Source: Rhizobium sp. Q54 (GTDB lineage Bacteria; Pseudomonadota; Alphaproteobacteria; UBA828). Taken from it: a stretch of DNA of 51,694 nt. Below the pieces are notes generated by a model that saw only the letters and a list, made by a program, of their open reading frames with translations, had not been told where the DNA came from and searched no databases. The stretch is taken from assembly GCA_945892755.1 (NCBI GenBank), contig CAMDDO010000010.1, positions 1 to 51,694 of the forward strand, in the 5' to 3' direction. Both the position numbers and the translations under genes were made by a program. Numbering within the stretch: position 1 is the stretch's first letter; each line of letters starts with the position of its first letter. This document shows positions 1-51,694 of this stretch, in pieces.

Positions 1-1284
1 AAGGGACTCGAGATCTGGCGCAAGACGACCGCCTGGGAACGCTCGAAGGTGATGCGGAAGGTCGCCGAGCTGCTGCGCGAGCGCAATGAATCCATCGCAA
101 GGACTTTGACCCTCGAATCCGGCAAACCCATCGCCGAGTCTCGGCTGGAAGTTGGCGCCGCGGCCGATCAATTCGACTGGTTCGCCGACGAAGCGCGCCG
201 CGTCTATGGCCAGACGATCGAGAGCCGAATCCCAAATGTGCGCAATTTTCTGCGCTATGAGCCGGTCGGCGTGGTCGCCGCCTTCACAGCCTGGAATTTC
301 CCGGTCGTGCTGGTCGCGCGCAAGATTGCGCCCGCGCTCGCCGCCGGTTGCTCGATCATCGTCAAGCCGGCCGAGGACGATCCGGCCTCCGGCCTGGCGA
401 TCGTGCAGGCCTGCCATGACGCGGGCGTGCCGGCCGGCGTGGTCAATGCGGTTGTTGGCGATCCGCCCTTCATCTCGACCCATTTGCTCGCCTCGCCGAT
501 CACGCGGAAAGTCACGCTCACCGGCTCGATCCCAGTCGGCAAACAGCTTCTGAAACTCGCCGCCGACACGGTGAAGCGCGCCTCGATGGAGCTTGGTGGC
601 CATGCCCCGTTCATCGTCTTCGAAGATGCCGACATCACCCACGCGGTCGAAATTGGCGTGAAGACCAAGTTCCGCAATAACGGCCAGGTCTGCGTTTCGC
701 CGACCCGCTTCTTCGTGCATGAGAGCAAGGCCGAAGACTTCACCGCGCGTTTTGTCGCCGGTGTCAAGAAAATCAAAATCGGTAACGGCCTCGAAGCCGG
801 CGTCGATGTCGGCCCGCTGATCAACAAGAAGCGGCTCGACTGGATCAATGATCTGGTTGAGGACTCGCGGCGCAGCGGCGGCAAGATCGAAACCGGCGGA
901 AAGCGGCCGGCCGGCTTCAATAGCGGCTATTATTACGAGCCGACGGTGATCACCGGCTTGAAGGACGATAACAAGATCATGACCACCGAACCTTTCGGTC
1001 CGGTCGCCTTGATCACCACTTTCAAGGACTTCAACGAGGTCATGCGCCGCGCCAACCAACTGCCCTTCGGCCTGGCCTCCTATTGCTTCACCAAGTCGCT
1101 GAAAACCGCGAATGAGGCCTATGAGCAACTGGAAACCGGCATTGTCGGCGTCAACCACACGGCGATCGCGGCGGCCGAATTGCCCTTTGGCGGCATGAAG
1201 GAAAGCGGTCTCGGCCGCGAAGGCGGCTCGCTCGGCATCCATGATTACCTGGAGGCCAAATACGCGACGATGCTGATGAACTAG
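1..1284 (+). CDS. NAD(P)-dependent aldehyde dehydrogenase, succinate-semialdehyde type (5' truncated)
   Basis: Oxidises an aldehyde to the carboxylic acid in the cytoplasm; the closest family match by eye is succinate-semialdehyde/glutarate-semialdehyde dehydrogenase. The frame is open from base 1 with coding-like residues before the first possible internal start (GTG at 49), so the true start lies upstream of the window and roughly 50 N-terminal residues are missing. Visible ALDH signatures, numbered from the codon at 49: AWNFP near 81, the general-base motif MELGG (Glu181) and the nucleophile in GQVCV (Cys215). The C-terminus ends in the usual EGGSLGIHDYLE-like oligomerisation tail. It is followed by a strong intrinsic terminator and so is probably the last gene of its transcript. 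The family call is firm; the exact semialdehyde substrate is inferred. Confidence 0.93.
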   Translation, partial: KGLEIWRKTTAWERSKVMRKVAELLRERNESIARTLTLESGKPIAESRLEVGAAADQFDWFADEARRVYGQTIESRIPNVRNFLRYEPVGVVAAFTAWNFPVVLVARKIAPALAAGCSIIVKPAEDDPASGLAIVQACHDAGVPAGVVNAVVGDPPFISTHLLASPITRKVTLTGSIPVGKQLLKLAADTVKRASMELGGHAPFIVFEDADITHAVEIGVKTKFRNNGQVCVSPTRFFVHESKAEDFTARFVAGVKKIKIGNGLEAGVDVGPLINKKRLDWINDLVEDSRRSGGKIETGGKRPAGFNSGYYYEPTVITGLKDDNKIMTTEPFGPVALITTFKDFNEVMRRANQLPFGLASYCFTKSLKTANEAYEQLETGIVGVNHTAIAAAELPFGGMKESGLGREGGSLGIHDYLEAKYATMLMN

Positions 1285-1310
1285 GACGGCTAACGGTCAT
1301 TGCGTGATCA

Positions 1311-1349
1311 CGGGCGGCGGTTTCCAACGATTCCGCCGCCCGATTTTTT
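1311..1349 (+). terminator. Rho-independent terminator after the aldehyde dehydrogenase gene
   Basis: A perfect 10-bp stem (CGGGCGGCGG at 1311-1320 pairing with CCGCCGCCCG at 1333-1342) encloses a 12-nt loop and is followed by A and six T (1344-1349). It begins 26 nt after the aldehyde dehydrogenase stop codon. This is the clearest intrinsic terminator in the window and separates that gene from the amidase. Confidence 0.92.
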
Positions 1350-1445
1350 CGATCGGTCGGCACATCGCGCATTTAGGGTTTGCCGGCTCCGCGCCCCTGC
1401 GCTTGAATGACCGTGAGTCAACAACGCGAATGGGAGACGGACTTC

Positions 1446-2855
1446 ATGGCCAACAATGATCTTGCCTATATGGGCTTGCTCGAGCTTGGCTCGGCGCTCA
1501 AGGCACGCAAAGTCTCGTCGGCCGAGGCGACACGCGCCATGTTCGACCGCATCGGGGCGCTTGATTCGAAGCTATTCAGCTACTGCACGCTGATGCGCGA
1601 GACGGCCGAGGCCGAAGCGAAGCAGGCTGACGCAGAGATTGGTAAGGGCCAACACAAGGGCCCGCTTCATGGCGTGCCGATCGCGATCAAGGATCTGTGC
1701 GATGCCAAGGGCGTCGTCACGGCCGCCGGCATGCCACGGATCAATGGCAAGAATGTCGCGACCAAGGATTCGACCGTGGTGACGCGCTTTCGCGCGGCGG
1801 GCGCGGTCATCCTCGGCAAGCTGCAACTGACCGAGGGCGCCATCGCGCAGCATCACCCTGACGTCAAGGTGCCGGTTAACCCGCACAACGATAAATTCTG
1901 GAGCGGCGCGTCATCGAGCGGCTCGGGCGCGGCGACCGCCGCCGGCCTGTGCTACGGCTCGCTCGGCTCCGATACGGGCGGCTCGATCCGCCTTCCTTGC
2001 TTCGCGAACGGCGTTACCGGCATCAAGGCGAGCTGGGGCCGAGTCAGCAAAGCCGGTGTCGCGGCGCTCGCTTGGTCGCTCGACCATGTCGGCCCGATGG
2101 CGCGCAGCGCGGGCGATTGCGGCGCGATCCTCGGCGTGATCGCGGGCGTCGACCCTGAAGATCCGACGGCGCTTCGCGCGCCGGTGCCGGATTATTTGGC
2201 CGGGCTCGGTCAAGGCCTCAAGGGTGTGCGCATCGGTTTCGATGAGGCCTATGCGACCAACCTCGTCATACCGGCCATCACCAAGTCGATGCGCGAGGCG
2301 TTGGACGTGCTGCGCGCGGCCGGCGCCGAGATCAAGCCGATCAAGTTTCCCTCAACCGACGAGGTGCTTGAGGCTTGGTTCTCGATCTGCCCGCCCGAAT
2401 GCGCCGCCGCCCATGAAACGACCTTTCCCTCGCGCTCGGCGGATTATGGCCCGGGCCTGACGGAGATGGCGGAGAACGGCCGCAAGACGACCGGCCTCGC
2501 CTATGCCAAGGCGCACAATGTGCGCATGAAGTTCCGCGGACAGTACGACGCGGTGTTCGACGATGTCGACGTCGTCGTTTCGCCCGCAGGCATGCGTTAC
2601 ACGCTCTCTCTCAAGGAGTTCGACAGTTTCGGCTCCAAGGAGAGCGACTGGCCCAATCTGATCCGCTTTACCGCACCGACCGATATGGCGGGCACGCCAA
2701 CACTGCCTTTGCCATCCGGCATCGACCCCGATGGCGTGCCGTTCGGCTTTCAGCTCCTTGCACGTCATTTGAACGAGGCGGCGCTCGTGCGCGTCGGCGA
2801 CGCCTATCAACGCGCGACCGACTGGCACAAGCGGCGTCCGAAAATGGCACCCTGA
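1446..2855 (+). CDS. Amidase signature family hydrolase
   Basis: Hydrolyses a C-N bond of an amide, releasing ammonia or an amine. The 469-residue protein shows the amidase-signature core: catalytic Lys in PIAIKD (about residue 82), the Ser-rich GASSSGSGAA segment carrying the cis-Ser (about 157) and the nucleophile in DTGGSIR (about 180), the classical Ser-cisSer-Lys triad. The frame is open further upstream (GTG/ATG near 1407), but ATG 1446 is preferred because GGGAG sits 10 nt before it and the homology-like sequence starts there. The aminotransferase gene follows 21 nt downstream, suggesting an amide-to-amine/keto-acid route. It resembles GatA in fold, but no GatB or GatC is nearby, so tRNA amidation is unlikely. 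Confidence 0.93.
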   Translation: MANNDLAYMGLLELGSALKARKVSSAEATRAMFDRIGALDSKLFSYCTLMRETAEAEAKQADAEIGKGQHKGPLHGVPIAIKDLCDAKGVVTAAGMPRINGKNVATKDSTVVTRFRAAGAVILGKLQLTEGAIAQHHPDVKVPVNPHNDKFWSGASSSGSGAATAAGLCYGSLGSDTGGSIRLPCFANGVTGIKASWGRVSKAGVAALAWSLDHVGPMARSAGDCGAILGVIAGVDPEDPTALRAPVPDYLAGLGQGLKGVRIGFDEAYATNLVIPAITKSMREALDVLRAAGAEIKPIKFPSTDEVLEAWFSICPPECAAAHETTFPSRSADYGPGLTEMAENGRKTTGLAYAKAHNVRMKFRGQYDAVFDDVDVVVSPAGMRYTLSLKEFDSFGSKESDWPNLIRFTAPTDMAGTPTLPLPSGIDPDGVPFGFQLLARHLNEAALVRVGDAYQRATDWHKRRPKMAP

Positions 2856-2876
2856 GCAGGCAAGGAGGACGCCTTC

Positions 2877-4283
2877 ATGAGCGAGAAGCGTGATTGGCCG
2901 CAGCTTGAGCGCTGGGACCGCTCCTACTATTTGCACAGCACGCAAGCAGCGGCCGAACACGTGTTCTCCGCCGTCGATTCGATGGATGGCAATTACTTCA
3001 CGCTGTCCGACGGCACGCGGTTGCTCGACTTCCAGAGCCAGCTGATCTCCGACAGCATGGGGCACCGCCATCCGGCGATCCATGGCGAACTCGCGCGCGC
3101 CATGGAGCGTTATGGCCATGTGCTGTTCGGCATGGCCAATGAGTATCGCGCGCGTGCCGCCAAGCTGATCATCGAGGATGTGCTCGGTCCGAATTCATGG
3201 GCCGGGCGCGTCCGCGTCTTCGCCTCGGGCACCGATGCGATCGAATGCGCGATCGCCATGGCCCGGCTCTATACCCGCCGCACGGTGATACTGACGCAGG
3301 CCCATTCGTTCCACGGCATGACCATGGGCTCGACCATGATGCGCGGTTATCGCAACAATCTGACGCCGCAAGGCGATTCCTCGGCGGTACAGGATGTGCC
3401 CGGCTTTCCGGCGCATGGCTATATTCCGATCCCGCCGCCCGAGCCGGAAGACTATGTCGCGAATGGCACACTGCCCTCGATCGTCGCGACCGAGCAAATC
3501 CTGCGTGCGGTTGGTCCGGAGAACGTCGCGGGCGTCATCACCGAACCGATGCTTGGCGGTGGCGGTACCTTTCCGCACAAGGACTACATGCCGGCGCTGA
3601 TCGGCCTCGCACGCAAATACGGCATATTGTGGATCGATGACGAAGTGATCACCGGCTTCGGACGGCTTGGCGAATGGTTTGGCTATCAGCACTGGTCAGG
3701 CATCCAACCGGACATCCTAGCCGGCGGCAAAGGCGTCAACAGCTGCGCGCTGCCGGTCGGCGTGGTGATCGCGAGCAAGCCGATCGCCGACCATTTCGAG
3801 CAGGCGCGCTGGTGGAGCGGTTCGACCTGGGACGGCCATCCCTTGGTCTGCGCCACCATCGTCGGCAATCTCGAATACATGCTGGCCAACAACATCATTC
3901 AGCAGGTGCGCCAGCGCGGCGCCTATCTCAAGGAGCGGCTCGATAGCTTGAAGCCGAAGCACCCCTCGATCGGGCGAATCTCCGGTCGCGGTCTGTTTCT
4001 GGTGGTTGACCTGGTCAATGCCGAAGGCAAGCCGATCGTGCCGGAGGATCGCTTCAGCGCGTTCACCGGCGATTTGAGCGAGCATCCGAACGCGATCGTC
4101 TACAAGGAGACCGCAAAGCGCGGTGTCTTCCTGGGCGGCTTCACGCCCAACACGATCAAGCTCGGGCCGCCTTTTACGGTGACGCAGGACGACATCGACC
4201 TTGCGGTCGACGCGCTGGATGCCGCGCTTGACGTGATCGATGCCAAGTTCGTCAAGACGGGCGCCAAGTCGAAATCGAATTGA
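2877..4283 (+). CDS. Class III (omega-type) PLP-dependent aminotransferase
   Basis: Transfers an amino group between an amine or amino acid and a keto acid using pyridoxal phosphate. The 468-residue length fits the family. PLP-binding features are the SGTDA phosphate-cup motif near 117-121, the acidic IDDEVITGFGR (Asp254 region) and the Schiff-base lysine in LAGGKG (Lys285). An excellent Shine-Dalgarno (AGGAGG) lies before ATG 2877. It sits 21 nt after the amidase, so the two are probably co-transcribed and may process the same nitrogenous substrate. It could be a 4-aminobutyrate, beta-alanine/pyruvate or glutamate-1-semialdehyde-like enzyme; sequence alone does not decide. It is one of three class III aminotransferases in this window. 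Confidence 0.92.
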   Translation: MSEKRDWPQLERWDRSYYLHSTQAAAEHVFSAVDSMDGNYFTLSDGTRLLDFQSQLISDSMGHRHPAIHGELARAMERYGHVLFGMANEYRARAAKLIIEDVLGPNSWAGRVRVFASGTDAIECAIAMARLYTRRTVILTQAHSFHGMTMGSTMMRGYRNNLTPQGDSSAVQDVPGFPAHGYIPIPPPEPEDYVANGTLPSIVATEQILRAVGPENVAGVITEPMLGGGGTFPHKDYMPALIGLARKYGILWIDDEVITGFGRLGEWFGYQHWSGIQPDILAGGKGVNSCALPVGVVIASKPIADHFEQARWWSGSTWDGHPLVCATIVGNLEYMLANNIIQQVRQRGAYLKERLDSLKPKHPSIGRISGRGLFLVVDLVNAEGKPIVPEDRFSAFTGDLSEHPNAIVYKETAKRGVFLGGFTPNTIKLGPPFTVTQDDIDLAVDALDAALDVIDAKFVKTGAKSKSN

Positions 4284-4304
4284 AGGCTACGGGCCGCTCG
4301 CCCG

Positions 4305-5789
4305 ATGACGGCCACGCCACCCCGCGATCCGTCGCGAGATGCCATGGCGCTCCTTCGACGCGCGATCGAGTTGCACGGCGCCGGCAAATCCGCCGAGGCC
4401 GAGCGGACCTATCGGGCCGCGCTGGCGCTCGATGGCGGCAACGTCGATGCGCAGCGCAACTATGGTGTCCTCCTGCACAGCCTGGGCCGCTTTGCGGAAG
4501 CCGAGCAACAGGCGAGACGTGCCCTTGCCCTAAAGCCCGACGATGCCGAGGCCCAGCTAAACCTCGCGCTCGCCATGAGAAAACTCGGCCGGCCGCAAGA
4601 CGCGCTCGAGGCCGTGCGTCGTTCGCTTGCATTGCGACCGAACAGTGCGACCGCCGAGCTCACGCTCGGGAATGCGCTGCAAGACCTCGATCAGAACGAG
4701 GCTGCGGAAGCCGCTCTGCATCGCGCGCTCGCCCTGCAACCCGATTTCGCTATCGCGCTCAACAATCTCGGCAACGCCCACATCCGGCGCGGCGCGGTCG
4801 ACGAGGCAGTCGCCTATTATCGACGCGCCGTCGAGGTCGATCCCCTTTATACCGAAGCGCACTACAGCCTCGGGCTCGCTCTCCTGCTTCAGGGCGAGCT
4901 GGCCGAGGGCCTTGAAGAGTATGAGTGGCGCTGGCAGCGCGGCGGCCTCAAGCCGCACCGCTTCAGGGCGCCGCTCTGGACAACCGATGCCCCGTCCGCT
5001 GCCACGGTGCTGGTCTATTCGGAGCAAGGCATTGGCGACATCATCCAGTTCGCGCGCTACGTGCCTCTGTTGACGGCGCGCGGCCATCGCGTCCTGTTTG
5101 GGGTTCCGCCTGCCCTGGAACGCCTGTTCGCACACCTCGGCGGCGCAACCATTGTGCCGCCCGGCAAAGCCCTACCCTCATTCGACCGGCAGATCGCGTT
5201 GCTCAGCCTGCCGCGCGCCTTGGGCACCAGGATCGAAACCATCCCGGCTGACGTTCCTTACCTCGCGGCGCCGCCGAAGGTGGTTTCGCATTGGCGCACC
5301 CGGCTCGGCGGCGACGGCGGTGTCAAGGTCGGCCTGGTCTGGCGCGGCAGCACGACCTTCGCGACCGATCGCAAGCGCTCGATCGATCCGAGCCTGCTCG
5401 GGCCCCTCTTCGGCGTGCCCGGCGTGCGCCTGATCAGTCTCCAAAAAGAGCCGCGCGATCACGACCTCGCGGTGCTGCGTGGCTTTGGTCCGCTCGAACA
5501 CATCGGCGCCGAGCTCGGCGACTTCGCCGACACGGCCGGCGCGCTCTTGGCGCTCGACCTCGTGGTCTCGGTCGACACCGCGGTTGCCCATCTTGCGGGC
5601 GCCCTCGGCCATCCGGTTTTGCTACTCCTGCCCTTCGCGCCTGACTGGCGCTGGCTCTTGGCGCGTGACGACAGCCCGTGGTACCCCAGCGCGCGCTTGT
5701 TTCGGCAACCCGCGCTCGACGACTGGCCGAGCGTCATCGCGCGCGTCGCGACAGCGCTACGAGAGAGCGCGACGGCTCAGCTTCGGTAG
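4305..5789 (+). CDS. TPR-repeat protein with C-terminal GT9-like glycosyltransferase domain
   Basis: The N-terminal half (about residues 10-200) is a run of 34-residue tetratricopeptide repeats, recognisable by the recurring pattern of A-x-x-x-Y/L, G and A-L-x-L-x-P. The C-terminal half (about 230-490) resembles glycosyltransferase family 9/ADP-heptose-transferase-like folds, with an EQGIGD segment, a VGLVWRG strand and a DLVVSVDTAVAHLAGALG motif. Such fusions are common in alphaproteobacteria and are usually cytoplasmic with unknown sugar acceptors. It lies 21 nt after the aminotransferase but has no obvious functional link to it. Its last 13 bases overlap the convergent lyase gene on the other strand. 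Domain assignment is good; the biochemical role is unknown. Confidence 0.88.
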   Translation: MTATPPRDPSRDAMALLRRAIELHGAGKSAEAERTYRAALALDGGNVDAQRNYGVLLHSLGRFAEAEQQARRALALKPDDAEAQLNLALAMRKLGRPQDALEAVRRSLALRPNSATAELTLGNALQDLDQNEAAEAALHRALALQPDFAIALNNLGNAHIRRGAVDEAVAYYRRAVEVDPLYTEAHYSLGLALLLQGELAEGLEEYEWRWQRGGLKPHRFRAPLWTTDAPSAATVLVYSEQGIGDIIQFARYVPLLTARGHRVLFGVPPALERLFAHLGGATIVPPGKALPSFDRQIALLSLPRALGTRIETIPADVPYLAAPPKVVSHWRTRLGGDGGVKVGLVWRGSTTFATDRKRSIDPSLLGPLFGVPGVRLISLQKEPRDHDLAVLRGFGPLEHIGAELGDFADTAGALLALDLVVSVDTAVAHLAGALGHPVLLLLPFAPDWRWLLARDDSPWYPSARLFRQPALDDWPSVIARVATALRESATAQLR

Positions 5790-6655
5790 CGTCGCTCGAG
5801 CGCGTCCCAATTGGCCTTGGCCACGACACGCTGGCGCTCCTCGAACGAACCGATCCGATCGGCGACGCGATCGAGCTGCCCATCGGATTTGAGCGCGCCA
5901 AGCACCTCCTGCATGGCCTTGACCGCGGCCTGCAAGGCGGCATTGGCATAGATCACAAGACCGAAGCCCATGGCCGCAAGCTCGGATTGCGGCAGCACCG
6001 GCGTCTTTCCGCCGATCACCATGTTGGCGATCTGCGGCACACGCAGTGCGCGCGTAATGATCTCGAGTTCGTCGCGCGTGGCGGGTGCCTCAACGAAGGT
6101 CGCGTCGGCGCCAGCCGCGACATAGGCATTGGCGCGTGCCAAGGCGGCCTGCATGCCGCTGGCCGAGCGGGCATCGGTGCGTGCGATGATCAAGAAATCG
6201 CGCGATGAACGCGTATCCACCGCGGCTTTGACCTTGGCTATCATCTCTTCGGCAGAGATCACTTCATGGCCGGCGAAATGGCCGCAGCGTTTCGGAAACA
6301 CCTGATCTTCGATCTGGATCGCGTTGGCACCGGCGCGCTCGAGCACGCGCACCGTGCGCACCATATTGACGGCGTTGCCAAAGCCGGTATCGGCATCGAC
6401 CACCAGCGGCAGGGTGCAGATGTCGGCGATGCTTGCGACCGTATCGGCGAGCTCGCTCAGGGTGACGAGACCGATATCGGGCACGCCAAGCCGCGTGTTC
6501 GCGATCCCCGCGCCGCTGACATAGGCCACCTCAAAACCTAGATCGGCGATGATGCGAGCGGTCAGCGCGTTCGCCGCGCCGGGTGCCAAAACCGCGCGTC
6601 GCGCCTCAATCATGGCTTTGAGCTTGGCGCCGTTGCCTGGGGTTCCACTCGTCAT
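5777..6655 (-). CDS. Isocitrate lyase / PEP mutase superfamily lyase (2-methylisocitrate- or dimethylmalate-lyase-like)
   Basis: Predicted to cleave a substituted malate or isocitrate-type acid into two smaller acids such as pyruvate plus succinate or propionate. At 292 residues it matches the short PrpB/dimethylmalate-lyase group. The Mg-binding strand VVDADTGFGN (87-94) and the catalytic loop KRCGH (122-126) are intact, so it should be a lyase rather than a phosphonomutase. It is the last gene of a three-gene operon with the PrpF-like isomerase (7 nt gap) and the TcuA-like dehydrogenase. The neighbourhood points to catabolism of tricarballylate, aconitate or a methylated C4-C6 dicarboxylate. 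Oxaloacetate decarboxylase activity, seen in relatives, is an alternative. Confidence 0.9.
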   Translation of the reverse strand: MTSGTPGNGAKLKAMIEARRAVLAPGAANALTARIIADLGFEVAYVSGAGIANTRLGVPDIGLVTLSELADTVASIADICTLPLVVDADTGFGNAVNMVRTVRVLERAGANAIQIEDQVFPKRCGHFAGHEVISAEEMIAKVKAAVDTRSSRDFLIIARTDARSASGMQAALARANAYVAAGADATFVEAPATRDELEIITRALRVPQIANMVIGGKTPVLPQSELAAMGFGLVIYANAALQAAVKAMQEVLGALKSDGQLDRVADRIGSFEERQRVVAKANWDALERRYRS

Positions 6656-6662
6656 GGACGCC

Positions 6663-7889
6663 TCACTCGACCAGGAGCGCCGCGCGGATCGGATCGACCG
6701 CCGGCAAGGGGGTCAGAAGCCGCGCGGGAAATTCGACGCGGCCGGTCATCAGCCGCCGCGCGGTACGAAACACCGTCACCGTGCCGGCGCGCGGTGTTCC
6801 ATCCTCGATGCCGACTGACGCATCGACCGGCAGCACGCCCGAGGGATGCCCGATCCGAATCGGATCGCCCGCCGATCGGCTCCTTCGGCACGCCGCGTGT
6901 ACGACCGTGCCGTCAATTCGCGCCGCGACCGCGGCGCACATCGCACCGGTCAACGGGATTGCGTTGTGTGGCGCGCCCATCGAGATCATGCGCACGACGA
7001 CATCGACCGCTGTCATATCGAGCATCCGGCCATCGAGCAGACGCGACGAAACGGGCGGCGCCACAAGCGCGACCTTTGGGCTCGCTCGCGAGCGCTCGGT
7101 CGCTTCCTCTGGCGTGCGCGCGAGGCCCATCATCACCGCCGCCGCACCACGGATCGCTTCAAGCGCACCCAGCAGCGCGGCATTGGCGCGCAATTGCTCG
7201 GGGAGCGCGATGCCACTTGAGCCAAGCGCCGTGGCCTCGACGAAGACGACCGGATTCGTGGCATCGACCAGCGAGCCCGCCACTTTGCGCCCGTCGGGCA
7301 AACTATACTGGTCGACCGGCCGTCCCGTCGGCAATAAACGGCCCGACACGGCGCCGCCGGGATCGACGAAGTCGAGCCGGATGGCCGAGCCAGAGCCAGA
7401 CACCCCATCGATCGCGAAGTCACCATCGACCGCCGCCGCGCCGCCGCGGACCTCGAGATGGCAAATCACGCGCTTCTGGGTGTTGGTGTTGAACATGCGG
7501 ATGGAGACGGAACCATCGGCCGCGGTAACGAGGCCCTCGTTCACCGCGAATGCGCCGACCGCCGACGACAAATTGCCGCAGTTCGAGCGATAATCGACCA
7601 AGGCCATGTCGACCGCGACCTGGCCAAAGGTGTAGTCGATATCGCAATCCACCCGCGTCGACGGTTCGACGATCATGACCTTCGATAGTGACGAGATGCC
7701 GCCACCCATGCCATCGAGCTGACGGCCATAGGGATCGGGACTGCCGAGCGCCGCGCAGAACACCGCATCCCACAGCGCACGTTGCGGGGGCAGGTTGCTG
7801 CGATGAAAAAACAGGCCCTTGCTCGAACCGCCACGCATGAAGATCGTCGGCAGGCTGATTTGATCCACCCGTGCGTCTTCCAGTTTCAC
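6663..7889 (-). CDS. PrpF-family tautomerase/isomerase (aconitate-isomerase-like)
   Basis: PrpF-family proteins have the diaminopimelate-epimerase fold and move a proton or double bond in unsaturated polycarboxylates such as aconitate, methylitaconate or oxalomesaconate. The 408-residue protein carries the family signatures FMRGGSSKG near the N-terminus, LDGMGGG(I)SSLSKV and SNCGNLSS, the latter containing the catalytic Cys. The start is a GTG whose last bases overlap the TGA stop of the upstream dehydrogenase gene (GTGA, 7886-7889), a translational-coupling arrangement. Together with TcuA-like and lyase neighbours it suggests a pathway through a cis/trans-aconitate-type intermediate. The methylitaconate isomerase role of nicotinate fermentation is a plausible alternative because that pathway also ends in a KRCGH-type lyase. 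Confidence 0.9.
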   Translation of the reverse strand: MKLEDARVDQISLPTIFMRGGSSKGLFFHRSNLPPQRALWDAVFCAALGSPDPYGRQLDGMGGGISSLSKVMIVEPSTRVDCDIDYTFGQVAVDMALVDYRSNCGNLSSAVGAFAVNEGLVTAADGSVSIRMFNTNTQKRVICHLEVRGGAAAVDGDFAIDGVSGSGSAIRLDFVDPGGAVSGRLLPTGRPVDQYSLPDGRKVAGSLVDATNPVVFVEATALGSSGIALPEQLRANAALLGALEAIRGAAAVMMGLARTPEEATERSRASPKVALVAPPVSSRLLDGRMLDMTAVDVVVRMISMGAPHNAIPLTGAMCAAVAARIDGTVVHAACRRSRSAGDPIRIGHPSGVLPVDASVGIEDGTPRAGTVTVFRTARRLMTGRVEFPARLLTPLPAVDPIRAALLVE

Positions 7890-9361
7890 GCGGCGCGCGC
7901 GGCTTTGGCGCGATCGGCCGCGTGCAGGCCGGCGGCGCGGCCGAATACCGCGCCGCGCAGCACCGAGGTCGCACCGGTGTAGGTGCCATAATAGAGGCCG
8001 ATCACCTCGCCGCCGGCGTAGAGACCTGGAATCGGCATGCCGTCGCCATCGAGCACTTGTGCGTCGCGGTCAACCTTGATGCCGCCGAACGTGAAGCAAT
8101 TGCCACACACGATCGGCAGGGCGAGATAGGGCGCGCGGTCAAGCGGCCGTGCCCAGTTGGATTTCGGTGGCGTCAACCCGAACGTCATCAGGCCGTCGAC
8201 GGCGAGCGGCTGGAACTGCGCCTGACCGGTGCAGGCTGCGTTATAGGCCGCGATGGTGCGCCCGAGGGCGCTGCCGTCGATGCCCAGCTTCGCCGCCAGG
8301 GCTTCGATGCTATCAGCAGCGATCGGCGGCTGGTCCGAGCGCACCGCCTTCTTCCAGTTCGGCACGTCATGGATCTTGGAATCGAGGATTAGCCATGCGA
8401 TGCCCTCGGGCTGCTTCAAAATACGTCGGGTGATCGCCTCATAGGTCGCGTCGACCGTCGCCGGCGCCTCGTCAAGAAAGCGCGCGCCCTGCTTGTTCAC
8501 CAATATGCCGTAGTTGAAGACCATGATCACCGGCTCGGGCATGCCGGAACGCGGGTCGATCGGCTCGGCGTGAAACGCGCCATAGTCGCCCGCCGGACAA
8601 GCGCCCGCGTCGAGCGCCATACGGATGCCTTCGCCCTTGTTGTAATAGCCGCCGCGCGCCACCGGTCGGATATAGCGCGCACCAGGTCCGATATAGCGCG
8701 CCAACATCTCCGGATTGCCTTCGAAACCACCGGACGCAAGCACGACCGAAGCGGCGTGGAACGCCCGCGAGCGGCCGCTCGGCTCGCGCGCCTCGACGCC
8801 GATGACCGCGCCGCCGTCATCGCGGATTAGCGCGCGCGCCGAGGTTTCGTAGAACATCTCAACGCCGTTGATCTCGGCCCAACCGGCGAGGGCCTCGACC
8901 AGCGCGAGCCCACCGCCGATCGGAGCGATGCGTGTCGTGCAGGTCGTGATAAAATAATTTGGCAGGAAATCAAATTTGAGGCCGAACGATTTGAGCCATT
9001 TCAGCGTCGGGCCGGCGCGATCGGCAAAACTGGCGATCAGTTCGGGGTCGGTGAAGCCGAGCGCCTTGACGATGGACGGCCAGGTCTCATAGGCGTTGCC
9101 CGCCTCGCGGACCAAAGATGGATCGAGATAGTGGCCGGCGTTGGCGGCCAAGTGCTCCTCGAAATCGTCGGCAACCTCGTCCTCGCTTTTCATACGCATG
9201 AAAGCCTCGGTCCAACGCGTATTGCCGCCGCGTTCCTCGCGCGTCGCGCGTTCAAGCAGCGCGACACGTGCGCCCGCTTGTCGAGCCGAAACCGCGGCCG
9301 ACAGCCCCGCAATGCCGCAGCCCACGACCACCAAATCATATCGTTCAGCGCTTGCCGCCAT
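7886..9361 (-). CDS. tcuA: FAD-dependent tricarballylate dehydrogenase-like flavoprotein
   Basis: TcuA oxidises tricarballylate to cis-aconitate with FAD. The 491-residue protein begins with a dinucleotide-binding GCGIAG motif (residues 14-19) followed by the RGGNTRWTEA(F)-type segment characteristic of TcuA within the fumarate-reductase/succinate-dehydrogenase flavoprotein family, and ends with YAGGEVIGLYYGTY-like FAD contacts. No lipoprotein or Tat signal is seen, so it should be cytoplasmic. In Salmonella TcuA works with the membrane electron shuttle TcuB and transporter TcuC; neither is present here, so its electron acceptor is unknown. It is first in a three-gene operon, divergent from the molybdopterin dehydrogenase gene. 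The TcuA name is family-level; other unsaturable polycarboxylates are possible substrates. Confidence 0.85.
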   Translation of the reverse strand: MAASAERYDLVVVGCGIAGLSAAVSARQAGARVALLERATREERGGNTRWTEAFMRMKSEDEVADDFEEHLAANAGHYLDPSLVREAGNAYETWPSIVKALGFTDPELIASFADRAGPTLKWLKSFGLKFDFLPNYFITTCTTRIAPIGGGLALVEALAGWAEINGVEMFYETSARALIRDDGGAVIGVEAREPSGRSRAFHAASVVLASGGFEGNPEMLARYIGPGARYIRPVARGGYYNKGEGIRMALDAGACPAGDYGAFHAEPIDPRSGMPEPVIMVFNYGILVNKQGARFLDEAPATVDATYEAITRRILKQPEGIAWLILDSKIHDVPNWKKAVRSDQPPIAADSIEALAAKLGIDGSALGRTIAAYNAACTGQAQFQPLAVDGLMTFGLTPPKSNWARPLDRAPYLALPIVCGNCFTFGGIKVDRDAQVLDGDGMPIPGLYAGGEVIGLYYGTYTGATSVLRGAVFGRAAGLHAADRAKAARAA

Positions 9362-9420
9362 GCCACGTTTTCCCGCCCAGCTTCATCGACAGACGGCTAC
9401 ATTGATGCTTAGGTCTCACG

Positions 9421-9432
9421 GGGGTCAACCCC
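9421..9432. promoter_or_regulatory. GGGG-TCAA-CCCC inverted repeat in the tcuA / molybdopterin dehydrogenase divergent region
   Basis: The 92-bp region between the divergent starts at 9361 and 9454 must hold both promoters. It contains a perfect 4-bp inverted repeat GGGGTCAACCCC about 20 bp before the plus-strand start. It is short and could arise by chance in GC-rich DNA, so it is offered only as a candidate operator. No convincing -35/-10 pair was found. Confidence 0.25.
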
Positions 9433-9453
9433 TGGAACGCTGATCGATCGCAC

Positions 9454-11790
9454 ATGAACCCCCACGGCATCGGCCAATCGGTACGTCGCATCGAGGACGA
9501 GCGCTTCGTGCGCGGTCTCGGGCGCTATGTCGAGGACATCTGCTTGGCGGGCGAGCTGCGCGGTGCGGTGCTCCGCTCGCCGCACGCCCATGCCCGGCTG
9601 GTCTCGATCGACGTCCAGGCCGCGCTTCGCGCGCCGGGCGTGCTCGGCGTCCTGAGCGCGGACGATTTCGCGCACGACCGGATTGGCCCAATGCCTTGCG
9701 CCGGAATGGCACTCGGCATGATCGGCGTCGATGGTGGCAGCCCGATCATGCCCGCCCGCTATCCCTTAGCGCGCGGCACCGTTCGTCATGTCGGCGAACC
9801 GATCACGTTCGTGGTCGCCGAGACCGACGCCATGGCGCGTGACGCGGCCGAGATGATCGCGGTCGACTATGCGCCACTCGATGCCTTGGTCTCGGCCGAG
9901 GCGGCCGGTATGGCCGGCGCACCGCTTCTCTGGCCCGAGGCGCCGCGCAATCTCTGCCTCGCCTGGGCAGCCGGCGACGCACGCCAAACCGAGGCCGCGT
10001 TCGCACAGGCGGCGCATGTCGCACGCCTCACCACCCTGAATAGCCGCCTGATTCCGACGCCGATAGAGACCCGCTCGGCGATCGGCGCGTTCGATCCCGG
10101 CGATGGACGCTACACTTTGTGGAGCCAGACCCAGGGCGGCCACCTGCTGCGTCGGCTCCTCGCTGAAAACGTCTTCGGCGTGCAGGAGAACCGAATCCGC
10201 GTCATCACGCCCGATGTCGGCGGCAGCTTCGGGATGAAGATGTATCTCTATCCGGAGCAAGCGCTGGTGCTTTGGGCCGCACGCCGATTCGGCCGACCCG
10301 TGAAATGGGTCGCCGAGCGCGGCGAGAGCTTCCTGGCCGATAGCCATGGCCGCGACCAGCTCATGACTGGCGAGCTCGCGCTTGATCACGAGGGACGCAT
10401 GCTCGCGCTTCGGGTGCAGACCGAGGCCAACATGGGCGCGTTTCTTTCGACGCTCGCGCCGGTCATCCCGACCGTCGGCGGCACGCGCGGTCTGACCGGC
10501 GTCTACGACATTCCGGCTGCGCACGTGCGGGTCAATTTGCGCTTTACCAATACCGCGCCGGTCGACGCCTATCGCGGCGCCGGCCGGCCAGAGGCGGCCT
10601 TCTTGATCGAGCGCCTGGTCGAGCTTGCCGCCCGAGAAACTGGGCGCGACCCGATCGCCCTCCGCCGGCTCAACATGGCACGCATCGGGGCGGCCCCCTA
10701 CCGCACCGCGCTGGGCATGAGCATCGACAGTGGAGATTTCGTGCGAAATCTCGATGAAGCTATACAAGCTGCTGATTTATCTAATTTTACCAAAAGGCGT
10801 ACGGCTGCCAGAGCACGCGGGCGCTATGCCGGAATCGGGCTCTCGACCTATATGGAGCCGTGCGGCGGTGGACGCGATCAACTCGCGGAAATCCGCTTCG
10901 ATCCCTCCGGCTCGGTCACCGTCCTGATCGGCTCGCAATCAAATGGCCAGGGCCATGAAACCGCCTATGCGCAGATCGTCGCCGAGGGCTTGGGCCTGCC
11001 CTTGGACTCGATTCGCGTTGTCCAGGGCGATACCGATGCGGTGCCGTTCGGTCGTGGCACAAGCGGTTCGCGTTCGCTGCCGATCGGCGGCAACGCATTG
11101 GCGCTCGCCGCCAATAAAGTACGCGACAAGGCTCGCAAAATCGCCGCGCACCTGTTGGAGGCGGCGGAAGCTGATATCGAGCTCGAGGCCGGCCGCTTTC
11201 GCGTCATCGGAACCGACCGCGCGGTGTCGTTTCCCCAGGTCGTCGAGGCTGCCTTCGAACCGGCCCGCCTGCCGACGGGCCTCGAGCCGGGGCTGCATGA
11301 GCGCGTCCATCACCATCAGGGCGCGGTCACCTTTCCCAATGGGTGCCATGTTTGCGAGGTCGAGGTCGACGGAGAGACCGGCCACGCCTTAATCGTGCGC
11401 TACACCGTCCTCGATGATTTCGGCCGATTGATCAATCCTCTGCTGGTTACCGGCCAGGTTCATGGCGGCGTCGCACAGGGCATCGGCCAGGCGCTCCTCG
11501 AACAGGGGGTCTACGATTCCGAATCCGGCCAATTGCTCACCGGGTCGCTGATGGACTACGCCCTGCCGCGCGCCACCGATCTGCCGGTCTTCTCGGTCGC
11601 CTATAACGAGGTGCCGTGCCGATCCAACGCGCTCGGCGTCAAAGGCTGCGGCGAGGCCGGCGCGATCGCGGCGCCCGCCGCGGTGATCAACGCGCTGGTC
11701 GATGCGCTTGCCGAATTCGGCGTGCGCCACATCGAAATGCCTGCGACGCCCGAGAAACTCTGGCGGCTGATCCACAAGCCAGGCGCATGA
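9454..11790 (+). CDS. Xanthine dehydrogenase/CO dehydrogenase-family molybdopterin-binding large subunit
   Basis: Large catalytic subunit of a molybdenum hydroxylase that inserts oxygen from water into an aldehyde, N-heterocycle or similar substrate. The 778 residues contain the family start IGxSVxRxED, the molybdopterin-contacting GGSFGMKM segment (near 260) and the catalytic glutamate in GVKGCGEAG (Glu734). The partner FAD (medium) and 2Fe-2S (small) subunits normally encoded next door are absent; the gene stands alone between a divergent flavoprotein and an alcohol dehydrogenase. Either partners are elsewhere or it uses a different electron acceptor. Codons at about 10752-10818 are distinctly AT-rich (ATA, TTA, AGA, AGG) compared with the rest of the gene. 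Substrate unknown. Confidence 0.9.
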   Translation: MNPHGIGQSVRRIEDERFVRGLGRYVEDICLAGELRGAVLRSPHAHARLVSIDVQAALRAPGVLGVLSADDFAHDRIGPMPCAGMALGMIGVDGGSPIMPARYPLARGTVRHVGEPITFVVAETDAMARDAAEMIAVDYAPLDALVSAEAAGMAGAPLLWPEAPRNLCLAWAAGDARQTEAAFAQAAHVARLTTLNSRLIPTPIETRSAIGAFDPGDGRYTLWSQTQGGHLLRRLLAENVFGVQENRIRVITPDVGGSFGMKMYLYPEQALVLWAARRFGRPVKWVAERGESFLADSHGRDQLMTGELALDHEGRMLALRVQTEANMGAFLSTLAPVIPTVGGTRGLTGVYDIPAAHVRVNLRFTNTAPVDAYRGAGRPEAAFLIERLVELAARETGRDPIALRRLNMARIGAAPYRTALGMSIDSGDFVRNLDEAIQAADLSNFTKRRTAARARGRYAGIGLSTYMEPCGGGRDQLAEIRFDPSGSVTVLIGSQSNGQGHETAYAQIVAEGLGLPLDSIRVVQGDTDAVPFGRGTSGSRSLPIGGNALALAANKVRDKARKIAAHLLEAAEADIELEAGRFRVIGTDRAVSFPQVVEAAFEPARLPTGLEPGLHERVHHHQGAVTFPNGCHVCEVEVDGETGHALIVRYTVLDDFGRLINPLLVTGQVHGGVAQGIGQALLEQGVYDSESGQLLTGSLMDYALPRATDLPVFSVAYNEVPCRSNALGVKGCGEAGAIAAPAAVINALVDALAEFGVRHIEMPATPEKLWRLIHKPGA

Positions 11791-11841
11791 GCACCGCCAA
11801 GGACCGCGTTTTTGGTTCCATCGCCCGGGCCTGTTCGGCAA

Positions 11842-11856
11842 GATTGTAGGACGAAC
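11842..11856. promoter_or_regulatory. Candidate GntR-type operator upstream of the alcohol dehydrogenase operon
   Basis: GATTGTAGGACGAAC lies 28 bp before the ATG at 11884. It contains TTGTAGGACGA, an exact match to the FadR-subfamily GntR consensus TNGTNNNACNA. It is 14/15 identical to 35125-35139 and 11/15 identical to the palindrome at 33496-33510. The regulator encoded at 19854 belongs to the subfamily that uses such sites. Binding is inferred. Confidence 0.45.
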
Positions 11857-11883
11857 CTTCAAATTTGACGCCAGGAGGTCCCC

Positions 11884-12909
11884 ATGAAGGCGGCTGTATT
11901 CCACGGCCTCGGCAAGCCGCTCGCCATCGAAACCGTGCCCGATCCGATTTGCGGGCCGGGCGATGTGCTGATGCGGATCAATTATTGCGGCATTTGCGGC
12001 TCGGATTTGCATGCGACGCAGGAGGGTGTCTTCGTGGTGCCCGACGGCACCATTCTCGGCCATGAGGTCGCAGCCGAGGTGGTCGAGGTCGGGCGCGACG
12101 CCAAGGGCCTGTTCAAGATCGGCCAACGCGTCACCACCGTGCCGATCAACGCCTGCCCGAATTGTTCGCGCACCTGCCGGCTCGGCCTTGGCATCCACTG
12201 CCCGAGCAATCAGATCACCGGCTTTGGCATTCCAGGCGCCTATGCCGAGTATTTGCGCGCCGATGCCAATCACGTACTCGCGCTGCCGAACGAGGTGAGT
12301 GATGAAAACGCCGCGATGGTCGAGCCGCTCGCGGTCGGCTTCCACGCGGTCGATCGCTCGGGGCTAAAGGCCGGGGCCAATGTGCTGGTGCTCGGCGCCG
12401 GACCGATCGGACTGTCGACCGCGCTCTTTGCCTATTTTGCCGGCGCGCGGCGTGTGGTGGTAAGCGAACTCGCGCCAGATCGACGCAAGCGCGCGCTCAA
12501 ATTCGGCGCGACCCACGTGATCGACCCCGGTATGGGCGAGGTCAAGGACCAATTCGCCGAGATTGCCGGCGGGCCGCCTGATATCATCTTTGAGTGCGTC
12601 GGCGTGAAGGGATTGATCCAGCATTGCATCAACATGCTGCCGCCTTTTGGCAAGGCGGTCGTGGTCGGCGTCTGCATGCAGCCCGACACCATCGTGCCGA
12701 TCTCGGGCATTCTGAAAGAAGCCGCGTTGCAGTTCGTGCTCGGCTATAGCAAGCGCGACTTTGAGGTGGTGATCGACTTTCTCGCCGCCGGCCGCATCGA
12801 CCCAAAACCCATGCTCACCGAGGTGGTCGATTTCGCCAAGCTACCGGCCGCCTTCGAAGCGCTCAGAAAGCCGACCCAACAGTGCAAAGTCATGCTCAAG
12901 CCCCATTGA
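11884..12909 (+). CDS. Zinc-dependent medium-chain alcohol dehydrogenase
   Basis: Oxidises a secondary or primary alcohol, or polyol, with NAD(P). The 341-residue protein has the catalytic zinc ligands in GICGSDLH (Cys38) and GHE (His60-Glu61) and four structural-zinc cysteines (91, 94, 98, 106). The Rossmann motif VLGAGPIG lies near residue 167-175. The start is supported by AGGAGG eight bases upstream. It is the first gene of a four-gene operon with an SDR (11 nt), a zinc-free quinone oxidoreductase (16 nt) and a kinase-like phosphotransferase (10 nt). L-threonine or sorbitol dehydrogenase are the nearest described relatives; an alcohol feeding the ketone/CoA pathways nearby is possible. 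Confidence 0.92.
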   Translation: MKAAVFHGLGKPLAIETVPDPICGPGDVLMRINYCGICGSDLHATQEGVFVVPDGTILGHEVAAEVVEVGRDAKGLFKIGQRVTTVPINACPNCSRTCRLGLGIHCPSNQITGFGIPGAYAEYLRADANHVLALPNEVSDENAAMVEPLAVGFHAVDRSGLKAGANVLVLGAGPIGLSTALFAYFAGARRVVVSELAPDRRKRALKFGATHVIDPGMGEVKDQFAEIAGGPPDIIFECVGVKGLIQHCINMLPPFGKAVVVGVCMQPDTIVPISGILKEAALQFVLGYSKRDFEVVIDFLAAGRIDPKPMLTEVVDFAKLPAAFEALRKPTQQCKVMLKPH

Positions 12910-12920
12910 GGAAAGCTCCG

Positions 12921-13706
12921 ATGTCAAAGCGTTTGGACGGCAAGATTGCTCTCATCACCGGCGCCGGTACCGGCGTCGGCCGCGCGTGCATGGCGATTTT
13001 CGGGCGCGAGGGCGCGACTGTGATCGGCGTATCGCGGACTCAGAAGAACCTCGACGAGACGTTGGCGCTCGTGAAGAAGGCCGGCGGGAAGGGCATGGTG
13101 GTCGCGGCCGATTTGTCCAAGGTTGAAGGGGCCGAGAGCGCGATCAATAAGACCTTGGACGCCCATGGCCGGATCGACGTGCTCGTGAACGCCGCGGGCG
13201 TCGGCTATAGCTGGTTGGAGAAAAGCCCCGGCTCGATGAACGACATCGTCAACACCACGCCCGAGAAATGGCACGAGGTGATGGCGCTCAACCTCGATTC
13301 CTGCTTCTACATGTGCCGCGGCGTCGTGCCGATCATGCAGAAACAAAAGAAGGGCGCGATCGTCAATGTCGCCAGCATTTCGGGCTTTCAGGGCCTGCCG
13401 GTCGCGCACACCTATACCGCGGCCAAGGGCGGCATGATCAATCTGACGCGCTCGCTTTGCGTCTCCTATGCGATGGATGGCATTCGCTCCAATTGCATCG
13501 CGCCGGGATTCATCGCGACGCCGATGGTTCAATCGGTCCTGCACCTGTTTGACGACAAGGCGATGGCCGACCGGCTAACGCCGATGCAGCGGCCCGGCAC
13601 GCCGGACGAGATGGCCTATGGTTGCCTCTACCTCGCCTCCGACGAAGCGAGCTATTGCAACGGCACCGTGCTCGTGATCGACGGCGGCACCACGGCGCGG
13701 CAATAG
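12921..13706 (+). CDS. Short-chain dehydrogenase/reductase
   Basis: A classical SDR of 261 residues: cofactor motif TGAGTGVG at the N-terminus, NAAG near 90, catalytic Ser in ASISG and the YTAAK (YxxxK) active site. It interconverts an alcohol and a ketone using NAD(P)H. An in-frame extension back to 12882 overlaps the upstream gene and lacks a ribosome-binding site, so ATG 12921 behind GAGGAAAG is chosen. Co-transcription with the neighbouring alcohol dehydrogenase and quinone oxidoreductase suggests successive oxidations of one substrate. The substrate cannot be named from sequence; 3-oxoacyl reductase-like activity is an alternative. Confidence 0.9.
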   Translation: MSKRLDGKIALITGAGTGVGRACMAIFGREGATVIGVSRTQKNLDETLALVKKAGGKGMVVAADLSKVEGAESAINKTLDAHGRIDVLVNAAGVGYSWLEKSPGSMNDIVNTTPEKWHEVMALNLDSCFYMCRGVVPIMQKQKKGAIVNVASISGFQGLPVAHTYTAAKGGMINLTRSLCVSYAMDGIRSNCIAPGFIATPMVQSVLHLFDDKAMADRLTPMQRPGTPDEMAYGCLYLASDEASYCNGTVLVIDGGTTARQ

Positions 13707-13722
13707 GAAAGGCGATCTCGCG

Positions 13723-14706
13723 ATGAAAGCCGCGCTGTGCACCGTGCCGGGGCGGCTCGAGGACGTCGCCCTGAGCGATGCCGACGAGCCCACCTGCCCC
13801 ACCGATGGCCTGCTCGTGCGCGTTCATGCCGCCGGCGTCAATTTCCCCGACGTGCTGCTGGTGCGCGGCCAATACCAGGAGAAGCCCGCTTTGCCGTTCG
13901 CGCCCGGCTTGGAGCTCGCCGGCGTGGTGGAGGCGATCGGCCCGACCGTCTCCGACTTCATGATTGGCGACCACGTCATGGCGGTGGTGCCGCATGGCGG
14001 CTTCGCCGAGCTTTGCGCGGTCGATGCCAAGCAAGCGTATAAACTGCCGCGCCATGTTCCCTTCGACCATGCGGCGGTTCTGCCCGTAACCTACGGCACG
14101 ACCTATCACGCCTTCGTGCAACGCGCACGGCTCAAGTCTGGTGAGACGTTATTGGTATTGGGCGCAGGGGGAGGTGTTGGACTTGCCGCGGTCGAGCTTG
14201 GGCGCAAATTCGGCGCGCGTGTGATCGCCGAGGCGAGCACCGTCGAGAAGCGCGAGGCCGCTCGGGCCGCCGGCGCTCACGAGACGATCGATCAAGCCAC
14301 CAATGGGTTGGTCGACCGGGTCAAAGCACTGACCGGTGGCAAGGGAGTCGATGTGATCTTCGATCCCGTGGGCGGCGATTTGTTCGATCAATCGATGCGC
14401 TGCGTCGCGCCGGAGGCGCGCGTTCTCGTCATCGGCTTCGCCAGCGGCCGCATTGGCGAGGTCAAGGCCAACCGGCTCTTGCTCAAGGAGTGCGGCGTGC
14501 TCGGCGTCTATTGGGGTGCCTTCGCGCGGCGCAACCCCGAGACCAACCGAGCCAATTTCGCACAGCTGATCGATTGGCTCGCCAAGGGTGAGATCAAGCC
14601 ACCGATCTGGCGCCGCTTCGGTCTCGCCGACGTACCGGCGGCGCTCGCGGCCCTGGCCGAGCGACGGGTGATCGGCAAGGCGGTCGTCGTCGTTCGCGAG
14701 ACGTGA
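13723..14706 (+). CDS. Zinc-independent quinone oxidoreductase (MDR family, NADPH:quinone type)
   Basis: The 327-residue protein has the medium-chain reductase fold with the coenzyme motif VLGAGGGVG (near 145-153) but lacks the catalytic and structural zinc cysteines of true alcohol dehydrogenases. The NFPDVLLVRGQYQ and PGLELAGVV segments are typical of the quinone oxidoreductase/QorA-like subgroup, which reduces quinones or the C=C of enones, including enoyl-CoA-like compounds, with NADPH. It is the third gene of the operon starting at 11884. In acyl-CoA clusters this family often travels with ACAD10/11-like phosphotransferases, as here. Confidence 0.9.
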   Translation: MKAALCTVPGRLEDVALSDADEPTCPTDGLLVRVHAAGVNFPDVLLVRGQYQEKPALPFAPGLELAGVVEAIGPTVSDFMIGDHVMAVVPHGGFAELCAVDAKQAYKLPRHVPFDHAAVLPVTYGTTYHAFVQRARLKSGETLLVLGAGGGVGLAAVELGRKFGARVIAEASTVEKREAARAAGAHETIDQATNGLVDRVKALTGGKGVDVIFDPVGGDLFDQSMRCVAPEARVLVIGFASGRIGEVKANRLLLKECGVLGVYWGAFARRNPETNRANFAQLIDWLAKGEIKPPIWRRFGLADVPAALAALAERRVIGKAVVVVRET

Positions 14707-14716
14707 GCGTGCCCGG

Positions 14717-15760
14717 TTGAGCCTAACCACCGAAGTCCGACCCGCGCATCGTTTCGATGAGGCGAGACTGCGCGACTACTTGGCGACCCGGCTGGATGGC
14801 ATTGGCGCTACGCTCGGCGTGCGTCAGTTCGCGGTCGGGCAATCGAACCCGACTTTCCTGATCGAAAGCGGTTCTCGACGGTACGTCCTGCGCAAGAAAC
14901 CACCAGGCGTGCTATTGCCGTCCGCGCATTTGATCGAGCGCGAGTATCGTATCCTCACCGCGCTCAAACACAGCGCCGTGCCGGTGCCCGACGCGCTTTT
15001 GTTTTGTGACGATGCCGGCGTCATTGGCACCGCGTTCTACGTCATGGCACATGTCGAGGGCCGCGTGGTGCCGAATCCCGCCATGCCAGGATTCTCGTCG
15101 TCTGAACGCGCGGCGATCTATGACTCGATGAACGCGACGCTCGCCGCGCTCCATGACGTCGATTGGCGCGCGCTTGGTCTCGCCGACTTTGGCAAGCCGG
15201 CCGGCTATATCGCGCGCCAGATCGCGCTCTGGACGCGGCAATATGACAGCGCCAAGCGCGATGTCATTCCCGCGATGGATCAACTGATCGAGCGGCTTCC
15301 CCGGGCCATGCCACAAGGCGAGGAAACCACGATCGCGCACGGCGATTTTCGGCTCGGCAATCTCATTCTGCACCCGAGAGAGCCGAGCGTGGTCGCGGTG
15401 CTCGATTGGGAGCTTTCGACCCTCGGTCACCCGCTTTCCGATCTCGCCTATAATTGCCTGGGCTATCATCTGGCCGCCGGCGAGGCGATCTCGCCGGGCC
15501 TCGTCGGCCTCGATCTCGATGCGCTCGGCATTCCGCGCGAGGCGGATTACCTGGCGCGCTATACGAGGCGACGCGGCAAGGAGCCGATCGCGCGCTGGCC
15601 GTTCTATGTCGCTTTCGCCTTGTTTCGCTTCGCTTCGATCGTCCAAGGCGTCCATGACCGCGCGCTCAAGGGCAATGCCAGTGCTGAGAATGCCATGGCT
15701 TATGGCGCTGCCGTGCCGCGCCTTGCTGAGACGGCGTGTCGGCTGCTCGATGAGCTCTGA
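14717..15760 (+). CDS. ACAD10/11-type phosphotransferase (aminoglycoside-phosphotransferase fold)
   Basis: The 347-residue protein has a kinase-like fold: ATP-binding N-lobe with YVLRKKPPG, the catalytic loop HGDFRLGN (near 210) and the metal-binding VLDWELSTLGHPLSDLA. This subgroup corresponds to the kinase half of human ACAD10/ACAD11, which phosphorylates 4-hydroxyacyl-CoAs so that the partner dehydrogenase-like enzyme can eliminate phosphate. A matching ACAD11-like dehydrogenase is encoded at 20586, supporting a hydroxyacyl-CoA role. The start is a TTG at 14717, 10 nt after the previous stop; no ATG or GTG fits better. It is the last gene of the operon. Confidence 0.88.
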   Translation: MSLTTEVRPAHRFDEARLRDYLATRLDGIGATLGVRQFAVGQSNPTFLIESGSRRYVLRKKPPGVLLPSAHLIEREYRILTALKHSAVPVPDALLFCDDAGVIGTAFYVMAHVEGRVVPNPAMPGFSSSERAAIYDSMNATLAALHDVDWRALGLADFGKPAGYIARQIALWTRQYDSAKRDVIPAMDQLIERLPRAMPQGEETTIAHGDFRLGNLILHPREPSVVAVLDWELSTLGHPLSDLAYNCLGYHLAAGEAISPGLVGLDLDALGIPREADYLARYTRRRGKEPIARWPFYVAFALFRFASIVQGVHDRALKGNASAENAMAYGAAVPRLAETACRLLDEL

Positions 15761-15953
15761 TCAGCCGAATTGATAGCCTGACATTGCTTCGCCCAGAACG
15801 ATATCGGCATAGGTACGAACGCCTCGATCATCGCCCGCCACGCCGGCCGCCTTATATCGCCCGACGGGCAATCATGTTAGAAATTGCCGAGCCATCAGAC
15901 ATCACGCCGATCCAACGCAGGCAGAGCAAACCGGCAACAAAAGGGGGGTTCAC
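15761..15953. other. Intergenic stretch before the NTF2-like gene
   Basis: These 193 bp separate the phosphotransferase operon from the small NTF2-like gene. A 36-codon minus-strand frame (TTG at 15871 to TGA at 15761) exists, but its codon pattern is only weakly coding and no ribosome-binding site is clear, so it is not called a gene. No terminator or recognisable promoter was found. Confidence 0.4.
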
Positions 15954-16361
15954 ATGACGGCGAAGGAGCAATTTCAGGCGCTCGTCGACAATTATTACGA
16001 CGGCATGTATCACGGCGACCCGCAGTTGATCCGCAAGGCGTTCCACCCTCAAGCGCGCCTCGAAGGCATCATGGCAGGGCAGTTCTTCGCCGGCATGACG
16101 ATGGAAAGTTTCTGCAAATTCGTCACGTTGATGCCGAAGCCGGCAGCCACCAAGGACAAGAGAGACTGTCGCTTCGACGTACTCGACCAGACCGGCGATC
16201 AGGCAGTGCTGAAGGTGACCGACTATATTTTCGGCGTTTGGTTCACCGACTATCTGAGTCTGCTCAAGACCAAGGACGGCTGGCGTGTTGTCAACAAGAC
16301 CTATTATTCCGACAAACTGCCCGCAGCGCCCGAAGCGGCGAAAGGCTTGCTCACGATGTAA
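15954..16361 (+). CDS. NTF2/SnoaL-like fold protein (putative lumazine-binding family)
   Basis: A 135-residue protein with the cone-shaped alpha+beta NTF2-like pattern: an N-terminal helix (VDNYYDGMYHGD), FHPQARLEG, and C-terminal strands VTDYIFGVWFTDYLSLLKTKDGWRVVNKTYY. It resembles the 'putative lumazine-binding' group, whose members are small ligand-binding or non-metal enzymes with mostly unknown substrates. The strong Shine-Dalgarno (AAGGGGGG) eight bases before ATG 15954 supports a well-translated gene. It stands alone on the plus strand and converges on the DUF3237 gene two bases downstream. Function unknown. Confidence 0.85.
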   Translation: MTAKEQFQALVDNYYDGMYHGDPQLIRKAFHPQARLEGIMAGQFFAGMTMESFCKFVTLMPKPAATKDKRDCRFDVLDQTGDQAVLKVTDYIFGVWFTDYLSLLKTKDGWRVVNKTYYSDKLPAAPEAAKGLLTM

Positions 16362-16363
16362 TG

Positions 16364-16822
16364 TCAGAGGATTTCGTGAATTGTGTAACGCGGGCCTTCG
16401 GCGAGGCGCTCGCCGATGCCGACAGCGACGACATTGTTGAGCCGGGCGTATTTCTCGGACGCCGTTTCGAACAGCGGATTGATGCGGAAATAATAGAGGC
16501 TGGGGTCGACCGCCTCGCCTCTATTGAGTCTGGCCAGAACCTCGGGCGGGCCCTGCCTATAGCCGCGATAGGTCATCAGGATCGTCGCGCCATCATCGGT
16601 CTTGAGCGTGAGGCGCACATCGAGCGCGAACGAGCCGTCGTTCCGGATCAACACCCAATCGCCACCGCCCGGCAACACGGCGCCGCGCATGGAGGCGCCT
16701 TCGAAGCTGCCGCCCTTGATGATGACAATGCGGCGATGGCCGAAGGGCGTGGGCCCGTCGAGCTGCGGTGGCTCCAACAGGATCGTCATGGTGAACAAAT
16801 GGCGCGAGCGAAGTTCTAACAT
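16364..16822 (-). CDS. DUF3237 family protein
   Basis: The 152-residue protein matches the DUF3237 pattern: an N-terminal HLFTMTILLEPPQ strand, GxFEG...GxVLPGGGDW, and a late YRGYRQGP segment, all expected of a small beta-barrel. The biochemical role of the family is unknown; members often sit next to degradation genes. The frame is open further upstream inside the enoyl-CoA hydratase gene, but ATG 16822, two bases after that gene's stop, gives the start expected for the family. It is the last gene of the beta-oxidation-type operon 19676-16364. Confidence 0.85.
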   Translation of the reverse strand: MLELRSRHLFTMTILLEPPQLDGPTPFGHRRIVIIKGGSFEGASMRGAVLPGGGDWVLIRNDGSFALDVRLTLKTDDGATILMTYRGYRQGPPEVLARLNRGEAVDPSLYYFRINPLFETASEKYARLNNVVAVGIGERLAEGPRYTIHEIL

Positions 16823-16824
16823 GG

Positions 16825-17613
16825 TCAACGCCCCGTGAAGCGCGCCGGGCGCTTTTCGATGAAGGCGGCCATGCCCTCCTTCTGATCCTCGGCCGCGAAA
16901 CACAGGGCAAACGCCTTGGCCTCGGCAGCAAGCGCGGAGTCGAGATCGGCGTTCGCGGCGATGTCGAGCACGCTCTTGATTTGCGCCAACGCCACCGGGC
17001 TCAAGGCCGCGAGCGTCTCGGCTTTTTTCAAGACAACCTCATCTAGCAATTCCTTCGGCGCCAATTCGGTCACGATGCCGAGTTGAAAGGCGCGCTCGGC
17101 CGAGATCAGGTCGCCGGAGAGGCAAAGCGCGCGCGCGATCGCCGGGCCGACCAGATTCGAGAGCCTGGCCGTGCCGCCGCCACCCGGCAAAATGGCGAGC
17201 TTTACCTCGGGCAGGCCGAGGCGCGCATTGTCGGCCGCGATCCGGATGTCGCAGGCGAGCGCAAGCTCGAAGCCACCGCCGAGCGCGAAGCCATTGATCG
17301 CGGCGATCACCGGCTTCGGGCAGCGCGCGATGGCGTCGTGCACGGTCTTGGTGGCGCGCGAGCGCGCCTCGGCCTCGCGCGGGCCGATATTCGCCATTTC
17401 CTTGATATCGGCGCCGGCGACAAAAGCCTTCTCGCCTGCGCCGGTCAAAATCACCGCGCGAATGCTCTCATCGGCCGTGATGCGCTCGAATGCGCTTTTG
17501 AGCGCGGCGCGCACGGCGGTATTGAGCGCGTTCAGCGCGTCAGGGCGATTGATGGTAAGCCGCTCGACCGCGCCGATGCGCTCGACGATCAGAACCTCGC
17601 TCATGCCGCTCAT
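16825..17613 (-). CDS. Enoyl-CoA hydratase/isomerase (crotonase family)
   Basis: Hydrates a 2-enoyl-CoA to a 3-hydroxyacyl-CoA. The 262-residue protein carries the crotonase oxyanion-hole segments AFVAGADIKEM and ALGGGFELALACD, and the second catalytic region LPEVKLAILPGGGGTARL, with both conserved glutamates present. Its ATG overlaps the stop of the upstream hydroxyacyl-CoA dehydrogenase gene by four bases (17610-17613). With the dehydrogenase and thiolase it forms a complete lower beta-oxidation set. Short-chain substrates such as crotonyl-CoA are likely; 3-hydroxybutyryl-CoA dehydratase is the usual name for close relatives. Confidence 0.94.
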   Translation of the reverse strand: MSGMSEVLIVERIGAVERLTINRPDALNALNTAVRAALKSAFERITADESIRAVILTGAGEKAFVAGADIKEMANIGPREAEARSRATKTVHDAIARCPKPVIAAINGFALGGGFELALACDIRIAADNARLGLPEVKLAILPGGGGTARLSNLVGPAIARALCLSGDLISAERAFQLGIVTELAPKELLDEVVLKKAETLAALSPVALAQIKSVLDIAANADLDSALAAEAKAFALCFAAEDQKEGMAAFIEKRPARFTGR

Positions 17614-18470
17614 CCCTTATCGTATTTATACCAGCCACGCCCATATTTCCGGCCGTTATAGCCGGCCTTGACCATCTGCTTCATCAAGGGACGCGGCAGA
17701 AAACGGTCGCCATAGGCCTTGTGCAGGATTTCCTGCACGTCGAGCGTGAGGTTGTTGGTCACGCCATCCATCAGACGGAATGGCCCGACCGGCAGCCCCA
17801 TGCCAAGACGGCATGCGGTGTCGATATCCTCGGGCGTCGCGACCCCCTCTTCGACCAAGCGGATCGCCTCGATCCAAAAAATATGGATCAGCCGATTGAC
17901 CGCGAAGCCGACCACATCCTTGATGCGCACCGGCGTCTTGCCCGCCTCGGTGCAGAGCGCGAAGGCGTCCGTGACCGCCGCTTCATTGGTGTCGAGACCG
18001 GGGATCACTTCAACCAGCGCCATGCGCGAGACCGGCGAAAAATAATGCGTGCCGAGGAAGCGGCCGCGCCGCGCCGCCGGCCAATAGGACGACAGCACGG
18101 TGATCGGGATGCTCGACGTGTTGCTCATTAGCAGGCAATCGGGTCCGACAATGGCGTCGAGCTTTCTGTAGGTCTCGCCCTTGATTTTTTCGTCCTCGAA
18201 CACCGCCTCGATCACCGCCTCGCGGTCGCGATAGAGGCCGAGGTCGAGCGTGGTCTCGATGCCGCCGAGCGCGCGGGTCTTATCCTCGGGCTTGTAGAAG
18301 CCGCGCTGTATGCCCTTGTCCAGGACACCGCCAAGGTTCGCCATCGCCTTGTCGAGCGAGGCCTGGTCGCGATCGGTGAGACGAACGTGCTTGCCGGCGA
18401 GCGCCATCACCAGCGCGATCTCCGAGCCCATCATGCCGGCGCCGATCACGCCGATCTTCGTCAACGCCAT
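17610..18470 (-). CDS. 3-hydroxybutyryl-CoA / 3-hydroxyacyl-CoA dehydrogenase
   Basis: Oxidises an L-3-hydroxyacyl-CoA to the 3-ketoacyl-CoA with NAD. The 286-residue protein has the Rossmann motif GVIGAGMMGSEIA at the N-terminus, the catalytic His in GTHYFSPV with the Glu partner in LVEVIPG, and the C-terminal helical domain with GMGLPVGPFRLMD and GRKYGRGWY(K)Y. The length equals that of stand-alone HBD enzymes rather than the FadB fusion. It lies between the thiolase (15 nt gap) and the enoyl-CoA hydratase (4-nt overlap). Confidence 0.94.
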   Translation of the reverse strand: MALTKIGVIGAGMMGSEIALVMALAGKHVRLTDRDQASLDKAMANLGGVLDKGIQRGFYKPEDKTRALGGIETTLDLGLYRDREAVIEAVFEDEKIKGETYRKLDAIVGPDCLLMSNTSSIPITVLSSYWPAARRGRFLGTHYFSPVSRMALVEVIPGLDTNEAAVTDAFALCTEAGKTPVRIKDVVGFAVNRLIHIFWIEAIRLVEEGVATPEDIDTACRLGMGLPVGPFRLMDGVTNNLTLDVQEILHKAYGDRFLPRPLMKQMVKAGYNGRKYGRGWYKYDKG

Positions 18471-18485
18471 GTCTCTGCCCTTCTC

Positions 18486-19676
18486 TTAGTGCGTCGCGAC
18501 GTTTTCGATCAGCATGGCAAGTCCCTGACCGGCGCCCATGCACATGCTGATGATGGCATAGCGCTGCCCGGTCTCCTTCAAATGCTGCATGGCGACGAGG
18601 GTCATACGCGCGCCGGTCGCGCCGGGCGGGTGGCCGATCGAGATGCCGCCGCCATAGAGGTTGGTCTTGTCGCGGCTGACACCGAGCTGGCTTTCGGCGA
18701 ACAGACTCACCGCTGCGAACGCTTCGTTGATCTCGTAATAATCCACGTCGCCGGCCTTCATGCCGTGCTTATCGAGGAGCTTCTTGATTGCCGGTACCGG
18801 ACCGCAGCCCATGATGCGCGGAGGCACGCCGACAATGGCCCAATCGACGATGCGCGCAATCGGCTCGACGCCCAATTTCTCGGCTGCTTTGCGCTCGGCG
18901 ACCACCACCATCGCGGCGCCATCGGTCACACCGCTCGAATTGCCGGCAGTGACCTTGCCGCCCTCGCGGAATACCGGTGCCATCTTGGCAAGCTTTTCGA
19001 GCGTCACCTCCGCGCGCGGATATTCATCGTTCGTCATCAGGCGCGTTGCCTTGCCGTCTCTAATCTCGATCGGCGCGATCTGCTTGGCAAGAAAGCCCGA
19101 TGTCATTGCTTCGCCGGCGCGCTTCTGGCTCATCACCGCCCATTCATCCATTGGCGGGCGGCCGATCTGATGGTCCTCGGCGAGGTTCTCGGCGGTCTCA
19201 CCCATGAGCTGAAGGCTGAATGGGTCGCGATAGGCCCAATCGAGCGCGTCGATCATCGTCTGCGGCCCGCGCTTGTGACCCCAACGCGCGGACGTAACCA
19301 CGAACGGCGCGCGCGAGAAATTTTCGCCGCCACCTGCCACGGCGACCTTGCTATGACCGCTGATGATCTGCTCGGCGGCCGAGACGATTGCCTGCGAGCC
19401 CGAGCCGCAGGCACGGCTGACATTGAGTGCCGCGCTTTCGACCGGCAGACCTGATTCGATGCCGATATAGCGCGCGGCCAAATAGCCCTCCTGGTCGACC
19501 GGCAGCACATTGCCCCAGACCAGATGGTCGACATGCTGGGCACCGAGCTTAGCCGCCTCCAGGCAGGCTTTGGTGGCATGGACGCCGAGTTGGGCCAAGG
19601 GGATATCGCGCAGCGATTTGCCGAAATCGCCAAAGGGCGTGCGTTTGCCGCCCGCGAGAATGATGTCGGTGGTCAT
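18486..19676 (-). CDS. Acetyl-CoA C-acetyltransferase / 3-ketoacyl-CoA thiolase
   Basis: Cleaves 3-ketoacyl-CoA with CoA, or condenses two acetyl-CoA. The 396-residue protein shows the nucleophile in SRACGSGSQ (Cys90), the catalytic His in GGISIGHPPGATG and the second Cys in MCMGAGQG. It is first in the operon with HBD, enoyl-CoA hydratase and DUF3237, and is transcribed away from the GntR regulator, so the 177-bp divergent region probably controls both. A second, more divergent thiolase is encoded at 22725-23897. Confidence 0.94.
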   Translation of the reverse strand: MTTDIILAGGKRTPFGDFGKSLRDIPLAQLGVHATKACLEAAKLGAQHVDHLVWGNVLPVDQEGYLAARYIGIESGLPVESAALNVSRACGSGSQAIVSAAEQIISGHSKVAVAGGGENFSRAPFVVTSARWGHKRGPQTMIDALDWAYRDPFSLQLMGETAENLAEDHQIGRPPMDEWAVMSQKRAGEAMTSGFLAKQIAPIEIRDGKATRLMTNDEYPRAEVTLEKLAKMAPVFREGGKVTAGNSSGVTDGAAMVVVAERKAAEKLGVEPIARIVDWAIVGVPPRIMGCGPVPAIKKLLDKHGMKAGDVDYYEINEAFAAVSLFAESQLGVSRDKTNLYGGGISIGHPPGATGARMTLVAMQHLKETGQRYAIISMCMGAGQGLAMLIENVATH

Positions 19677-19853
19677 GGGGCCTGTTTTCCGTTGGTTTTA
19701 GGTCTCGGCAGTCGCTCGTTTGGCGCTGCCCTGTCGGACCCCGCGTCCCGGATTGTAGGCCGCGGCGCCCCGGGGTCAACGATTTGAATGACGGAATTGT
19801 ATGACAGGAATTATCATTCCCGCCGGCCCAGACCGGGTTGGAAGATGATCGCC
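19677..19853. promoter_or_regulatory. Divergent control region between thiolase operon and gntR-type regulator
   Basis: This 177-bp region must contain the promoters of the thiolase operon (minus) and the regulator (plus). Just before the regulator start it holds TTGTATGACAG (19797-19807), a 10/11 match to the FadR-subfamily consensus TNGTNNNACNA; an inverted repeat GGAAT-TATC-ATTCC (19807-19820); and a near-repeat of ATGACGGAATT (19788-19798) as ATGACAGGAATT (19801-19812). GATTGTAGG at 19751 repeats the left half of the sites at 11842 and 35125. This layout fits autoregulation; binding is inferred. Confidence 0.5.
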
Positions 19854-20573
19854 ATGGATGTGCCTGTACAAGCCAAAACCGAGCGGCCCGTGCGCACACG
19901 GGCGGGGCGGAGCCATGGGCTGAGCTCACCCGACCAAGTGGTTGCGGCCTTGATCCGAGGTCTTCAGGACGGTCGCTATGTGCCGGGTCAGCGTCTGATC
20001 GAGGCCGACCTGACCAACGACCTCAAGGTCTCTCGCGGCCCGATTCGCGAGGCGCTGAAGCGGCTCGCCGCGGAGGGTTTGGTTAGCCTGATTCCGCATC
20101 GCGGCGCCTATATTCGCGCGCTCGCCCGTGACGAAGTGCATCATATGCTCCTCGTCCAGGAAATGCTGACCGGCTTGGCCGCCCGTCTCGCGGCTTCCGT
20201 TATCGGCCAGGGCAACAACCGCGCCGAATTCGACGAGGCTTATCAGCGACTGCTTGTTTTCCGCGATCATGCTGAAAGCATCCCGTTCCTCGAGGAACGC
20301 TCGCGCTTTTACAACACGATGATTCGCATCGGCGGCAATCTTGAACTCGGGCGTATGATGCCGGCCATGCAGATCCATTTGCTACGCATGCAATTCCACC
20401 AGCACTTGACGCCGAAGGATCGCGCGCGACAGTTCAAGGAATATGATGCGTTGGTCGCCGCCATCCTCGAGGGCAATCAGAATGAGGCCGAAAAACTGAT
20501 GCGCCTCCACATCAGGCGCACGCGCCTCAGCATAGAGCGCCTGCCGGATGAGGCCTTCGCCGGCCTGCTCTGA
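19854..20573 (+). CDS. GntR-family transcriptional regulator, FCD (FadR) subfamily
   Basis: A DNA-binding repressor or activator responding to a small acid or acyl-CoA. The N-terminal winged helix runs over about residues 25-90, with LTNDLKVSRGPIREALKRLAAEGLVS as the recognition region and the HRGAYI wing. The C-terminal helical FCD domain (about 100-225) contains the ligand-binding helices ending in HIRRTRLSIERL. Upstream in-frame starts exist at 19788 and 19845; ATG 19854 is preferred because GGAAG (19840-19844) is correctly spaced for it and too close for 19845. Placement between the thiolase and acyl-CoA dehydrogenase operons, plus matching palindromes at several promoters here, makes it the likely local regulator. 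Confidence 0.92.
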   Translation: MDVPVQAKTERPVRTRAGRSHGLSSPDQVVAALIRGLQDGRYVPGQRLIEADLTNDLKVSRGPIREALKRLAAEGLVSLIPHRGAYIRALARDEVHHMLLVQEMLTGLAARLAASVIGQGNNRAEFDEAYQRLLVFRDHAESIPFLEERSRFYNTMIRIGGNLELGRMMPAMQIHLLRMQFHQHLTPKDRARQFKEYDALVAAILEGNQNEAEKLMRLHIRRTRLSIERLPDEAFAGLL

Positions 20574-20585
20574 TCGGCCGCTCTA

Positions 20586-21878
20586 CTAGGGGATCCAAAC
20601 TGGGCGCTTACGGAAGCCCGGCGCATTGGAACGCGGCAACACGATTGACGAGCCGCCCGTGGTCGAGACTTCGCCCTCATGGCGGCGCAGCTCGAGCCGG
20701 GCGATCTGATTGCGGTGCACTTCGTCTGGTCCATCGGCCAGGCGCAACAGGCGCGCGGTCGCATAGGCATAAGCGATGCCATAGTCGGCGGTGATGCCGG
20801 CGCCGCCAAAGGCTTGCAACGTCCAGTCGATCACCTGGCAGGCCATATTGGGCGCCGCGACCTTGATCATAGCGATCTCTTTGCGGGCTTCCTTGTTGCC
20901 GACAGTGTCCATCATCCAGGCGGCCTTGAGCGTCAGAAGCCGCGCCTGATCGATCATGATGCGCGCTTCGGCAATACGCTCCTGCGTCACGGTCTGGTCG
21001 GCGACCGCGCGACCAAAGGCCTTCCGCGCCTTGGTGCGCCTGCAAAGACGCTCCAGCGCCCGCTCCGCCAAGCCGATCAGGCGCATGCAATGATGGATGC
21101 GGCCTGGCCCGAGGCGCCCTTGCGCGATCTCGAAGCCGCGGCCTTCGCCGAGCAGCATATGATCGAGCGGCACGCGCACATTCTCGAAGCTCACCTCGGC
21201 ATGGCCGTGTGGGGCTTCATCGAAACCGAAGACCGGCAACATGCGCCGCAGCGTGACGCCGGGCCACGGCAACGGCACCAGGATCATCGATTGCTGCTTG
21301 TGCCGATCGGGGTTGTTCGGGTCGTTCTTGCCCATCACGATGAGGATCTTGCAGCGCGGGTCGAGCGCGCCCGAAGTCCACCATTTGCGCCCGTTGATGA
21401 CGTACTCATTGCCGGCGCGCTCGATCCGCGTTTCGATATTGGTGGCATCCGATGACGCCACTTCGATCTCGGTCATCGCGAAAGCGGAGCGGATTTCACC
21501 GGCCAGCATGGGCTCGAGCCACTGCTTCTTCTGCGCGGCCGTGCCGTAGCGCACCAGCACCTCCATATTGCCGGTGTCGGGCGCCGAGCAATTGAATGCC
21601 TCGGGCGCCCAGGGCGAGCGGCCCATTTCCTCGCAAGCCGGGGCGTAATCGAGATTGGTCAAGCCGGCCCCATACTCGCTTTCGGGCAGGAATAAATTCC
21701 AGAGGCCTTCGGCCTTGGCCTTTTTCTTCAGCTCATCGAGCAACGGAATGGGCTGCCAGCGATCGCCCTCGTCGATCTGCGCGAGAATCTCTTCCTCGTT
21801 CGGATAGATATGGGCGCTCATGAAGGCCGCGACGCGATCGCGATGGTGTTTGGCCTTGGTGCTGTATTCGAAATCCAT
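20586..21878 (-). CDS. Acyl-CoA dehydrogenase (ACAD10/11-like)
   Basis: A flavin-dependent dehydrogenase acting on acyl-CoA, 430 residues. Visible family features are the FAD/substrate segment [24 protein letters not shown], the [10 protein letters not shown](T) motif and the C-terminal [16 protein letters not shown] followed by [19 protein letters not shown], the latter typical of the ACAD10/11 and longer-chain or 4-hydroxyacyl groups. The kinase-like partner seen in ACAD10/11 is encoded separately at 14717, so the pair may dehydrate hydroxyacyl-CoA through a phospho-intermediate. It is transcribed alone, divergently from the FabL-like gene and convergently to the regulator gene. Confidence 0.93.
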
Positions 21879-21939
21879 CGATTTTTCCTGCTGCCGGACG
21901 CCCTGTTCAGGGCTGGCATTCTAGCGTGTCGGAGGCTAA

Positions 21940-21954
21940 GTCTGTCCGACAAAA
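21940..21954. promoter_or_regulatory. Candidate GntR-type operator between acyl-CoA dehydrogenase and FabL-like genes
   Basis: The 15-mer at 21940-21954 has the core CTGTCCGACAA, a 10/11 match to TNGTNNNACNA, and shares TGTCNGACA with the long palindrome at 33495-33511. It sits in the 100-bp divergent region, 25 bp before the plus-strand start. An inverted TGTCGGA (21927-21933) lies one to two helical turns away. Candidate only. Confidence 0.35.
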
Positions 21955-21978
21955 TTGTCCTTAATCTTGAGGCAAATC

Positions 21979-22719
21979 ATGGCGATCCTAGTCACCGGTG
22001 GCACTAAGGGCATCGGGCTCGACATCGCGCTCGCCTTCGCCACGCCCGGCAACGATGTTTGTCTCAACTACCACGCCGATGATGCCGCCGCCGATGACGC
22101 CCGTGCCGAGATCGAGGCCAAAGGCGCGCGCTGCCATTTGATCAAGGGTGATGTCGGGACGGCGGCGGGCTGCAAGGCGGTTATCGCGCGCGTGCACGCC
22201 GCCTCTCGGCAACTCGATCAACTCGTCCATTGCGCGGTTAGAGTGGTCGCGAAGCCGACGCTTGAGATCACGCCGGATGAACTGGCCGCGGCGGTCGCGG
22301 TCAATGGCCTCGCCCTACACAGTCTGGTGCAAGCGGCCCTCCCGCTGTTTCGCCCGGGCAGCACTGTATTCCTTCTGACCAGCCGCGGCGGCCGCATGGT
22401 GATCCCGAACTATGCCGCGATCGGCATCGGAAAGGCACTCGCCGAATCCCTGGTGCGCTATTTGGCGGTCGAACTCGCGCCCAAGGGCGTGCGGATCAAT
22501 TGCGTCGCGCCGTCGGTGGTCGAGACCGAGGCGGTTCGCGCCCTCTTCGGCGACAAGACCAAAGGCATTATGCAACACGCGGCATCGGACAATCCGACCG
22601 GGCGCGCCGTGCGGCCGGAGGACTATACGAATTTGATCCGCTATCTCGCGAGCCCCGAAGCTTCGTTCATCCAGGGCCAGGTGATCTACGTCAATGGCGG
22701 GCACAACATGATGGCCTAG
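21979..22719 (+). CDS. FabL-like SDR (enoyl-ACP/enoyl-CoA reductase III type)
   Basis: A 246-residue SDR whose active site is not the usual YxxxK but Y-x6-K (NYAAIGIGKALAES), the spacing of FabI and FabL enoyl reductases. The following RYLAVELAPKG, VETEAVRALF, NPTGRAVRPED and final GQVIYVNGGHNMM track the Bacillus FabL protein closely, while the cofactor motif is TGGTKGIG. It therefore probably reduces a trans-2-enoyl thioester with NADPH rather than a ketone. ATG 21979, preceded by GAGG, is chosen over an upstream in-frame start at 21955. It ends 5 bp before the convergent thiolase stop. A saturated/unsaturated thioester role would fit the acyl-CoA dehydrogenase across the divergent promoter. 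Confidence 0.82.
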   Translation: MAILVTGGTKGIGLDIALAFATPGNDVCLNYHADDAAADDARAEIEAKGARCHLIKGDVGTAAGCKAVIARVHAASRQLDQLVHCAVRVVAKPTLEITPDELAAAVAVNGLALHSLVQAALPLFRPGSTVFLLTSRGGRMVIPNYAAIGIGKALAESLVRYLAVELAPKGVRINCVAPSVVETEAVRALFGDKTKGIMQHAASDNPTGRAVRPEDYTNLIRYLASPEASFIQGQVIYVNGGHNMMA

Positions 22720-22724
22720 GGCCG

Positions 22725-23897
22725 TTAACCCAGCCGCTCGATCAGCGTGGCGTTCGCCATGCCGCCTGATTCGCACATGGTGACAAGGCCACGACGCCCG
22801 CCCGATTCCTCAAGACCGCGAACCAGGCTCATCATCAGCCGCCCACCCGAAGCACCAACCGGATGGCCGAACGCGATCGCGCCACCATCGACATTGACCC
22901 GCTCGGGGTCCGCCCCGGTTTCGTCCAACCAGGCAAGCACCACAGAGGCGAACGCCTCGTTGACCTCGAAACGGTCGATGTCGTCAATGCCGATCGCGGC
23001 ACGGTTCAAGAGCTTACGGGTCGCGGGAATGATCCCGGTCAGCATCATGATCGGATCATCACCCGCCACAGCGAAATGGCTGAGCGCCGCGCGCGCCCTT
23101 AGCCCAAGCCGTTCGGCCACCTTCTCCTCGGCCAGCAGGATTGCCGAGGCGCCGTCGCTTACTTGGCTGGCATTGCCGGCGGTCACCGACCAGCGGATTT
23201 CCGGAAAACGCGCCGCCATGGCCGGGTCTTCGAACGACGTCTTCAACGCTGCAAGCCGCTCGATCGAGCTATCGGCGCGAATGCCCTCATCGCGCGACAC
23301 ACCCTCGATCGGCTCTATTTCTTGCTCCAATGAACCACGCGCGGCGGCGGCGGCGGCACGCCGATGCGAGCGCAACGCGAAGGCGTCGAGCGCCGGGCGG
23401 CCGAGCCGCCAGCGCGCCGCGATCAATTCTGCCGAAATGCCCTGGTGCACCAGGCCCTCAGGATAGACCGCGTGGAACATCGGGCCGAGATTGTCCTTGC
23501 CGAGGCGGTTCGCCTTCATCGGCACGCGCGACATCATTTCGACACCACCGGCGACAACAAGGTCATAGGCGCCGGCGATAATGCCTTGGGCGGCGAAATC
23601 GATCGCCTGCTGGGCCGAGCCGCATTTGCGGTCGATCGTGACGCCCGGCACGCTCGGCGGCAGGCCGGCCGCGAGCCAGGCCTGGCGCGCGATGTTCGCC
23701 GCCTGCTCGCCAACTTGGATGACGCAGCCAGCGATCAGATCATCAATCCGATCGGGCGCGATGCCCGTGCGCGTGATCAGGGCCTGCAAGGTCTTGGCAA
23801 ACAGATCGACCGGATGCACGGCCGCGAGCGCGCCGCCTTCCTTCCCTTTGGTGAAGGGCGAGCGCACCGCCTCGACGATGACCGCGCGGCGGGCCAT
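22725..23897 (-). CDS. Thiolase family protein (acetyl-CoA acyltransferase-like)
   Basis: The 390-residue protein has the nucleophile in DRKCGSAQQ (Cys92), the catalytic His in GGAIAFGHPVGASGG and the second Cys in MCESGGMANA, so it should be active. It is the last gene of the nine-gene biotin-carboxylase/dikinase operon, one base after the carboxyltransferase-like gene. In the inferred pathway it would cleave a 3-ketoacyl-CoA formed by carboxylation and CoA activation, giving acetyl-CoA plus a shorter acyl-CoA. The sequence is of the degradative rather than the biosynthetic PhaA type by eye. Confidence 0.92.
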   Translation of the reverse strand: MARRAVIVEAVRSPFTKGKEGGALAAVHPVDLFAKTLQALITRTGIAPDRIDDLIAGCVIQVGEQAANIARQAWLAAGLPPSVPGVTIDRKCGSAQQAIDFAAQGIIAGAYDLVVAGGVEMMSRVPMKANRLGKDNLGPMFHAVYPEGLVHQGISAELIAARWRLGRPALDAFALRSHRRAAAAAARGSLEQEIEPIEGVSRDEGIRADSSIERLAALKTSFEDPAMAARFPEIRWSVTAGNASQVSDGASAILLAEEKVAERLGLRARAALSHFAVAGDDPIMMLTGIIPATRKLLNRAAIGIDDIDRFEVNEAFASVVLAWLDETGADPERVNVDGGAIAFGHPVGASGGRLMMSLVRGLEESGGRRGLVTMCESGGMANATLIERLG

Positions 23898-23898
23898 C

Positions 23899-25359
23899 TC
23901 AGACCGCCCGGCTCATGGTCAGATTTAGCTCGCTGCTCTTGATCTCGACATAGGCGCTCTTGGCCAGTGTCATGAGCTTCCGCACCTGTTCAAGCTCGGG
24001 CGAGGAGAACAGAGCAAAATCGCGTTTGACCGCGCCAGCCTCGCGCATGCGCTTCAAATCCGGCTCGGGCACCAACGCGCGTAGGATCAGCTCATCGTCA
24101 TCGTCGGTGCCGTAGCGCTTGCGCAGTTCCTCGATCGTCGGCTGTTCGGGCGGGTTGGCCAGCACTTCCTTGGCACGCGGGGCGCTCATGATCTTATCCA
24201 GCACGTCGGGTTCGATGGGTGCCACTGTCGAGCCATAATAGCCGGCGGCATATTGGATCACTTCGTCCGGAATCACAGCGTAGCGCTTACCGGAGACCAT
24301 GTTGAGCACGGCGAGCGTGCCGACCAATTGCGAGAACGGCGTCGCCATGCCGGGATAGCCGAGCTCACGCCGCACCCGCGCGGTCTCCTCCAACACCTCG
24401 GGCAGTTTGTCGGACATATTGTGCTGAGCGAGCTGGGCCTTCAGCGTGCCCATCATGCCGCCGGGAATCTGGTGGCGCGCATGGAACAGATCATATTCGT
24501 GCATTTGATTGACGAGGAACCCAGCCGCTCGGCCGACCTTCTCGAAATGTTCAGCGATCGGCGGCAACAGCGCCTCGTTCAAACCATGGGTGTGGCCGAG
24601 CGCGGCCAGATTGCTAAGCATCACCTCGGTCGACGGCACCGAGGGGCCGTTCGCCATCGGCCGGCTCGCCGTGTGCAGGATCGTTACGCCGAGCTTGAGC
24701 GCCTCGACATAGGCAATAGCGGACGCGCCCAGGATATTGTTCGAATGGAACTCAATCGGCTTGCCGCGCGCCTTCGCCATCACGGCCGGGAACAGCGTGC
24801 GCATTCGGTCCGGGGTAAGCACCCCCGCCGTATCGTAAAACAAGATGGTATCGATATCGGGCGAGGCCGAAATCTTGTCGGACTTATCGGCATAATACGC
24901 ATCGGTGTGCACCGGCGAGAGCGTGAACATGATTGCGCCAGCGACCTCGGCGTCGAACCCTTTCGCTACTTTGGCAAGTCGGTGCATTTTGTCGATGTTG
25001 AACAGCACGTCGTAAATCCAAAAACTCCGGCAGCCATGCACGCAAAGCTGACGCATCCAAGCGTCCATCAACGAATCGGGCGTGACACCAAAGGTAACCG
25101 ACGCGTTGGACCGCATGCCGCCCCGAATGCGGCTATTCGGCATGGATTGCACCAGCAGGTCCAACCCCTCCCATGGGTTCTCACTGCAGTGACGGATCAG
25201 CACCTCGAAAAGCGACGAGCCGGTCAGGTCGACCACGCGAAAGCCGACCTGATCGATGGTCGGGGTGATCGGCAGCGCCATGCCGGCCTGCATGCGCATA
25301 CCCCATAGGCTCTGCTGGCCATCGCGCATGGTCTCGTCGACGAACTCGATATGCGCCAT
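23899..25359 (-). CDS. Carboxyltransferase-like subunit (pyruvate carboxylase/oxaloacetate decarboxylase alpha type) with altered metal site
   Basis: Expected to transfer the carboxyl group from carboxybiotin to an enolate. The 486-residue protein is built like the 5S/PYC carboxyltransferase: a DRE-TIM barrel starting FVDETMRDGQQS (metal ligand Asp13), then the helical tail ending near residue 460. Two hallmarks are changed. The carbamylated lysine (KDMAG in relatives) is Tyr175 in FYDTAGV, and the HxH zinc pair is H205-S-N207 in FHSNN. Metal binding or substrate must therefore differ from pyruvate carboxylase. Genes for BCCP and biotin carboxylase lie directly upstream (5-nt gap), so it is very probably their partner. 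A non-carboxylating lyase role is the alternative. Confidence 0.85.
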   Translation of the reverse strand: MAHIEFVDETMRDGQQSLWGMRMQAGMALPITPTIDQVGFRVVDLTGSSLFEVLIRHCSENPWEGLDLLVQSMPNSRIRGGMRSNASVTFGVTPDSLMDAWMRQLCVHGCRSFWIYDVLFNIDKMHRLAKVAKGFDAEVAGAIMFTLSPVHTDAYYADKSDKISASPDIDTILFYDTAGVLTPDRMRTLFPAVMAKARGKPIEFHSNNILGASAIAYVEALKLGVTILHTASRPMANGPSVPSTEVMLSNLAALGHTHGLNEALLPPIAEHFEKVGRAAGFLVNQMHEYDLFHARHQIPGGMMGTLKAQLAQHNMSDKLPEVLEETARVRRELGYPGMATPFSQLVGTLAVLNMVSGKRYAVIPDEVIQYAAGYYGSTVAPIEPDVLDKIMSAPRAKEVLANPPEQPTIEELRKRYGTDDDDELILRALVPEPDLKRMREAGAVKRDFALFSSPELEQVRKLMTLAKSAYVEIKSSELNLTMSRAV

Positions 25360-25364
25360 CGCGC

Positions 25365-26726
25365 CTACTCCTTGGCCGCGCTAAAGCTGGGTAGGAAGAC
25401 CTGCTCCAACCAACGCGTGTTGAACTGGTTCGCAACGAAATCGGGATGTCTGATCAACGTCGCCTGAAAGCCGAGATTGGTCATGATGCCGTCGATCTGA
25501 AACGCGCTCAGCGCATCGGCCGCGCGGCGCAAAGCGTCGACACGATCCGTGCCGTGGACGATCAGCTTGCCGATCATCGAATCATAGAATGGGGGCACGA
25601 GGTAGCCGGCGCGGCAATGGCTGTCGAGCCGGAAACCGGCTCCTTCGGGCGGTCGCCACGCGGTGATGCGGCCCGGCGAAGGCAGAAAATTTTTCGCCGG
25701 GTTCTCGGCGTTGACGCGCAGCTCGATCGCATGCCCCGTCACGCGGATATCAGATTGCCTGAGGGACAGTCCTTCGCCTGCTGCGACGCGCAATTGGAGT
25801 TGCACCAGATCGTGGCCGGTAACCGCCTCACTCACCGGGTGCTCGACCTGGATGCGGGCATTGACCTCGATGAAATAAAACTCCTCGCGGTCGACGTCAT
25901 AGAGAAACTCGACCGTGCCGGCATTGCGATAATTGATACGACTGGTCAGTTTAATGGCCGCCTCGTGCAACGCGGTGCGCGCATGCGCCGGCAATATCAC
26001 GGCCGGTGCCTCCTCGGCCACCTTCTGATAGCGGCGCTGCGCCGAGCAATCACGCTCGCCGAAATGCAGCACGGTGCCTTTGCCGTCACCCATCACTTGA
26101 ACTTCGACATGGCGCGCATTGCCGACATAACGCTCCATATAGAGAGTGCCATCGCCAAACGCGTTGCGCGCCTCTTCAGAGGCGCGTTCAAAGCGGGCCT
26201 CGATCTCGTCCGGTCCTGGCGCCACGAACATGCCGCGCCCGCCGCCACCGGCCGAGGCCTTCATCACCACCGGATAGCCGACGTCCTCGGCCGCCGCTTT
26301 GGCATTGGCCACGCTTACGATGTGATTGGTGCCGGGAACGAGCGGCACGCCGGCTTCCTCGGCAAGCTTGCGTGCTGAAATCTTGTCGCCGACCCGCTCA
26401 ATGGAGTCCGCACTCGGCCCGACGAAGGCGAGGCCGCTCTCCTCGCAAAGTCGGGCAAACGGGGCACGCTCGGACAAAAAGCCATAGCCGGGATGCAACG
26501 CATCGCAACCGGTCGCGCGAGCGGCATGGACGATCGCGGCCATGTTCAAATAGCTGTCGCGCGCGGCGGGCGGGCCGAGCACGACCGTGCGATCGGCCAT
26601 CTCGGCACCCATGGTCTCGCGATCCGCGGTCGAGATGCCGAGCACGGTTTCGAGACCGAGCGCCTGCGCGGCGCGAATAATCCGCACCGCGATCTCACCC
26701 CGGTTCGCGATGAAAAGGCGTTTCAT
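25365..26726 (-). CDS. Biotin carboxylase subunit
   Basis: ATP-grasp enzyme that carboxylates biotin on BCCP with bicarbonate and ATP. The 453-residue protein has the N-terminal FIANRGEIAVRIIRA, the glycine-rich ATP loop KASAGGGGRGM, the RDCSAQRRYQKV(A)EEAP segment and FIEVNARIQVEHPVSEAVTG with the catalytic Glu and Arg. The length equals AccC. It lies 14 nt after the BCCP gene and 5 nt before the carboxyltransferase-like gene. Because the partner carboxyltransferase is of pyruvate-carboxylase type rather than AccA/AccD, this is not the housekeeping acetyl-CoA carboxylase; the symbol accC is therefore not applied. Confidence 0.93.
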   Translation of the reverse strand: MKRLFIANRGEIAVRIIRAAQALGLETVLGISTADRETMGAEMADRTVVLGPPAARDSYLNMAAIVHAARATGCDALHPGYGFLSERAPFARLCEESGLAFVGPSADSIERVGDKISARKLAEEAGVPLVPGTNHIVSVANAKAAAEDVGYPVVMKASAGGGGRGMFVAPGPDEIEARFERASEEARNAFGDGTLYMERYVGNARHVEVQVMGDGKGTVLHFGERDCSAQRRYQKVAEEAPAVILPAHARTALHEAAIKLTSRINYRNAGTVEFLYDVDREEFYFIEVNARIQVEHPVSEAVTGHDLVQLQLRVAAGEGLSLRQSDIRVTGHAIELRVNAENPAKNFLPSPGRITAWRPPEGAGFRLDSHCRAGYLVPPFYDSMIGKLIVHGTDRVDALRRAADALSAFQIDGIMTNLGFQATLIRHPDFVANQFNTRWLEQVFLPSFSAAKE

Positions 26727-26740
26727 GTTCGGCGCCGCCG

Positions 26741-27232
26741 CTAAGCCACCGGTTCGATGTAAAACAAGGGCGCGTCGTATTCGACCATCCTGCCATCCTC
26801 GACGCAGATCCGCGCGATACGGCCGGCAATTCCAGCCTTGACCGGCGTAAACAGCTTCATCACCTCGATCAGGCAGATCTCCGTATCGGCGGTGATCGTT
26901 TGACCGACCTCGACATAGGGGGCGGCCCCCGGTTTCGGCGCGCGGTAAAACGTGCCGAGATTGGGCGCGCGAACCGCGACCCAGCCCGCCGGCACGGCTT
27001 CGCTCGGAGCGAGTGGTGGTGCGGGCGATGGGGTCATGGCGGCAGTCGATGCCGGCGTCACCGCACGCGGCGCGGCATCGATCGCTCCGCGTTGGTTGCT
27101 GATGCGATAGGGCGTATTCGGGTCTTTCGAGAGCACGACCGAGAGACCCTCGGCCTCGACACTGATCTCCCGCCAGTTCGATTGCTCGAACAGACGGATC
27201 AATGCTTCGACGTCATTGAATTTCTGATTCAC
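26741..27232 (-). CDS. Biotin carboxyl carrier protein (AccB-like)
   Basis: Carries biotin between the carboxylase and carboxyltransferase. The 163-residue protein has an AccB-like N-terminal segment (about 1-45), a Pro/Ala-rich flexible linker (about 52-85) and a C-terminal biotinyl domain with EVMKL, the biotinylated residue being Lys126. The canonical AMKM has become VMKL, a tolerated variant. The thumb-like APxLGTFYRAP motif of AccB is present. The gene overlaps the end of the upstream dikinase-like gene by four bases (27229-27232), tying carboxylation to the phosphoryl-transfer genes. Confidence 0.93.
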   Translation of the reverse strand: MNQKFNDVEALIRLFEQSNWREISVEAEGLSVVLSKDPNTPYRISNQRGAIDAAPRAVTPASTAAMTPSPAPPLAPSEAVPAGWVAVRAPNLGTFYRAPKPGAAPYVEVGQTITADTEICLIEVMKLFTPVKAGIAGRIARICVEDGRMVEYDAPLFYIEPVA

Positions 27233-29007
27233 GATACAGGTTCCTCGGCCGACGCTCGCTCCGAGACTGCCGCGCAGGCCGCGAGCAAGGCCGGCAAGAC
27301 CGGTGAAATCACGATGAATTCGAGACCGGCCCTGATTGCCGCCGCGATGCCCGCGTCGCTTGCCAGCGCGCGTCCCTTCGCGCCGTCATGGCCGATGACG
27401 AGCCGTGACATCATTTCGGGCTCCTCGCCCCTCGGCAGATGATCGAGGTCGGCGATCTTGGCGCCGGCCGGCGCCTGGCTCGGTTCATAAACCTTGAACG
27501 GCGCGCGCGGCGCGGCCCAGGCGGCAAGCTGCATCAGCGCCGGATCGTCGCGTTCTTCGGGCTCGACGACCGCCAGCGCGCCGTCATAGACGCAGCCCGC
27601 GCCGCCATCGACGGTGACCGTGCGATCGCCAAACGCGCCGAGCACCGCCGGCCCGCAGCCGACGACGCAAGGAAGCCCGAGCGCGCGGCTCACGACCGCC
27701 GCGTGGCAGGTCGCGCCGCCCTCAGCGGTGACGATCGCCTTGGCCGCGATCATGCCGTGGACATCTTCCGGACTCGTGGTCGGACGAACCAGCACCACCG
27801 CGCGGCCCTCGCGCGCGGCCGCCTCCGCCGCATCGGCGTCATTGACCACGGCACCGACGCCGACACCCGGGCAGGCGCCCTCGCCGCGCGCCAATACGGT
27901 CGCGCGCGCCGCTTCGCCCTGGCGGAGACGCGGACGCAAAATACTGCGAACCTGATCGGCGTTCACCCGACCAAGCGCGGTTACCTCATCGATGCGGCCT
28001 TCTCTGACGAACTCGACGGCGAGCGCGACCGCGGCTTCAGGCGCACGCTTTGCTGCGCGCGATTGCAGAAGATAGAGCTTGCCGCGTTCGACGGTGAACT
28101 CAATGTCCTGCACGTCGCGTTCGGCATCTTCCAACAGGCGCGCCGCGCGCAAAAGTTCGTCATGGATCGCTGGGTGCTTCTTGGCGAGCGCCGAAAGGGG
28201 CTCAGGCGTGCGGGTCCCCGAGACCACATCTTCGCCCTGGGCGCGCGCGAGATATTCGCCATAGGGAACCGGATCGCCGGTCAGCGGATTACGGCTGAAC
28301 AACACGCCCGTGCCGCTATCATCGCTCAAATTGCCGAAGATCATCGCCTGCACGGTCACCGCCGTGCCGGACTCGTGGGCGATGCCATGATGTTCGCGAT
28401 AGCGCTTCGCGCGCCTTGAGTTCCAAGACTCAAACACAGCGCGCACCGTCGCCACTAATTGGGCCTCCGGATCGTTTGGCACATCGCCGGCGCCCTGCTC
28501 TTTGATCTTGGCGCGCCACGCGGTGACACCGGCAGCAGGCTCAAGTTCGACCAATGTCGCTTTCAGCACGATGCGCGCGAACATCTCGAGGAAGCGGCGA
28601 TGGCTATCACGCGCGAAGCCGGCATCGCCGCTCTCCGCCGCAAGCGCCGCCTCGGTCGCGTCATTCAGCCCAAGATTGAGTACGGTATCCATCATGCCCG
28701 GCATGCTGATCGCGGCACCCGAACGCACCGAGACGAGCAACGGCCTCGGGCCGCGGCCGAAAATTCGACCAGTCGCCGTCTCAAGCACCGCGATGCCGGC
28801 GGCGAGTTCGCCGATGAGGCTTCGAGGCAAATTACCGTCGGCGAGAAAGGCACGGCACGCCTCGGTCGTGACCACGAAAGCCGGCGGCACGGCGAGCCCC
28901 ATCGCGCTCATGCGGGCCAAGCTCCACGCCTTGCCGCCGATCAAACCGCGCGGCGGCAGATCGCCGCCATCGATGAAAAGCGTGTGGGGGCCGAGCGCGC
29001 GCGCCAT
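27229..29007 (-). CDS. Pyruvate phosphate dikinase-like protein lacking the PEP/pyruvate barrel
   Basis: Full PPDK has about 870-900 residues: an ATP-grasp domain, a swivelling phosphohistidine domain and a C-terminal PEP/pyruvate barrel. This 592-residue protein has the first two only. The nucleotide-binding part includes SVRSGAAISMPGMMDT (93-108) and the catalytic region VLFSRNPLTGDP; the swivel His is His435 in GGATCHAAVVSRALG. After about residue 480 there is a 110-residue tail of no recognised family instead of the barrel. It can presumably move phosphate from ATP to His435, but the acceptor must be handled by another protein, possibly the products at 31103 or 32676. Phenylphosphate synthase and rifampin phosphotransferase are precedents for such rebuilt dikinases. 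Confidence 0.87.
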   Translation of the reverse strand: MARALGPHTLFIDGGDLPPRGLIGGKAWSLARMSAMGLAVPPAFVVTTEACRAFLADGNLPRSLIGELAAGIAVLETATGRIFGRGPRPLLVSVRSGAAISMPGMMDTVLNLGLNDATEAALAAESGDAGFARDSHRRFLEMFARIVLKATLVELEPAAGVTAWRAKIKEQGAGDVPNDPEAQLVATVRAVFESWNSRRAKRYREHHGIAHESGTAVTVQAMIFGNLSDDSGTGVLFSRNPLTGDPVPYGEYLARAQGEDVVSGTRTPEPLSALAKKHPAIHDELLRAARLLEDAERDVQDIEFTVERGKLYLLQSRAAKRAPEAAVALAVEFVREGRIDEVTALGRVNADQVRSILRPRLRQGEAARATVLARGEGACPGVGVGAVVNDADAAEAAAREGRAVVLVRPTTSPEDVHGMIAAKAIVTAEGGATCHAAVVSRALGLPCVVGCGPAVLGAFGDRTVTVDGGAGCVYDGALAVVEPEERDDPALMQLAAWAAPRAPFKVYEPSQAPAGAKIADLDHLPRGEEPEMMSRLVIGHDGAKGRALASDAGIAAAIRAGLEFIVISPVLPALLAACAAVSERASAEEPVS

Positions 29008-29014
29008 GATGGGC

Positions 29015-29617
29015 CTAATCGTCGCGCTCGCGCCCGAGGACGCGCAACAGATCCTCGTGCAGCTCGAACCAGAGCGTGTGATAGGATTCGATCTTGGCGC
29101 CCGAGACCCATTCGATCTCGCCGTCCTCGGCCTTTTCGAGCGCCGTCAATAGCTTTCGGCCATAGACCGCGAGCCGGGGTACGCCAAGGCACAGCGCCTC
29201 CAGCACCATTTCAGCCTGTTCGTGCAGGATCCCCAAACGATCGATGATCGCCTCGTCATGCGCCTTGTTGGCATGGTCGTTCGGCACGCGTTGGCCGGCG
29301 AACTCCACGGTTTGCCAATCGGTGATCAATTGCTTCAGCGCCCGGTTGACCACTTCGAAGCGCTCATAGGCCGCGACAAAGTCCTTGTTCGCGCGCTGAT
29401 CGGCATAGACCCGCGAATATTCGCCATCGAGCGCCATGCGCGCGGCCGGCGTCAGCATATAGGCGCCAGCAGTCTCGATCGCGCGGCCCTCGCCGACGGC
29501 TTGGCTAAGCAATGATTTCACACGCGCGGGATCGAGGCCCATCAGACCCGCCACGGCTTCCGCGCCGCCATGTTTCTTGATGGCAAGGCCGTGCAGCGCG
29601 AGGTGCATGTCGCTCAC
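29015..29617 (-). CDS. Uncharacterised winged-helix-like protein of the dikinase/carboxylase operon
   Basis: No named family was recognised. The 200-residue protein begins with a helix-turn-helix/winged-helix-like unit (about 5-65: LHGLAIKKHG, GLDPARVKSLLSQAVGEG, AYMLTPAARMAL) and continues as a mostly helical region rich in acidic residues and aromatic positions (about 70-195). There is no signal peptide or membrane segment. It sits 7 nt before the dikinase-like gene and 3 nt after the acyl-CoA synthetase gene, so it is an integral operon member. It could be a regulator, or an enzyme subunit that borrows a winged helix as a protein-interaction domain; the close coupling favours the latter. 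Confidence 0.8.
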   Translation of the reverse strand: MSDMHLALHGLAIKKHGGAEAVAGLMGLDPARVKSLLSQAVGEGRAIETAGAYMLTPAARMALDGEYSRVYADQRANKDFVAAYERFEVVNRALKQLITDWQTVEFAGQRVPNDHANKAHDEAIIDRLGILHEQAEMVLEALCLGVPRLAVYGRKLLTALEKAEDGEIEWVSGAKIESYHTLWFELHEDLLRVLGRERDD

Positions 29618-29620
29618 CGC

Positions 29621-31099
29621 TCAACCCGCCGCGCGCTTCGGCTTTTCGCGCGCGATGATTTGATCGCGCACTTCGCGACGGAGGATTTTGCCGGCCGCGC
29701 TCTTAGGCAGCGTGGGCCAAATCTCGAGTCCCTTCGGGCATTTGTAATTGGCGAGTTTGTCGCGACAAATGGCGAGCGTCGCCTCTTGATCGAGGTCCGC
29801 GCGCCCCGCGACCACGGCGAAGACGCGATCGCCCCATTTCTCATCAGGCAGGCCGATGACCGCCGCTTCGACCACACCCTCGCAACCGAGCAACACGTCC
29901 TCGACTTCGCGCGGATAGACGTTATAGCCGCCTGATATCAACATGTCGTTCTTGCGATCGAGGATGTAGAAGAAGCCGTCCTTATCCATCGTTCCGACAT
30001 CGCCGGTGTGCAACCACCCTTTGCGAAACGCGGCGTCGGTCGCCTCCGGGCGGTTCCAATAGCGCGCCATGAGCTGCGGCCCGCGCACCACGATTTCGCC
30101 CTTTTCGCCCGGCAGCAGCGGCTTGTCGTCGTCGTCAAAGATCGCGACCTCGGCCAAGAAGAACGGCCGGCCGCAGCTGCCGATGCGGTCATGATCCTCG
30201 GGCTTCAGGCAGGTGATCACCATGGGCGATTCGGCTTGACCATAGGTCTGCGCGAAGACGCGGCCGAAGCGCGCCATGGCGCGTTCGAGGAGCGCGGGCG
30301 CGATCGGCGAGGCGCCATAGGAAATGCTCTTCAGCGAGAGTTTGGCGCTCGCCAGCGACGGCTCTTCCATGATCATCGCGAGCATGGTCGGCACGAGAAA
30401 AGTGTGCGTCGCGCGCTCGTCTCCGGCCAGCGCGATAAAGCTCGCGGGATCGAATTTCGCCATGATCACCGAGCGCACGCCCCTGACGATCGCCGGCAAT
30501 ACGAACGCGCCACTGGCATGAGCGATCGGCGCGGCGTGCAAGAACGTGTCGCCTTCCGTCATGTCGGGCACGAGATCGACCAGGAACGCCGAAAGCTCGG
30601 CGAGCTCGCCCCGCGTTGTCAAGGTGACCGCCTTCGGTTTGCCGGTTGTGCCGCCCGTATAGCCAAGCCGCAGCGGTTCATCGAGCGCGCGGTCAACGCG
30701 GCAGGGTGTGGCGTCGCCCTGCGCCATCATCGCAGCCAAACGCTCGGGCCCGATCACCATTTGAGCCTCGGCGCTACCCTCGACGCCGTGGATCAGCGCC
30801 CGTGTTCCGCTATCCGCAATCTTGTAAACATGATCGGCCGCGGTCTCGCGCAAATTGAGAGGCACGCGCACAAGACCCGCTTTGGCGAGCGCGTAATAGG
30901 CTACCAAACAATCAATCCCGTTCGGCAATAGCACGCCAACCCGCTCACCTAGCACGAGACCCGCGGCCAGCAACGCATTGCCCAACCGATCGGTCGCCTG
31001 ATCGAAGCCCTTGAAGCTCATCACGCGCGGGCCTTCGACGAACGCCGGGGCGTCGCCGTACATCACGCCACCGCGGCGAATCAGTTCACCGATCTGCAT
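29621..31099 (-). CDS. AMP-forming acyl-CoA synthetase/ligase
   Basis: Activates a carboxylic acid to its CoA thioester through an acyl-adenylate. The 492-residue protein has the P-loop-like YTGGTTGKPKAV (near 150), the YGQAESP motif, the hinge-containing TGDVGTMDKDGFFYILDRKNDMLISGG and the catalytic lysine region PKSAAGKILRREV. It lies three bases after the 520-residue orphan gene and three before the winged-helix gene. In the inferred route it would activate the carboxylated product (for example a beta-keto acid) for the thiolase at the end of the operon. Acid specificity cannot be read from sequence. Confidence 0.92.
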   Translation of the reverse strand: MQIGELIRRGGVMYGDAPAFVEGPRVMSFKGFDQATDRLGNALLAAGLVLGERVGVLLPNGIDCLVAYYALAKAGLVRVPLNLRETAADHVYKIADSGTRALIHGVEGSAEAQMVIGPERLAAMMAQGDATPCRVDRALDEPLRLGYTGGTTGKPKAVTLTTRGELAELSAFLVDLVPDMTEGDTFLHAAPIAHASGAFVLPAIVRGVRSVIMAKFDPASFIALAGDERATHTFLVPTMLAMIMEEPSLASAKLSLKSISYGASPIAPALLERAMARFGRVFAQTYGQAESPMVITCLKPEDHDRIGSCGRPFFLAEVAIFDDDDKPLLPGEKGEIVVRGPQLMARYWNRPEATDAAFRKGWLHTGDVGTMDKDGFFYILDRKNDMLISGGYNVYPREVEDVLLGCEGVVEAAVIGLPDEKWGDRVFAVVAGRADLDQEATLAICRDKLANYKCPKGLEIWPTLPKSAAGKILRREVRDQIIAREKPKRAAG

Positions 31100-31102
31100 G
31101 GC

Positions 31103-32665
31103 TCAGGACTTGTCCGCCAGCGCTTCGACATCGGCCCGGCTCAGGCCCGCGCCCTTGCCCTTCAACTTCCGCGAGAGTAGCTGCTCGTTTTCATAGAGAG
31201 CGCGCGCCGCCGGCGTGCCGGCGTTGTATTTGAGCCAAGCATCGTCGAGAAAGCGGTTTTCCGTGGCGCAGCCCTTCGGCGTAAAGCCGCGCGACAGCCG
31301 ATTGTATTCCGCAAGCGGAAGCACGCCCCGACTGGTCCGATAGCGATCTTCCTTCTTCGGCAGGCAGGTTGAGCCCGGATAGACCGGCCCAGACGTCGTC
31401 GTGTAGTCATCGCCGCTTAGGATCGAATAGGGGACCGGCGAAAACATGCGGAGCGGCGAATTATTGTGCTGCATCATCGTGTAGTCATGGGCGCGCTGGC
31501 TTGGCAGCGAGACATAACCAACCAGCTCGGCCAACACGTCGCGCGCATATTCGTCGTTCAGGAGCGGACGGAAGCGCTGCGCGCGCTCGTCGATCAGCAT
31601 CCAGTCTTCATATTCATAGGTGCCAGCAACGTGCGCGATGTCCTTGAAGATGCCGAAATACATCAGGGCGCCGGCATCCATCATCTGATCGCGCGTCCAA
31701 GACGCGACGCGCTTCCAGAGCTTATTGGTCGCCTCCTTGGCGATCGCCGCGAGCTCGTTATAGGTGCGGGTCAGTTCGGCCCTGGAACCCATGCCGACCG
31801 GGATGAAGCCCTCGGTCAGCGGATCGGAGGTGTAGAGACCGACGCCCACGATGTGCTCGGCGCGAAAATCCGGCTTTGATTCGAAGCTGCCCCAATCGTC
31901 CATCAAATAGAAATGGCAGTCCTTCACCATCATCGGCACGGTCAGATTATTGTAGGGCATGTCGGCGCCGACGCCATCGAGCCAGGGCAGATCGTTTTCC
32001 GCGAGATCCATGAAATCGCGCACGATCATCTCGCGCTTGTCGTCGATCTTATAGGGCCCGGTATTGCACAGGCTGATGCGGCTCTCGCACGAAATCAAAA
32101 AGCCATATTGCGAGACGGTCGCCATGAAGTTCGCCGCAGCCATATGGAGCTCATCGCCCGCCTCGCAGCGGTACATATCGGCATGGAACACCTGCAGCCG
32201 CCGCTCGGGCAGCACTTGCGCGCGGTGGCCGAATTCCTTGTTGGTGATGTGGCCGTCATTCCGGTGCCAGGACAATTGGAAGCGCTTCCAGAAATCCAGC
32301 ACATAGATAACATCCTCAACCGCGTCCTGGGGGCGCAGCAGGCCCATATTGATCAGCCACTCACGGCCGAGAAAATAGAAGCCCAAGAGGCCCCAGCTCA
32401 TCGGCGGGTTGTTGATCTTGATGCCCATATTGCGCGCGCGATCGCCGATCTCCTCGGCGGACAGGCGTGTTTCAACTTTCCTGAGCAGCGAGGGATAACG
32501 ATAAAAGGCGTTGAGATAGGACAACATCATATAAGCCGGCACGGGGAAGAGTTTGGACTCCTGCACCGTGCGGGTAACGCAAAGCCAATAGCTCTCGTCC
32601 GTGAAGACCTGGAGAAGATTGTTGGTCTCCAAAAGCTGCGGATAGGTGATGTTGCGTGCGCTCAT
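31103..32665 (-). CDS. Conserved-looking 520-residue protein of unknown family
   Basis: I do not recognise this protein. It is 520 residues, soluble in appearance (no signal peptide or long hydrophobic segment), rich in Tyr, Trp, Met, His and Asn, and has a good coding pattern throughout. Several short segments look like active-site or ligand loops: SWHRNDGHITNKEFGHR (about 131-147), QVFHADMYRCEAGDELHMAAANFM (about 158-182) and AHDYTMMQHNNSP. It sits 10 nt after the phosphohistidine-domain gene and 3 nt before the acyl-CoA synthetase gene. One inference is that it supplies the substrate-binding part missing from the dikinase-like protein. An unrelated enzyme or scaffold role cannot be excluded. 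Confidence 0.85.
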   Translation of the reverse strand: MSARNITYPQLLETNNLLQVFTDESYWLCVTRTVQESKLFPVPAYMMLSYLNAFYRYPSLLRKVETRLSAEEIGDRARNMGIKINNPPMSWGLLGFYFLGREWLINMGLLRPQDAVEDVIYVLDFWKRFQLSWHRNDGHITNKEFGHRAQVLPERRLQVFHADMYRCEAGDELHMAAANFMATVSQYGFLISCESRISLCNTGPYKIDDKREMIVRDFMDLAENDLPWLDGVGADMPYNNLTVPMMVKDCHFYLMDDWGSFESKPDFRAEHIVGVGLYTSDPLTEGFIPVGMGSRAELTRTYNELAAIAKEATNKLWKRVASWTRDQMMDAGALMYFGIFKDIAHVAGTYEYEDWMLIDERAQRFRPLLNDEYARDVLAELVGYVSLPSQRAHDYTMMQHNNSPLRMFSPVPYSILSGDDYTTTSGPVYPGSTCLPKKEDRYRTSRGVLPLAEYNRLSRGFTPKGCATENRFLDDAWLKYNAGTPAARALYENEQLLSRKLKGKGAGLSRADVEALADKS

Positions 32666-32675
32666 CGTCTTGTCC

Positions 32676-33425
32676 TCAGCCCCGCTTCTCGTGCTTCCAG
32701 ATATTCGCGGTCATGTCTTTGCCGGTCTGATAGGCTTCGGCGGTCTTGGCAGCGGCGGACGACTCAAGCTCGACCGTATCGCCCTCCTTGATGCCTTTGA
32801 TCTTCGAGTTCATCAGACAGGGAATGCCGTATTCGCGCGCCAGAATGCCGAGATGCGAGCGGGTCGAGCCACCCATGCAGATCACGCCCTTGAAATGTTC
32901 GAGGATCGGCGCGGTCAAAGTGCCACCCGAATCATCGATGATCGCGATGGTCTCGGGCGGAACGCCCTTGGTCAGATAATCCATCACTGCCGCGCTGGTG
33001 CGCACATAGCGCGCGATGCCGATCGTGTTGGCTGCGTGTTGGACCACATTGTCGCCAATGCCCTGCAACGCCCGCCCCTTGGCATCAGCCGGCGCGGTCG
33101 GCGCATCGGGGTGCTCGAAGGAATAGTCCTTGGCCGCCTCGCCGAGGCCCGGCACCGGCTTATAGGCTTCGGGCCGCTCTTGGACCGAGATGATCGCCGA
33201 ATAGTCGAAGCGATGGCCGGCCTTGAGCAGCTTCGCCTCGATCGCCTTCATGTCATCGGCGGTAATGAGGGTCAGGCTCTTGTCGAACACGAAGCTCGGC
33301 CAATCACCGCCGGCTTGGTCGAGCCGTTTGCGCACCAGATCCTTGATCGCCGAATGATAGGCCTCGACGGTCGGGAACTTTGCCCGGTCGCCGTATTTGT
33401 CGTTGTCGACATAGAGTTTGGCCAT
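32676..33425 (-). CDS. Stand-alone PEP-utilising-enzyme mobile (phosphohistidine) domain protein
   Basis: About 249 residues. The C-terminal half is the swivelling phosphohistidine domain of PEP synthase/PPDK, with the phospho-accepting histidine in GGSTRSHLGILAREYGIPCL (His191 in this numbering) and the closing strand GDTVELESS. The N-terminal half (about 1-120) is not a recognised nucleotide-binding domain. With the dikinase-like protein at 27229 there are thus two phosphohistidine domains in one operon, suggesting phosphate relay or a split enzyme. ATGs at 33440, 33431 and 33425 are all in frame; 33425 is preferred because GGGG is well placed before it. It is the first gene of the nine-gene operon. 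Confidence 0.85.
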   Translation of the reverse strand: MAKLYVDNDKYGDRAKFPTVEAYHSAIKDLVRKRLDQAGGDWPSFVFDKSLTLITADDMKAIEAKLLKAGHRFDYSAIISVQERPEAYKPVPGLGEAAKDYSFEHPDAPTAPADAKGRALQGIGDNVVQHAANTIGIARYVRTSAAVMDYLTKGVPPETIAIIDDSGGTLTAPILEHFKGVICMGGSTRSHLGILAREYGIPCLMNSKIKGIKEGDTVELESSAAAKTAEAYQTGKDMTANIWKHEKRG

Positions 33426-33455
33426 GCCCATACCCCACATTCCGCAGCCAAAAGG

Positions 33456-33470
33456 TGCGGGCCGCCCGCA
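33456..33470. promoter_or_regulatory. 15-bp palindrome between the -35 element and the start of the dikinase/carboxylase operon
   Basis: TGCGGGC-C-GCCCGCA is a perfect palindrome immediately downstream, in transcription order, of the TTGACA at 33475-33480. That is a typical repressor-operator position. GC-rich DNA makes such repeats more likely by chance, so confidence is moderate. Confidence 0.4.
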
Positions 33471-33474
33471 TCCC

Positions 33475-33480
33475 TGTCAA
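33475..33480 (-). promoter_or_regulatory. Candidate -35 element (TTGACA) of the dikinase/carboxylase operon
   Basis: Read on the minus strand this hexamer is a perfect TTGACA, 50 nt before the start codon at 33425. No good -10 hexamer lies 16-18 nt further on (CACCTT at 17 nt is weak), as is common for regulated alphaproteobacterial promoters. It lies between the two palindromes. Confidence 0.4.
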
Positions 33481-33494
33481 TCGATGTCTAGCAC

Positions 33495-33511
33495 AGATTG
33501 TCAGACAATCT
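33495..33511. promoter_or_regulatory. 17-bp perfect palindrome, candidate GntR-type operator of the dikinase/carboxylase operon
   Basis: AGATTGTC-A-GACAATCT is a perfect 17-bp palindrome 70 bp upstream of the operon start, overlapping the last codons of the upstream acyl-CoA synthetase. Its core TTGTCAGACAA is an exact match to the FadR-subfamily GntR consensus TNGTNNNACNA. With a one-base centre it is a poor RNA hairpin but a good dimer-binding site. The regulator encoded at 19854 is the obvious candidate ligand. Confidence 0.6.
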
Positions 33512-35069
33512 TGCCCGTGATTGTCGTTGATCCATGTTGATGGAATTCATCAATAAGCTGCTCACGCAACTCCATTTTTATCACTTTTCCATAGGCATTT
33601 TTGGGCAACGCCTCGAGCCGGCGATAGGCCTTGGGCCGCTTGAAACGCGCGATCCGCTCCAAGCAAAGCCGGTCAAGCGCGCTATCCTCGATCACGGCGC
33701 CCGGACGGGCCACCACGAACGCCACCACCCGCTCGCCCCAATCAGGGTCAGGTGCGCCCACGACCGCGACCTCGGCCACGTCCGGGTGGTCGAGCAGCAC
33801 CGCCTCGACCTCGCGCGGGTAAATATTGGCGCCGCCTGAAATGATCAGGTCCTTGGCGCGATCCTTGAGCGAAAGACAGCCCGCCTGATCGAAGCAACCG
33901 AGATCTCCGGTACGCAAGCCAAGCGGACCGAAGGCCGCGCGGGTCGCCGCCGCGTCGTCGAGATAGCCACGCATTACGACATCGCCCCGCACCACAATCT
34001 CGCCGATCTCGCCTTGCGGCAGCGCCCGCCCCGCGTCATCGCAGACATGAACCTCGACACCCGTGCGCGCGATGCCGACCGAGACCAGCCGCTCCTCGTC
34101 ACCCGACGACGCGGCCTCCGCCACCATCGCTTTCGACATGGCGGTGATGGTGCAAGGGCTCTCACCCTGACCATAACCATTCCAGACCCGCGGGCCGAAG
34201 CGCGCCAACGCATCTTTCAAATCGCCGGCGTAAATGGGGGCCGCGCCGCAGAGTATGGTTTTGAGGTGTGCCAAATTGACCCGCGCCATGCGCTCGGACG
34301 CGCTGAGCCGGCGCAGCAAGGTCGGCGGCACAAAGAAGCTCACCTTTTCATGGCGATCGATCAGCGCCGCGAGCTCATCGATGTCGAAGCCGCCGCTCGG
34401 CGGCAGAATCTGGTTCGAGGCACGCGGGATGTGCGATAGCGAGAACAGGCCCGAGGCGTGCGATTGCGCGGCGAGATGGATCAGGCAATCGCGCTCGTCG
34501 AGCCAATCGACATCGGCGTGATAGGCCAGCGCCATGGCGAGCAGGTTGCGATGGCTGAGGACCGCGCCCTTGGGCCGGCCGGTCGTGCCGCTGGTATAAA
34601 ACAACCAAGCCGGCGCACCCGCCTCGGTCTCGGCCATCGCGATAGGCTCGGCGGCGGCGAGCACGCGGTAGTCCGCACCGCCAATGACAATCAAGTGGGG
34701 CGGCCTCGGCAATGCCGCGAGCGCGCCGGCAAGCGATTCCGCGAGGTCAGGGGTGGCGAAGCAGATCGCCGCGCGGCAATGCTCGATCATGAACGCGTGC
34801 TCGCGCGGGTGCAGTTTGGCGTTCATTGGCGCCGCGACCAACCCGGCATGCCAGGTCGCGAACAGGAGCGGCAAATACTCGGGCCCGTTCGACATCACGA
34901 GCGCGATGCGTGTGCCTGGCTCTAGCCCAAATCCCCGCAAGCCCCCCGCCAGCTGCGCGACATGGCGGCTGAGCGCGCCATAGAGATAGAGCGGTTCATC
35001 GCCGAGCGAGATGGCCGGCCGGGTGGGATGCGCGCGGGACGCGGTGTGGAGCAAGATGGCAAGGTTCAT
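33501..35069 (-). CDS. AMP-forming acyl-CoA synthetase (class I adenylate-forming enzyme)
   Basis: A second acyl-CoA ligase, 522 residues, with the canonical FYTSGTTGRPKGAVLSH (near 160-176), NGYGQGESP, the TGDLGCFDQAGCLSLKDRAKDLIISGGANIYPREVE hinge region and the C-terminal catalytic lysine in LPKNAYGKVIK. The open frame extends a further 195 codons upstream, but that part is antisense to surE and has no homology-like sequence, so ATG 35069 (MNLAILLHTA) is taken as the start. It is divergent from surE and ends about 75 bp before the dikinase operon, which it may read into. Malonyl-CoA synthetase-like or medium-chain acid ligases are the nearest types by eye. Confidence 0.92.
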   Translation of the reverse strand: MNLAILLHTASRAHPTRPAISLGDEPLYLYGALSRHVAQLAGGLRGFGLEPGTRIALVMSNGPEYLPLLFATWHAGLVAAPMNAKLHPREHAFMIEHCRAAICFATPDLAESLAGALAALPRPPHLIVIGGADYRVLAAAEPIAMAETEAGAPAWLFYTSGTTGRPKGAVLSHRNLLAMALAYHADVDWLDERDCLIHLAAQSHASGLFSLSHIPRASNQILPPSGGFDIDELAALIDRHEKVSFFVPPTLLRRLSASERMARVNLAHLKTILCGAAPIYAGDLKDALARFGPRVWNGYGQGESPCTITAMSKAMVAEAASSGDEERLVSVGIARTGVEVHVCDDAGRALPQGEIGEIVVRGDVVMRGYLDDAAATRAAFGPLGLRTGDLGCFDQAGCLSLKDRAKDLIISGGANIYPREVEAVLLDHPDVAEVAVVGAPDPDWGERVVAFVVARPGAVIEDSALDRLCLERIARFKRPKAYRRLEALPKNAYGKVIKMELREQLIDEFHQHGSTTITGKIV

Positions 35070-35104
35070 GGCGCGGGCGGCGCTTGCCTCTGGGTTGAAA
35101 ACTA

Positions 35105-35133
35105 TTGTCTCGGGGCGCACGGCGGATTGTAGT
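35105..35133 (+). promoter_or_regulatory. Candidate promoter for surE
   Basis: TTGTCT (35105-35110) and TGTAGT (35128-35133) are each 4/6 matches to the -35 and -10 consensus with a 17-bp spacer, 45 bp before the surE start. The -10 hexamer lies inside the GntR-type site at 35125-35139, so a bound regulator would block it. A weak prediction. Confidence 0.3.
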
Positions 35134-35152
35134 ACGAACTTGTCAGACGCAC
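35125..35152. promoter_or_regulatory. Tandem candidate GntR-type operators between acyl-CoA synthetase and surE
   Basis: GATTGTAGTACGAAC (35125-35139) contains TTGTAGTACGA, an exact TNGTNNNACNA match with near-palindromic GTA-G-TAC core; it is 14/15 identical to 11842-11856. Thirteen bases further on, TTGTCAGACGC (35140-35150) is a 10/11 match and shares TTGTCAGAC with the palindrome at 33495-33511. The pair lies in the 108-bp divergent region. Confidence 0.45.
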
Positions 35153-35177
35153 AGCCAATCACGCGAGCGCCCCACTC

Positions 35178-35978
35178 ATGACCAGCGCCGGCCCCGATTT
35201 TTCCAAAGAGCGCATCTTGCTCACCAATGACGATGGCATCCACGCGCCGGGCATGGAGATCCTCGAACGGGTCGTGCGCGAGCTCTGCGACGACGTCTGG
35301 GTCATCGCGCCCGAATTCGAGCAAAGCGGGGCCTCGCATTCGCTCTCGATCGCCAATCCGATCCGCTTGCGCCAAATCGATGAGAAGCGCTTCGCCATTC
35401 GCGGCACACCGACCGACTGCGTGCTCATGGCCTACTACGACATCATGCGCGATCAGCGGCCGACCATGTTGATTTCTGGCATCAACCGCGGTGCCAATCT
35501 TGCTGAAGACGTTACCTATTCCGGCACATGCGCGGCCGCGATGGAGGGCACTCAATTGGGCCTCCGCTCGATCGCCATGAGCCTGGTCTTCACGATCGGC
35601 GGCAAGGCGCGGTGGGCCACCGCCGAGCGCTATGCCGGCGCCGTGCTGCGCCATTTATTGCGGGTCGAGTGGCGAGAGAACTCGTTCCTCAACGTCAACT
35701 TCCCCGATTGCGAGCCGCCCGAGGTGACCGGCGTGCTTGTGACCAAGCAGGGCCAGCGGCCGCCCGGCTCGTTCACTCTCGACGCCCGGATCGACGCGCG
35801 CAACGTGCCCTATTACTGGGTCAAGATCAGCTACCAAAAAGGCGGTGAGCATGATGAAACCGACCTCGAGGCGATCGATCGAAACGCCATCGCGGTGACG
35901 CCGCTTCAACTCGATTTGACGCATCATGAGTGGCGCGCAAGACTTTCTGACGGAATCAAAAAGCTTCATCTCTATTGA
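35178..35978 (+). CDS. surE: 5'/3'-nucleotidase SurE
   Basis: SurE removes phosphate from nucleoside monophosphates and is linked to stationary-phase survival. The 266-residue protein carries the family acid pair in LLTNDDGIHAPG, the SGASHSLS segment, GTPTDCV and the strongly conserved SGINRGANLAEDVTYSGTCAAAMEG. The usual surE neighbours (pcm, nlpD, serS) are absent; it sits instead at a divergent promoter with an acyl-CoA synthetase and upstream of an SDR and RidA, so this may be a second, catabolic-cluster copy. The start at 35178 gives the expected length. Confidence 0.93.
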   Translation: MTSAGPDFSKERILLTNDDGIHAPGMEILERVVRELCDDVWVIAPEFEQSGASHSLSIANPIRLRQIDEKRFAIRGTPTDCVLMAYYDIMRDQRPTMLISGINRGANLAEDVTYSGTCAAAMEGTQLGLRSIAMSLVFTIGGKARWATAERYAGAVLRHLLRVEWRENSFLNVNFPDCEPPEVTGVLVTKQGQRPPGSFTLDARIDARNVPYYWVKISYQKGGEHDETDLEAIDRNAIAVTPLQLDLTHHEWRARLSDGIKKLHLY

Positions 35979-35994
35979 TCAACGGGAGAATCTC

Positions 35995-36807
35995 ATGTCC
36001 AGCCTTGCGGGCAAGGTCGCGCTCATCACCGGCGGCGGTACCGGCATCGGCAAAGGTATCGCCGAGCGCTTCGGCCGCGAGGGCATGAAACTGGCTCTGG
36101 CCGGCCTCGATCAGGCACGGAACTCGGCGACGCACTATGGCGGCCGCAATCTTGGCGGCTTCACGGCGGCGACTCTGGTCGCAAAATCAATTGGCGCGAA
36201 CGCCATCGCCATCGAGGCCGACGTTACCGACCGCGCCCAGGTGCAGGCCATGGTCGAGAAGACGGTCAAAGCCTTCGGCGGGATCGACGTGCTGGTCAAC
36301 TGCGCCGGGGTGATTACCGCCCGTCCGATTGCCGAGATGAGCGAAGACGACTGGGACAGCATCATGGATGTCAACGCCAAGGGTACCTTCCTGACCAATC
36401 AGGCGGCGGTGGCGCAGATGCGAAAACAAGGCGGCGCCGGACGCATCATCAATATCGCCTCGGTCGCCGGCAAATTCGGCACCGCCACGCTAACGCATTA
36501 TTGCGCCTCGAAATTCGCGGTGGTCGGCTTCACCAACGCCCTGGCCAAAGAGGTCGCGCGCGAAGGCATCACGGTCAATTGCATCTGCCCCGGCATCGTC
36601 GACACTCAGATGTGGACGCTGCTGAACACCGCCTTCGCCAATCCGGGCGAGACGCCCGAGCAGGTCTACAAACGCGCGATCGAGCGCTATGTGCCGCAGA
36701 ACGAGCCGCAAACCTCGGAAGACATGGCTGACATGGCGGTCTTCTTCGCCACCGCGCCGCATGTGACGGGCCAGGCCTACAACGTCGATGGCGGCATGGA
36801 TCTCTGA
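35995..36807 (+). CDS. Short-chain dehydrogenase/reductase
   Basis: A 270-residue classical SDR: TGGGTGIG cofactor motif, NCAG near 100, catalytic Ser in ASVAG and HYCASK (YxxxK) active site, ending in GQAYNVDGGMDL. An insertion of about 15 residues between the second beta strand and the following helix (HYGGRNLGGFTAATL) lengthens the cofactor-specificity region compared with typical members. ATG 35995 with GGGAGAA upstream is preferred to in-frame codons that overlap surE. It follows surE by 16 nt and precedes RidA, suggesting one transcript. Substrate unknown. Confidence 0.92.
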   Translation: MSSLAGKVALITGGGTGIGKGIAERFGREGMKLALAGLDQARNSATHYGGRNLGGFTAATLVAKSIGANAIAIEADVTDRAQVQAMVEKTVKAFGGIDVLVNCAGVITARPIAEMSEDDWDSIMDVNAKGTFLTNQAAVAQMRKQGGAGRIINIASVAGKFGTATLTHYCASKFAVVGFTNALAKEVAREGITVNCICPGIVDTQMWTLLNTAFANPGETPEQVYKRAIERYVPQNEPQTSEDMADMAVFFATAPHVTGQAYNVDGGMDL

Positions 36808-36830
36808 TTTCAGATGAATGGGAGACGGCG

Positions 36831-37223
36831 ATGCCGAAACAAGTCCTGACGCCGAAAAACCTGACATTCCAGCCGCGTCCAACCTACCCCTATTCGCCCG
36901 GCACCAAGGGCGCCGGGATCATCTTCACCGCCGGGCAGGTCGCCTGGAATGACAAAGGCCAACTCGTCGGCATTGGCGATGTGCGCGTGCAGACGCGGCA
37001 GGTGCTGAGCAACATTCGCTCGATCCTGGCCGAGGGCGGCGCCACGATGGAAAACGTGCTGAAGTGCAATGTCTACCTCGCCGATATTCGCTATTTTCAG
37101 GCGATGAACGAGGAATTCGCCAAAGCCTTCCCGACCGACCCGCCCGCGCGCACCACCGTGCAAGCGCCGATGGCCGAGCCCGAAATGCTGGTCGAGATCG
37201 AGGCGATCGCGCTAGTCGAGTAG
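36831..37223 (+). CDS. RidA/YjgF family enamine/imine deaminase
   Basis: RidA proteins hydrolyse reactive 2-aminoacrylate-type enamines and imines, protecting PLP enzymes. The 130-residue protein shows GTKGAGIIFTAGQVAWN, VLSNIRSILAEGGATMENVLKCNVYLAD and the C-terminal PARTTVQ...EMLVEIEAIAL pattern with the conserved arginine (the R of PARTT). Its location among three PLP aminotransferases makes a protective or pathway-specific deaminase role reasonable. A GGGAG ribosome-binding site lies nine bases before ATG 36831. The last 12 bases overlap the convergent phosphatase gene. Confidence 0.93.
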   Translation: MPKQVLTPKNLTFQPRPTYPYSPGTKGAGIIFTAGQVAWNDKGQLVGIGDVRVQTRQVLSNIRSILAEGGATMENVLKCNVYLADIRYFQAMNEEFAKAFPTDPPARTTVQAPMAEPEMLVEIEAIALVE

Positions 37224-37973
37224 CGCCGCGCGAAGGTTGGTCCGAAGCGTATCGTCAACGCCGACCGCCTCGCGCAAATAGGCGTCGGTCGAACCCGACA
37301 GATCGACCATCGATTTGAGGGCGGTCTCCAGATAGCCACGCCGCGCCGAGGTCAGGATCTCCATGTCGCTTTCGCTGAGCGGTAGATTAAGGAGCCGCGT
37401 GACATCGCGTCGATAATCATTGGTCAGCAAATAGTCCTCGAACACAGTCTCGCGCGGCACGCCGAGCGCGAGCAGAACAAGCGCGACGGTGAAGCCGGTA
37501 CGGTCCTTGCCGCTCGTGCAATGGATCACGGCAGGGCGCGAGGCGGGCTCGGCCAGGCGACGCAAGATCATGGCAAAGGTCGCATGATGATCGCGCGGCA
37601 TATGCCAATAATGCGTGGTGACCTCCTCGATGATCGCCTCGCCATGGAGCGTACCGGCGCGCAAGGCCGCCAGCATGTCGAGCGTGCCGCGCGGAATGAA
37701 GCCGGGTTCCAAGCGCTCGATCGTGGCGTCATCGGGCAACGCATTGGGTGCGTGTTTGCGCTCGCCCGGCAGCCGCAAATCGCAGACGAGACGCACGCCG
37801 AGGTCACGCAAGGTGGCGTGATCGCCCGGCGTCAACGCGCTCAGCGCGTCGGAGCGAAACACCGTTCGCCAGCGCACGCGTCGCAGGTCCGCCGTTTCAT
37901 AGCCGCCGAGATCGCGAAAATTGACCGCTCCTTCAAGCGGCAGGCGCCGCTCGGGCTGCTGTTTCTGTGCCAT
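37212..37973 (-). CDS. Tyrosine-protein-phosphatase-like protein
   Basis: The 253-residue protein has the CX5R phosphatase loop HCTSGKDRTG (Cys152, Arg158) and the N-terminal NFRDLGGY(E)T signature of the bacterial tyrosine/serine phosphatase group (Tyr_phosphatase3 type), with VRLVCDLRLPGER as a second conserved strand. Members act on phosphoproteins, phosphoinositides or small phospho-compounds; bacterial substrates are mostly unknown. It is the last gene on the minus strand of the block starting with the alpha/beta hydrolase at 44120, 15 nt after the aminotransferase. Confidence 0.9.
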   Translation of the reverse strand: MAQKQQPERRLPLEGAVNFRDLGGYETADLRRVRWRTVFRSDALSALTPGDHATLRDLGVRLVCDLRLPGERKHAPNALPDDATIERLEPGFIPRGTLDMLAALRAGTLHGEAIIEEVTTHYWHMPRDHHATFAMILRRLAEPASRPAVIHCTSGKDRTGFTVALVLLALGVPRETVFEDYLLTNDYRRDVTRLLNLPLSESDMEILTSARRGYLETALKSMVDLSGSTDAYLREAVGVDDTLRTNLRAALLD

Positions 37974-37988
37974 GATCCAACTGAAATT

Positions 37989-39338
37989 TCAGGGGAATAG
38001 TCGCTCGAGGCCGTCGGTCTTCATGGCGCGGAGCGACGCGAGCATGGCGACCCCCAGCTCGTCGATCTCGGCCTCGCCCATCGGCGTTGACAGGCAACCT
38101 AGCCCGGTGTTCGACCAGAACACGCCGTGATTAAGCAACCGCTTGCACAATTCCTCCATCGCCTGCGCGCCACCGGCCGCGTTGGCGCGATAGACGTCGC
38201 GATAGTTTTCGGGCGGCTCTTTCGCGAAGGTGATCACGATCAACGAACCCTCACCCAGCACCTGCGCGGTGACGCCGGCGGCGCGAAACGCCTCGCTCAC
38301 CGCCGCGCGCGCTTTGACGCCAAGCGCGTTCAGCCGAGCGAGCGCGTCCTTGGTGACGAGCATCATCGAGGCGATACCGGCCGCCATGGTGAGCGGATTG
38401 GCGGTGAAGGTGCCCGATTGCGGCACCGCGGCTTTGCCGTTTGTTTGATCGAACGCCGTCATGGCGGCAGACGTTCCGGCCAGCGCGCCCACCGGGAGAC
38501 CGCCGCCGATGATCTTGCCAAGCGTGGTGATATCGGGCGTGATGCCATAGAGCGTCTGGGCGCCGCCTAGGCCCAGCCGAAACGTTACGACCTCATCCAA
38601 GATCATGAGCGCGCCATCTTTCCTCGTGTAGTCTCGCACCAGCGACGCATAGGCCGGCGTGACCGGCGCGCCGCCACAGCGCGTAGGCACGGCATCGAGC
38701 ACGAAGGCGGCGAGTTGGCCCTTGTGTTTCTCCAGCACGCGGCGCGTGGTCACGACATCGTTGAACGGCACCATCACGACATCGTCCCGAATGCTCTCCA
38801 CAGCGCCCTTGGTGAAGCCGACCGATGACGGATCGTCGTGGCCCCAGGCCTGCGGGTCGGGGTCGAGGCTGATCTCGGCATAGTCATAGGCGCCATGATA
38901 AACGCCCTCGCACTTGGCAATCTTGGTACGCCCGGTCAGCGCACGCGCCGCCTTGATCGCGTGCATCACGGCTTCGGTGCCGGTGCTGCAGAAGCGAATG
39001 CGCTCAAAGGATTTAGCGCGCGGTTGGATCAACTCGGCCAGTTCGATCTCGGATTCGGAGGCGAAATTGAAGCCGGTGCCCTTGGTCGCTTGAGACTGGA
39101 GCGCAGCGACGATCGCGGGGTGGCTATGACCATGAAACTGGGTCGTAAAATTATTGATGAAGTCGAGCCGCTCGACGCCATCGACATCCGTGATGCGGCA
39201 GCCCTTAGCCTCGCGCGCATAGATCATATAGGGCCGCATATAGGTCTGCCCGCGCGTCGAGCCGCCGGGGAAAACCCGCTTGGCGCGCTCGAACAGCGCG
39301 GCCGAGCGCGATGAAGGATCGGGAAAGCGAATGGTCAT
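37989..39338 (-). CDS. Class III aminotransferase, glutamate-1-semialdehyde aminomutase-like
   Basis: The 449-residue protein starts FERAKRVFPGGSTRG, the signature N-terminus of glutamate-1-semialdehyde-aminomutase-like enzymes, and has STGTEAVMHAIKAAR, the acidic ILDEVVTFR and the PLP lysine in TTLGKIIGGG (Lys275). In catabolic settings these enzymes transaminate or move amino groups in substrates other than GSA; true HemL is about 425-430 residues. The frame extends 25 codons into the end of hyuB, but ATG 39338 gives the family start. It follows hyuB by four bases, so a hydantoin- or oxoproline-derived amino acid is a possible substrate. Confidence 0.9.
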   Translation of the reverse strand: MTIRFPDPSSRSAALFERAKRVFPGGSTRGQTYMRPYMIYAREAKGCRITDVDGVERLDFINNFTTQFHGHSHPAIVAALQSQATKGTGFNFASESEIELAELIQPRAKSFERIRFCSTGTEAVMHAIKAARALTGRTKIAKCEGVYHGAYDYAEISLDPDPQAWGHDDPSSVGFTKGAVESIRDDVVMVPFNDVVTTRRVLEKHKGQLAAFVLDAVPTRCGGAPVTPAYASLVRDYTRKDGALMILDEVVTFRLGLGGAQTLYGITPDITTLGKIIGGGLPVGALAGTSAAMTAFDQTNGKAAVPQSGTFTANPLTMAAGIASMMLVTKDALARLNALGVKARAAVSEAFRAAGVTAQVLGEGSLIVITFAKEPPENYRDVYRANAAGGAQAMEELCKRLLNHGVFWSNTGLGCLSTPMGEAEIDELGVAMLASLRAMKTDGLERLFP

Positions 39339-39342
39339 CGGG

Positions 39343-41136
39343 TCATGCCTCCGTCCGTCGTTCGGCGCGAAGCTTGGTGGTCGCGGCCGCATCGACCATG
39401 AGTGTTTCGTCATCGGCCGAGCCGCTCAACACCACGCCATAGATCTCGCGCGCGGCCCTGAGCGTGACATAGCGCTCAAGCACGTCATCGAGCACGCGCT
39501 TTGGCTCGCGCTCAAGCGGACTGCCATAGCCCCCGCCGCCGTTGTCCCCGCCGCGCACGAACTCGCCGGGTTGCAGCGTCTCCAGGAACAGATTGGCGAG
39601 CTTGGTCTCATTGCCGTTGGCACTGACCTTGTAGGTATAGGCCGCTGCGCCGGACAGCCCGCCATGCACGCCACGCGGCGGGTTGATCTGGCCGTCGCAG
39701 ATCACCGCGACACTCATCGGATCTTGCTTCGGGCCATAGACGATCTCACACGCCGGCCCGCCACGGAAACGCCCACCCCCGCAGCTGTCGGGCAATAGCT
39801 TCATTGATTTGATCTCAATCGGCTGCTTGACCTCGTCCAATTCGACGCTGTCGCGATACATCAGCCCGCCCACAACCGGCAAACCAAAAGTGACCCAGCC
39901 ATCGGCCACTGGCGAGGCCGGGCCGCCATTGGTACAGGCGATCATCTGATTGACGAACGGCTCGCCGCCGCGCCTGAAGTCGGGGCCGGAGACCACCGCG
40001 AAGCCCGCGCCCATCGCGCCACCGCCTTCCGACAGGCCCCAGCCATCGCCCAATTGCGCGAACGCCATCTGGGTGATGTTGACCAGCCGGTCGCCGACAT
40101 TGGTGGTCGCGACCGAGCAGGAATGCGGGAATTGCGGCCGCCCGACCACGCAATTGTCGCGCAGGAGCACGCTGAGCCGCCGGAACGAGCCCGAATTATG
40201 CGGCACGTCGGGGTCGAGCGAATTGAACACGCCGGTCACCACATTGTTGATCGAGCAGGCCTCGGATTCGTTCAGTCCGCAATCCATGCAATCGATATTG
40301 TCGCGCATGTCGATCTCGATCATGGCGTTATCGGGATCGACCGCGATCATGACCTTGATGGGCACGCCATTCGGCGCCACACCCTCGATCGGATCGTGCG
40401 CACCGCGATTCTCGATCTTGACCTTGGGCAGCTTCTTGATCGCCTGCACCATGCGTTGCTCGGAATAATCGAGCCAGCGCGCGACGAATTCCTTGACCGT
40501 GGCCTTGCCGTACTTCTCACAAAACTCCTTCAGCCGCCGCTCGCCGATGCGCGCCGCGCCAAGCTCGGCCAGGAAATCGCCATACCATTGCTCGGGCACG
40601 CGGATGCGCTTTTCGCACATGCGGATCACGTCATCGATCATCTCGTAATCGCGCTGCACGCGCACGCAGGGAAAAATCACCGAGCCTTCCTCGTACACGT
40701 CCTTGGCTGCCGCGTGATAGGTGGTCGGGATCGAATTGCCGACATCGGCCTGGTGCGCCTTGGCACAGGCGGTAAACATGTGCTCACCCTCGAAATAGAC
40801 CGGCACCAGAATCATGTGATCGGCCGGGTGGGTGTTGCCGAGATAGGGGTCGTTGTGCAGGAAGGCGTCGCCAGCCGCGAGATCCTTGTGCAGCGCACAC
40901 ATCGAGGCGCTTTGCAAATGCGAGCCGAATATGTGCACCGGCAGGCCCTCGGCCGACGAGAACAACTGATTGTCGGCGGTCGTGATCGCGCAGGAGAAAT
41001 CGCGTGCGATGGCGAGCACCGCCGAGCGCGCCGCGCGCAGCAGCGTGTTCGACATCTCGCGCACAATGCCATCGATGCGGTTCGCCATCACCGCCATGAG
41101 CACCGGATCGAGCGTCGATTGCGCCGTGTCGGCCAT
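39343..41136 (-). CDS. Hydantoinase B / oxoprolinase / acetone-carboxylase family subunit
   Basis: HyuB-type subunits pair with HyuA-type ATPases to hydrolyse N-carbamoyl or lactam rings, or in acetone/acetophenone carboxylases to carboxylate activated ketones. The 597-residue protein shows DPVLMAVMANRIDGIVREM, FGSHLQSASMCALHKDLAAGDAFLHNDPYLGNTHPADH-type metal-binding region (HNDPY, THPADH) and a late GGDNGGGGYGSPLERE. ATG 41136 is chosen over GTG 41151 because the AAGGAGGG ribosome-binding site lies between them. It follows hyuA closely (11 nt). The third and fourth subunits of acetone or acetophenone carboxylases are not present. Confidence 0.91.
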   Translation of the reverse strand: MADTAQSTLDPVLMAVMANRIDGIVREMSNTLLRAARSAVLAIARDFSCAITTADNQLFSSAEGLPVHIFGSHLQSASMCALHKDLAAGDAFLHNDPYLGNTHPADHMILVPVYFEGEHMFTACAKAHQADVGNSIPTTYHAAAKDVYEEGSVIFPCVRVQRDYEMIDDVIRMCEKRIRVPEQWYGDFLAELGAARIGERRLKEFCEKYGKATVKEFVARWLDYSEQRMVQAIKKLPKVKIENRGAHDPIEGVAPNGVPIKVMIAVDPDNAMIEIDMRDNIDCMDCGLNESEACSINNVVTGVFNSLDPDVPHNSGSFRRLSVLLRDNCVVGRPQFPHSCSVATTNVGDRLVNITQMAFAQLGDGWGLSEGGGAMGAGFAVVSGPDFRRGGEPFVNQMIACTNGGPASPVADGWVTFGLPVVGGLMYRDSVELDEVKQPIEIKSMKLLPDSCGGGRFRGGPACEIVYGPKQDPMSVAVICDGQINPPRGVHGGLSGAAAYTYKVSANGNETKLANLFLETLQPGEFVRGGDNGGGGYGSPLEREPKRVLDDVLERYVTLRAAREIYGVVLSGSADDETLMVDAAATTKLRAERRTEA

Positions 41137-41147
41137 GGTTCCCTCCT

Positions 41148-43226
41148 TCACCCGATCTCAAGAACGAAATTGCCGAGCCCCGTCACTTTAGCCGAGCTGC
41201 CCGGGTAGACCACGATCGTGGTGGTCGGCTCCTCGATCACCGCTGGGCCCTTGATCAGCGCGCCTGGCCCAAGCTCCCCGCCAACAAAGATCGGCGCCCG
41301 GACCGCGCCGCCATCATCGAAATAGAGGGTGCGCTCGGTGTGCGGTTTCGGCGCGAAGGCCGTGCCGGGCGATGGCGCCTCACCCCGCGCGACGCCTGGC
41401 AGTCGAACCGCGATGCGGCCTTTCCAATTCAGGCATTCCACCGGGTTGCGTTCGTCGACCACCGCGAACACACGCTCGTGGACCGTGTTGAACGCCTTGG
41501 CCAATGACTCGACATCAGCCTTCCCCTTGAAGCGCGTTACCGGCAACGGCACTTCGAGCTCCCAGACCTGATAGAGATAGCGCGCCTCGACGAAGAACTC
41601 CTTGGTCACCTCGCCGCCGGCGCGGCCCTTGAGCCCGGCGACAAAGCGGTCGAGCTCAGCCTCGATCGCCTGCAAGGCCGCATTCACGCCGTCATAATCG
41701 AAGTTTTTGGTCAGCGTCACCCGGCTCGCGCTCTGTTCGGTCACGATATCGGAGAATTGCATGCCGCAGGCCGAGAGCGCACCCGCCGTGCGAGGCACCA
41801 TCACGCGCGTGCAGCCAAGCTCGCGCGCGATCGGCACGATGTTGAGCCCAGCGGCGCCACCGCCTGCGATCAACGCGCTTTCGCGCGGATTGACGCCTTC
41901 ATTGATGGTGATTTCGCGGATCGCCTTGATCATGTGTTCGCTGGCGAGTGTGATGATCGCATAGGCGGCGCGCTCAAGCGGCATTTTGAGCGGCGCCGCG
42001 ATGACATTCACCGCGCGCTTGGCCGCTTCGACATCGAGCTTCATCCGGCCGCCAAGAAAAAACACGGGGTCGAGATAGCCGAGCACGAGCGCCGCATCGG
42101 TCACAGTCGGCGCACTGCCACCTGCGCCATAGCAGGCAGGACCAGGCACCGCACCGGCGCTATGCGGACCGACGCGCAAGAGCCCGCCTGGGTCGATCCA
42201 GGCGATCGAACCGCCGCCCGCGCCGATCGAGCGCACATCGACCGTCGACATGCTCATGATATGGCCGGTCCAGCGTGGGCCGAGCCAGGACTCGCGCGTG
42301 AACACAAGCTCGCTATCGCGCACCAACCCGACATCGAAGGTCGTGCCGCCGGTATCGCAGACGATCGAATCCCGACCGAGCGCTTCAACGCGGGCATAGG
42401 TGCGCCCGGCGACCGGCGCCATGGCGGGGCCGGACTTCACGGTATGGATCGGCCGTTCGATCAGATCTTCGACATGCATGCAGCCGCCGATCGAGGTCGA
42501 GACCAGGATCTCGCCGCCGAAGCCCGCGCCGCGTAGATCGTTTTCCATGTCACGCAAATGGCGCTGCATGAGTGGCTTTAGCGAGGCATCGATCGCAGTC
42601 GCCGAGGCGCGGCGATATTCGCGCACGATCGGGATCAGCTTGTGCGAAAGCGTGTAGGGCACGCCGGGCAAGCGCTCCTCGATCAGCCGACCAAGCGCGA
42701 GCTCATGCGCCGGGTTGGCGACCGACCAGATGAGACACACCGCGATCGCTTCGAAATTACGTTTCTTCAATTGCTCGAGTACCTGGATCGCTTGGGCACG
42801 ATCGAGCGGAATGGTTGCCTCGCCCTCCGAGCCGATGCGCTCGGTAATCTCGAAGGTATGGCGGCGCGGGACATAGGGTGGCGGATAAGCCTGGGTGAAA
42901 TCATGCGGGTTGGTCTTGCCGCCCTCGCGCATGACCAAGACGTCGGGAAATCCCTCGGTGACCAGAAACGCCGTCTTCGCGGTCTTGCCCTGGACGATCG
43001 CGTTGACCGCCCGCGTCGTGCCATAAATCAGCGTTGTCGATTGGGCGAAGAGGCGCGCAAGGTCGAGCTTCATTTCACCCGCCGCGTTCTCGATCGCCGC
43101 GCGCATGCCAAGGAAGATCCGGTCCGGCGTGGTCGGCGCCTTGCCGAGCGCCCTGATGCCGGCCTCATCGGCGACCACGACGTCGGTAAAAGTGCCGCCC
43201 GTATCAACCGAAATGCGATAGGCCAT
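41148..43226 (-). CDS. Hydantoinase A / oxoprolinase / acetone-carboxylase beta family subunit
   Basis: ATP-dependent subunit, 692 residues, with the ASKHA-like phosphate loop DTGGTFTDVVV near the N-terminus, GTTRAVNAI, the second phosphate motif DTGGTTFDVGL and the GAGGGSIAW and ALIAGGGAAG segments. It activates a carbonyl or amide by phosphorylation for the HyuB partner. The gene is 11 nt upstream of hyuB and 3 nt after the alpha/beta hydrolase gene. The family is shared by N-methylhydantoinases, 5-oxoprolinases and acetone/acetophenone carboxylases, and length alone does not separate them; the GSA-like aminotransferase next door favours a nitrogen heterocycle, the ligase/thiolase genes favour a ketone. 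Confidence 0.92.
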   Translation of the reverse strand: MAYRISVDTGGTFTDVVVADEAGIRALGKAPTTPDRIFLGMRAAIENAAGEMKLDLARLFAQSTTLIYGTTRAVNAIVQGKTAKTAFLVTEGFPDVLVMREGGKTNPHDFTQAYPPPYVPRRHTFEITERIGSEGEATIPLDRAQAIQVLEQLKKRNFEAIAVCLIWSVANPAHELALGRLIEERLPGVPYTLSHKLIPIVREYRRASATAIDASLKPLMQRHLRDMENDLRGAGFGGEILVSTSIGGCMHVEDLIERPIHTVKSGPAMAPVAGRTYARVEALGRDSIVCDTGGTTFDVGLVRDSELVFTRESWLGPRWTGHIMSMSTVDVRSIGAGGGSIAWIDPGGLLRVGPHSAGAVPGPACYGAGGSAPTVTDAALVLGYLDPVFFLGGRMKLDVEAAKRAVNVIAAPLKMPLERAAYAIITLASEHMIKAIREITINEGVNPRESALIAGGGAAGLNIVPIARELGCTRVMVPRTAGALSACGMQFSDIVTEQSASRVTLTKNFDYDGVNAALQAIEAELDRFVAGLKGRAGGEVTKEFFVEARYLYQVWELEVPLPVTRFKGKADVESLAKAFNTVHERVFAVVDERNPVECLNWKGRIAVRLPGVARGEAPSPGTAFAPKPHTERTLYFDDGGAVRAPIFVGGELGPGALIKGPAVIEEPTTTIVVYPGSSAKVTGLGNFVLEIG

Positions 43227-43229
43227 CGA

Positions 43230-44120
43230 TCAACCCCGCGCCGGCAAATGAGCGCGATACCAAGCGACGGTCTCGGTCATCACTTGGCTGAACGCGGGCT
43301 CGAAATAGACTTGGTAGTGCCCGACGCCCTTCAGCGTCACGAGCTTCTTCGGCTCACCCGCATTGGCATAGAGCGCTTCGCTTTCCTCAGGCGGCACCAG
43401 ACGGTCATCGTCCGTCGTGATGAATAGGATCGGCCGTGGTGCGATCTTGTCGACCACCCATTCGGCATGAAAGCTGAGCGTGTCGTCGACGTATTCCATC
43501 GGCAGCGTGTTGATCGCCGACGGGTTCTTGCGTCGCGCTTCGGCCGAGATCTCAGCCGATTGTCGATCGGGCAGCAGGATTTCATTGCGCTCGACTAGTT
43601 CGGACTGGCCAGTTAAAGCGCGCTTGGTGCGATCGGCGGCCGAGCGCGCCAATAGATCGAACCATTCGTCGGGGTGACGCACGCTGCGCATCCATCTTTT
43701 GCCATGGCCCACACCCACCACGCTGACCACGCAGGCGACCCGCTCGTCGATCGCGGCGGTGAACGATACGGTGGCGCCGCCATAGGACGTGCCGTAAAGC
43801 CCCAAGCGCTCGGACGCCACGTCGGGCTGCGCGGCCAGAAACGACAACGCGGCCTGGGCATCGGCAACCCTGCCGAACGGCGCCAACCGGCTACGCGGGC
43901 CCTCGCTCTCGCCCCAGCCTTTATAGTCGAAGGTCAGCACGACATAACCGGCGTCGTTCAAAACGCGAGCATTGTCGGGCAAAAAGAGGTCCTTGACCCC
44001 GGTATAGCCATGACAGAGCACGATGCCGGCGCGCTTTTCGCCCGGCTTCAGACCGTCGGGCCTATAGAGGTCGCCAACCAGTTTGACTCCCTCGCTGAAG
44101 AAGCTTACCGGTTTCTTCAT
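43230..44120 (-). CDS. Alpha/beta hydrolase (acyl-esterase/dienelactone-hydrolase-like)
   Basis: A 296-residue cytoplasmic hydrolase of the alpha/beta fold: oxyanion segment CHGYTGVKD, nucleophile elbow GTSYGG (Ser112), acid region in TTDDDRLVPPEES and catalytic His in KGVGHYQVY. The FDYKGWGESEG segment is typical of esterase/acylhydrolase relatives (DUF1100/xanthomonadin-like and peptidase S15-like groups). It is first in the operon with hyuA, hyuB, aminotransferase and phosphatase, and divergent from the aminotransferase at 44241. Likely hydrolyses an ester or thioester of the same substrate; exact bond unknown. Confidence 0.88.
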   Translation of the reverse strand: MKKPVSFFSEGVKLVGDLYRPDGLKPGEKRAGIVLCHGYTGVKDLFLPDNARVLNDAGYVVLTFDYKGWGESEGPRSRLAPFGRVADAQAALSFLAAQPDVASERLGLYGTSYGGATVSFTAAIDERVACVVSVVGVGHGKRWMRSVRHPDEWFDLLARSAADRTKRALTGQSELVERNEILLPDRQSAEISAEARRKNPSAINTLPMEYVDDTLSFHAEWVVDKIAPRPILFITTDDDRLVPPEESEALYANAGEPKKLVTLKGVGHYQVYFEPAFSQVMTETVAWYRAHLPARG

Positions 44121-44171
44121 TGGCCTCGATCCGGTCTTGTTGTGGCGCTCGCGCCCAGGCCGGGCGGGCTG

Positions 44172-44215
44172 CTAGAACAACCTAGAACACGGGGTGGCGC
44201 AAGGGTCGCGACCCT
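44172..44215. promoter_or_regulatory. Tandem CTAGAACA repeats and 14-bp palindrome in the hydrolase/aminotransferase divergent region
   Basis: Within the 120-bp divergent region CTAGAACA occurs twice exactly ten bases apart (44172-44179, 44182-44189), one helical turn, followed by the perfect palindrome AGGGTCGCGACCCT (44202-44215), itself flanked by GGGTG and CACCC arms that extend the dyad. It ends about 25 bp before the aminotransferase start. The layout suggests regulator-binding sites or a leader hairpin; no regulator gene is adjacent. Confidence 0.4.
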
Positions 44216-44240
44216 GCACCCGGACGCAAAGGACGACGCC

Positions 44241-45644
44241 ATGACCAGCCGCAATTATTCCGCCGCCCAACGCTATGTCGACAACGTCCTGCCCGGGTAC
44301 GGCGATCTTGCCGGCTTGGAGGCGACGCCTCCGATTATGGTCACGCGCGGCCAGGGCATTTTCGTCTATGACGAAGCGGGCAAGGAATATATCGAGGGCG
44401 CGGCCGGCATGTGGTGCGCGGCCTTCGGCTTCAATGAACCGGCCTTGATCGAAGCGGCCGTCGAGCAGCTCCACAAGCTGCCCTATTATATCAACTTGGT
44501 CGACAAGGCCACGACACCGACCGGCGAATTGGCCGAGCGGCTCAAGGCCCTCGCGCCGGCGCCGATGGCGCGCGTGTTCTTCGCCAATTCAGGCTCCGAG
44601 GCGAACGACACCATGGTCAAGCTGGTGTGGTACTACAACAACGCGATCGGCCGCCCCAAAAAGAAGAAAATCATCGGCCGCCGCATGGGTTTCCATGGTC
44701 TCACCATCGGCGCCGGCAGTTTGACCGGCATTCCGGCCATGCACGCGGCGTTCGATCTGCCGATCCCAAACGTGCTGCATACCGATTTCCCGCATTATTA
44801 TCGCGAGGCACGCGAGGGGGAGAGCGAAGAGGCGTTCGCGACGCGGCTTGCCAATAATCTCGACGCGTTGATCGAAAAAGAAGGTCCCGAGACGGTTGCG
44901 GCGTTCGTTGCAGAACCTGTGATGGGCGCGGCCGGCGCAATCGTGCCGCCCGCAACCTATTTCGAGAAGATTCAGGCCGTGTTGAACAAGCACGACGTCC
45001 TGTTCATGGCCGATGAGGTGATCACCGGCTATGGCCGCACCGGCAAGATGTTTGGCTGCGAAACCTTTCGCATCAAGCCCGATCTGATGTCGCTCGCCAA
45101 GGGCATCACTTCAAGCTATCAGCCGCTCTCGGCGGTCCTGGTTGGCGAAAAGCTGTGGGATCCGATTGCCGCGCAGGCCAAGAAAGTCGGTATCTTCGCC
45201 CACGCCTTCACCACGACGGGGCATCCGGTCGCGGTCGCAGTCGCGCTCAAGGTGCTCGATCTATTTCAAGAACGCGACATGCTCAACCATATCGGGCGGC
45301 TCACGCCGATTTTGCAGAACGGCCTCCGGTCCTTCGCCGACCATCCGCTGGTCGGACAAGTGCGTGGCGTCGGCCTGTGCGGCGCGATCGAATTGGTCGC
45401 CGACAAGGCCAGCAAGCGGTCGTTCGCGCCGCAGCTTCGGGTCAAGGAATTTGTTCGCCGCGCCGCGCAGGCGCGTGGTCTGATCCTGCGCGCGACCGCC
45501 TCGGGCGACAGCATCGCGTTTTCGCCGCCTCTGATCATCAATGAAGCGCAGCTTGCCGAGATCATGCGCCGCTTCCGCGCCACGCTCGACGAAACCCAGG
45601 CTTGGGTCGAGTCCAACAATCTGCGCGCGGTGAAGGCGGCGTAG
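44241..45644 (+). CDS. Class III aminotransferase (omega-amino acid:pyruvate type)
   Basis: The 467-residue protein has FFANSGSEANDTMVKLV for PLP phosphate binding, the acidic FMADEVITGYGRTG (Asp258) and the Schiff-base lysine in SLAKGIT (Lys287), with FAHAFTTTGHPVA downstream. The YYNNAIGRPKKKKII and HYYREAREGESEE-type segments are those of omega-amino acid or putrescine/pyruvate aminotransferases. The open frame starts far upstream at 43674, antisense to the hydrolase; ATG 44241 (MTSRNYSAAQ) is the family start. It is transcribed alone and converges on the dioxygenase gene. Confidence 0.93.
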   Translation: MTSRNYSAAQRYVDNVLPGYGDLAGLEATPPIMVTRGQGIFVYDEAGKEYIEGAAGMWCAAFGFNEPALIEAAVEQLHKLPYYINLVDKATTPTGELAERLKALAPAPMARVFFANSGSEANDTMVKLVWYYNNAIGRPKKKKIIGRRMGFHGLTIGAGSLTGIPAMHAAFDLPIPNVLHTDFPHYYREAREGESEEAFATRLANNLDALIEKEGPETVAAFVAEPVMGAAGAIVPPATYFEKIQAVLNKHDVLFMADEVITGYGRTGKMFGCETFRIKPDLMSLAKGITSSYQPLSAVLVGEKLWDPIAAQAKKVGIFAHAFTTTGHPVAVAVALKVLDLFQERDMLNHIGRLTPILQNGLRSFADHPLVGQVRGVGLCGAIELVADKASKRSFAPQLRVKEFVRRAAQARGLILRATASGDSIAFSPPLIINEAQLAEIMRRFRATLDETQAWVESNNLRAVKAA

Positions 45645-45658
45645 GGTCCACCCCGCCC

Positions 45659-46588
45659 CTATTCCGCCGGCATCAGCCCGAAATCGTAATCGAGCGTGTA
45701 GAACGGCGCTTTGAGCCCAAGGCGCGAGGCCTCGGCCTTCGAGCCGTGCTTGTTGAAATGCACGACGAGTGAATCCTTCACACCGAACACCGCGTCCGAC
45801 TTGATATAGGAATCGGTATCGGAAAAGACCTGAGTCACGATCGGCTGATAGCCTTTGGCCGAGACGATGAAATGGATATGCGCCGGGCGGTATGGATGAC
45901 GGCCGGTCGCCTTCAGGAGCTGGCCAACCGGCCCATCATCGGGAATCGGGTAGCAGACCGGCACGACGGTGCGGAACTCATAGCGTCCTCTGGTATCGGT
46001 CTTGAGCCTGCCGCGCAGATTGAACGCGGGCTGATCCTTGTCCTGCCCCTCATACATGCCGTTCGCGGCGGTTTGCCAAATGTCGAGCACGGCGCCCTTG
46101 ATCGGCGCGCCTTTCGCGTTCCGCACATGGCCGCGCACGATGCAGGGTTCGCCCTCGGGCGTGAGGCTGATGGTTTGGCCTTGCGCGATCTCCGGCGCGC
46201 CGTCGCGATAGAACGGCCCGAGCACGCTCGATTCCGTCGCGCCCTTGGGCTTTCGATGATTGATCGCGTCGATCAACATCGTGGCGCCGAGCGTGTCCGA
46301 CAGAAGGATGAACTCCTGGCGCATGTCATCGCACTTGTTCCCGACCGCGGTCAGAAATTGGATCGCCTGCATCCACTCCGCTTCGCTCGGCTCGATCTCT
46401 CGGATGAAACCGTGCAAATGGGTGATGAACGCCGTCATCACCTCTTTGAGGCGCTTGTCCTTCGTCTTCGCGATCCGGGCAAGCACGTCCTTGGTAATGG
46501 TCTGCTCGATCCCGGCGGCGCGCGCTCCATTCGAGCGCGACCGGCGCGCGACTTGCTTTCGAGCCGACGGACGTCCAGCAGCGGCCAT
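45659..46588 (-). CDS. Intradiol ring-cleavage dioxygenase (hydroxyquinol/catechol 1,2-dioxygenase type)
   Basis: Opens an aromatic diol between the hydroxyls using non-haem Fe(III). The 309-residue protein has the N-terminal helical dimerisation/lipid-binding domain (about 35-110) and the catalytic beta-sandwich with iron ligands Tyr179 (GMYEGQ), Tyr213 (VCYPIP), His237 and His239 (PAHIHF). The length and domain order fit catechol/hydroxyquinol 1,2-dioxygenases rather than protocatechuate 3,4-dioxygenase. The first 25 residues are basic and unusual; a later start is possible, but GGGGAGG before ATG 46588 supports this one. No maleylacetate reductase or muconate cycloisomerase lies nearby, so it is an isolated ring-cleavage gene here. 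Confidence 0.93.
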   Translation of the reverse strand: MAAAGRPSARKQVARRSRSNGARAAGIEQTITKDVLARIAKTKDKRLKEVMTAFITHLHGFIREIEPSEAEWMQAIQFLTAVGNKCDDMRQEFILLSDTLGATMLIDAINHRKPKGATESSVLGPFYRDGAPEIAQGQTISLTPEGEPCIVRGHVRNAKGAPIKGAVLDIWQTAANGMYEGQDKDQPAFNLRGRLKTDTRGRYEFRTVVPVCYPIPDDGPVGQLLKATGRHPYRPAHIHFIVSAKGYQPIVTQVFSDTDSYIKSDAVFGVKDSLVVHFNKHGSKAEASRLGLKAPFYTLDYDFGLMPAE

Positions 46589-46608
46589 TTGAATCCTCCC
46601 CGGGCTAC

Positions 46609-46627
46609 ACGATCCAAACCGGATCGT
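46609..46627. promoter_or_regulatory. Inverted repeat upstream of the dioxygenase gene
   Basis: ACGATCC (46609-46615) and GGATCGT (46621-46627) form a perfect 7-bp inverted repeat with a 5-bp centre, 21-39 bp upstream of the dioxygenase start and directly before its ribosome-binding site. A regulator site for the aromatic pathway or a small leader hairpin is possible. Confidence 0.4.
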
Positions 46628-46722
46628 TGGCCGCGCCGGGCCGCGCGGTCAAGCCGGGTCGCCGATCGGGGCGTCAAAAAGAAGTCGGCGCGGGAGCGTT
46701 TCCGCTCACCGCGCCTAGGTAG

Positions 46723-46761
46723 ACCGTCTTGGTGTACCGTCTTGGTGTACCGTCTCAGTCA
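46723..46761. repeat. 13-bp tandem repeat, three copies
   Basis: ACCGTCTTGGTGT occurs twice in perfect tandem (46723-46735, 46736-46748) followed by a degenerate third copy (46749-46761). It lies about 135 bp upstream of the dioxygenase start. No function is evident; slipped-strand expansion or repeated factor binding are both possible. Confidence 0.8.
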
Positions 46762-47139
46762 CCAATTCCTTCGGTGACTCCGTTTTCTTGGTTCCCCGTT
46801 GTTGTTCTCGGAAACCCTTTTCGCCTCGACCACTCTGCTCTCCCCTGTAACCGCGCCACTACATGTGATCGTTCGATTGTTCGCGTCATTGGTTGCAGTG
46901 CGTCGAAGCAGGCCCGCAGTGTCTCGCGTGTGAGCGCTGTTCGCAACGGCTCGCCTCGCAAAGCCTATACATCGGAATATGCATTTGTGGGGTAAGATCG
47001 TTAATAGACCGCAACTTAACCAACCCGATTTGTATGGGCGGGAAAACATCCTCTTTGCAACCACGTGATCGCGCGTGACAAGGCCGTAATCGTTTCGGGC
47101 CACGCTATGACAAATCAGGGAGATGTGACGGACCGCACA

Positions 47140-48678
47140 TCAGGCGCGCGCGCCGACGGTTCGGGCGTCGCCGAGCGGCAACATGACGCGGACTCGCAAT
47201 CCCCCGGTACCCTTGTTCTCGAGTTTGACCGAGCCGCCGAGCGCCTCGACATTGCGCCGCACGATCCATAGACCGACACCGAAGTGCTGGTCCTCGGCGC
47301 CGTGCTTCGCCTCATTGCGGCTCGAGACATAGCGCTCGAAGACGTTGCCAATGATCGACGCCGGTATTCCCGGCCCCTGATCTTCAACCACGAGCGCCGC
47401 CCCGCCCCGCTCCCGCCCCACCGTCACTCTCACGGCGCTACCGGGTGGTGAGAAGCTGAGCGCATTCTCGACCAAGTTCTCGATCACGGTTTCCAACAAC
47501 TCAACCGTGCCGCGCACGCGCACCGGCTCCGACGCCTCGGCATCGAGCCGGACCGTGGCATCGGGCGCGGTCAAACGGTGCGCTTCGACGACGGTGCGCG
47601 CCAGGGCTGCCAGATCGACGACCTCGCGGCGCGGATCGAGCAGCGTGGCCGTGACCTCATCGAGGCGACGCGCCGAATTGACCAGCCCGAGCAGGCGCTC
47701 GATCGCACCATCGATCGCCGACAGCGCCCGTTCGGAGCGTTCATCAGCCTGCGGCGCGCCGCTCTTCAGCAAATCAGTGGCTTGGCGAATCGCCGCGATC
47801 GGTCCCTTGAAGGCATGGGCATTGTCTTCCGCCGCCCGCCTGAGGTCGACCGCGGCGGTACGCAGTGTTTCGACCATCGCGTCAAAACTCTGGGCGACCG
47901 GCGCGAGCTCAGGAATTTGGTTGCGGTCGAGAAAGCGGTCGGACGCCAGCGCTTCGCCACCTATGCGCCGCGCCAGTTGGCCAAAGCGTTCGAGATTGCG
48001 CCAAAGTGAAATCAGCACCGCGAGCACCAGCACGACCAAGCCTAGATAGGCGCCCGCGGCAATACGCACTTCACCCGAGCGCCAGAACGGGCCGCCCAGC
48101 CCTGCGGCCTTCATCGCTTCGGTCGCGGTGTGCGACATGACAAGCGCGAAACAGCCGCGTGCCGTGGTGACCGGGGTAATCGAGGTCAAGAGCTCGTCAG
48201 TGCCTTCGATCCGATCGATCCGGAGCGCCAACGCTAGATCGCCGGCGCAGCTGGTCTGCAATCGGTCGAGCACGCCCTCGGTCGCGAGCTCGTCCCGTTC
48301 GCGCTCGAGCTCGGCCGCGGAAACATTCGGCGCGGCCGCGATATAGTGAAAGCCTGGCTGATCTTCGCCCGGCACGCCGGCGGGCTTCAGTAGAAGCTTG
48401 ATGCGAATATCGTCGGTCGCGTACCGATTGAGCTCGGTTTGGAAATCGACCAATAGGCGATCATCGGCCTCCAGGGCCGGCGCCAAGGTGCGCGCGATGA
48501 TCAATCCCTTGTCGCGGATCGCGTTGAGCAGCACCCCCTGCTTGCGCGCTTCAGCCTCGCTGAACGCGACATAGAGTACGGTTGGAACCACCGCAAAAAC
48601 CAGGACAAGCAGCAGCAACCGGGCCTTCAGCGAACGGAAGAGCGCGGGAACCCGCATGCGAGACGCCGAGAGGTTCAC
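47140..48678 (-). CDS. Membrane sensor histidine kinase (HAMP/HisKA/HATPase)
   Basis: The 512-residue protein has TM1 at about 20-38, a periplasmic sensor domain of about 165 residues, TM2 at about 206-225, a HAMP-like linker, a dimerisation/phosphoacceptor helix and a C-terminal ATPase domain. The likely phosphoacceptor is His288 in DNAHAFKGPIAAIRQ, replacing the usual HELRTPL. ATP-binding motifs are ENLVENALSFSP (N box), EDQGPGIP (G1) and FGVGLWIVRR (G2). It overlaps the response regulator gene by four bases and ends the operon. General layout resembles ChvG-type kinases of alphaproteobacteria; the signal is unknown. Confidence 0.93.
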   Translation of the reverse strand: MNLSASRMRVPALFRSLKARLLLLVLVFAVVPTVLYVAFSEAEARKQGVLLNAIRDKGLIIARTLAPALEADDRLLVDFQTELNRYATDDIRIKLLLKPAGVPGEDQPGFHYIAAAPNVSAAELERERDELATEGVLDRLQTSCAGDLALALRIDRIEGTDELLTSITPVTTARGCFALVMSHTATEAMKAAGLGGPFWRSGEVRIAAGAYLGLVVLVLAVLISLWRNLERFGQLARRIGGEALASDRFLDRNQIPELAPVAQSFDAMVETLRTAAVDLRRAAEDNAHAFKGPIAAIRQATDLLKSGAPQADERSERALSAIDGAIERLLGLVNSARRLDEVTATLLDPRREVVDLAALARTVVEAHRLTAPDATVRLDAEASEPVRVRGTVELLETVIENLVENALSFSPPGSAVRVTVGRERGGAALVVEDQGPGIPASIIGNVFERYVSSRNEAKHGAEDQHFGVGLWIVRRNVEALGGSVKLENKGTGGLRVRVMLPLGDARTVGARA

Positions 48679-49457
48679 GCGTCGGTCGACCGAACCTCAA
48701 GCCAACGATAGCCGAAGCCAGGGTAGTTTTCGATGTGGTCAAAACGGTCGTCAATGTCCTTGAATTTTTGGCGCACCCGTTTGACCAGCGAACGGACGTT
48801 GGCGCGATAACCGGTCGAGCCGTGGCCCGCAATGAAGCCTTCACCCTTCACCGAGTCGTAGATTTCCCGGTACGACACATCGGAGCCATGCTTCATGGCG
48901 ATCACCTCGACGACCTTGAACTCGCTCAACGTCAAGCTAATCGGCCGGCCCGCCCAAATCGCTCGGCTACTCTGGTGACGCAGCTCAAGCGGACCGATGC
49001 GCGTGACGCGCTCGCCTTTCGAGGACACTTCGAGACCAGGCTTACGTTGGCCTTCGATGACCAGGCTGAGGCGCTTTTCGATGATCGTGAAGCTACGCGA
49101 TTTGTCGATGAAGTCGACCGCGCCGTTGGCCAACGCCGCTTCCTCGAACACCGATTCGCCGAGCGAGGTCAGCACGATCACCGGCATCTCCGACCCCGCC
49201 GCGTGTAACTGTTTCAAGGTTGAGAGTCCGTCCATGCCTGGCATCCGCCAATCGAGCAGGATGGCGTTGGCTCTGCCGCCGCTCGCGGCCCAAGAGAGAA
49301 TCTCTTCGCCGCTCGCCAAGGGAACGACCTTGAAACCGGCTCCCTCGAGATTGAGGGTTATCATGTCGCGGAACACCTGGTCGTCGTCGACCACGGCGAT
49401 GCAATGCTGCGTCGCTTCGATCCCGTGCGTGCGAGAGCTATCGAGTTCGATGTTCAT
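48675..49457 (-). CDS. OmpR-family response regulator
   Basis: A 260-residue two-domain regulator. The receiver domain (about 18-135) has the acidic pocket Asp24/Asp25, the phosphorylated Asp69 in LLDWRMPGMDG, a switch Thr in VLTSLG and the conserved Lys in IDKSRS. The C-terminal winged helix (about 160-255) includes ISLTLSEFKVVEVI and the closing IENYPGFGYRW. The frame extends upstream through the neighbouring lipoprotein gene, but ATG 49457 is the family start. It overlaps the kinase gene (ATGA) downstream and the lipoprotein gene by 20 bases upstream, so the three are translated as one unit. ChvI-like by architecture; targets unknown. Confidence 0.92.
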   Translation of the reverse strand: MNIELDSSRTHGIEATQHCIAVVDDDQVFRDMITLNLEGAGFKVVPLASGEEILSWAASGGRANAILLDWRMPGMDGLSTLKQLHAAGSEMPVIVLTSLGESVFEEAALANGAVDFIDKSRSFTIIEKRLSLVIEGQRKPGLEVSSKGERVTRIGPLELRHQSSRAIWAGRPISLTLSEFKVVEVIAMKHGSDVSYREIYDSVKGEGFIAGHGSTGYRANVRSLVKRVRQKFKDIDDRFDHIENYPGFGYRWLEVRSTDA

Positions 49458-50037
49458 CGCGCACCTTTCCCAAGCAAATTTGAAGGTTCGATTCATCCAC
49501 GGTCGCTTCGGTCGCCTTGAGCTGAAGCGCCTGGAACTTGTCCTTGGCAACGTCGAGATAGAAATACACGTCGACCGAGCAATCGCTTGAAGCGTAGCGA
49601 AGCACTCGTGACGGCGGGCGCCAGATTCGTCCGTCAGGCTCGCCCAGCAACGAAACGGTCTCGTCCTCGGACAGCCCGACCACGTCGACCGGTTCAACAC
49701 TTTCCAAAGGAACCGGGCCGAAGGGTGAGACGGGCCATGCCGACCCAATCGGCGCATAGCTCGCGATCCGATAGGGACGCTGATGAGGTCTGGGCGCGAG
49801 CAACGTGCCTCTGGCATCAACCGCTGACGGCGGCGGTTTAGGCAGAACTTCGACGGGCTCGCTTGCCCGCGCGATAATCGGCTTTGGCGGATCGGCCGGC
49901 TTGGCCAGCGTGTCCTCCTGCCAGCCGACGCATGCCGAGAGCGATAGAACCAGCGCGATTTGCGCTAAGCTCCATGCGGGCGGCAGCCCTATGCGTCTCA
50001 CCTTCAACACGCGGCCCATTCTACCCCAGTTCAACAT
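49438..50037 (-). CDS. Putative lipoprotein upstream of the response regulator
   Basis: The 199-residue protein has a basic N-terminus, a hydrophobic stretch and the lipobox LSAC with the predicted lipidated Cys36, then a Pro-rich linker (about 45-95) and a C-terminal domain with LSEDETVSLLGEPDGRIWRPPSRVLRYASSDCSVDVYFYL-like features (key pattern: L-GEP-G-x-R near 128-135, Y-x5-C-x-V-D-x-Y-F-Y near 146-157). That pattern recalls the SmpA/OmlA (BamE-like) repeat of outer-membrane lipoproteins. It is first in the lipoprotein/regulator/kinase operon, so it may be a sensor accessory or envelope target. Starts at 50037 or 50019 are both plausible. Confidence 0.82.
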   Translation of the reverse strand: MLNWGRMGRVLKVRRIGLPPAWSLAQIALVLSLSACVGWQEDTLAKPADPPKPIIARASEPVEVLPKPPPSAVDARGTLLAPRPHQRPYRIASYAPIGSAWPVSPFGPVPLESVEPVDVVGLSEDETVSLLGEPDGRIWRPPSRVLRYASSDCSVDVYFYLDVAKDKFQALQLKATEATVDESNLQICLGKVRDEHRTR

Positions 50038-50112
50038 CGGGACGCTCTTCCCCGATCACCGCATCGCACGAAATCGTGGCGACTGTGTGGCCAAAACCAA
50101 AACTTGTAGAAA

Positions 50113-50132
50113 ACATGTGACTGCCGTCATGT
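50113..50132. promoter_or_regulatory. Imperfect dyad upstream of the lipoprotein/regulator/kinase operon
   Basis: ACATGTGAC (50113-50121) and GTCATGT (50126-50132) pair around TGCC with one bulged base. The dyad lies 76 bp upstream of the lipoprotein start on the minus strand, in the expected promoter zone, and could be an autoregulatory site for the response regulator. Confidence 0.3.
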
Positions 50133-50305
50133 CGCTTTCCCGTCTCCATATGGCACCGCGCCAACGCGCCGACCACTCGGCCGATCGAACGTAGTCGGGC
50201 GCCCTGATTGGAAACGGTCGTCGGATTTCGGGGCTGGGGCGGTCGCGACACGGGCCCGCGCGCCTACCGATTGGCCCCGCAGTGAACAACGTACACTCGC
50301 ATGAG

Positions 50306-50317
50306 GGCCAGTACTGG
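50306..50317. promoter_or_regulatory. 12-bp perfect palindrome GCCAGTACTGGC
   Basis: GCCAGTACTGGC is a perfect palindrome in the middle of the 590-bp non-coding region, about 270 bp from the lipoprotein start and 320 bp from the leader ORF. Candidate dimer-binding site; no neighbouring copy was found. Confidence 0.3.
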
Positions 50318-50459
50318 CGCGCACTACGCACGATCCCGGCCACCGACGGCGCTCTTCGGCTTTGCTGGGCGATGAACGCGCGAACCGTCTGGCATTGTGA
50401 GGCGCCGAGGGCTGCGGGCCAGCCATCCGGGAAGCCATATCCGAGCCTCGCGTCACGCG

Positions 50460-50474
50460 TTAATCATTTCTTAA
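50460..50474. promoter_or_regulatory. CtrA-type binding box TTAA-N7-TTAA
   Basis: TTAA (50460-50463) and TTAA (50471-50474) are separated by exactly seven bases, a perfect full CtrA box. CtrA is the alphaproteobacterial cell-cycle and motility master regulator. The box stands out in otherwise very GC-rich DNA, 168 bp before the leader ORF and 266 bp before the membrane sensor gene. Confidence 0.55.
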
Positions 50475-50514
50475 TCCTTGCCCTGCGAGCTTGGGGATGA
50501 CGCGTCGGTCGTGT

Positions 50515-50582
50515 CGCGTCGGTCGGTCGCGCCGGGCTCGTCCCCGGGGCGGAGACGGTCCTCGGCACGACCGACCGACGCG
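50515..50582. repeat. 15-bp perfect inverted repeat with 38-nt loop in the sensor leader
   Basis: CGCGTCGGTCGGTCG (50515-50529) and CGACCGACCGACGCG (50568-50582) are exact reverse complements. The 10-mer CGCGTCGGTC also occurs directly repeated at 50501-50510. There is no T-run, so it is not a simple intrinsic terminator; a structured mRNA leader or paired protein sites fit better. It lies 46 bp upstream of the leader ORF. Confidence 0.6.
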
Positions 50583-50627
50583 TTCACGAGCCTCATCGAT
50601 TTGCCCTCAGCGCCCGGAGATCCAGTA

Positions 50628-50726
50628 ATGATTCGACGCGCCGTTCGACGCGCGCCCCTATGCAAGTGCATCGGATCGTGCTCTGACGGACCTGACCCGC
50701 GATCCGCGACAGCCGGACCGCGCTGA
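50628..50726 (+). CDS. Putative 32-residue leader peptide coupled to the membrane sensor
   Basis: A 32-codon frame starts at ATG 50628 with a good ribosome-binding site (GGAGA at 50616-50620, seven-base spacing). Its stop TGA shares a base with the ATG of the sensor gene (TGATG, 50724-50728), the classical arrangement for translational coupling. The sensor's own start lacks a clear ribosome-binding site, so it may depend on this frame. The peptide is basic at the N-terminus and has three cysteines in LCKCIGSC. It may be a regulatory upstream ORF rather than a functional protein. Confidence 0.45.
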   Translation: MIRRAVRRAPLCKCIGSCSDGPDPRSATAGPR

Positions 50727-51694
50727 TGGCACCCGACGACGAAAGCGCACGACGTCGCGCCCCTTCGGAGGTCGCGGCGCGGGCGCTACGCCATGAACAG
50801 TACAGGGCGCTGCTCCGGACGACACCGACCAATAGCGTCATCAACGTTCTTACCGCCAGCATATTTTTTGCGGTTTTCTTGAGTCATGACGCGCGTCTCT
50901 TTCTCTACGTTTGGGCCTGCGGTATTGCCTTGATCCTGCTTCTGCGCGTCGTGATTCTGACCCGAAGCAGGATTTCGCGCTTCGAACAGGACGCCTTTCG
51001 CTGGCCATTTCACGCGCTGACCTTGAGCTCGGTCGTTTCTGGATTGCTCTGGGGAACCGCTGGCGCCGTGCTTCTGCCTGAGGCGGACCCGACCCAGCAA
51101 GTGTTTCTGGTGGTTGTCGCCAGCGCATTGGTGGGCGGAAGCGCGACTACGCTTTCCTCTGCGCCGGTCGCGGCGATGGGCTTTGCGCTTGGCGTTACAC
51201 TGCCGATCGCCGGCCATTTCGCGAGCATGGGAGACCTCGCCTATACCGGGCTTGCCGCACTGTCCTTGTTTTTCGGCCTGGCGATGAGCTATGCCTCGCG
51301 CGGCGCCTACCGACAGTTCCGCGAACAGGTACGCATCCGTTTCGAGAATGACTTGTTGGCGGCAAAGATCACGGCTGAGCGCTCCCAGTGGCTGGAGCTC
51401 TCGGCAAGCGCTGAGGCCTTTGCCTTATTCGATCGCGACAATCGGCTTTTGTTGTGGAACCCGGCGTTTCAGCGCGCCCTGTCGCTCCCGCCCGGCAACC
51501 TAACCCTCGGGGCCTTGTTTGCCGACCTGCTGAGCATCGGCGTCAGGCCGGTCGAGCTCCTGGAGAACCGTCGCGCGCTCGATAATTGGATCGCAGCCTT
51601 GACGCCGCCGACGAGTGGCGCCCGAGCACCCGCAAGTTATCGCATGTCCAATGGCCGTTGGCTCCGGATCACCAGTTACCGAACCGCCGGCGGA
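50726..51694 (+). CDS. Multi-pass membrane PAS sensor protein (3' truncated)
   Basis: The frame runs from ATG 50726 to the window end without a stop (323 codons visible). Residues about 35-195 contain five or six hydrophobic segments (for example VINVLTASIFFAVFL, FLYVWACGIALILLL, SSVVSGLLWGTAGAVLL, FLVVVASALVGGSATTL, MGFALGVTLPIAG, LAALSLFFGLAM) forming a membrane sensor domain. A short helical linker leads to a PAS-like domain from about 235 (AEAFALFDRDNRLLLWNPAF). Proteins with this start normally continue into a histidine kinase or GGDEF/EAL output domain, which lies outside the window. A CtrA-type box, a long inverted repeat and a coupled leader ORF precede it. Confidence 0.85.
   Translation, partial: MAPDDESARRRAPSEVAARALRHEQYRALLRTTPTNSVINVLTASIFFAVFLSHDARLFLYVWACGIALILLLRVVILTRSRISRFEQDAFRWPFHALTLSSVVSGLLWGTAGAVLLPEADPTQQVFLVVVASALVGGSATTLSSAPVAAMGFALGVTLPIAGHFASMGDLAYTGLAALSLFFGLAMSYASRGAYRQFREQVRIRFENDLLAAKITAERSQWLELSASAEAFALFDRDNRLLLWNPAFQRALSLPPGNLTLGALFADLLSIGVRPVELLENRRALDNWIAALTPPTSGARAPASYRMSNGRWLRITSYRTAGG

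Follow-up and report, generated by a model that had tools for sequence, protein, structure and literature searches.

A putative multi-protein dikinase beside an altered biotin-dependent carboxylase in an apparent variant of the Hpe/Acv pathway

Introduction

In the Hpe/Acv pathway, which acts on 4-hydroxyacetophenone and acetovanillone, a dikinase, a biotin carboxylase, a phosphatase and a CoA ligase are followed by a cleavage step (PMC9618137, PMC12167813). HpeHI phosphorylates the ketone and HpeCBA carboxylates the phosphorylated ketone only, the phosphate staying on the phenol (PMC9618137). The same type of route is served in N. aromaticivorans by a single-component kinase, MarK (PMC13101465), and in Aromatoleum aromaticum EbN1 the cluster of Xcc (4-hydroxyacetophenone carboxylase) pairs an HpeCBA homolog with kinase homologs (PMC9618137). 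The Xcc cluster, compared here by its description, belongs to an anaerobic ethylphenol route and has an HpeHI-type kinase, unlike the locus reported below. A further point of comparison is VadK (Rv1127c) of Mycobacterium tuberculosis, which autophosphorylates at His422, is aided in its solubility by its operonic partner Rv1126c and is reported to interact with methylcitrate-cycle enzymes (PMC13400623).

Here we analyze an operon of Rhizobium sp. Q54 that looks like a variant of the Hpe/Acv-type logic, in which a multi-protein kinase of another, hitherto undescribed kind would act together with an altered-site carboxylase. Hpe of Rhodococcus rhodochrous GD02 (hpeHICBADEF) and Acv of Sphingobium SYK-6 share with it dikinase-type phosphorylation, homologous biotin carboxyl carrier protein (BCCP), biotin carboxylase and PYC-type carboxyltransferase, a phosphatase, an AMP-forming CoA ligase and a C-C cleaving enzyme, encoded in one operon. 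A preliminary description of this DNA had recognized no described system of the kind, but Hpe/Acv follows the same logic, with a carboxylase homologous to the one here. Judging from sequence, what would differ here is the kinase, the clade and active site of the carboxyltransferase and, likely, the phosphatases.

Results

The window, that is, the whole 51,694-nucleotide stretch analyzed, contains nine open reading frames at 22725-33440, all on the minus strand, with products that we term P1 to P9 in order of transcription. Successive genes are separated by 10, 3, 3, 7, -4, 14, 5 and 1 bp, with a GC3 of 0.74-0.79 across the operon. All nine genes listed in the preliminary description, with gaps of 14 bp or less, are thus present. 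Families were assigned with Pfam and NCBIfam profiles.

Four of the products make up a putative dikinase cassette. P1 (32676..33440) combines a PEP-utilizers swivel (phosphohistidine) domain (PF00391) with an N-terminal region of its own, and its histidine, in the motif GG-(S/T)xRSHLGIL, is conserved in all alignment rows shown. The phosphohistidine domain had been correctly recognized before; the 249 residues then given hinge on the choice of start, the longest ATG frame encoding 254 aa. P5 (27229..29007) carries the ATP-grasp (PPDK_N) and swivel (PEP-utilizers) domains of PPDK and lacks the PEP/pyruvate barrel. Its PDB match to PPDK is confined to the two N-terminal domains, ending at about residue 500 of PPDK. 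P5 scores 695 bits against NF004531 (cut-off 456), and its VadK-type class rests on the NF004531/PRK05878 profile rather than on alignment with Rv1127c. The catalytic-histidine motif GG-ATCHAAVVSR and the ATP-grasp motif VRSGAAISMPGMMDT are conserved in 35 alignment rows, and both swivel histidines, in P1 and P5, are invariant, as is the biotin site.

The proposed substrate-binding subunit of the dikinase, P2 (31103..32665, 520 aa), had no sequence match in Pfam, NCBIfam or PDB. Its AF2 model (pLDDT 79, pTM 0.84) found no PDB fold match with Foldseek or VIA-align (best Z 2.2), a result that leaves a shared fold possible; these fold-search lists contain neither RPH nor other dikinase substrate domains, an absence that proves nothing. 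The earlier view of this protein as an orphan has to be revised, as it has more than 30 orthologs. P4 (29015..29617, 200 aa) likewise belongs to no family, and its AF2 model (pLDDT 95) has an N-terminal part that is winged-helix-like by Foldseek with weak E-values. This putative P5 partner adjoins or is fused with the cassette in cassette loci, and in M. avium a P4 relative adjoins a VadK-like gene. L024 encodes P2 and a swivel domain as one fusion protein (543 aa), and in L027 a single chain of 793 aa comprises swivel domain, P2 and P4. These fusions suggest that the three are parts of one enzyme.

P5 and VadK share the barrel-less PPDK class and an operonic partner gene, the autophosphorylating histidine being that of VadK. 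VadK, however, is portrayed as a regulatory kinase, with neither a swivel protein nor P2, whereas here there is a four-protein cassette. An alternative reading makes P4 and P5 a regulatory histidine kinase pair of the sort suggested for mycobacterial VadK: they would phosphorylate pathway proteins to control flux, and P1 and P2 would be their targets instead of parts of a small-molecule kinase. The VadK family membership of P5, the reported interaction of VadK with methylcitrate-cycle enzymes (PMC13400623) and the winged helix of P4 would fit. We nevertheless consider this unlikely, given that P1, P2 and P4 are a single chain in L027, linked to phosphatases and oxygenases, and that in L030, L032, L034 and L035, though not in L031 and L033, the carboxylase family stands beside another phosphorylation or ATP-binding module. 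A Tm-1-like protein adjoins the carboxylase in L030 and L032.

Set against the known small-molecule dikinases, the cassette is built differently. Where Hpe has HpeHI, this operon has P1, P2, P4 and P5; HpeH unites substrate-binding and swivel domains and HpeI is an ATP-grasp protein alone, whereas P1 is the swivel protein only and P5 joins ATP-grasp to its own swivel domain. P2 showed no detectable similarity to the substrate-binding domain of HpeH by BLASTP, hhalign (probability 0.1) or fold search, and these three comparisons give no support to P2 being a split-off HpeH substrate domain. A phenolic substrate therefore does not follow from homology. Rifampin phosphotransferase, phenylphosphate synthase and the CreHI dikinases apply the same ATP-grasp and swivel-histidine chemistry to a small-molecule hydroxyl, but no match to P2 was detected in their substrate-binding domain, and they have no second swivel domain.

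The carboxylase was compared with two Hpe-type reference loci, L034 (Rhizobium) and L035 (Rhodococcus sp. JS3073), which were identified by gene content and stand in for the GD02 sequences. Both are HpeHICBAD(E)-type operons, with mutual matches of 36-49% between the genes for the kinase pair, the HAD protein and the CoA ligase. P6 (26741..27232) is a biotin_lipoyl/BCCP protein (TIGR00531, above cut-off) with a conserved EVMKL motif. The biotin carboxylase P7 (25365..26726; NF006367, above cut-off) is 47-51% identical over its full length to its counterparts in the two loci (51% to L034). Identity is 37-39%, also over the full length, for P8 (23899..25359; PF02436), a carboxyltransferase of the family of pyruvate carboxylase, oxaloacetate decarboxylase alpha and transcarboxylase 5S. 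P8-type carboxyltransferases form a sister clade to the Hpe-type ones, and their active site is remodeled: in P8, K is replaced by Y, HxH by HxN and T by P, and the cassette clade has Y (E in Rhodococcus), HxN and P, whereas the Hpe-type enzymes of L034 and L035 keep K, HxH and T. In the PYC/OADA family the altered positions hold the carbamyl-lysine, the metal HxH and the catalytic threonine; P8 is without the lysine, the second metal histidine and the threonine. With three catalytic or metal residues of the Hpe-type enzymes lost, the acceptor or the chemistry may differ.

This altered site, and the descent of P5 from PPDK, would suit a reaction in which the ketone itself is turned into an enol phosphate by the dikinase, in the manner of PEP synthase acting on pyruvate, and is then carboxylated at a metal-free P8 site. 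Biotin carboxyltransferases use enolates, though, and an enol-phosphate route is not known to us for these enzymes. If the phosphate were lost in the carboxylation step, there would also be no need for the dedicated phosphatases described below, and HpeCBA leaves it on the phenol (PMC9618137); we regard an enol phosphate as highly improbable. The comparison with acetone and acetophenone carboxylases drawn in the preliminary description points to the wrong family: no hydantoinase A/B-type subunits occur among the nine genes. A HyuA/HyuB pair lies about 6 kb from the operon.

The two remaining genes encode an AMP-forming acyl-CoA synthetase, P3 (29621..31099; PF00501/PF13193), and a thiolase, P9 (22725..23897; PF00108/PF02803; motifs CGSAQQ, GHP and C-ESGG). 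By family, they may be the counterpart of CoA ligation and acetyl-CoA release in Hpe, where the cleaving enzyme is a CouO-like hydrolase, HpeF, of another family than the thiolase.

Several flanking genes also belong to the cluster. A second acyl-CoA synthetase (33501..35024, minus strand) matches PF00501 from residue 205 of a long frame; the listed frame extends to 35654 while the AMP-binding part starts later, so that the true start is uncertain. It lies upstream of P1 in L002-L004, L006, L007, L009, L010, L020-L022 and L063 as well. An SDR oxidoreductase (21955..22719, plus strand; PF13561) stands beside P9, with homologs in L002, L007, L009, L010, L021, L055, L056, L061 and L062. A GntR/FCD protein (19788..20573, plus strand; PF00392/PF07729) is the candidate regulator, with homologs located at the edge of the cluster in L007, L009, L010, L012, L016, L017, L021, L023 and L055. 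A nearby acyl-CoA dehydrogenase (20586..21878, minus strand; PF00441) has a homolog adjoining the thiolase in L012. The cluster further includes a SurE-family phosphatase (35178..35978, plus strand; PF01975) and a PTP-type phosphatase (Y_phosphatase3; 37212..37973, minus strand; PF13350). SurE genes lie near P1 in 20 other loci, and PTP-type homologs occur in L003, L006, L007 and L020-L022 and directly after the thiolase in L024 and L026; most loci have a phosphatase gene of some kind (SurE, PTP or HAD) with the cassette. A family search for paralogs showed that this SurE is the second copy in the genome, the other adjoining a seryl-tRNA-synthetase-like frame. No HAD (NagD-like) phosphatase was found among the window proteins scanned with Pfam. 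The likely pathway phosphatases are the duplicated SurE and the PTP-type protein, in place of the HAD phosphatase HpeD of Hpe.

The gene set recurs, with gene order mostly preserved, in alpha-, beta- and gammaproteobacteria as well as on Rhodococcus plasmids, and the cluster is kept in 24 other loci with enough flank among Pseudomonadota and Rhodococcus. P3 directly follows P2, and P9 follows the carboxyltransferase, in most loci. The question of whether homologous clusters lack one half, raised in the preliminary description, has a clear answer: biotin genes stand beside P2 orthologs in 24/24 and dikinase genes in 22/22 loci with enough flank. This supports a single operon in which phosphorylation by a dikinase-type module is coupled to a biotin carboxylase, a CoA ligase and a thiolase, and conservation across two phyla rules out chance adjacency. 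The system is rare, as P2 was found only in the window's own genome in a 398-genome sample of the phylum. Distant relatives of the dikinase cassette occur without biotin genes, also in catabolic clusters without a carboxylase and sometimes fused, so that the two halves are separable modules.

Discussion

Overall, we think it reasonably likely that the operon encodes a catabolic pathway with Hpe/Acv logic, in which a hydroxylated ketone is phosphorylated, carboxylated, dephosphorylated, ligated to CoA and thiolysed. P5 would autophosphorylate its swivel histidine from ATP, as its relative VadK does, and with P4 hand the phosphate on to the P1 swivel histidine, which would phosphorylate the hydroxyl of the hydroxylated ketone bound by P2; with two phosphohistidine domains, the order of this relay is uncertain. 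By homology to HpeCBA, and with a different active site, P7 would carboxylate the biotin on P6 and P8 would move the carboxyl group to the carbon adjoining the ketone of the phosphorylated substrate. SurE, the PTP-type protein or both may then remove the phosphate, after which, going by their families, P3 would form the CoA ester of the beta-keto acid and P9 thiolyse it to acetyl-CoA and a shorter acyl-CoA.

The substrate of this pathway is probably an aryl methyl ketone with a hydroxyl group. Neighboring genes give conflicting hints, phenolic and terpenoid. Sphingomonad cassettes lie near linalool dehydratase-isomerase, P450 and CoA-transferase genes, which point away from simple acetophenones. 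It is conceivable, if somewhat doubtful, that the substrate is instead a hydroxy-ketone of terpenoid or alicyclic type (or a tertiary alcohol), with an aliphatic hydroxyl that the dikinase phosphorylates. After carboxylation and thiolysis, the acyl-CoA would then enter beta-oxidation by the neighboring acyl-CoA dehydrogenase, hydratase, hydroxyacyl-CoA dehydrogenase and second thiolase. Such a beta-oxidation set lies at 16825-21878 and is kept in near relatives; L018 and L019 have linalool dehydratase-isomerase, L025 a P450 with aldehyde and alcohol dehydrogenases, and L058 a P450. The neighbors of distant cassettes include P450s, Rieske oxygenases and, for Methylibium, genes of a B12-mutase and of a microcompartment. 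The carboxyltransferase site, unlike that of Hpe-type enzymes, would also fit. On the other hand, the only characterized carboxylases of the P6-P8 type use phosphorylated hydroxyacetophenones, near relatives have branched-chain-type ABC importers, and two hosts are phenolic-pollutant degraders by name, Croceicoccus bisphenolivorans and Rhodococcus oxybenzonivorans (a literature search found no paper on oxybenzone breakdown by the latter).

The proposed dikinase consists of a VadK-type phosphodonor, a winged-helix partner, a free swivel domain and a new substrate-binding protein. We see an even chance that P1, P2, P4 and P5 represent an unrecognized, widespread family of multi-protein small-molecule dikinases that serve several catabolic pathways, here feeding a biotin carboxyltransferase with a metal centre rebuilt for a new class of phosphorylated substrate. 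The altered P8 is a natural case for probing the role of the metal site in its enzyme class. If the proposed pathway is correct, a second, differently built dikinase would join the few pathways that phosphorylate a molecule solely to allow its carboxylation, and VadK-like kinases, one of which is required for M. tuberculosis virulence, would gain concrete working partners.

A conserved nine-gene operon

The operon consists of nine genes at 22725-33440 on the minus strand, which confirms the preliminary description, with intergenic distances of -4 to 14 bp and even third-position GC throughout. In transcription order they encode a swivel (phosphohistidine) domain protein (P1, 254 aa), a protein without any family (P2, 520 aa), an AMP-forming acyl-CoA synthetase (P3), another protein without any family (P4, 200 aa), a PPDK-like protein that has the ATP-grasp and swivel domains but lacks the barrel (P5), a biotin carboxyl carrier protein (BCCP, P6), a biotin carboxylase (P7), a PYC/OADA-type carboxyltransferase (P8) and a thiolase (P9). 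Elsewhere in the window, a hydantoinase/oxoprolinase A and B pair lies beside a class-III aminotransferase (39343-43226), and an APH-type kinase (14717-15760) has relatives (45-48%) adjoining an acyl-CoA dehydrogenase in the sphingomonad cassette loci L015 and L025.

Relatives of P2 were found at 22 loci in a scan of GTDB species genomes (55-90% identity), at 3 further loci on plasmids (52-58%) and at additional loci among relatives of the window's genome. Mapping of the window proteins onto loci with enough flank detected BCCP, biotin carboxylase and carboxyltransferase in 24/24 (duplicate contig L055 left out) and P1, P4 and P5 in 22/22, although near-copies such as L016/L023 mean that these loci are not all independent. 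Thus, homologous clusters lacking the dikinase-like or biotin genes, which were expected to speak against a joint pathway, were not encountered among orthologs. Hosts include alpha-, beta- and gammaproteobacteria as well as Rhodococcus. The system is rare (1/398 sampled genomes of the phylum and 12/142 relatives of the window's genome). Gene order in sphingomonads is P2-BCCP-BC-CT-synthetase, followed by SurE on the opposite strand and then P1-P4-P5. Overall, this is a genuine, conserved, cross-phylum catabolic operon. Near the cassette in L012 we observed a Cap15 cyclic-dinucleotide receptor domain protein (1107-2120), a possible CBASS effector.

Parallels with the Hpe pathway and a divergent carboxyltransferase

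In the Hpe pathway (Rhodococcus rhodochrous GD02), the two-component dikinase HpeHI phosphorylates 4-hydroxyacetophenone or acetovanillone, the biotin enzyme HpeCBA carboxylates only the phosphorylated ketone and HpeD removes the phosphate; the pathway also includes a CoA ligase and an enzyme for cleavage (PMC9618137; PMC12167813). SYK-6 has a homologous pathway, Acv. Hpe-like gene content was found at two plasmid loci, in Rhizobium leguminosarum (L034) and Rhodococcus sp. JS3073 (L035), whose carboxyltransferases and biotin carboxylases share 37-39% and 47-51% identity with P8 and P7, respectively. Given this parallel and these homologous carboxylases, a claim that no described system resembles the operon does not hold, while no description of its exact gene set was found.

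An alignment of P8 with oxaloacetate decarboxylase, transcarboxylase 5S and pyruvate carboxylase shows three replacements: the carbamyl-lysine by tyrosine, the second HxH histidine by asparagine and the catalytic threonine by proline. These changes recur in 24/24 proteobacterial cassette rows, and the two Rhodococcus cassette enzymes have glutamate at the lysine position; in contrast, the carboxyltransferases of L034 and L035 retain lysine, HxH and threonine. In a maximum-likelihood tree, a branch with 100/100 support sets the cassette carboxyltransferases apart, the Hpe-type and Tm-1-linked enzymes form another group, and several long branches leave the deeper order unsure. The cassette enzyme may differ in substrate or proton-abstraction chemistry. 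In S. bisphenolicum pBAR1 (L030, 5972-11357) and in the bisphenol degrader P. putida YC-AE1 (L032, 6883-12365), an Hpe-type carboxylase has as neighbors a HAD phosphatase and an ATP-binding protein of the Tm-1-like kind, possibly a third kinase type for the same chemistry.

The proposed dikinase cassette

In place of HpeHI, the operon carries P1, P2, P4 and P5. Searches of Pfam, NCBIfam and PDB sequences found no match for P2, and neither BLASTP nor hhalign matched it to HpeH; its AlphaFold2 model (pLDDT 79, pTM 0.84) found no match in a PDB fold search, which is not proof of a new fold. Among distant relatives, a swivel domain is fused to P2 in R. oxybenzonivorans (543 aa) and to P2 and P4 in R. 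opacus B4 (793 aa, with an adjoining PTP phosphatase and a PPDK-like gene nearby), and four cassette-type genes lie side by side in Paraburkholderia. Such fusions and neighborhoods suggest that the four proteins act together. Related sets, without biotin carboxylase in the stretch examined, have other genes nearby: Rieske oxygenases (Diaphorobacter), a P450 (M. avium), or microcompartment and B12-mutase genes (Methylibium).

On the M. petroleiphilum plasmid (L029, 9890-12779; L070, 4261-8762), P2-, swivel-, P4- and P5-like genes with a HAD phosphatase are close to the genes for the microcompartment and to a cluster for a B12-dependent mutase, a setting that hints at a microcompartment pathway with a dikinase either within it or alongside it. 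Just upstream of the cassette in Rhodococcus (L024, 8905-13275; L026, 8311-11882) are two additional, divergent P2-like proteins that carry swivel domains, so that a single locus may contain several dikinases.

P5 falls into the class of VadK (Rv1127c), a protein that autophosphorylates on a histidine with ATP and whose operonic partner Rv1126c raises its solubility (PMC13400623). For P4, the comparison was with the P4-like neighbor of a PPDK-like gene in M. avium (33.5%). The swivel histidines of P1 and P5 are both invariant. Phosphate would pass from P5 to P1 and on to the substrate; we infer this relay, as we do the order of steps in the pathway.

Candidate phosphatases and substrate

Among the window proteins scanned, none was identified as a HAD phosphatase. 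A SurE paralog is located 1.7 kb upstream of P1; SurE accompanies the cassette in 20 other loci but was not found in L010, L011, L058 or any of the Rhodococcus loci. The genome's second SurE adjoins an ORF reading as seryl-tRNA synthetase, the usual place of a SurE gene. Eight loci have a counterpart of the PTP-type phosphatase at 37212-37973; on the Rhodococcus plasmids its gene lies directly 3' of the thiolase gene. By position, either phosphatase could fill the HpeD role. In L016 and L017 (about 1500-8000), MMPL transporter, BNR/YCF48 and DUF1329 proteins adjoin SurE (families tested in L017; L016 has the same layout), and these proteins also occur together close to the Hpe-type carboxylase of P. 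putida L032.

A phenolic ketone is slightly favored as substrate, since the only characterized enzymes of this carboxylase type act on such compounds; branched-chain-type importers in near relatives and an intradiol dioxygenase in the window point the same way. A terpenoid or alicyclic ketone, slightly behind, would fit the beta-oxidation set beside the operon, the proteins of the linalool dehydratase-isomerase family that two sphingomonads encode within a few kb of the cassette (L018, 1210-3204; L019, 1558-3474) and the P450 and dehydrogenases of others. The operon follows the same logic as the Hpe pathway and is set apart from it by its kinase, its divergent carboxyltransferase and its candidate phosphatases.
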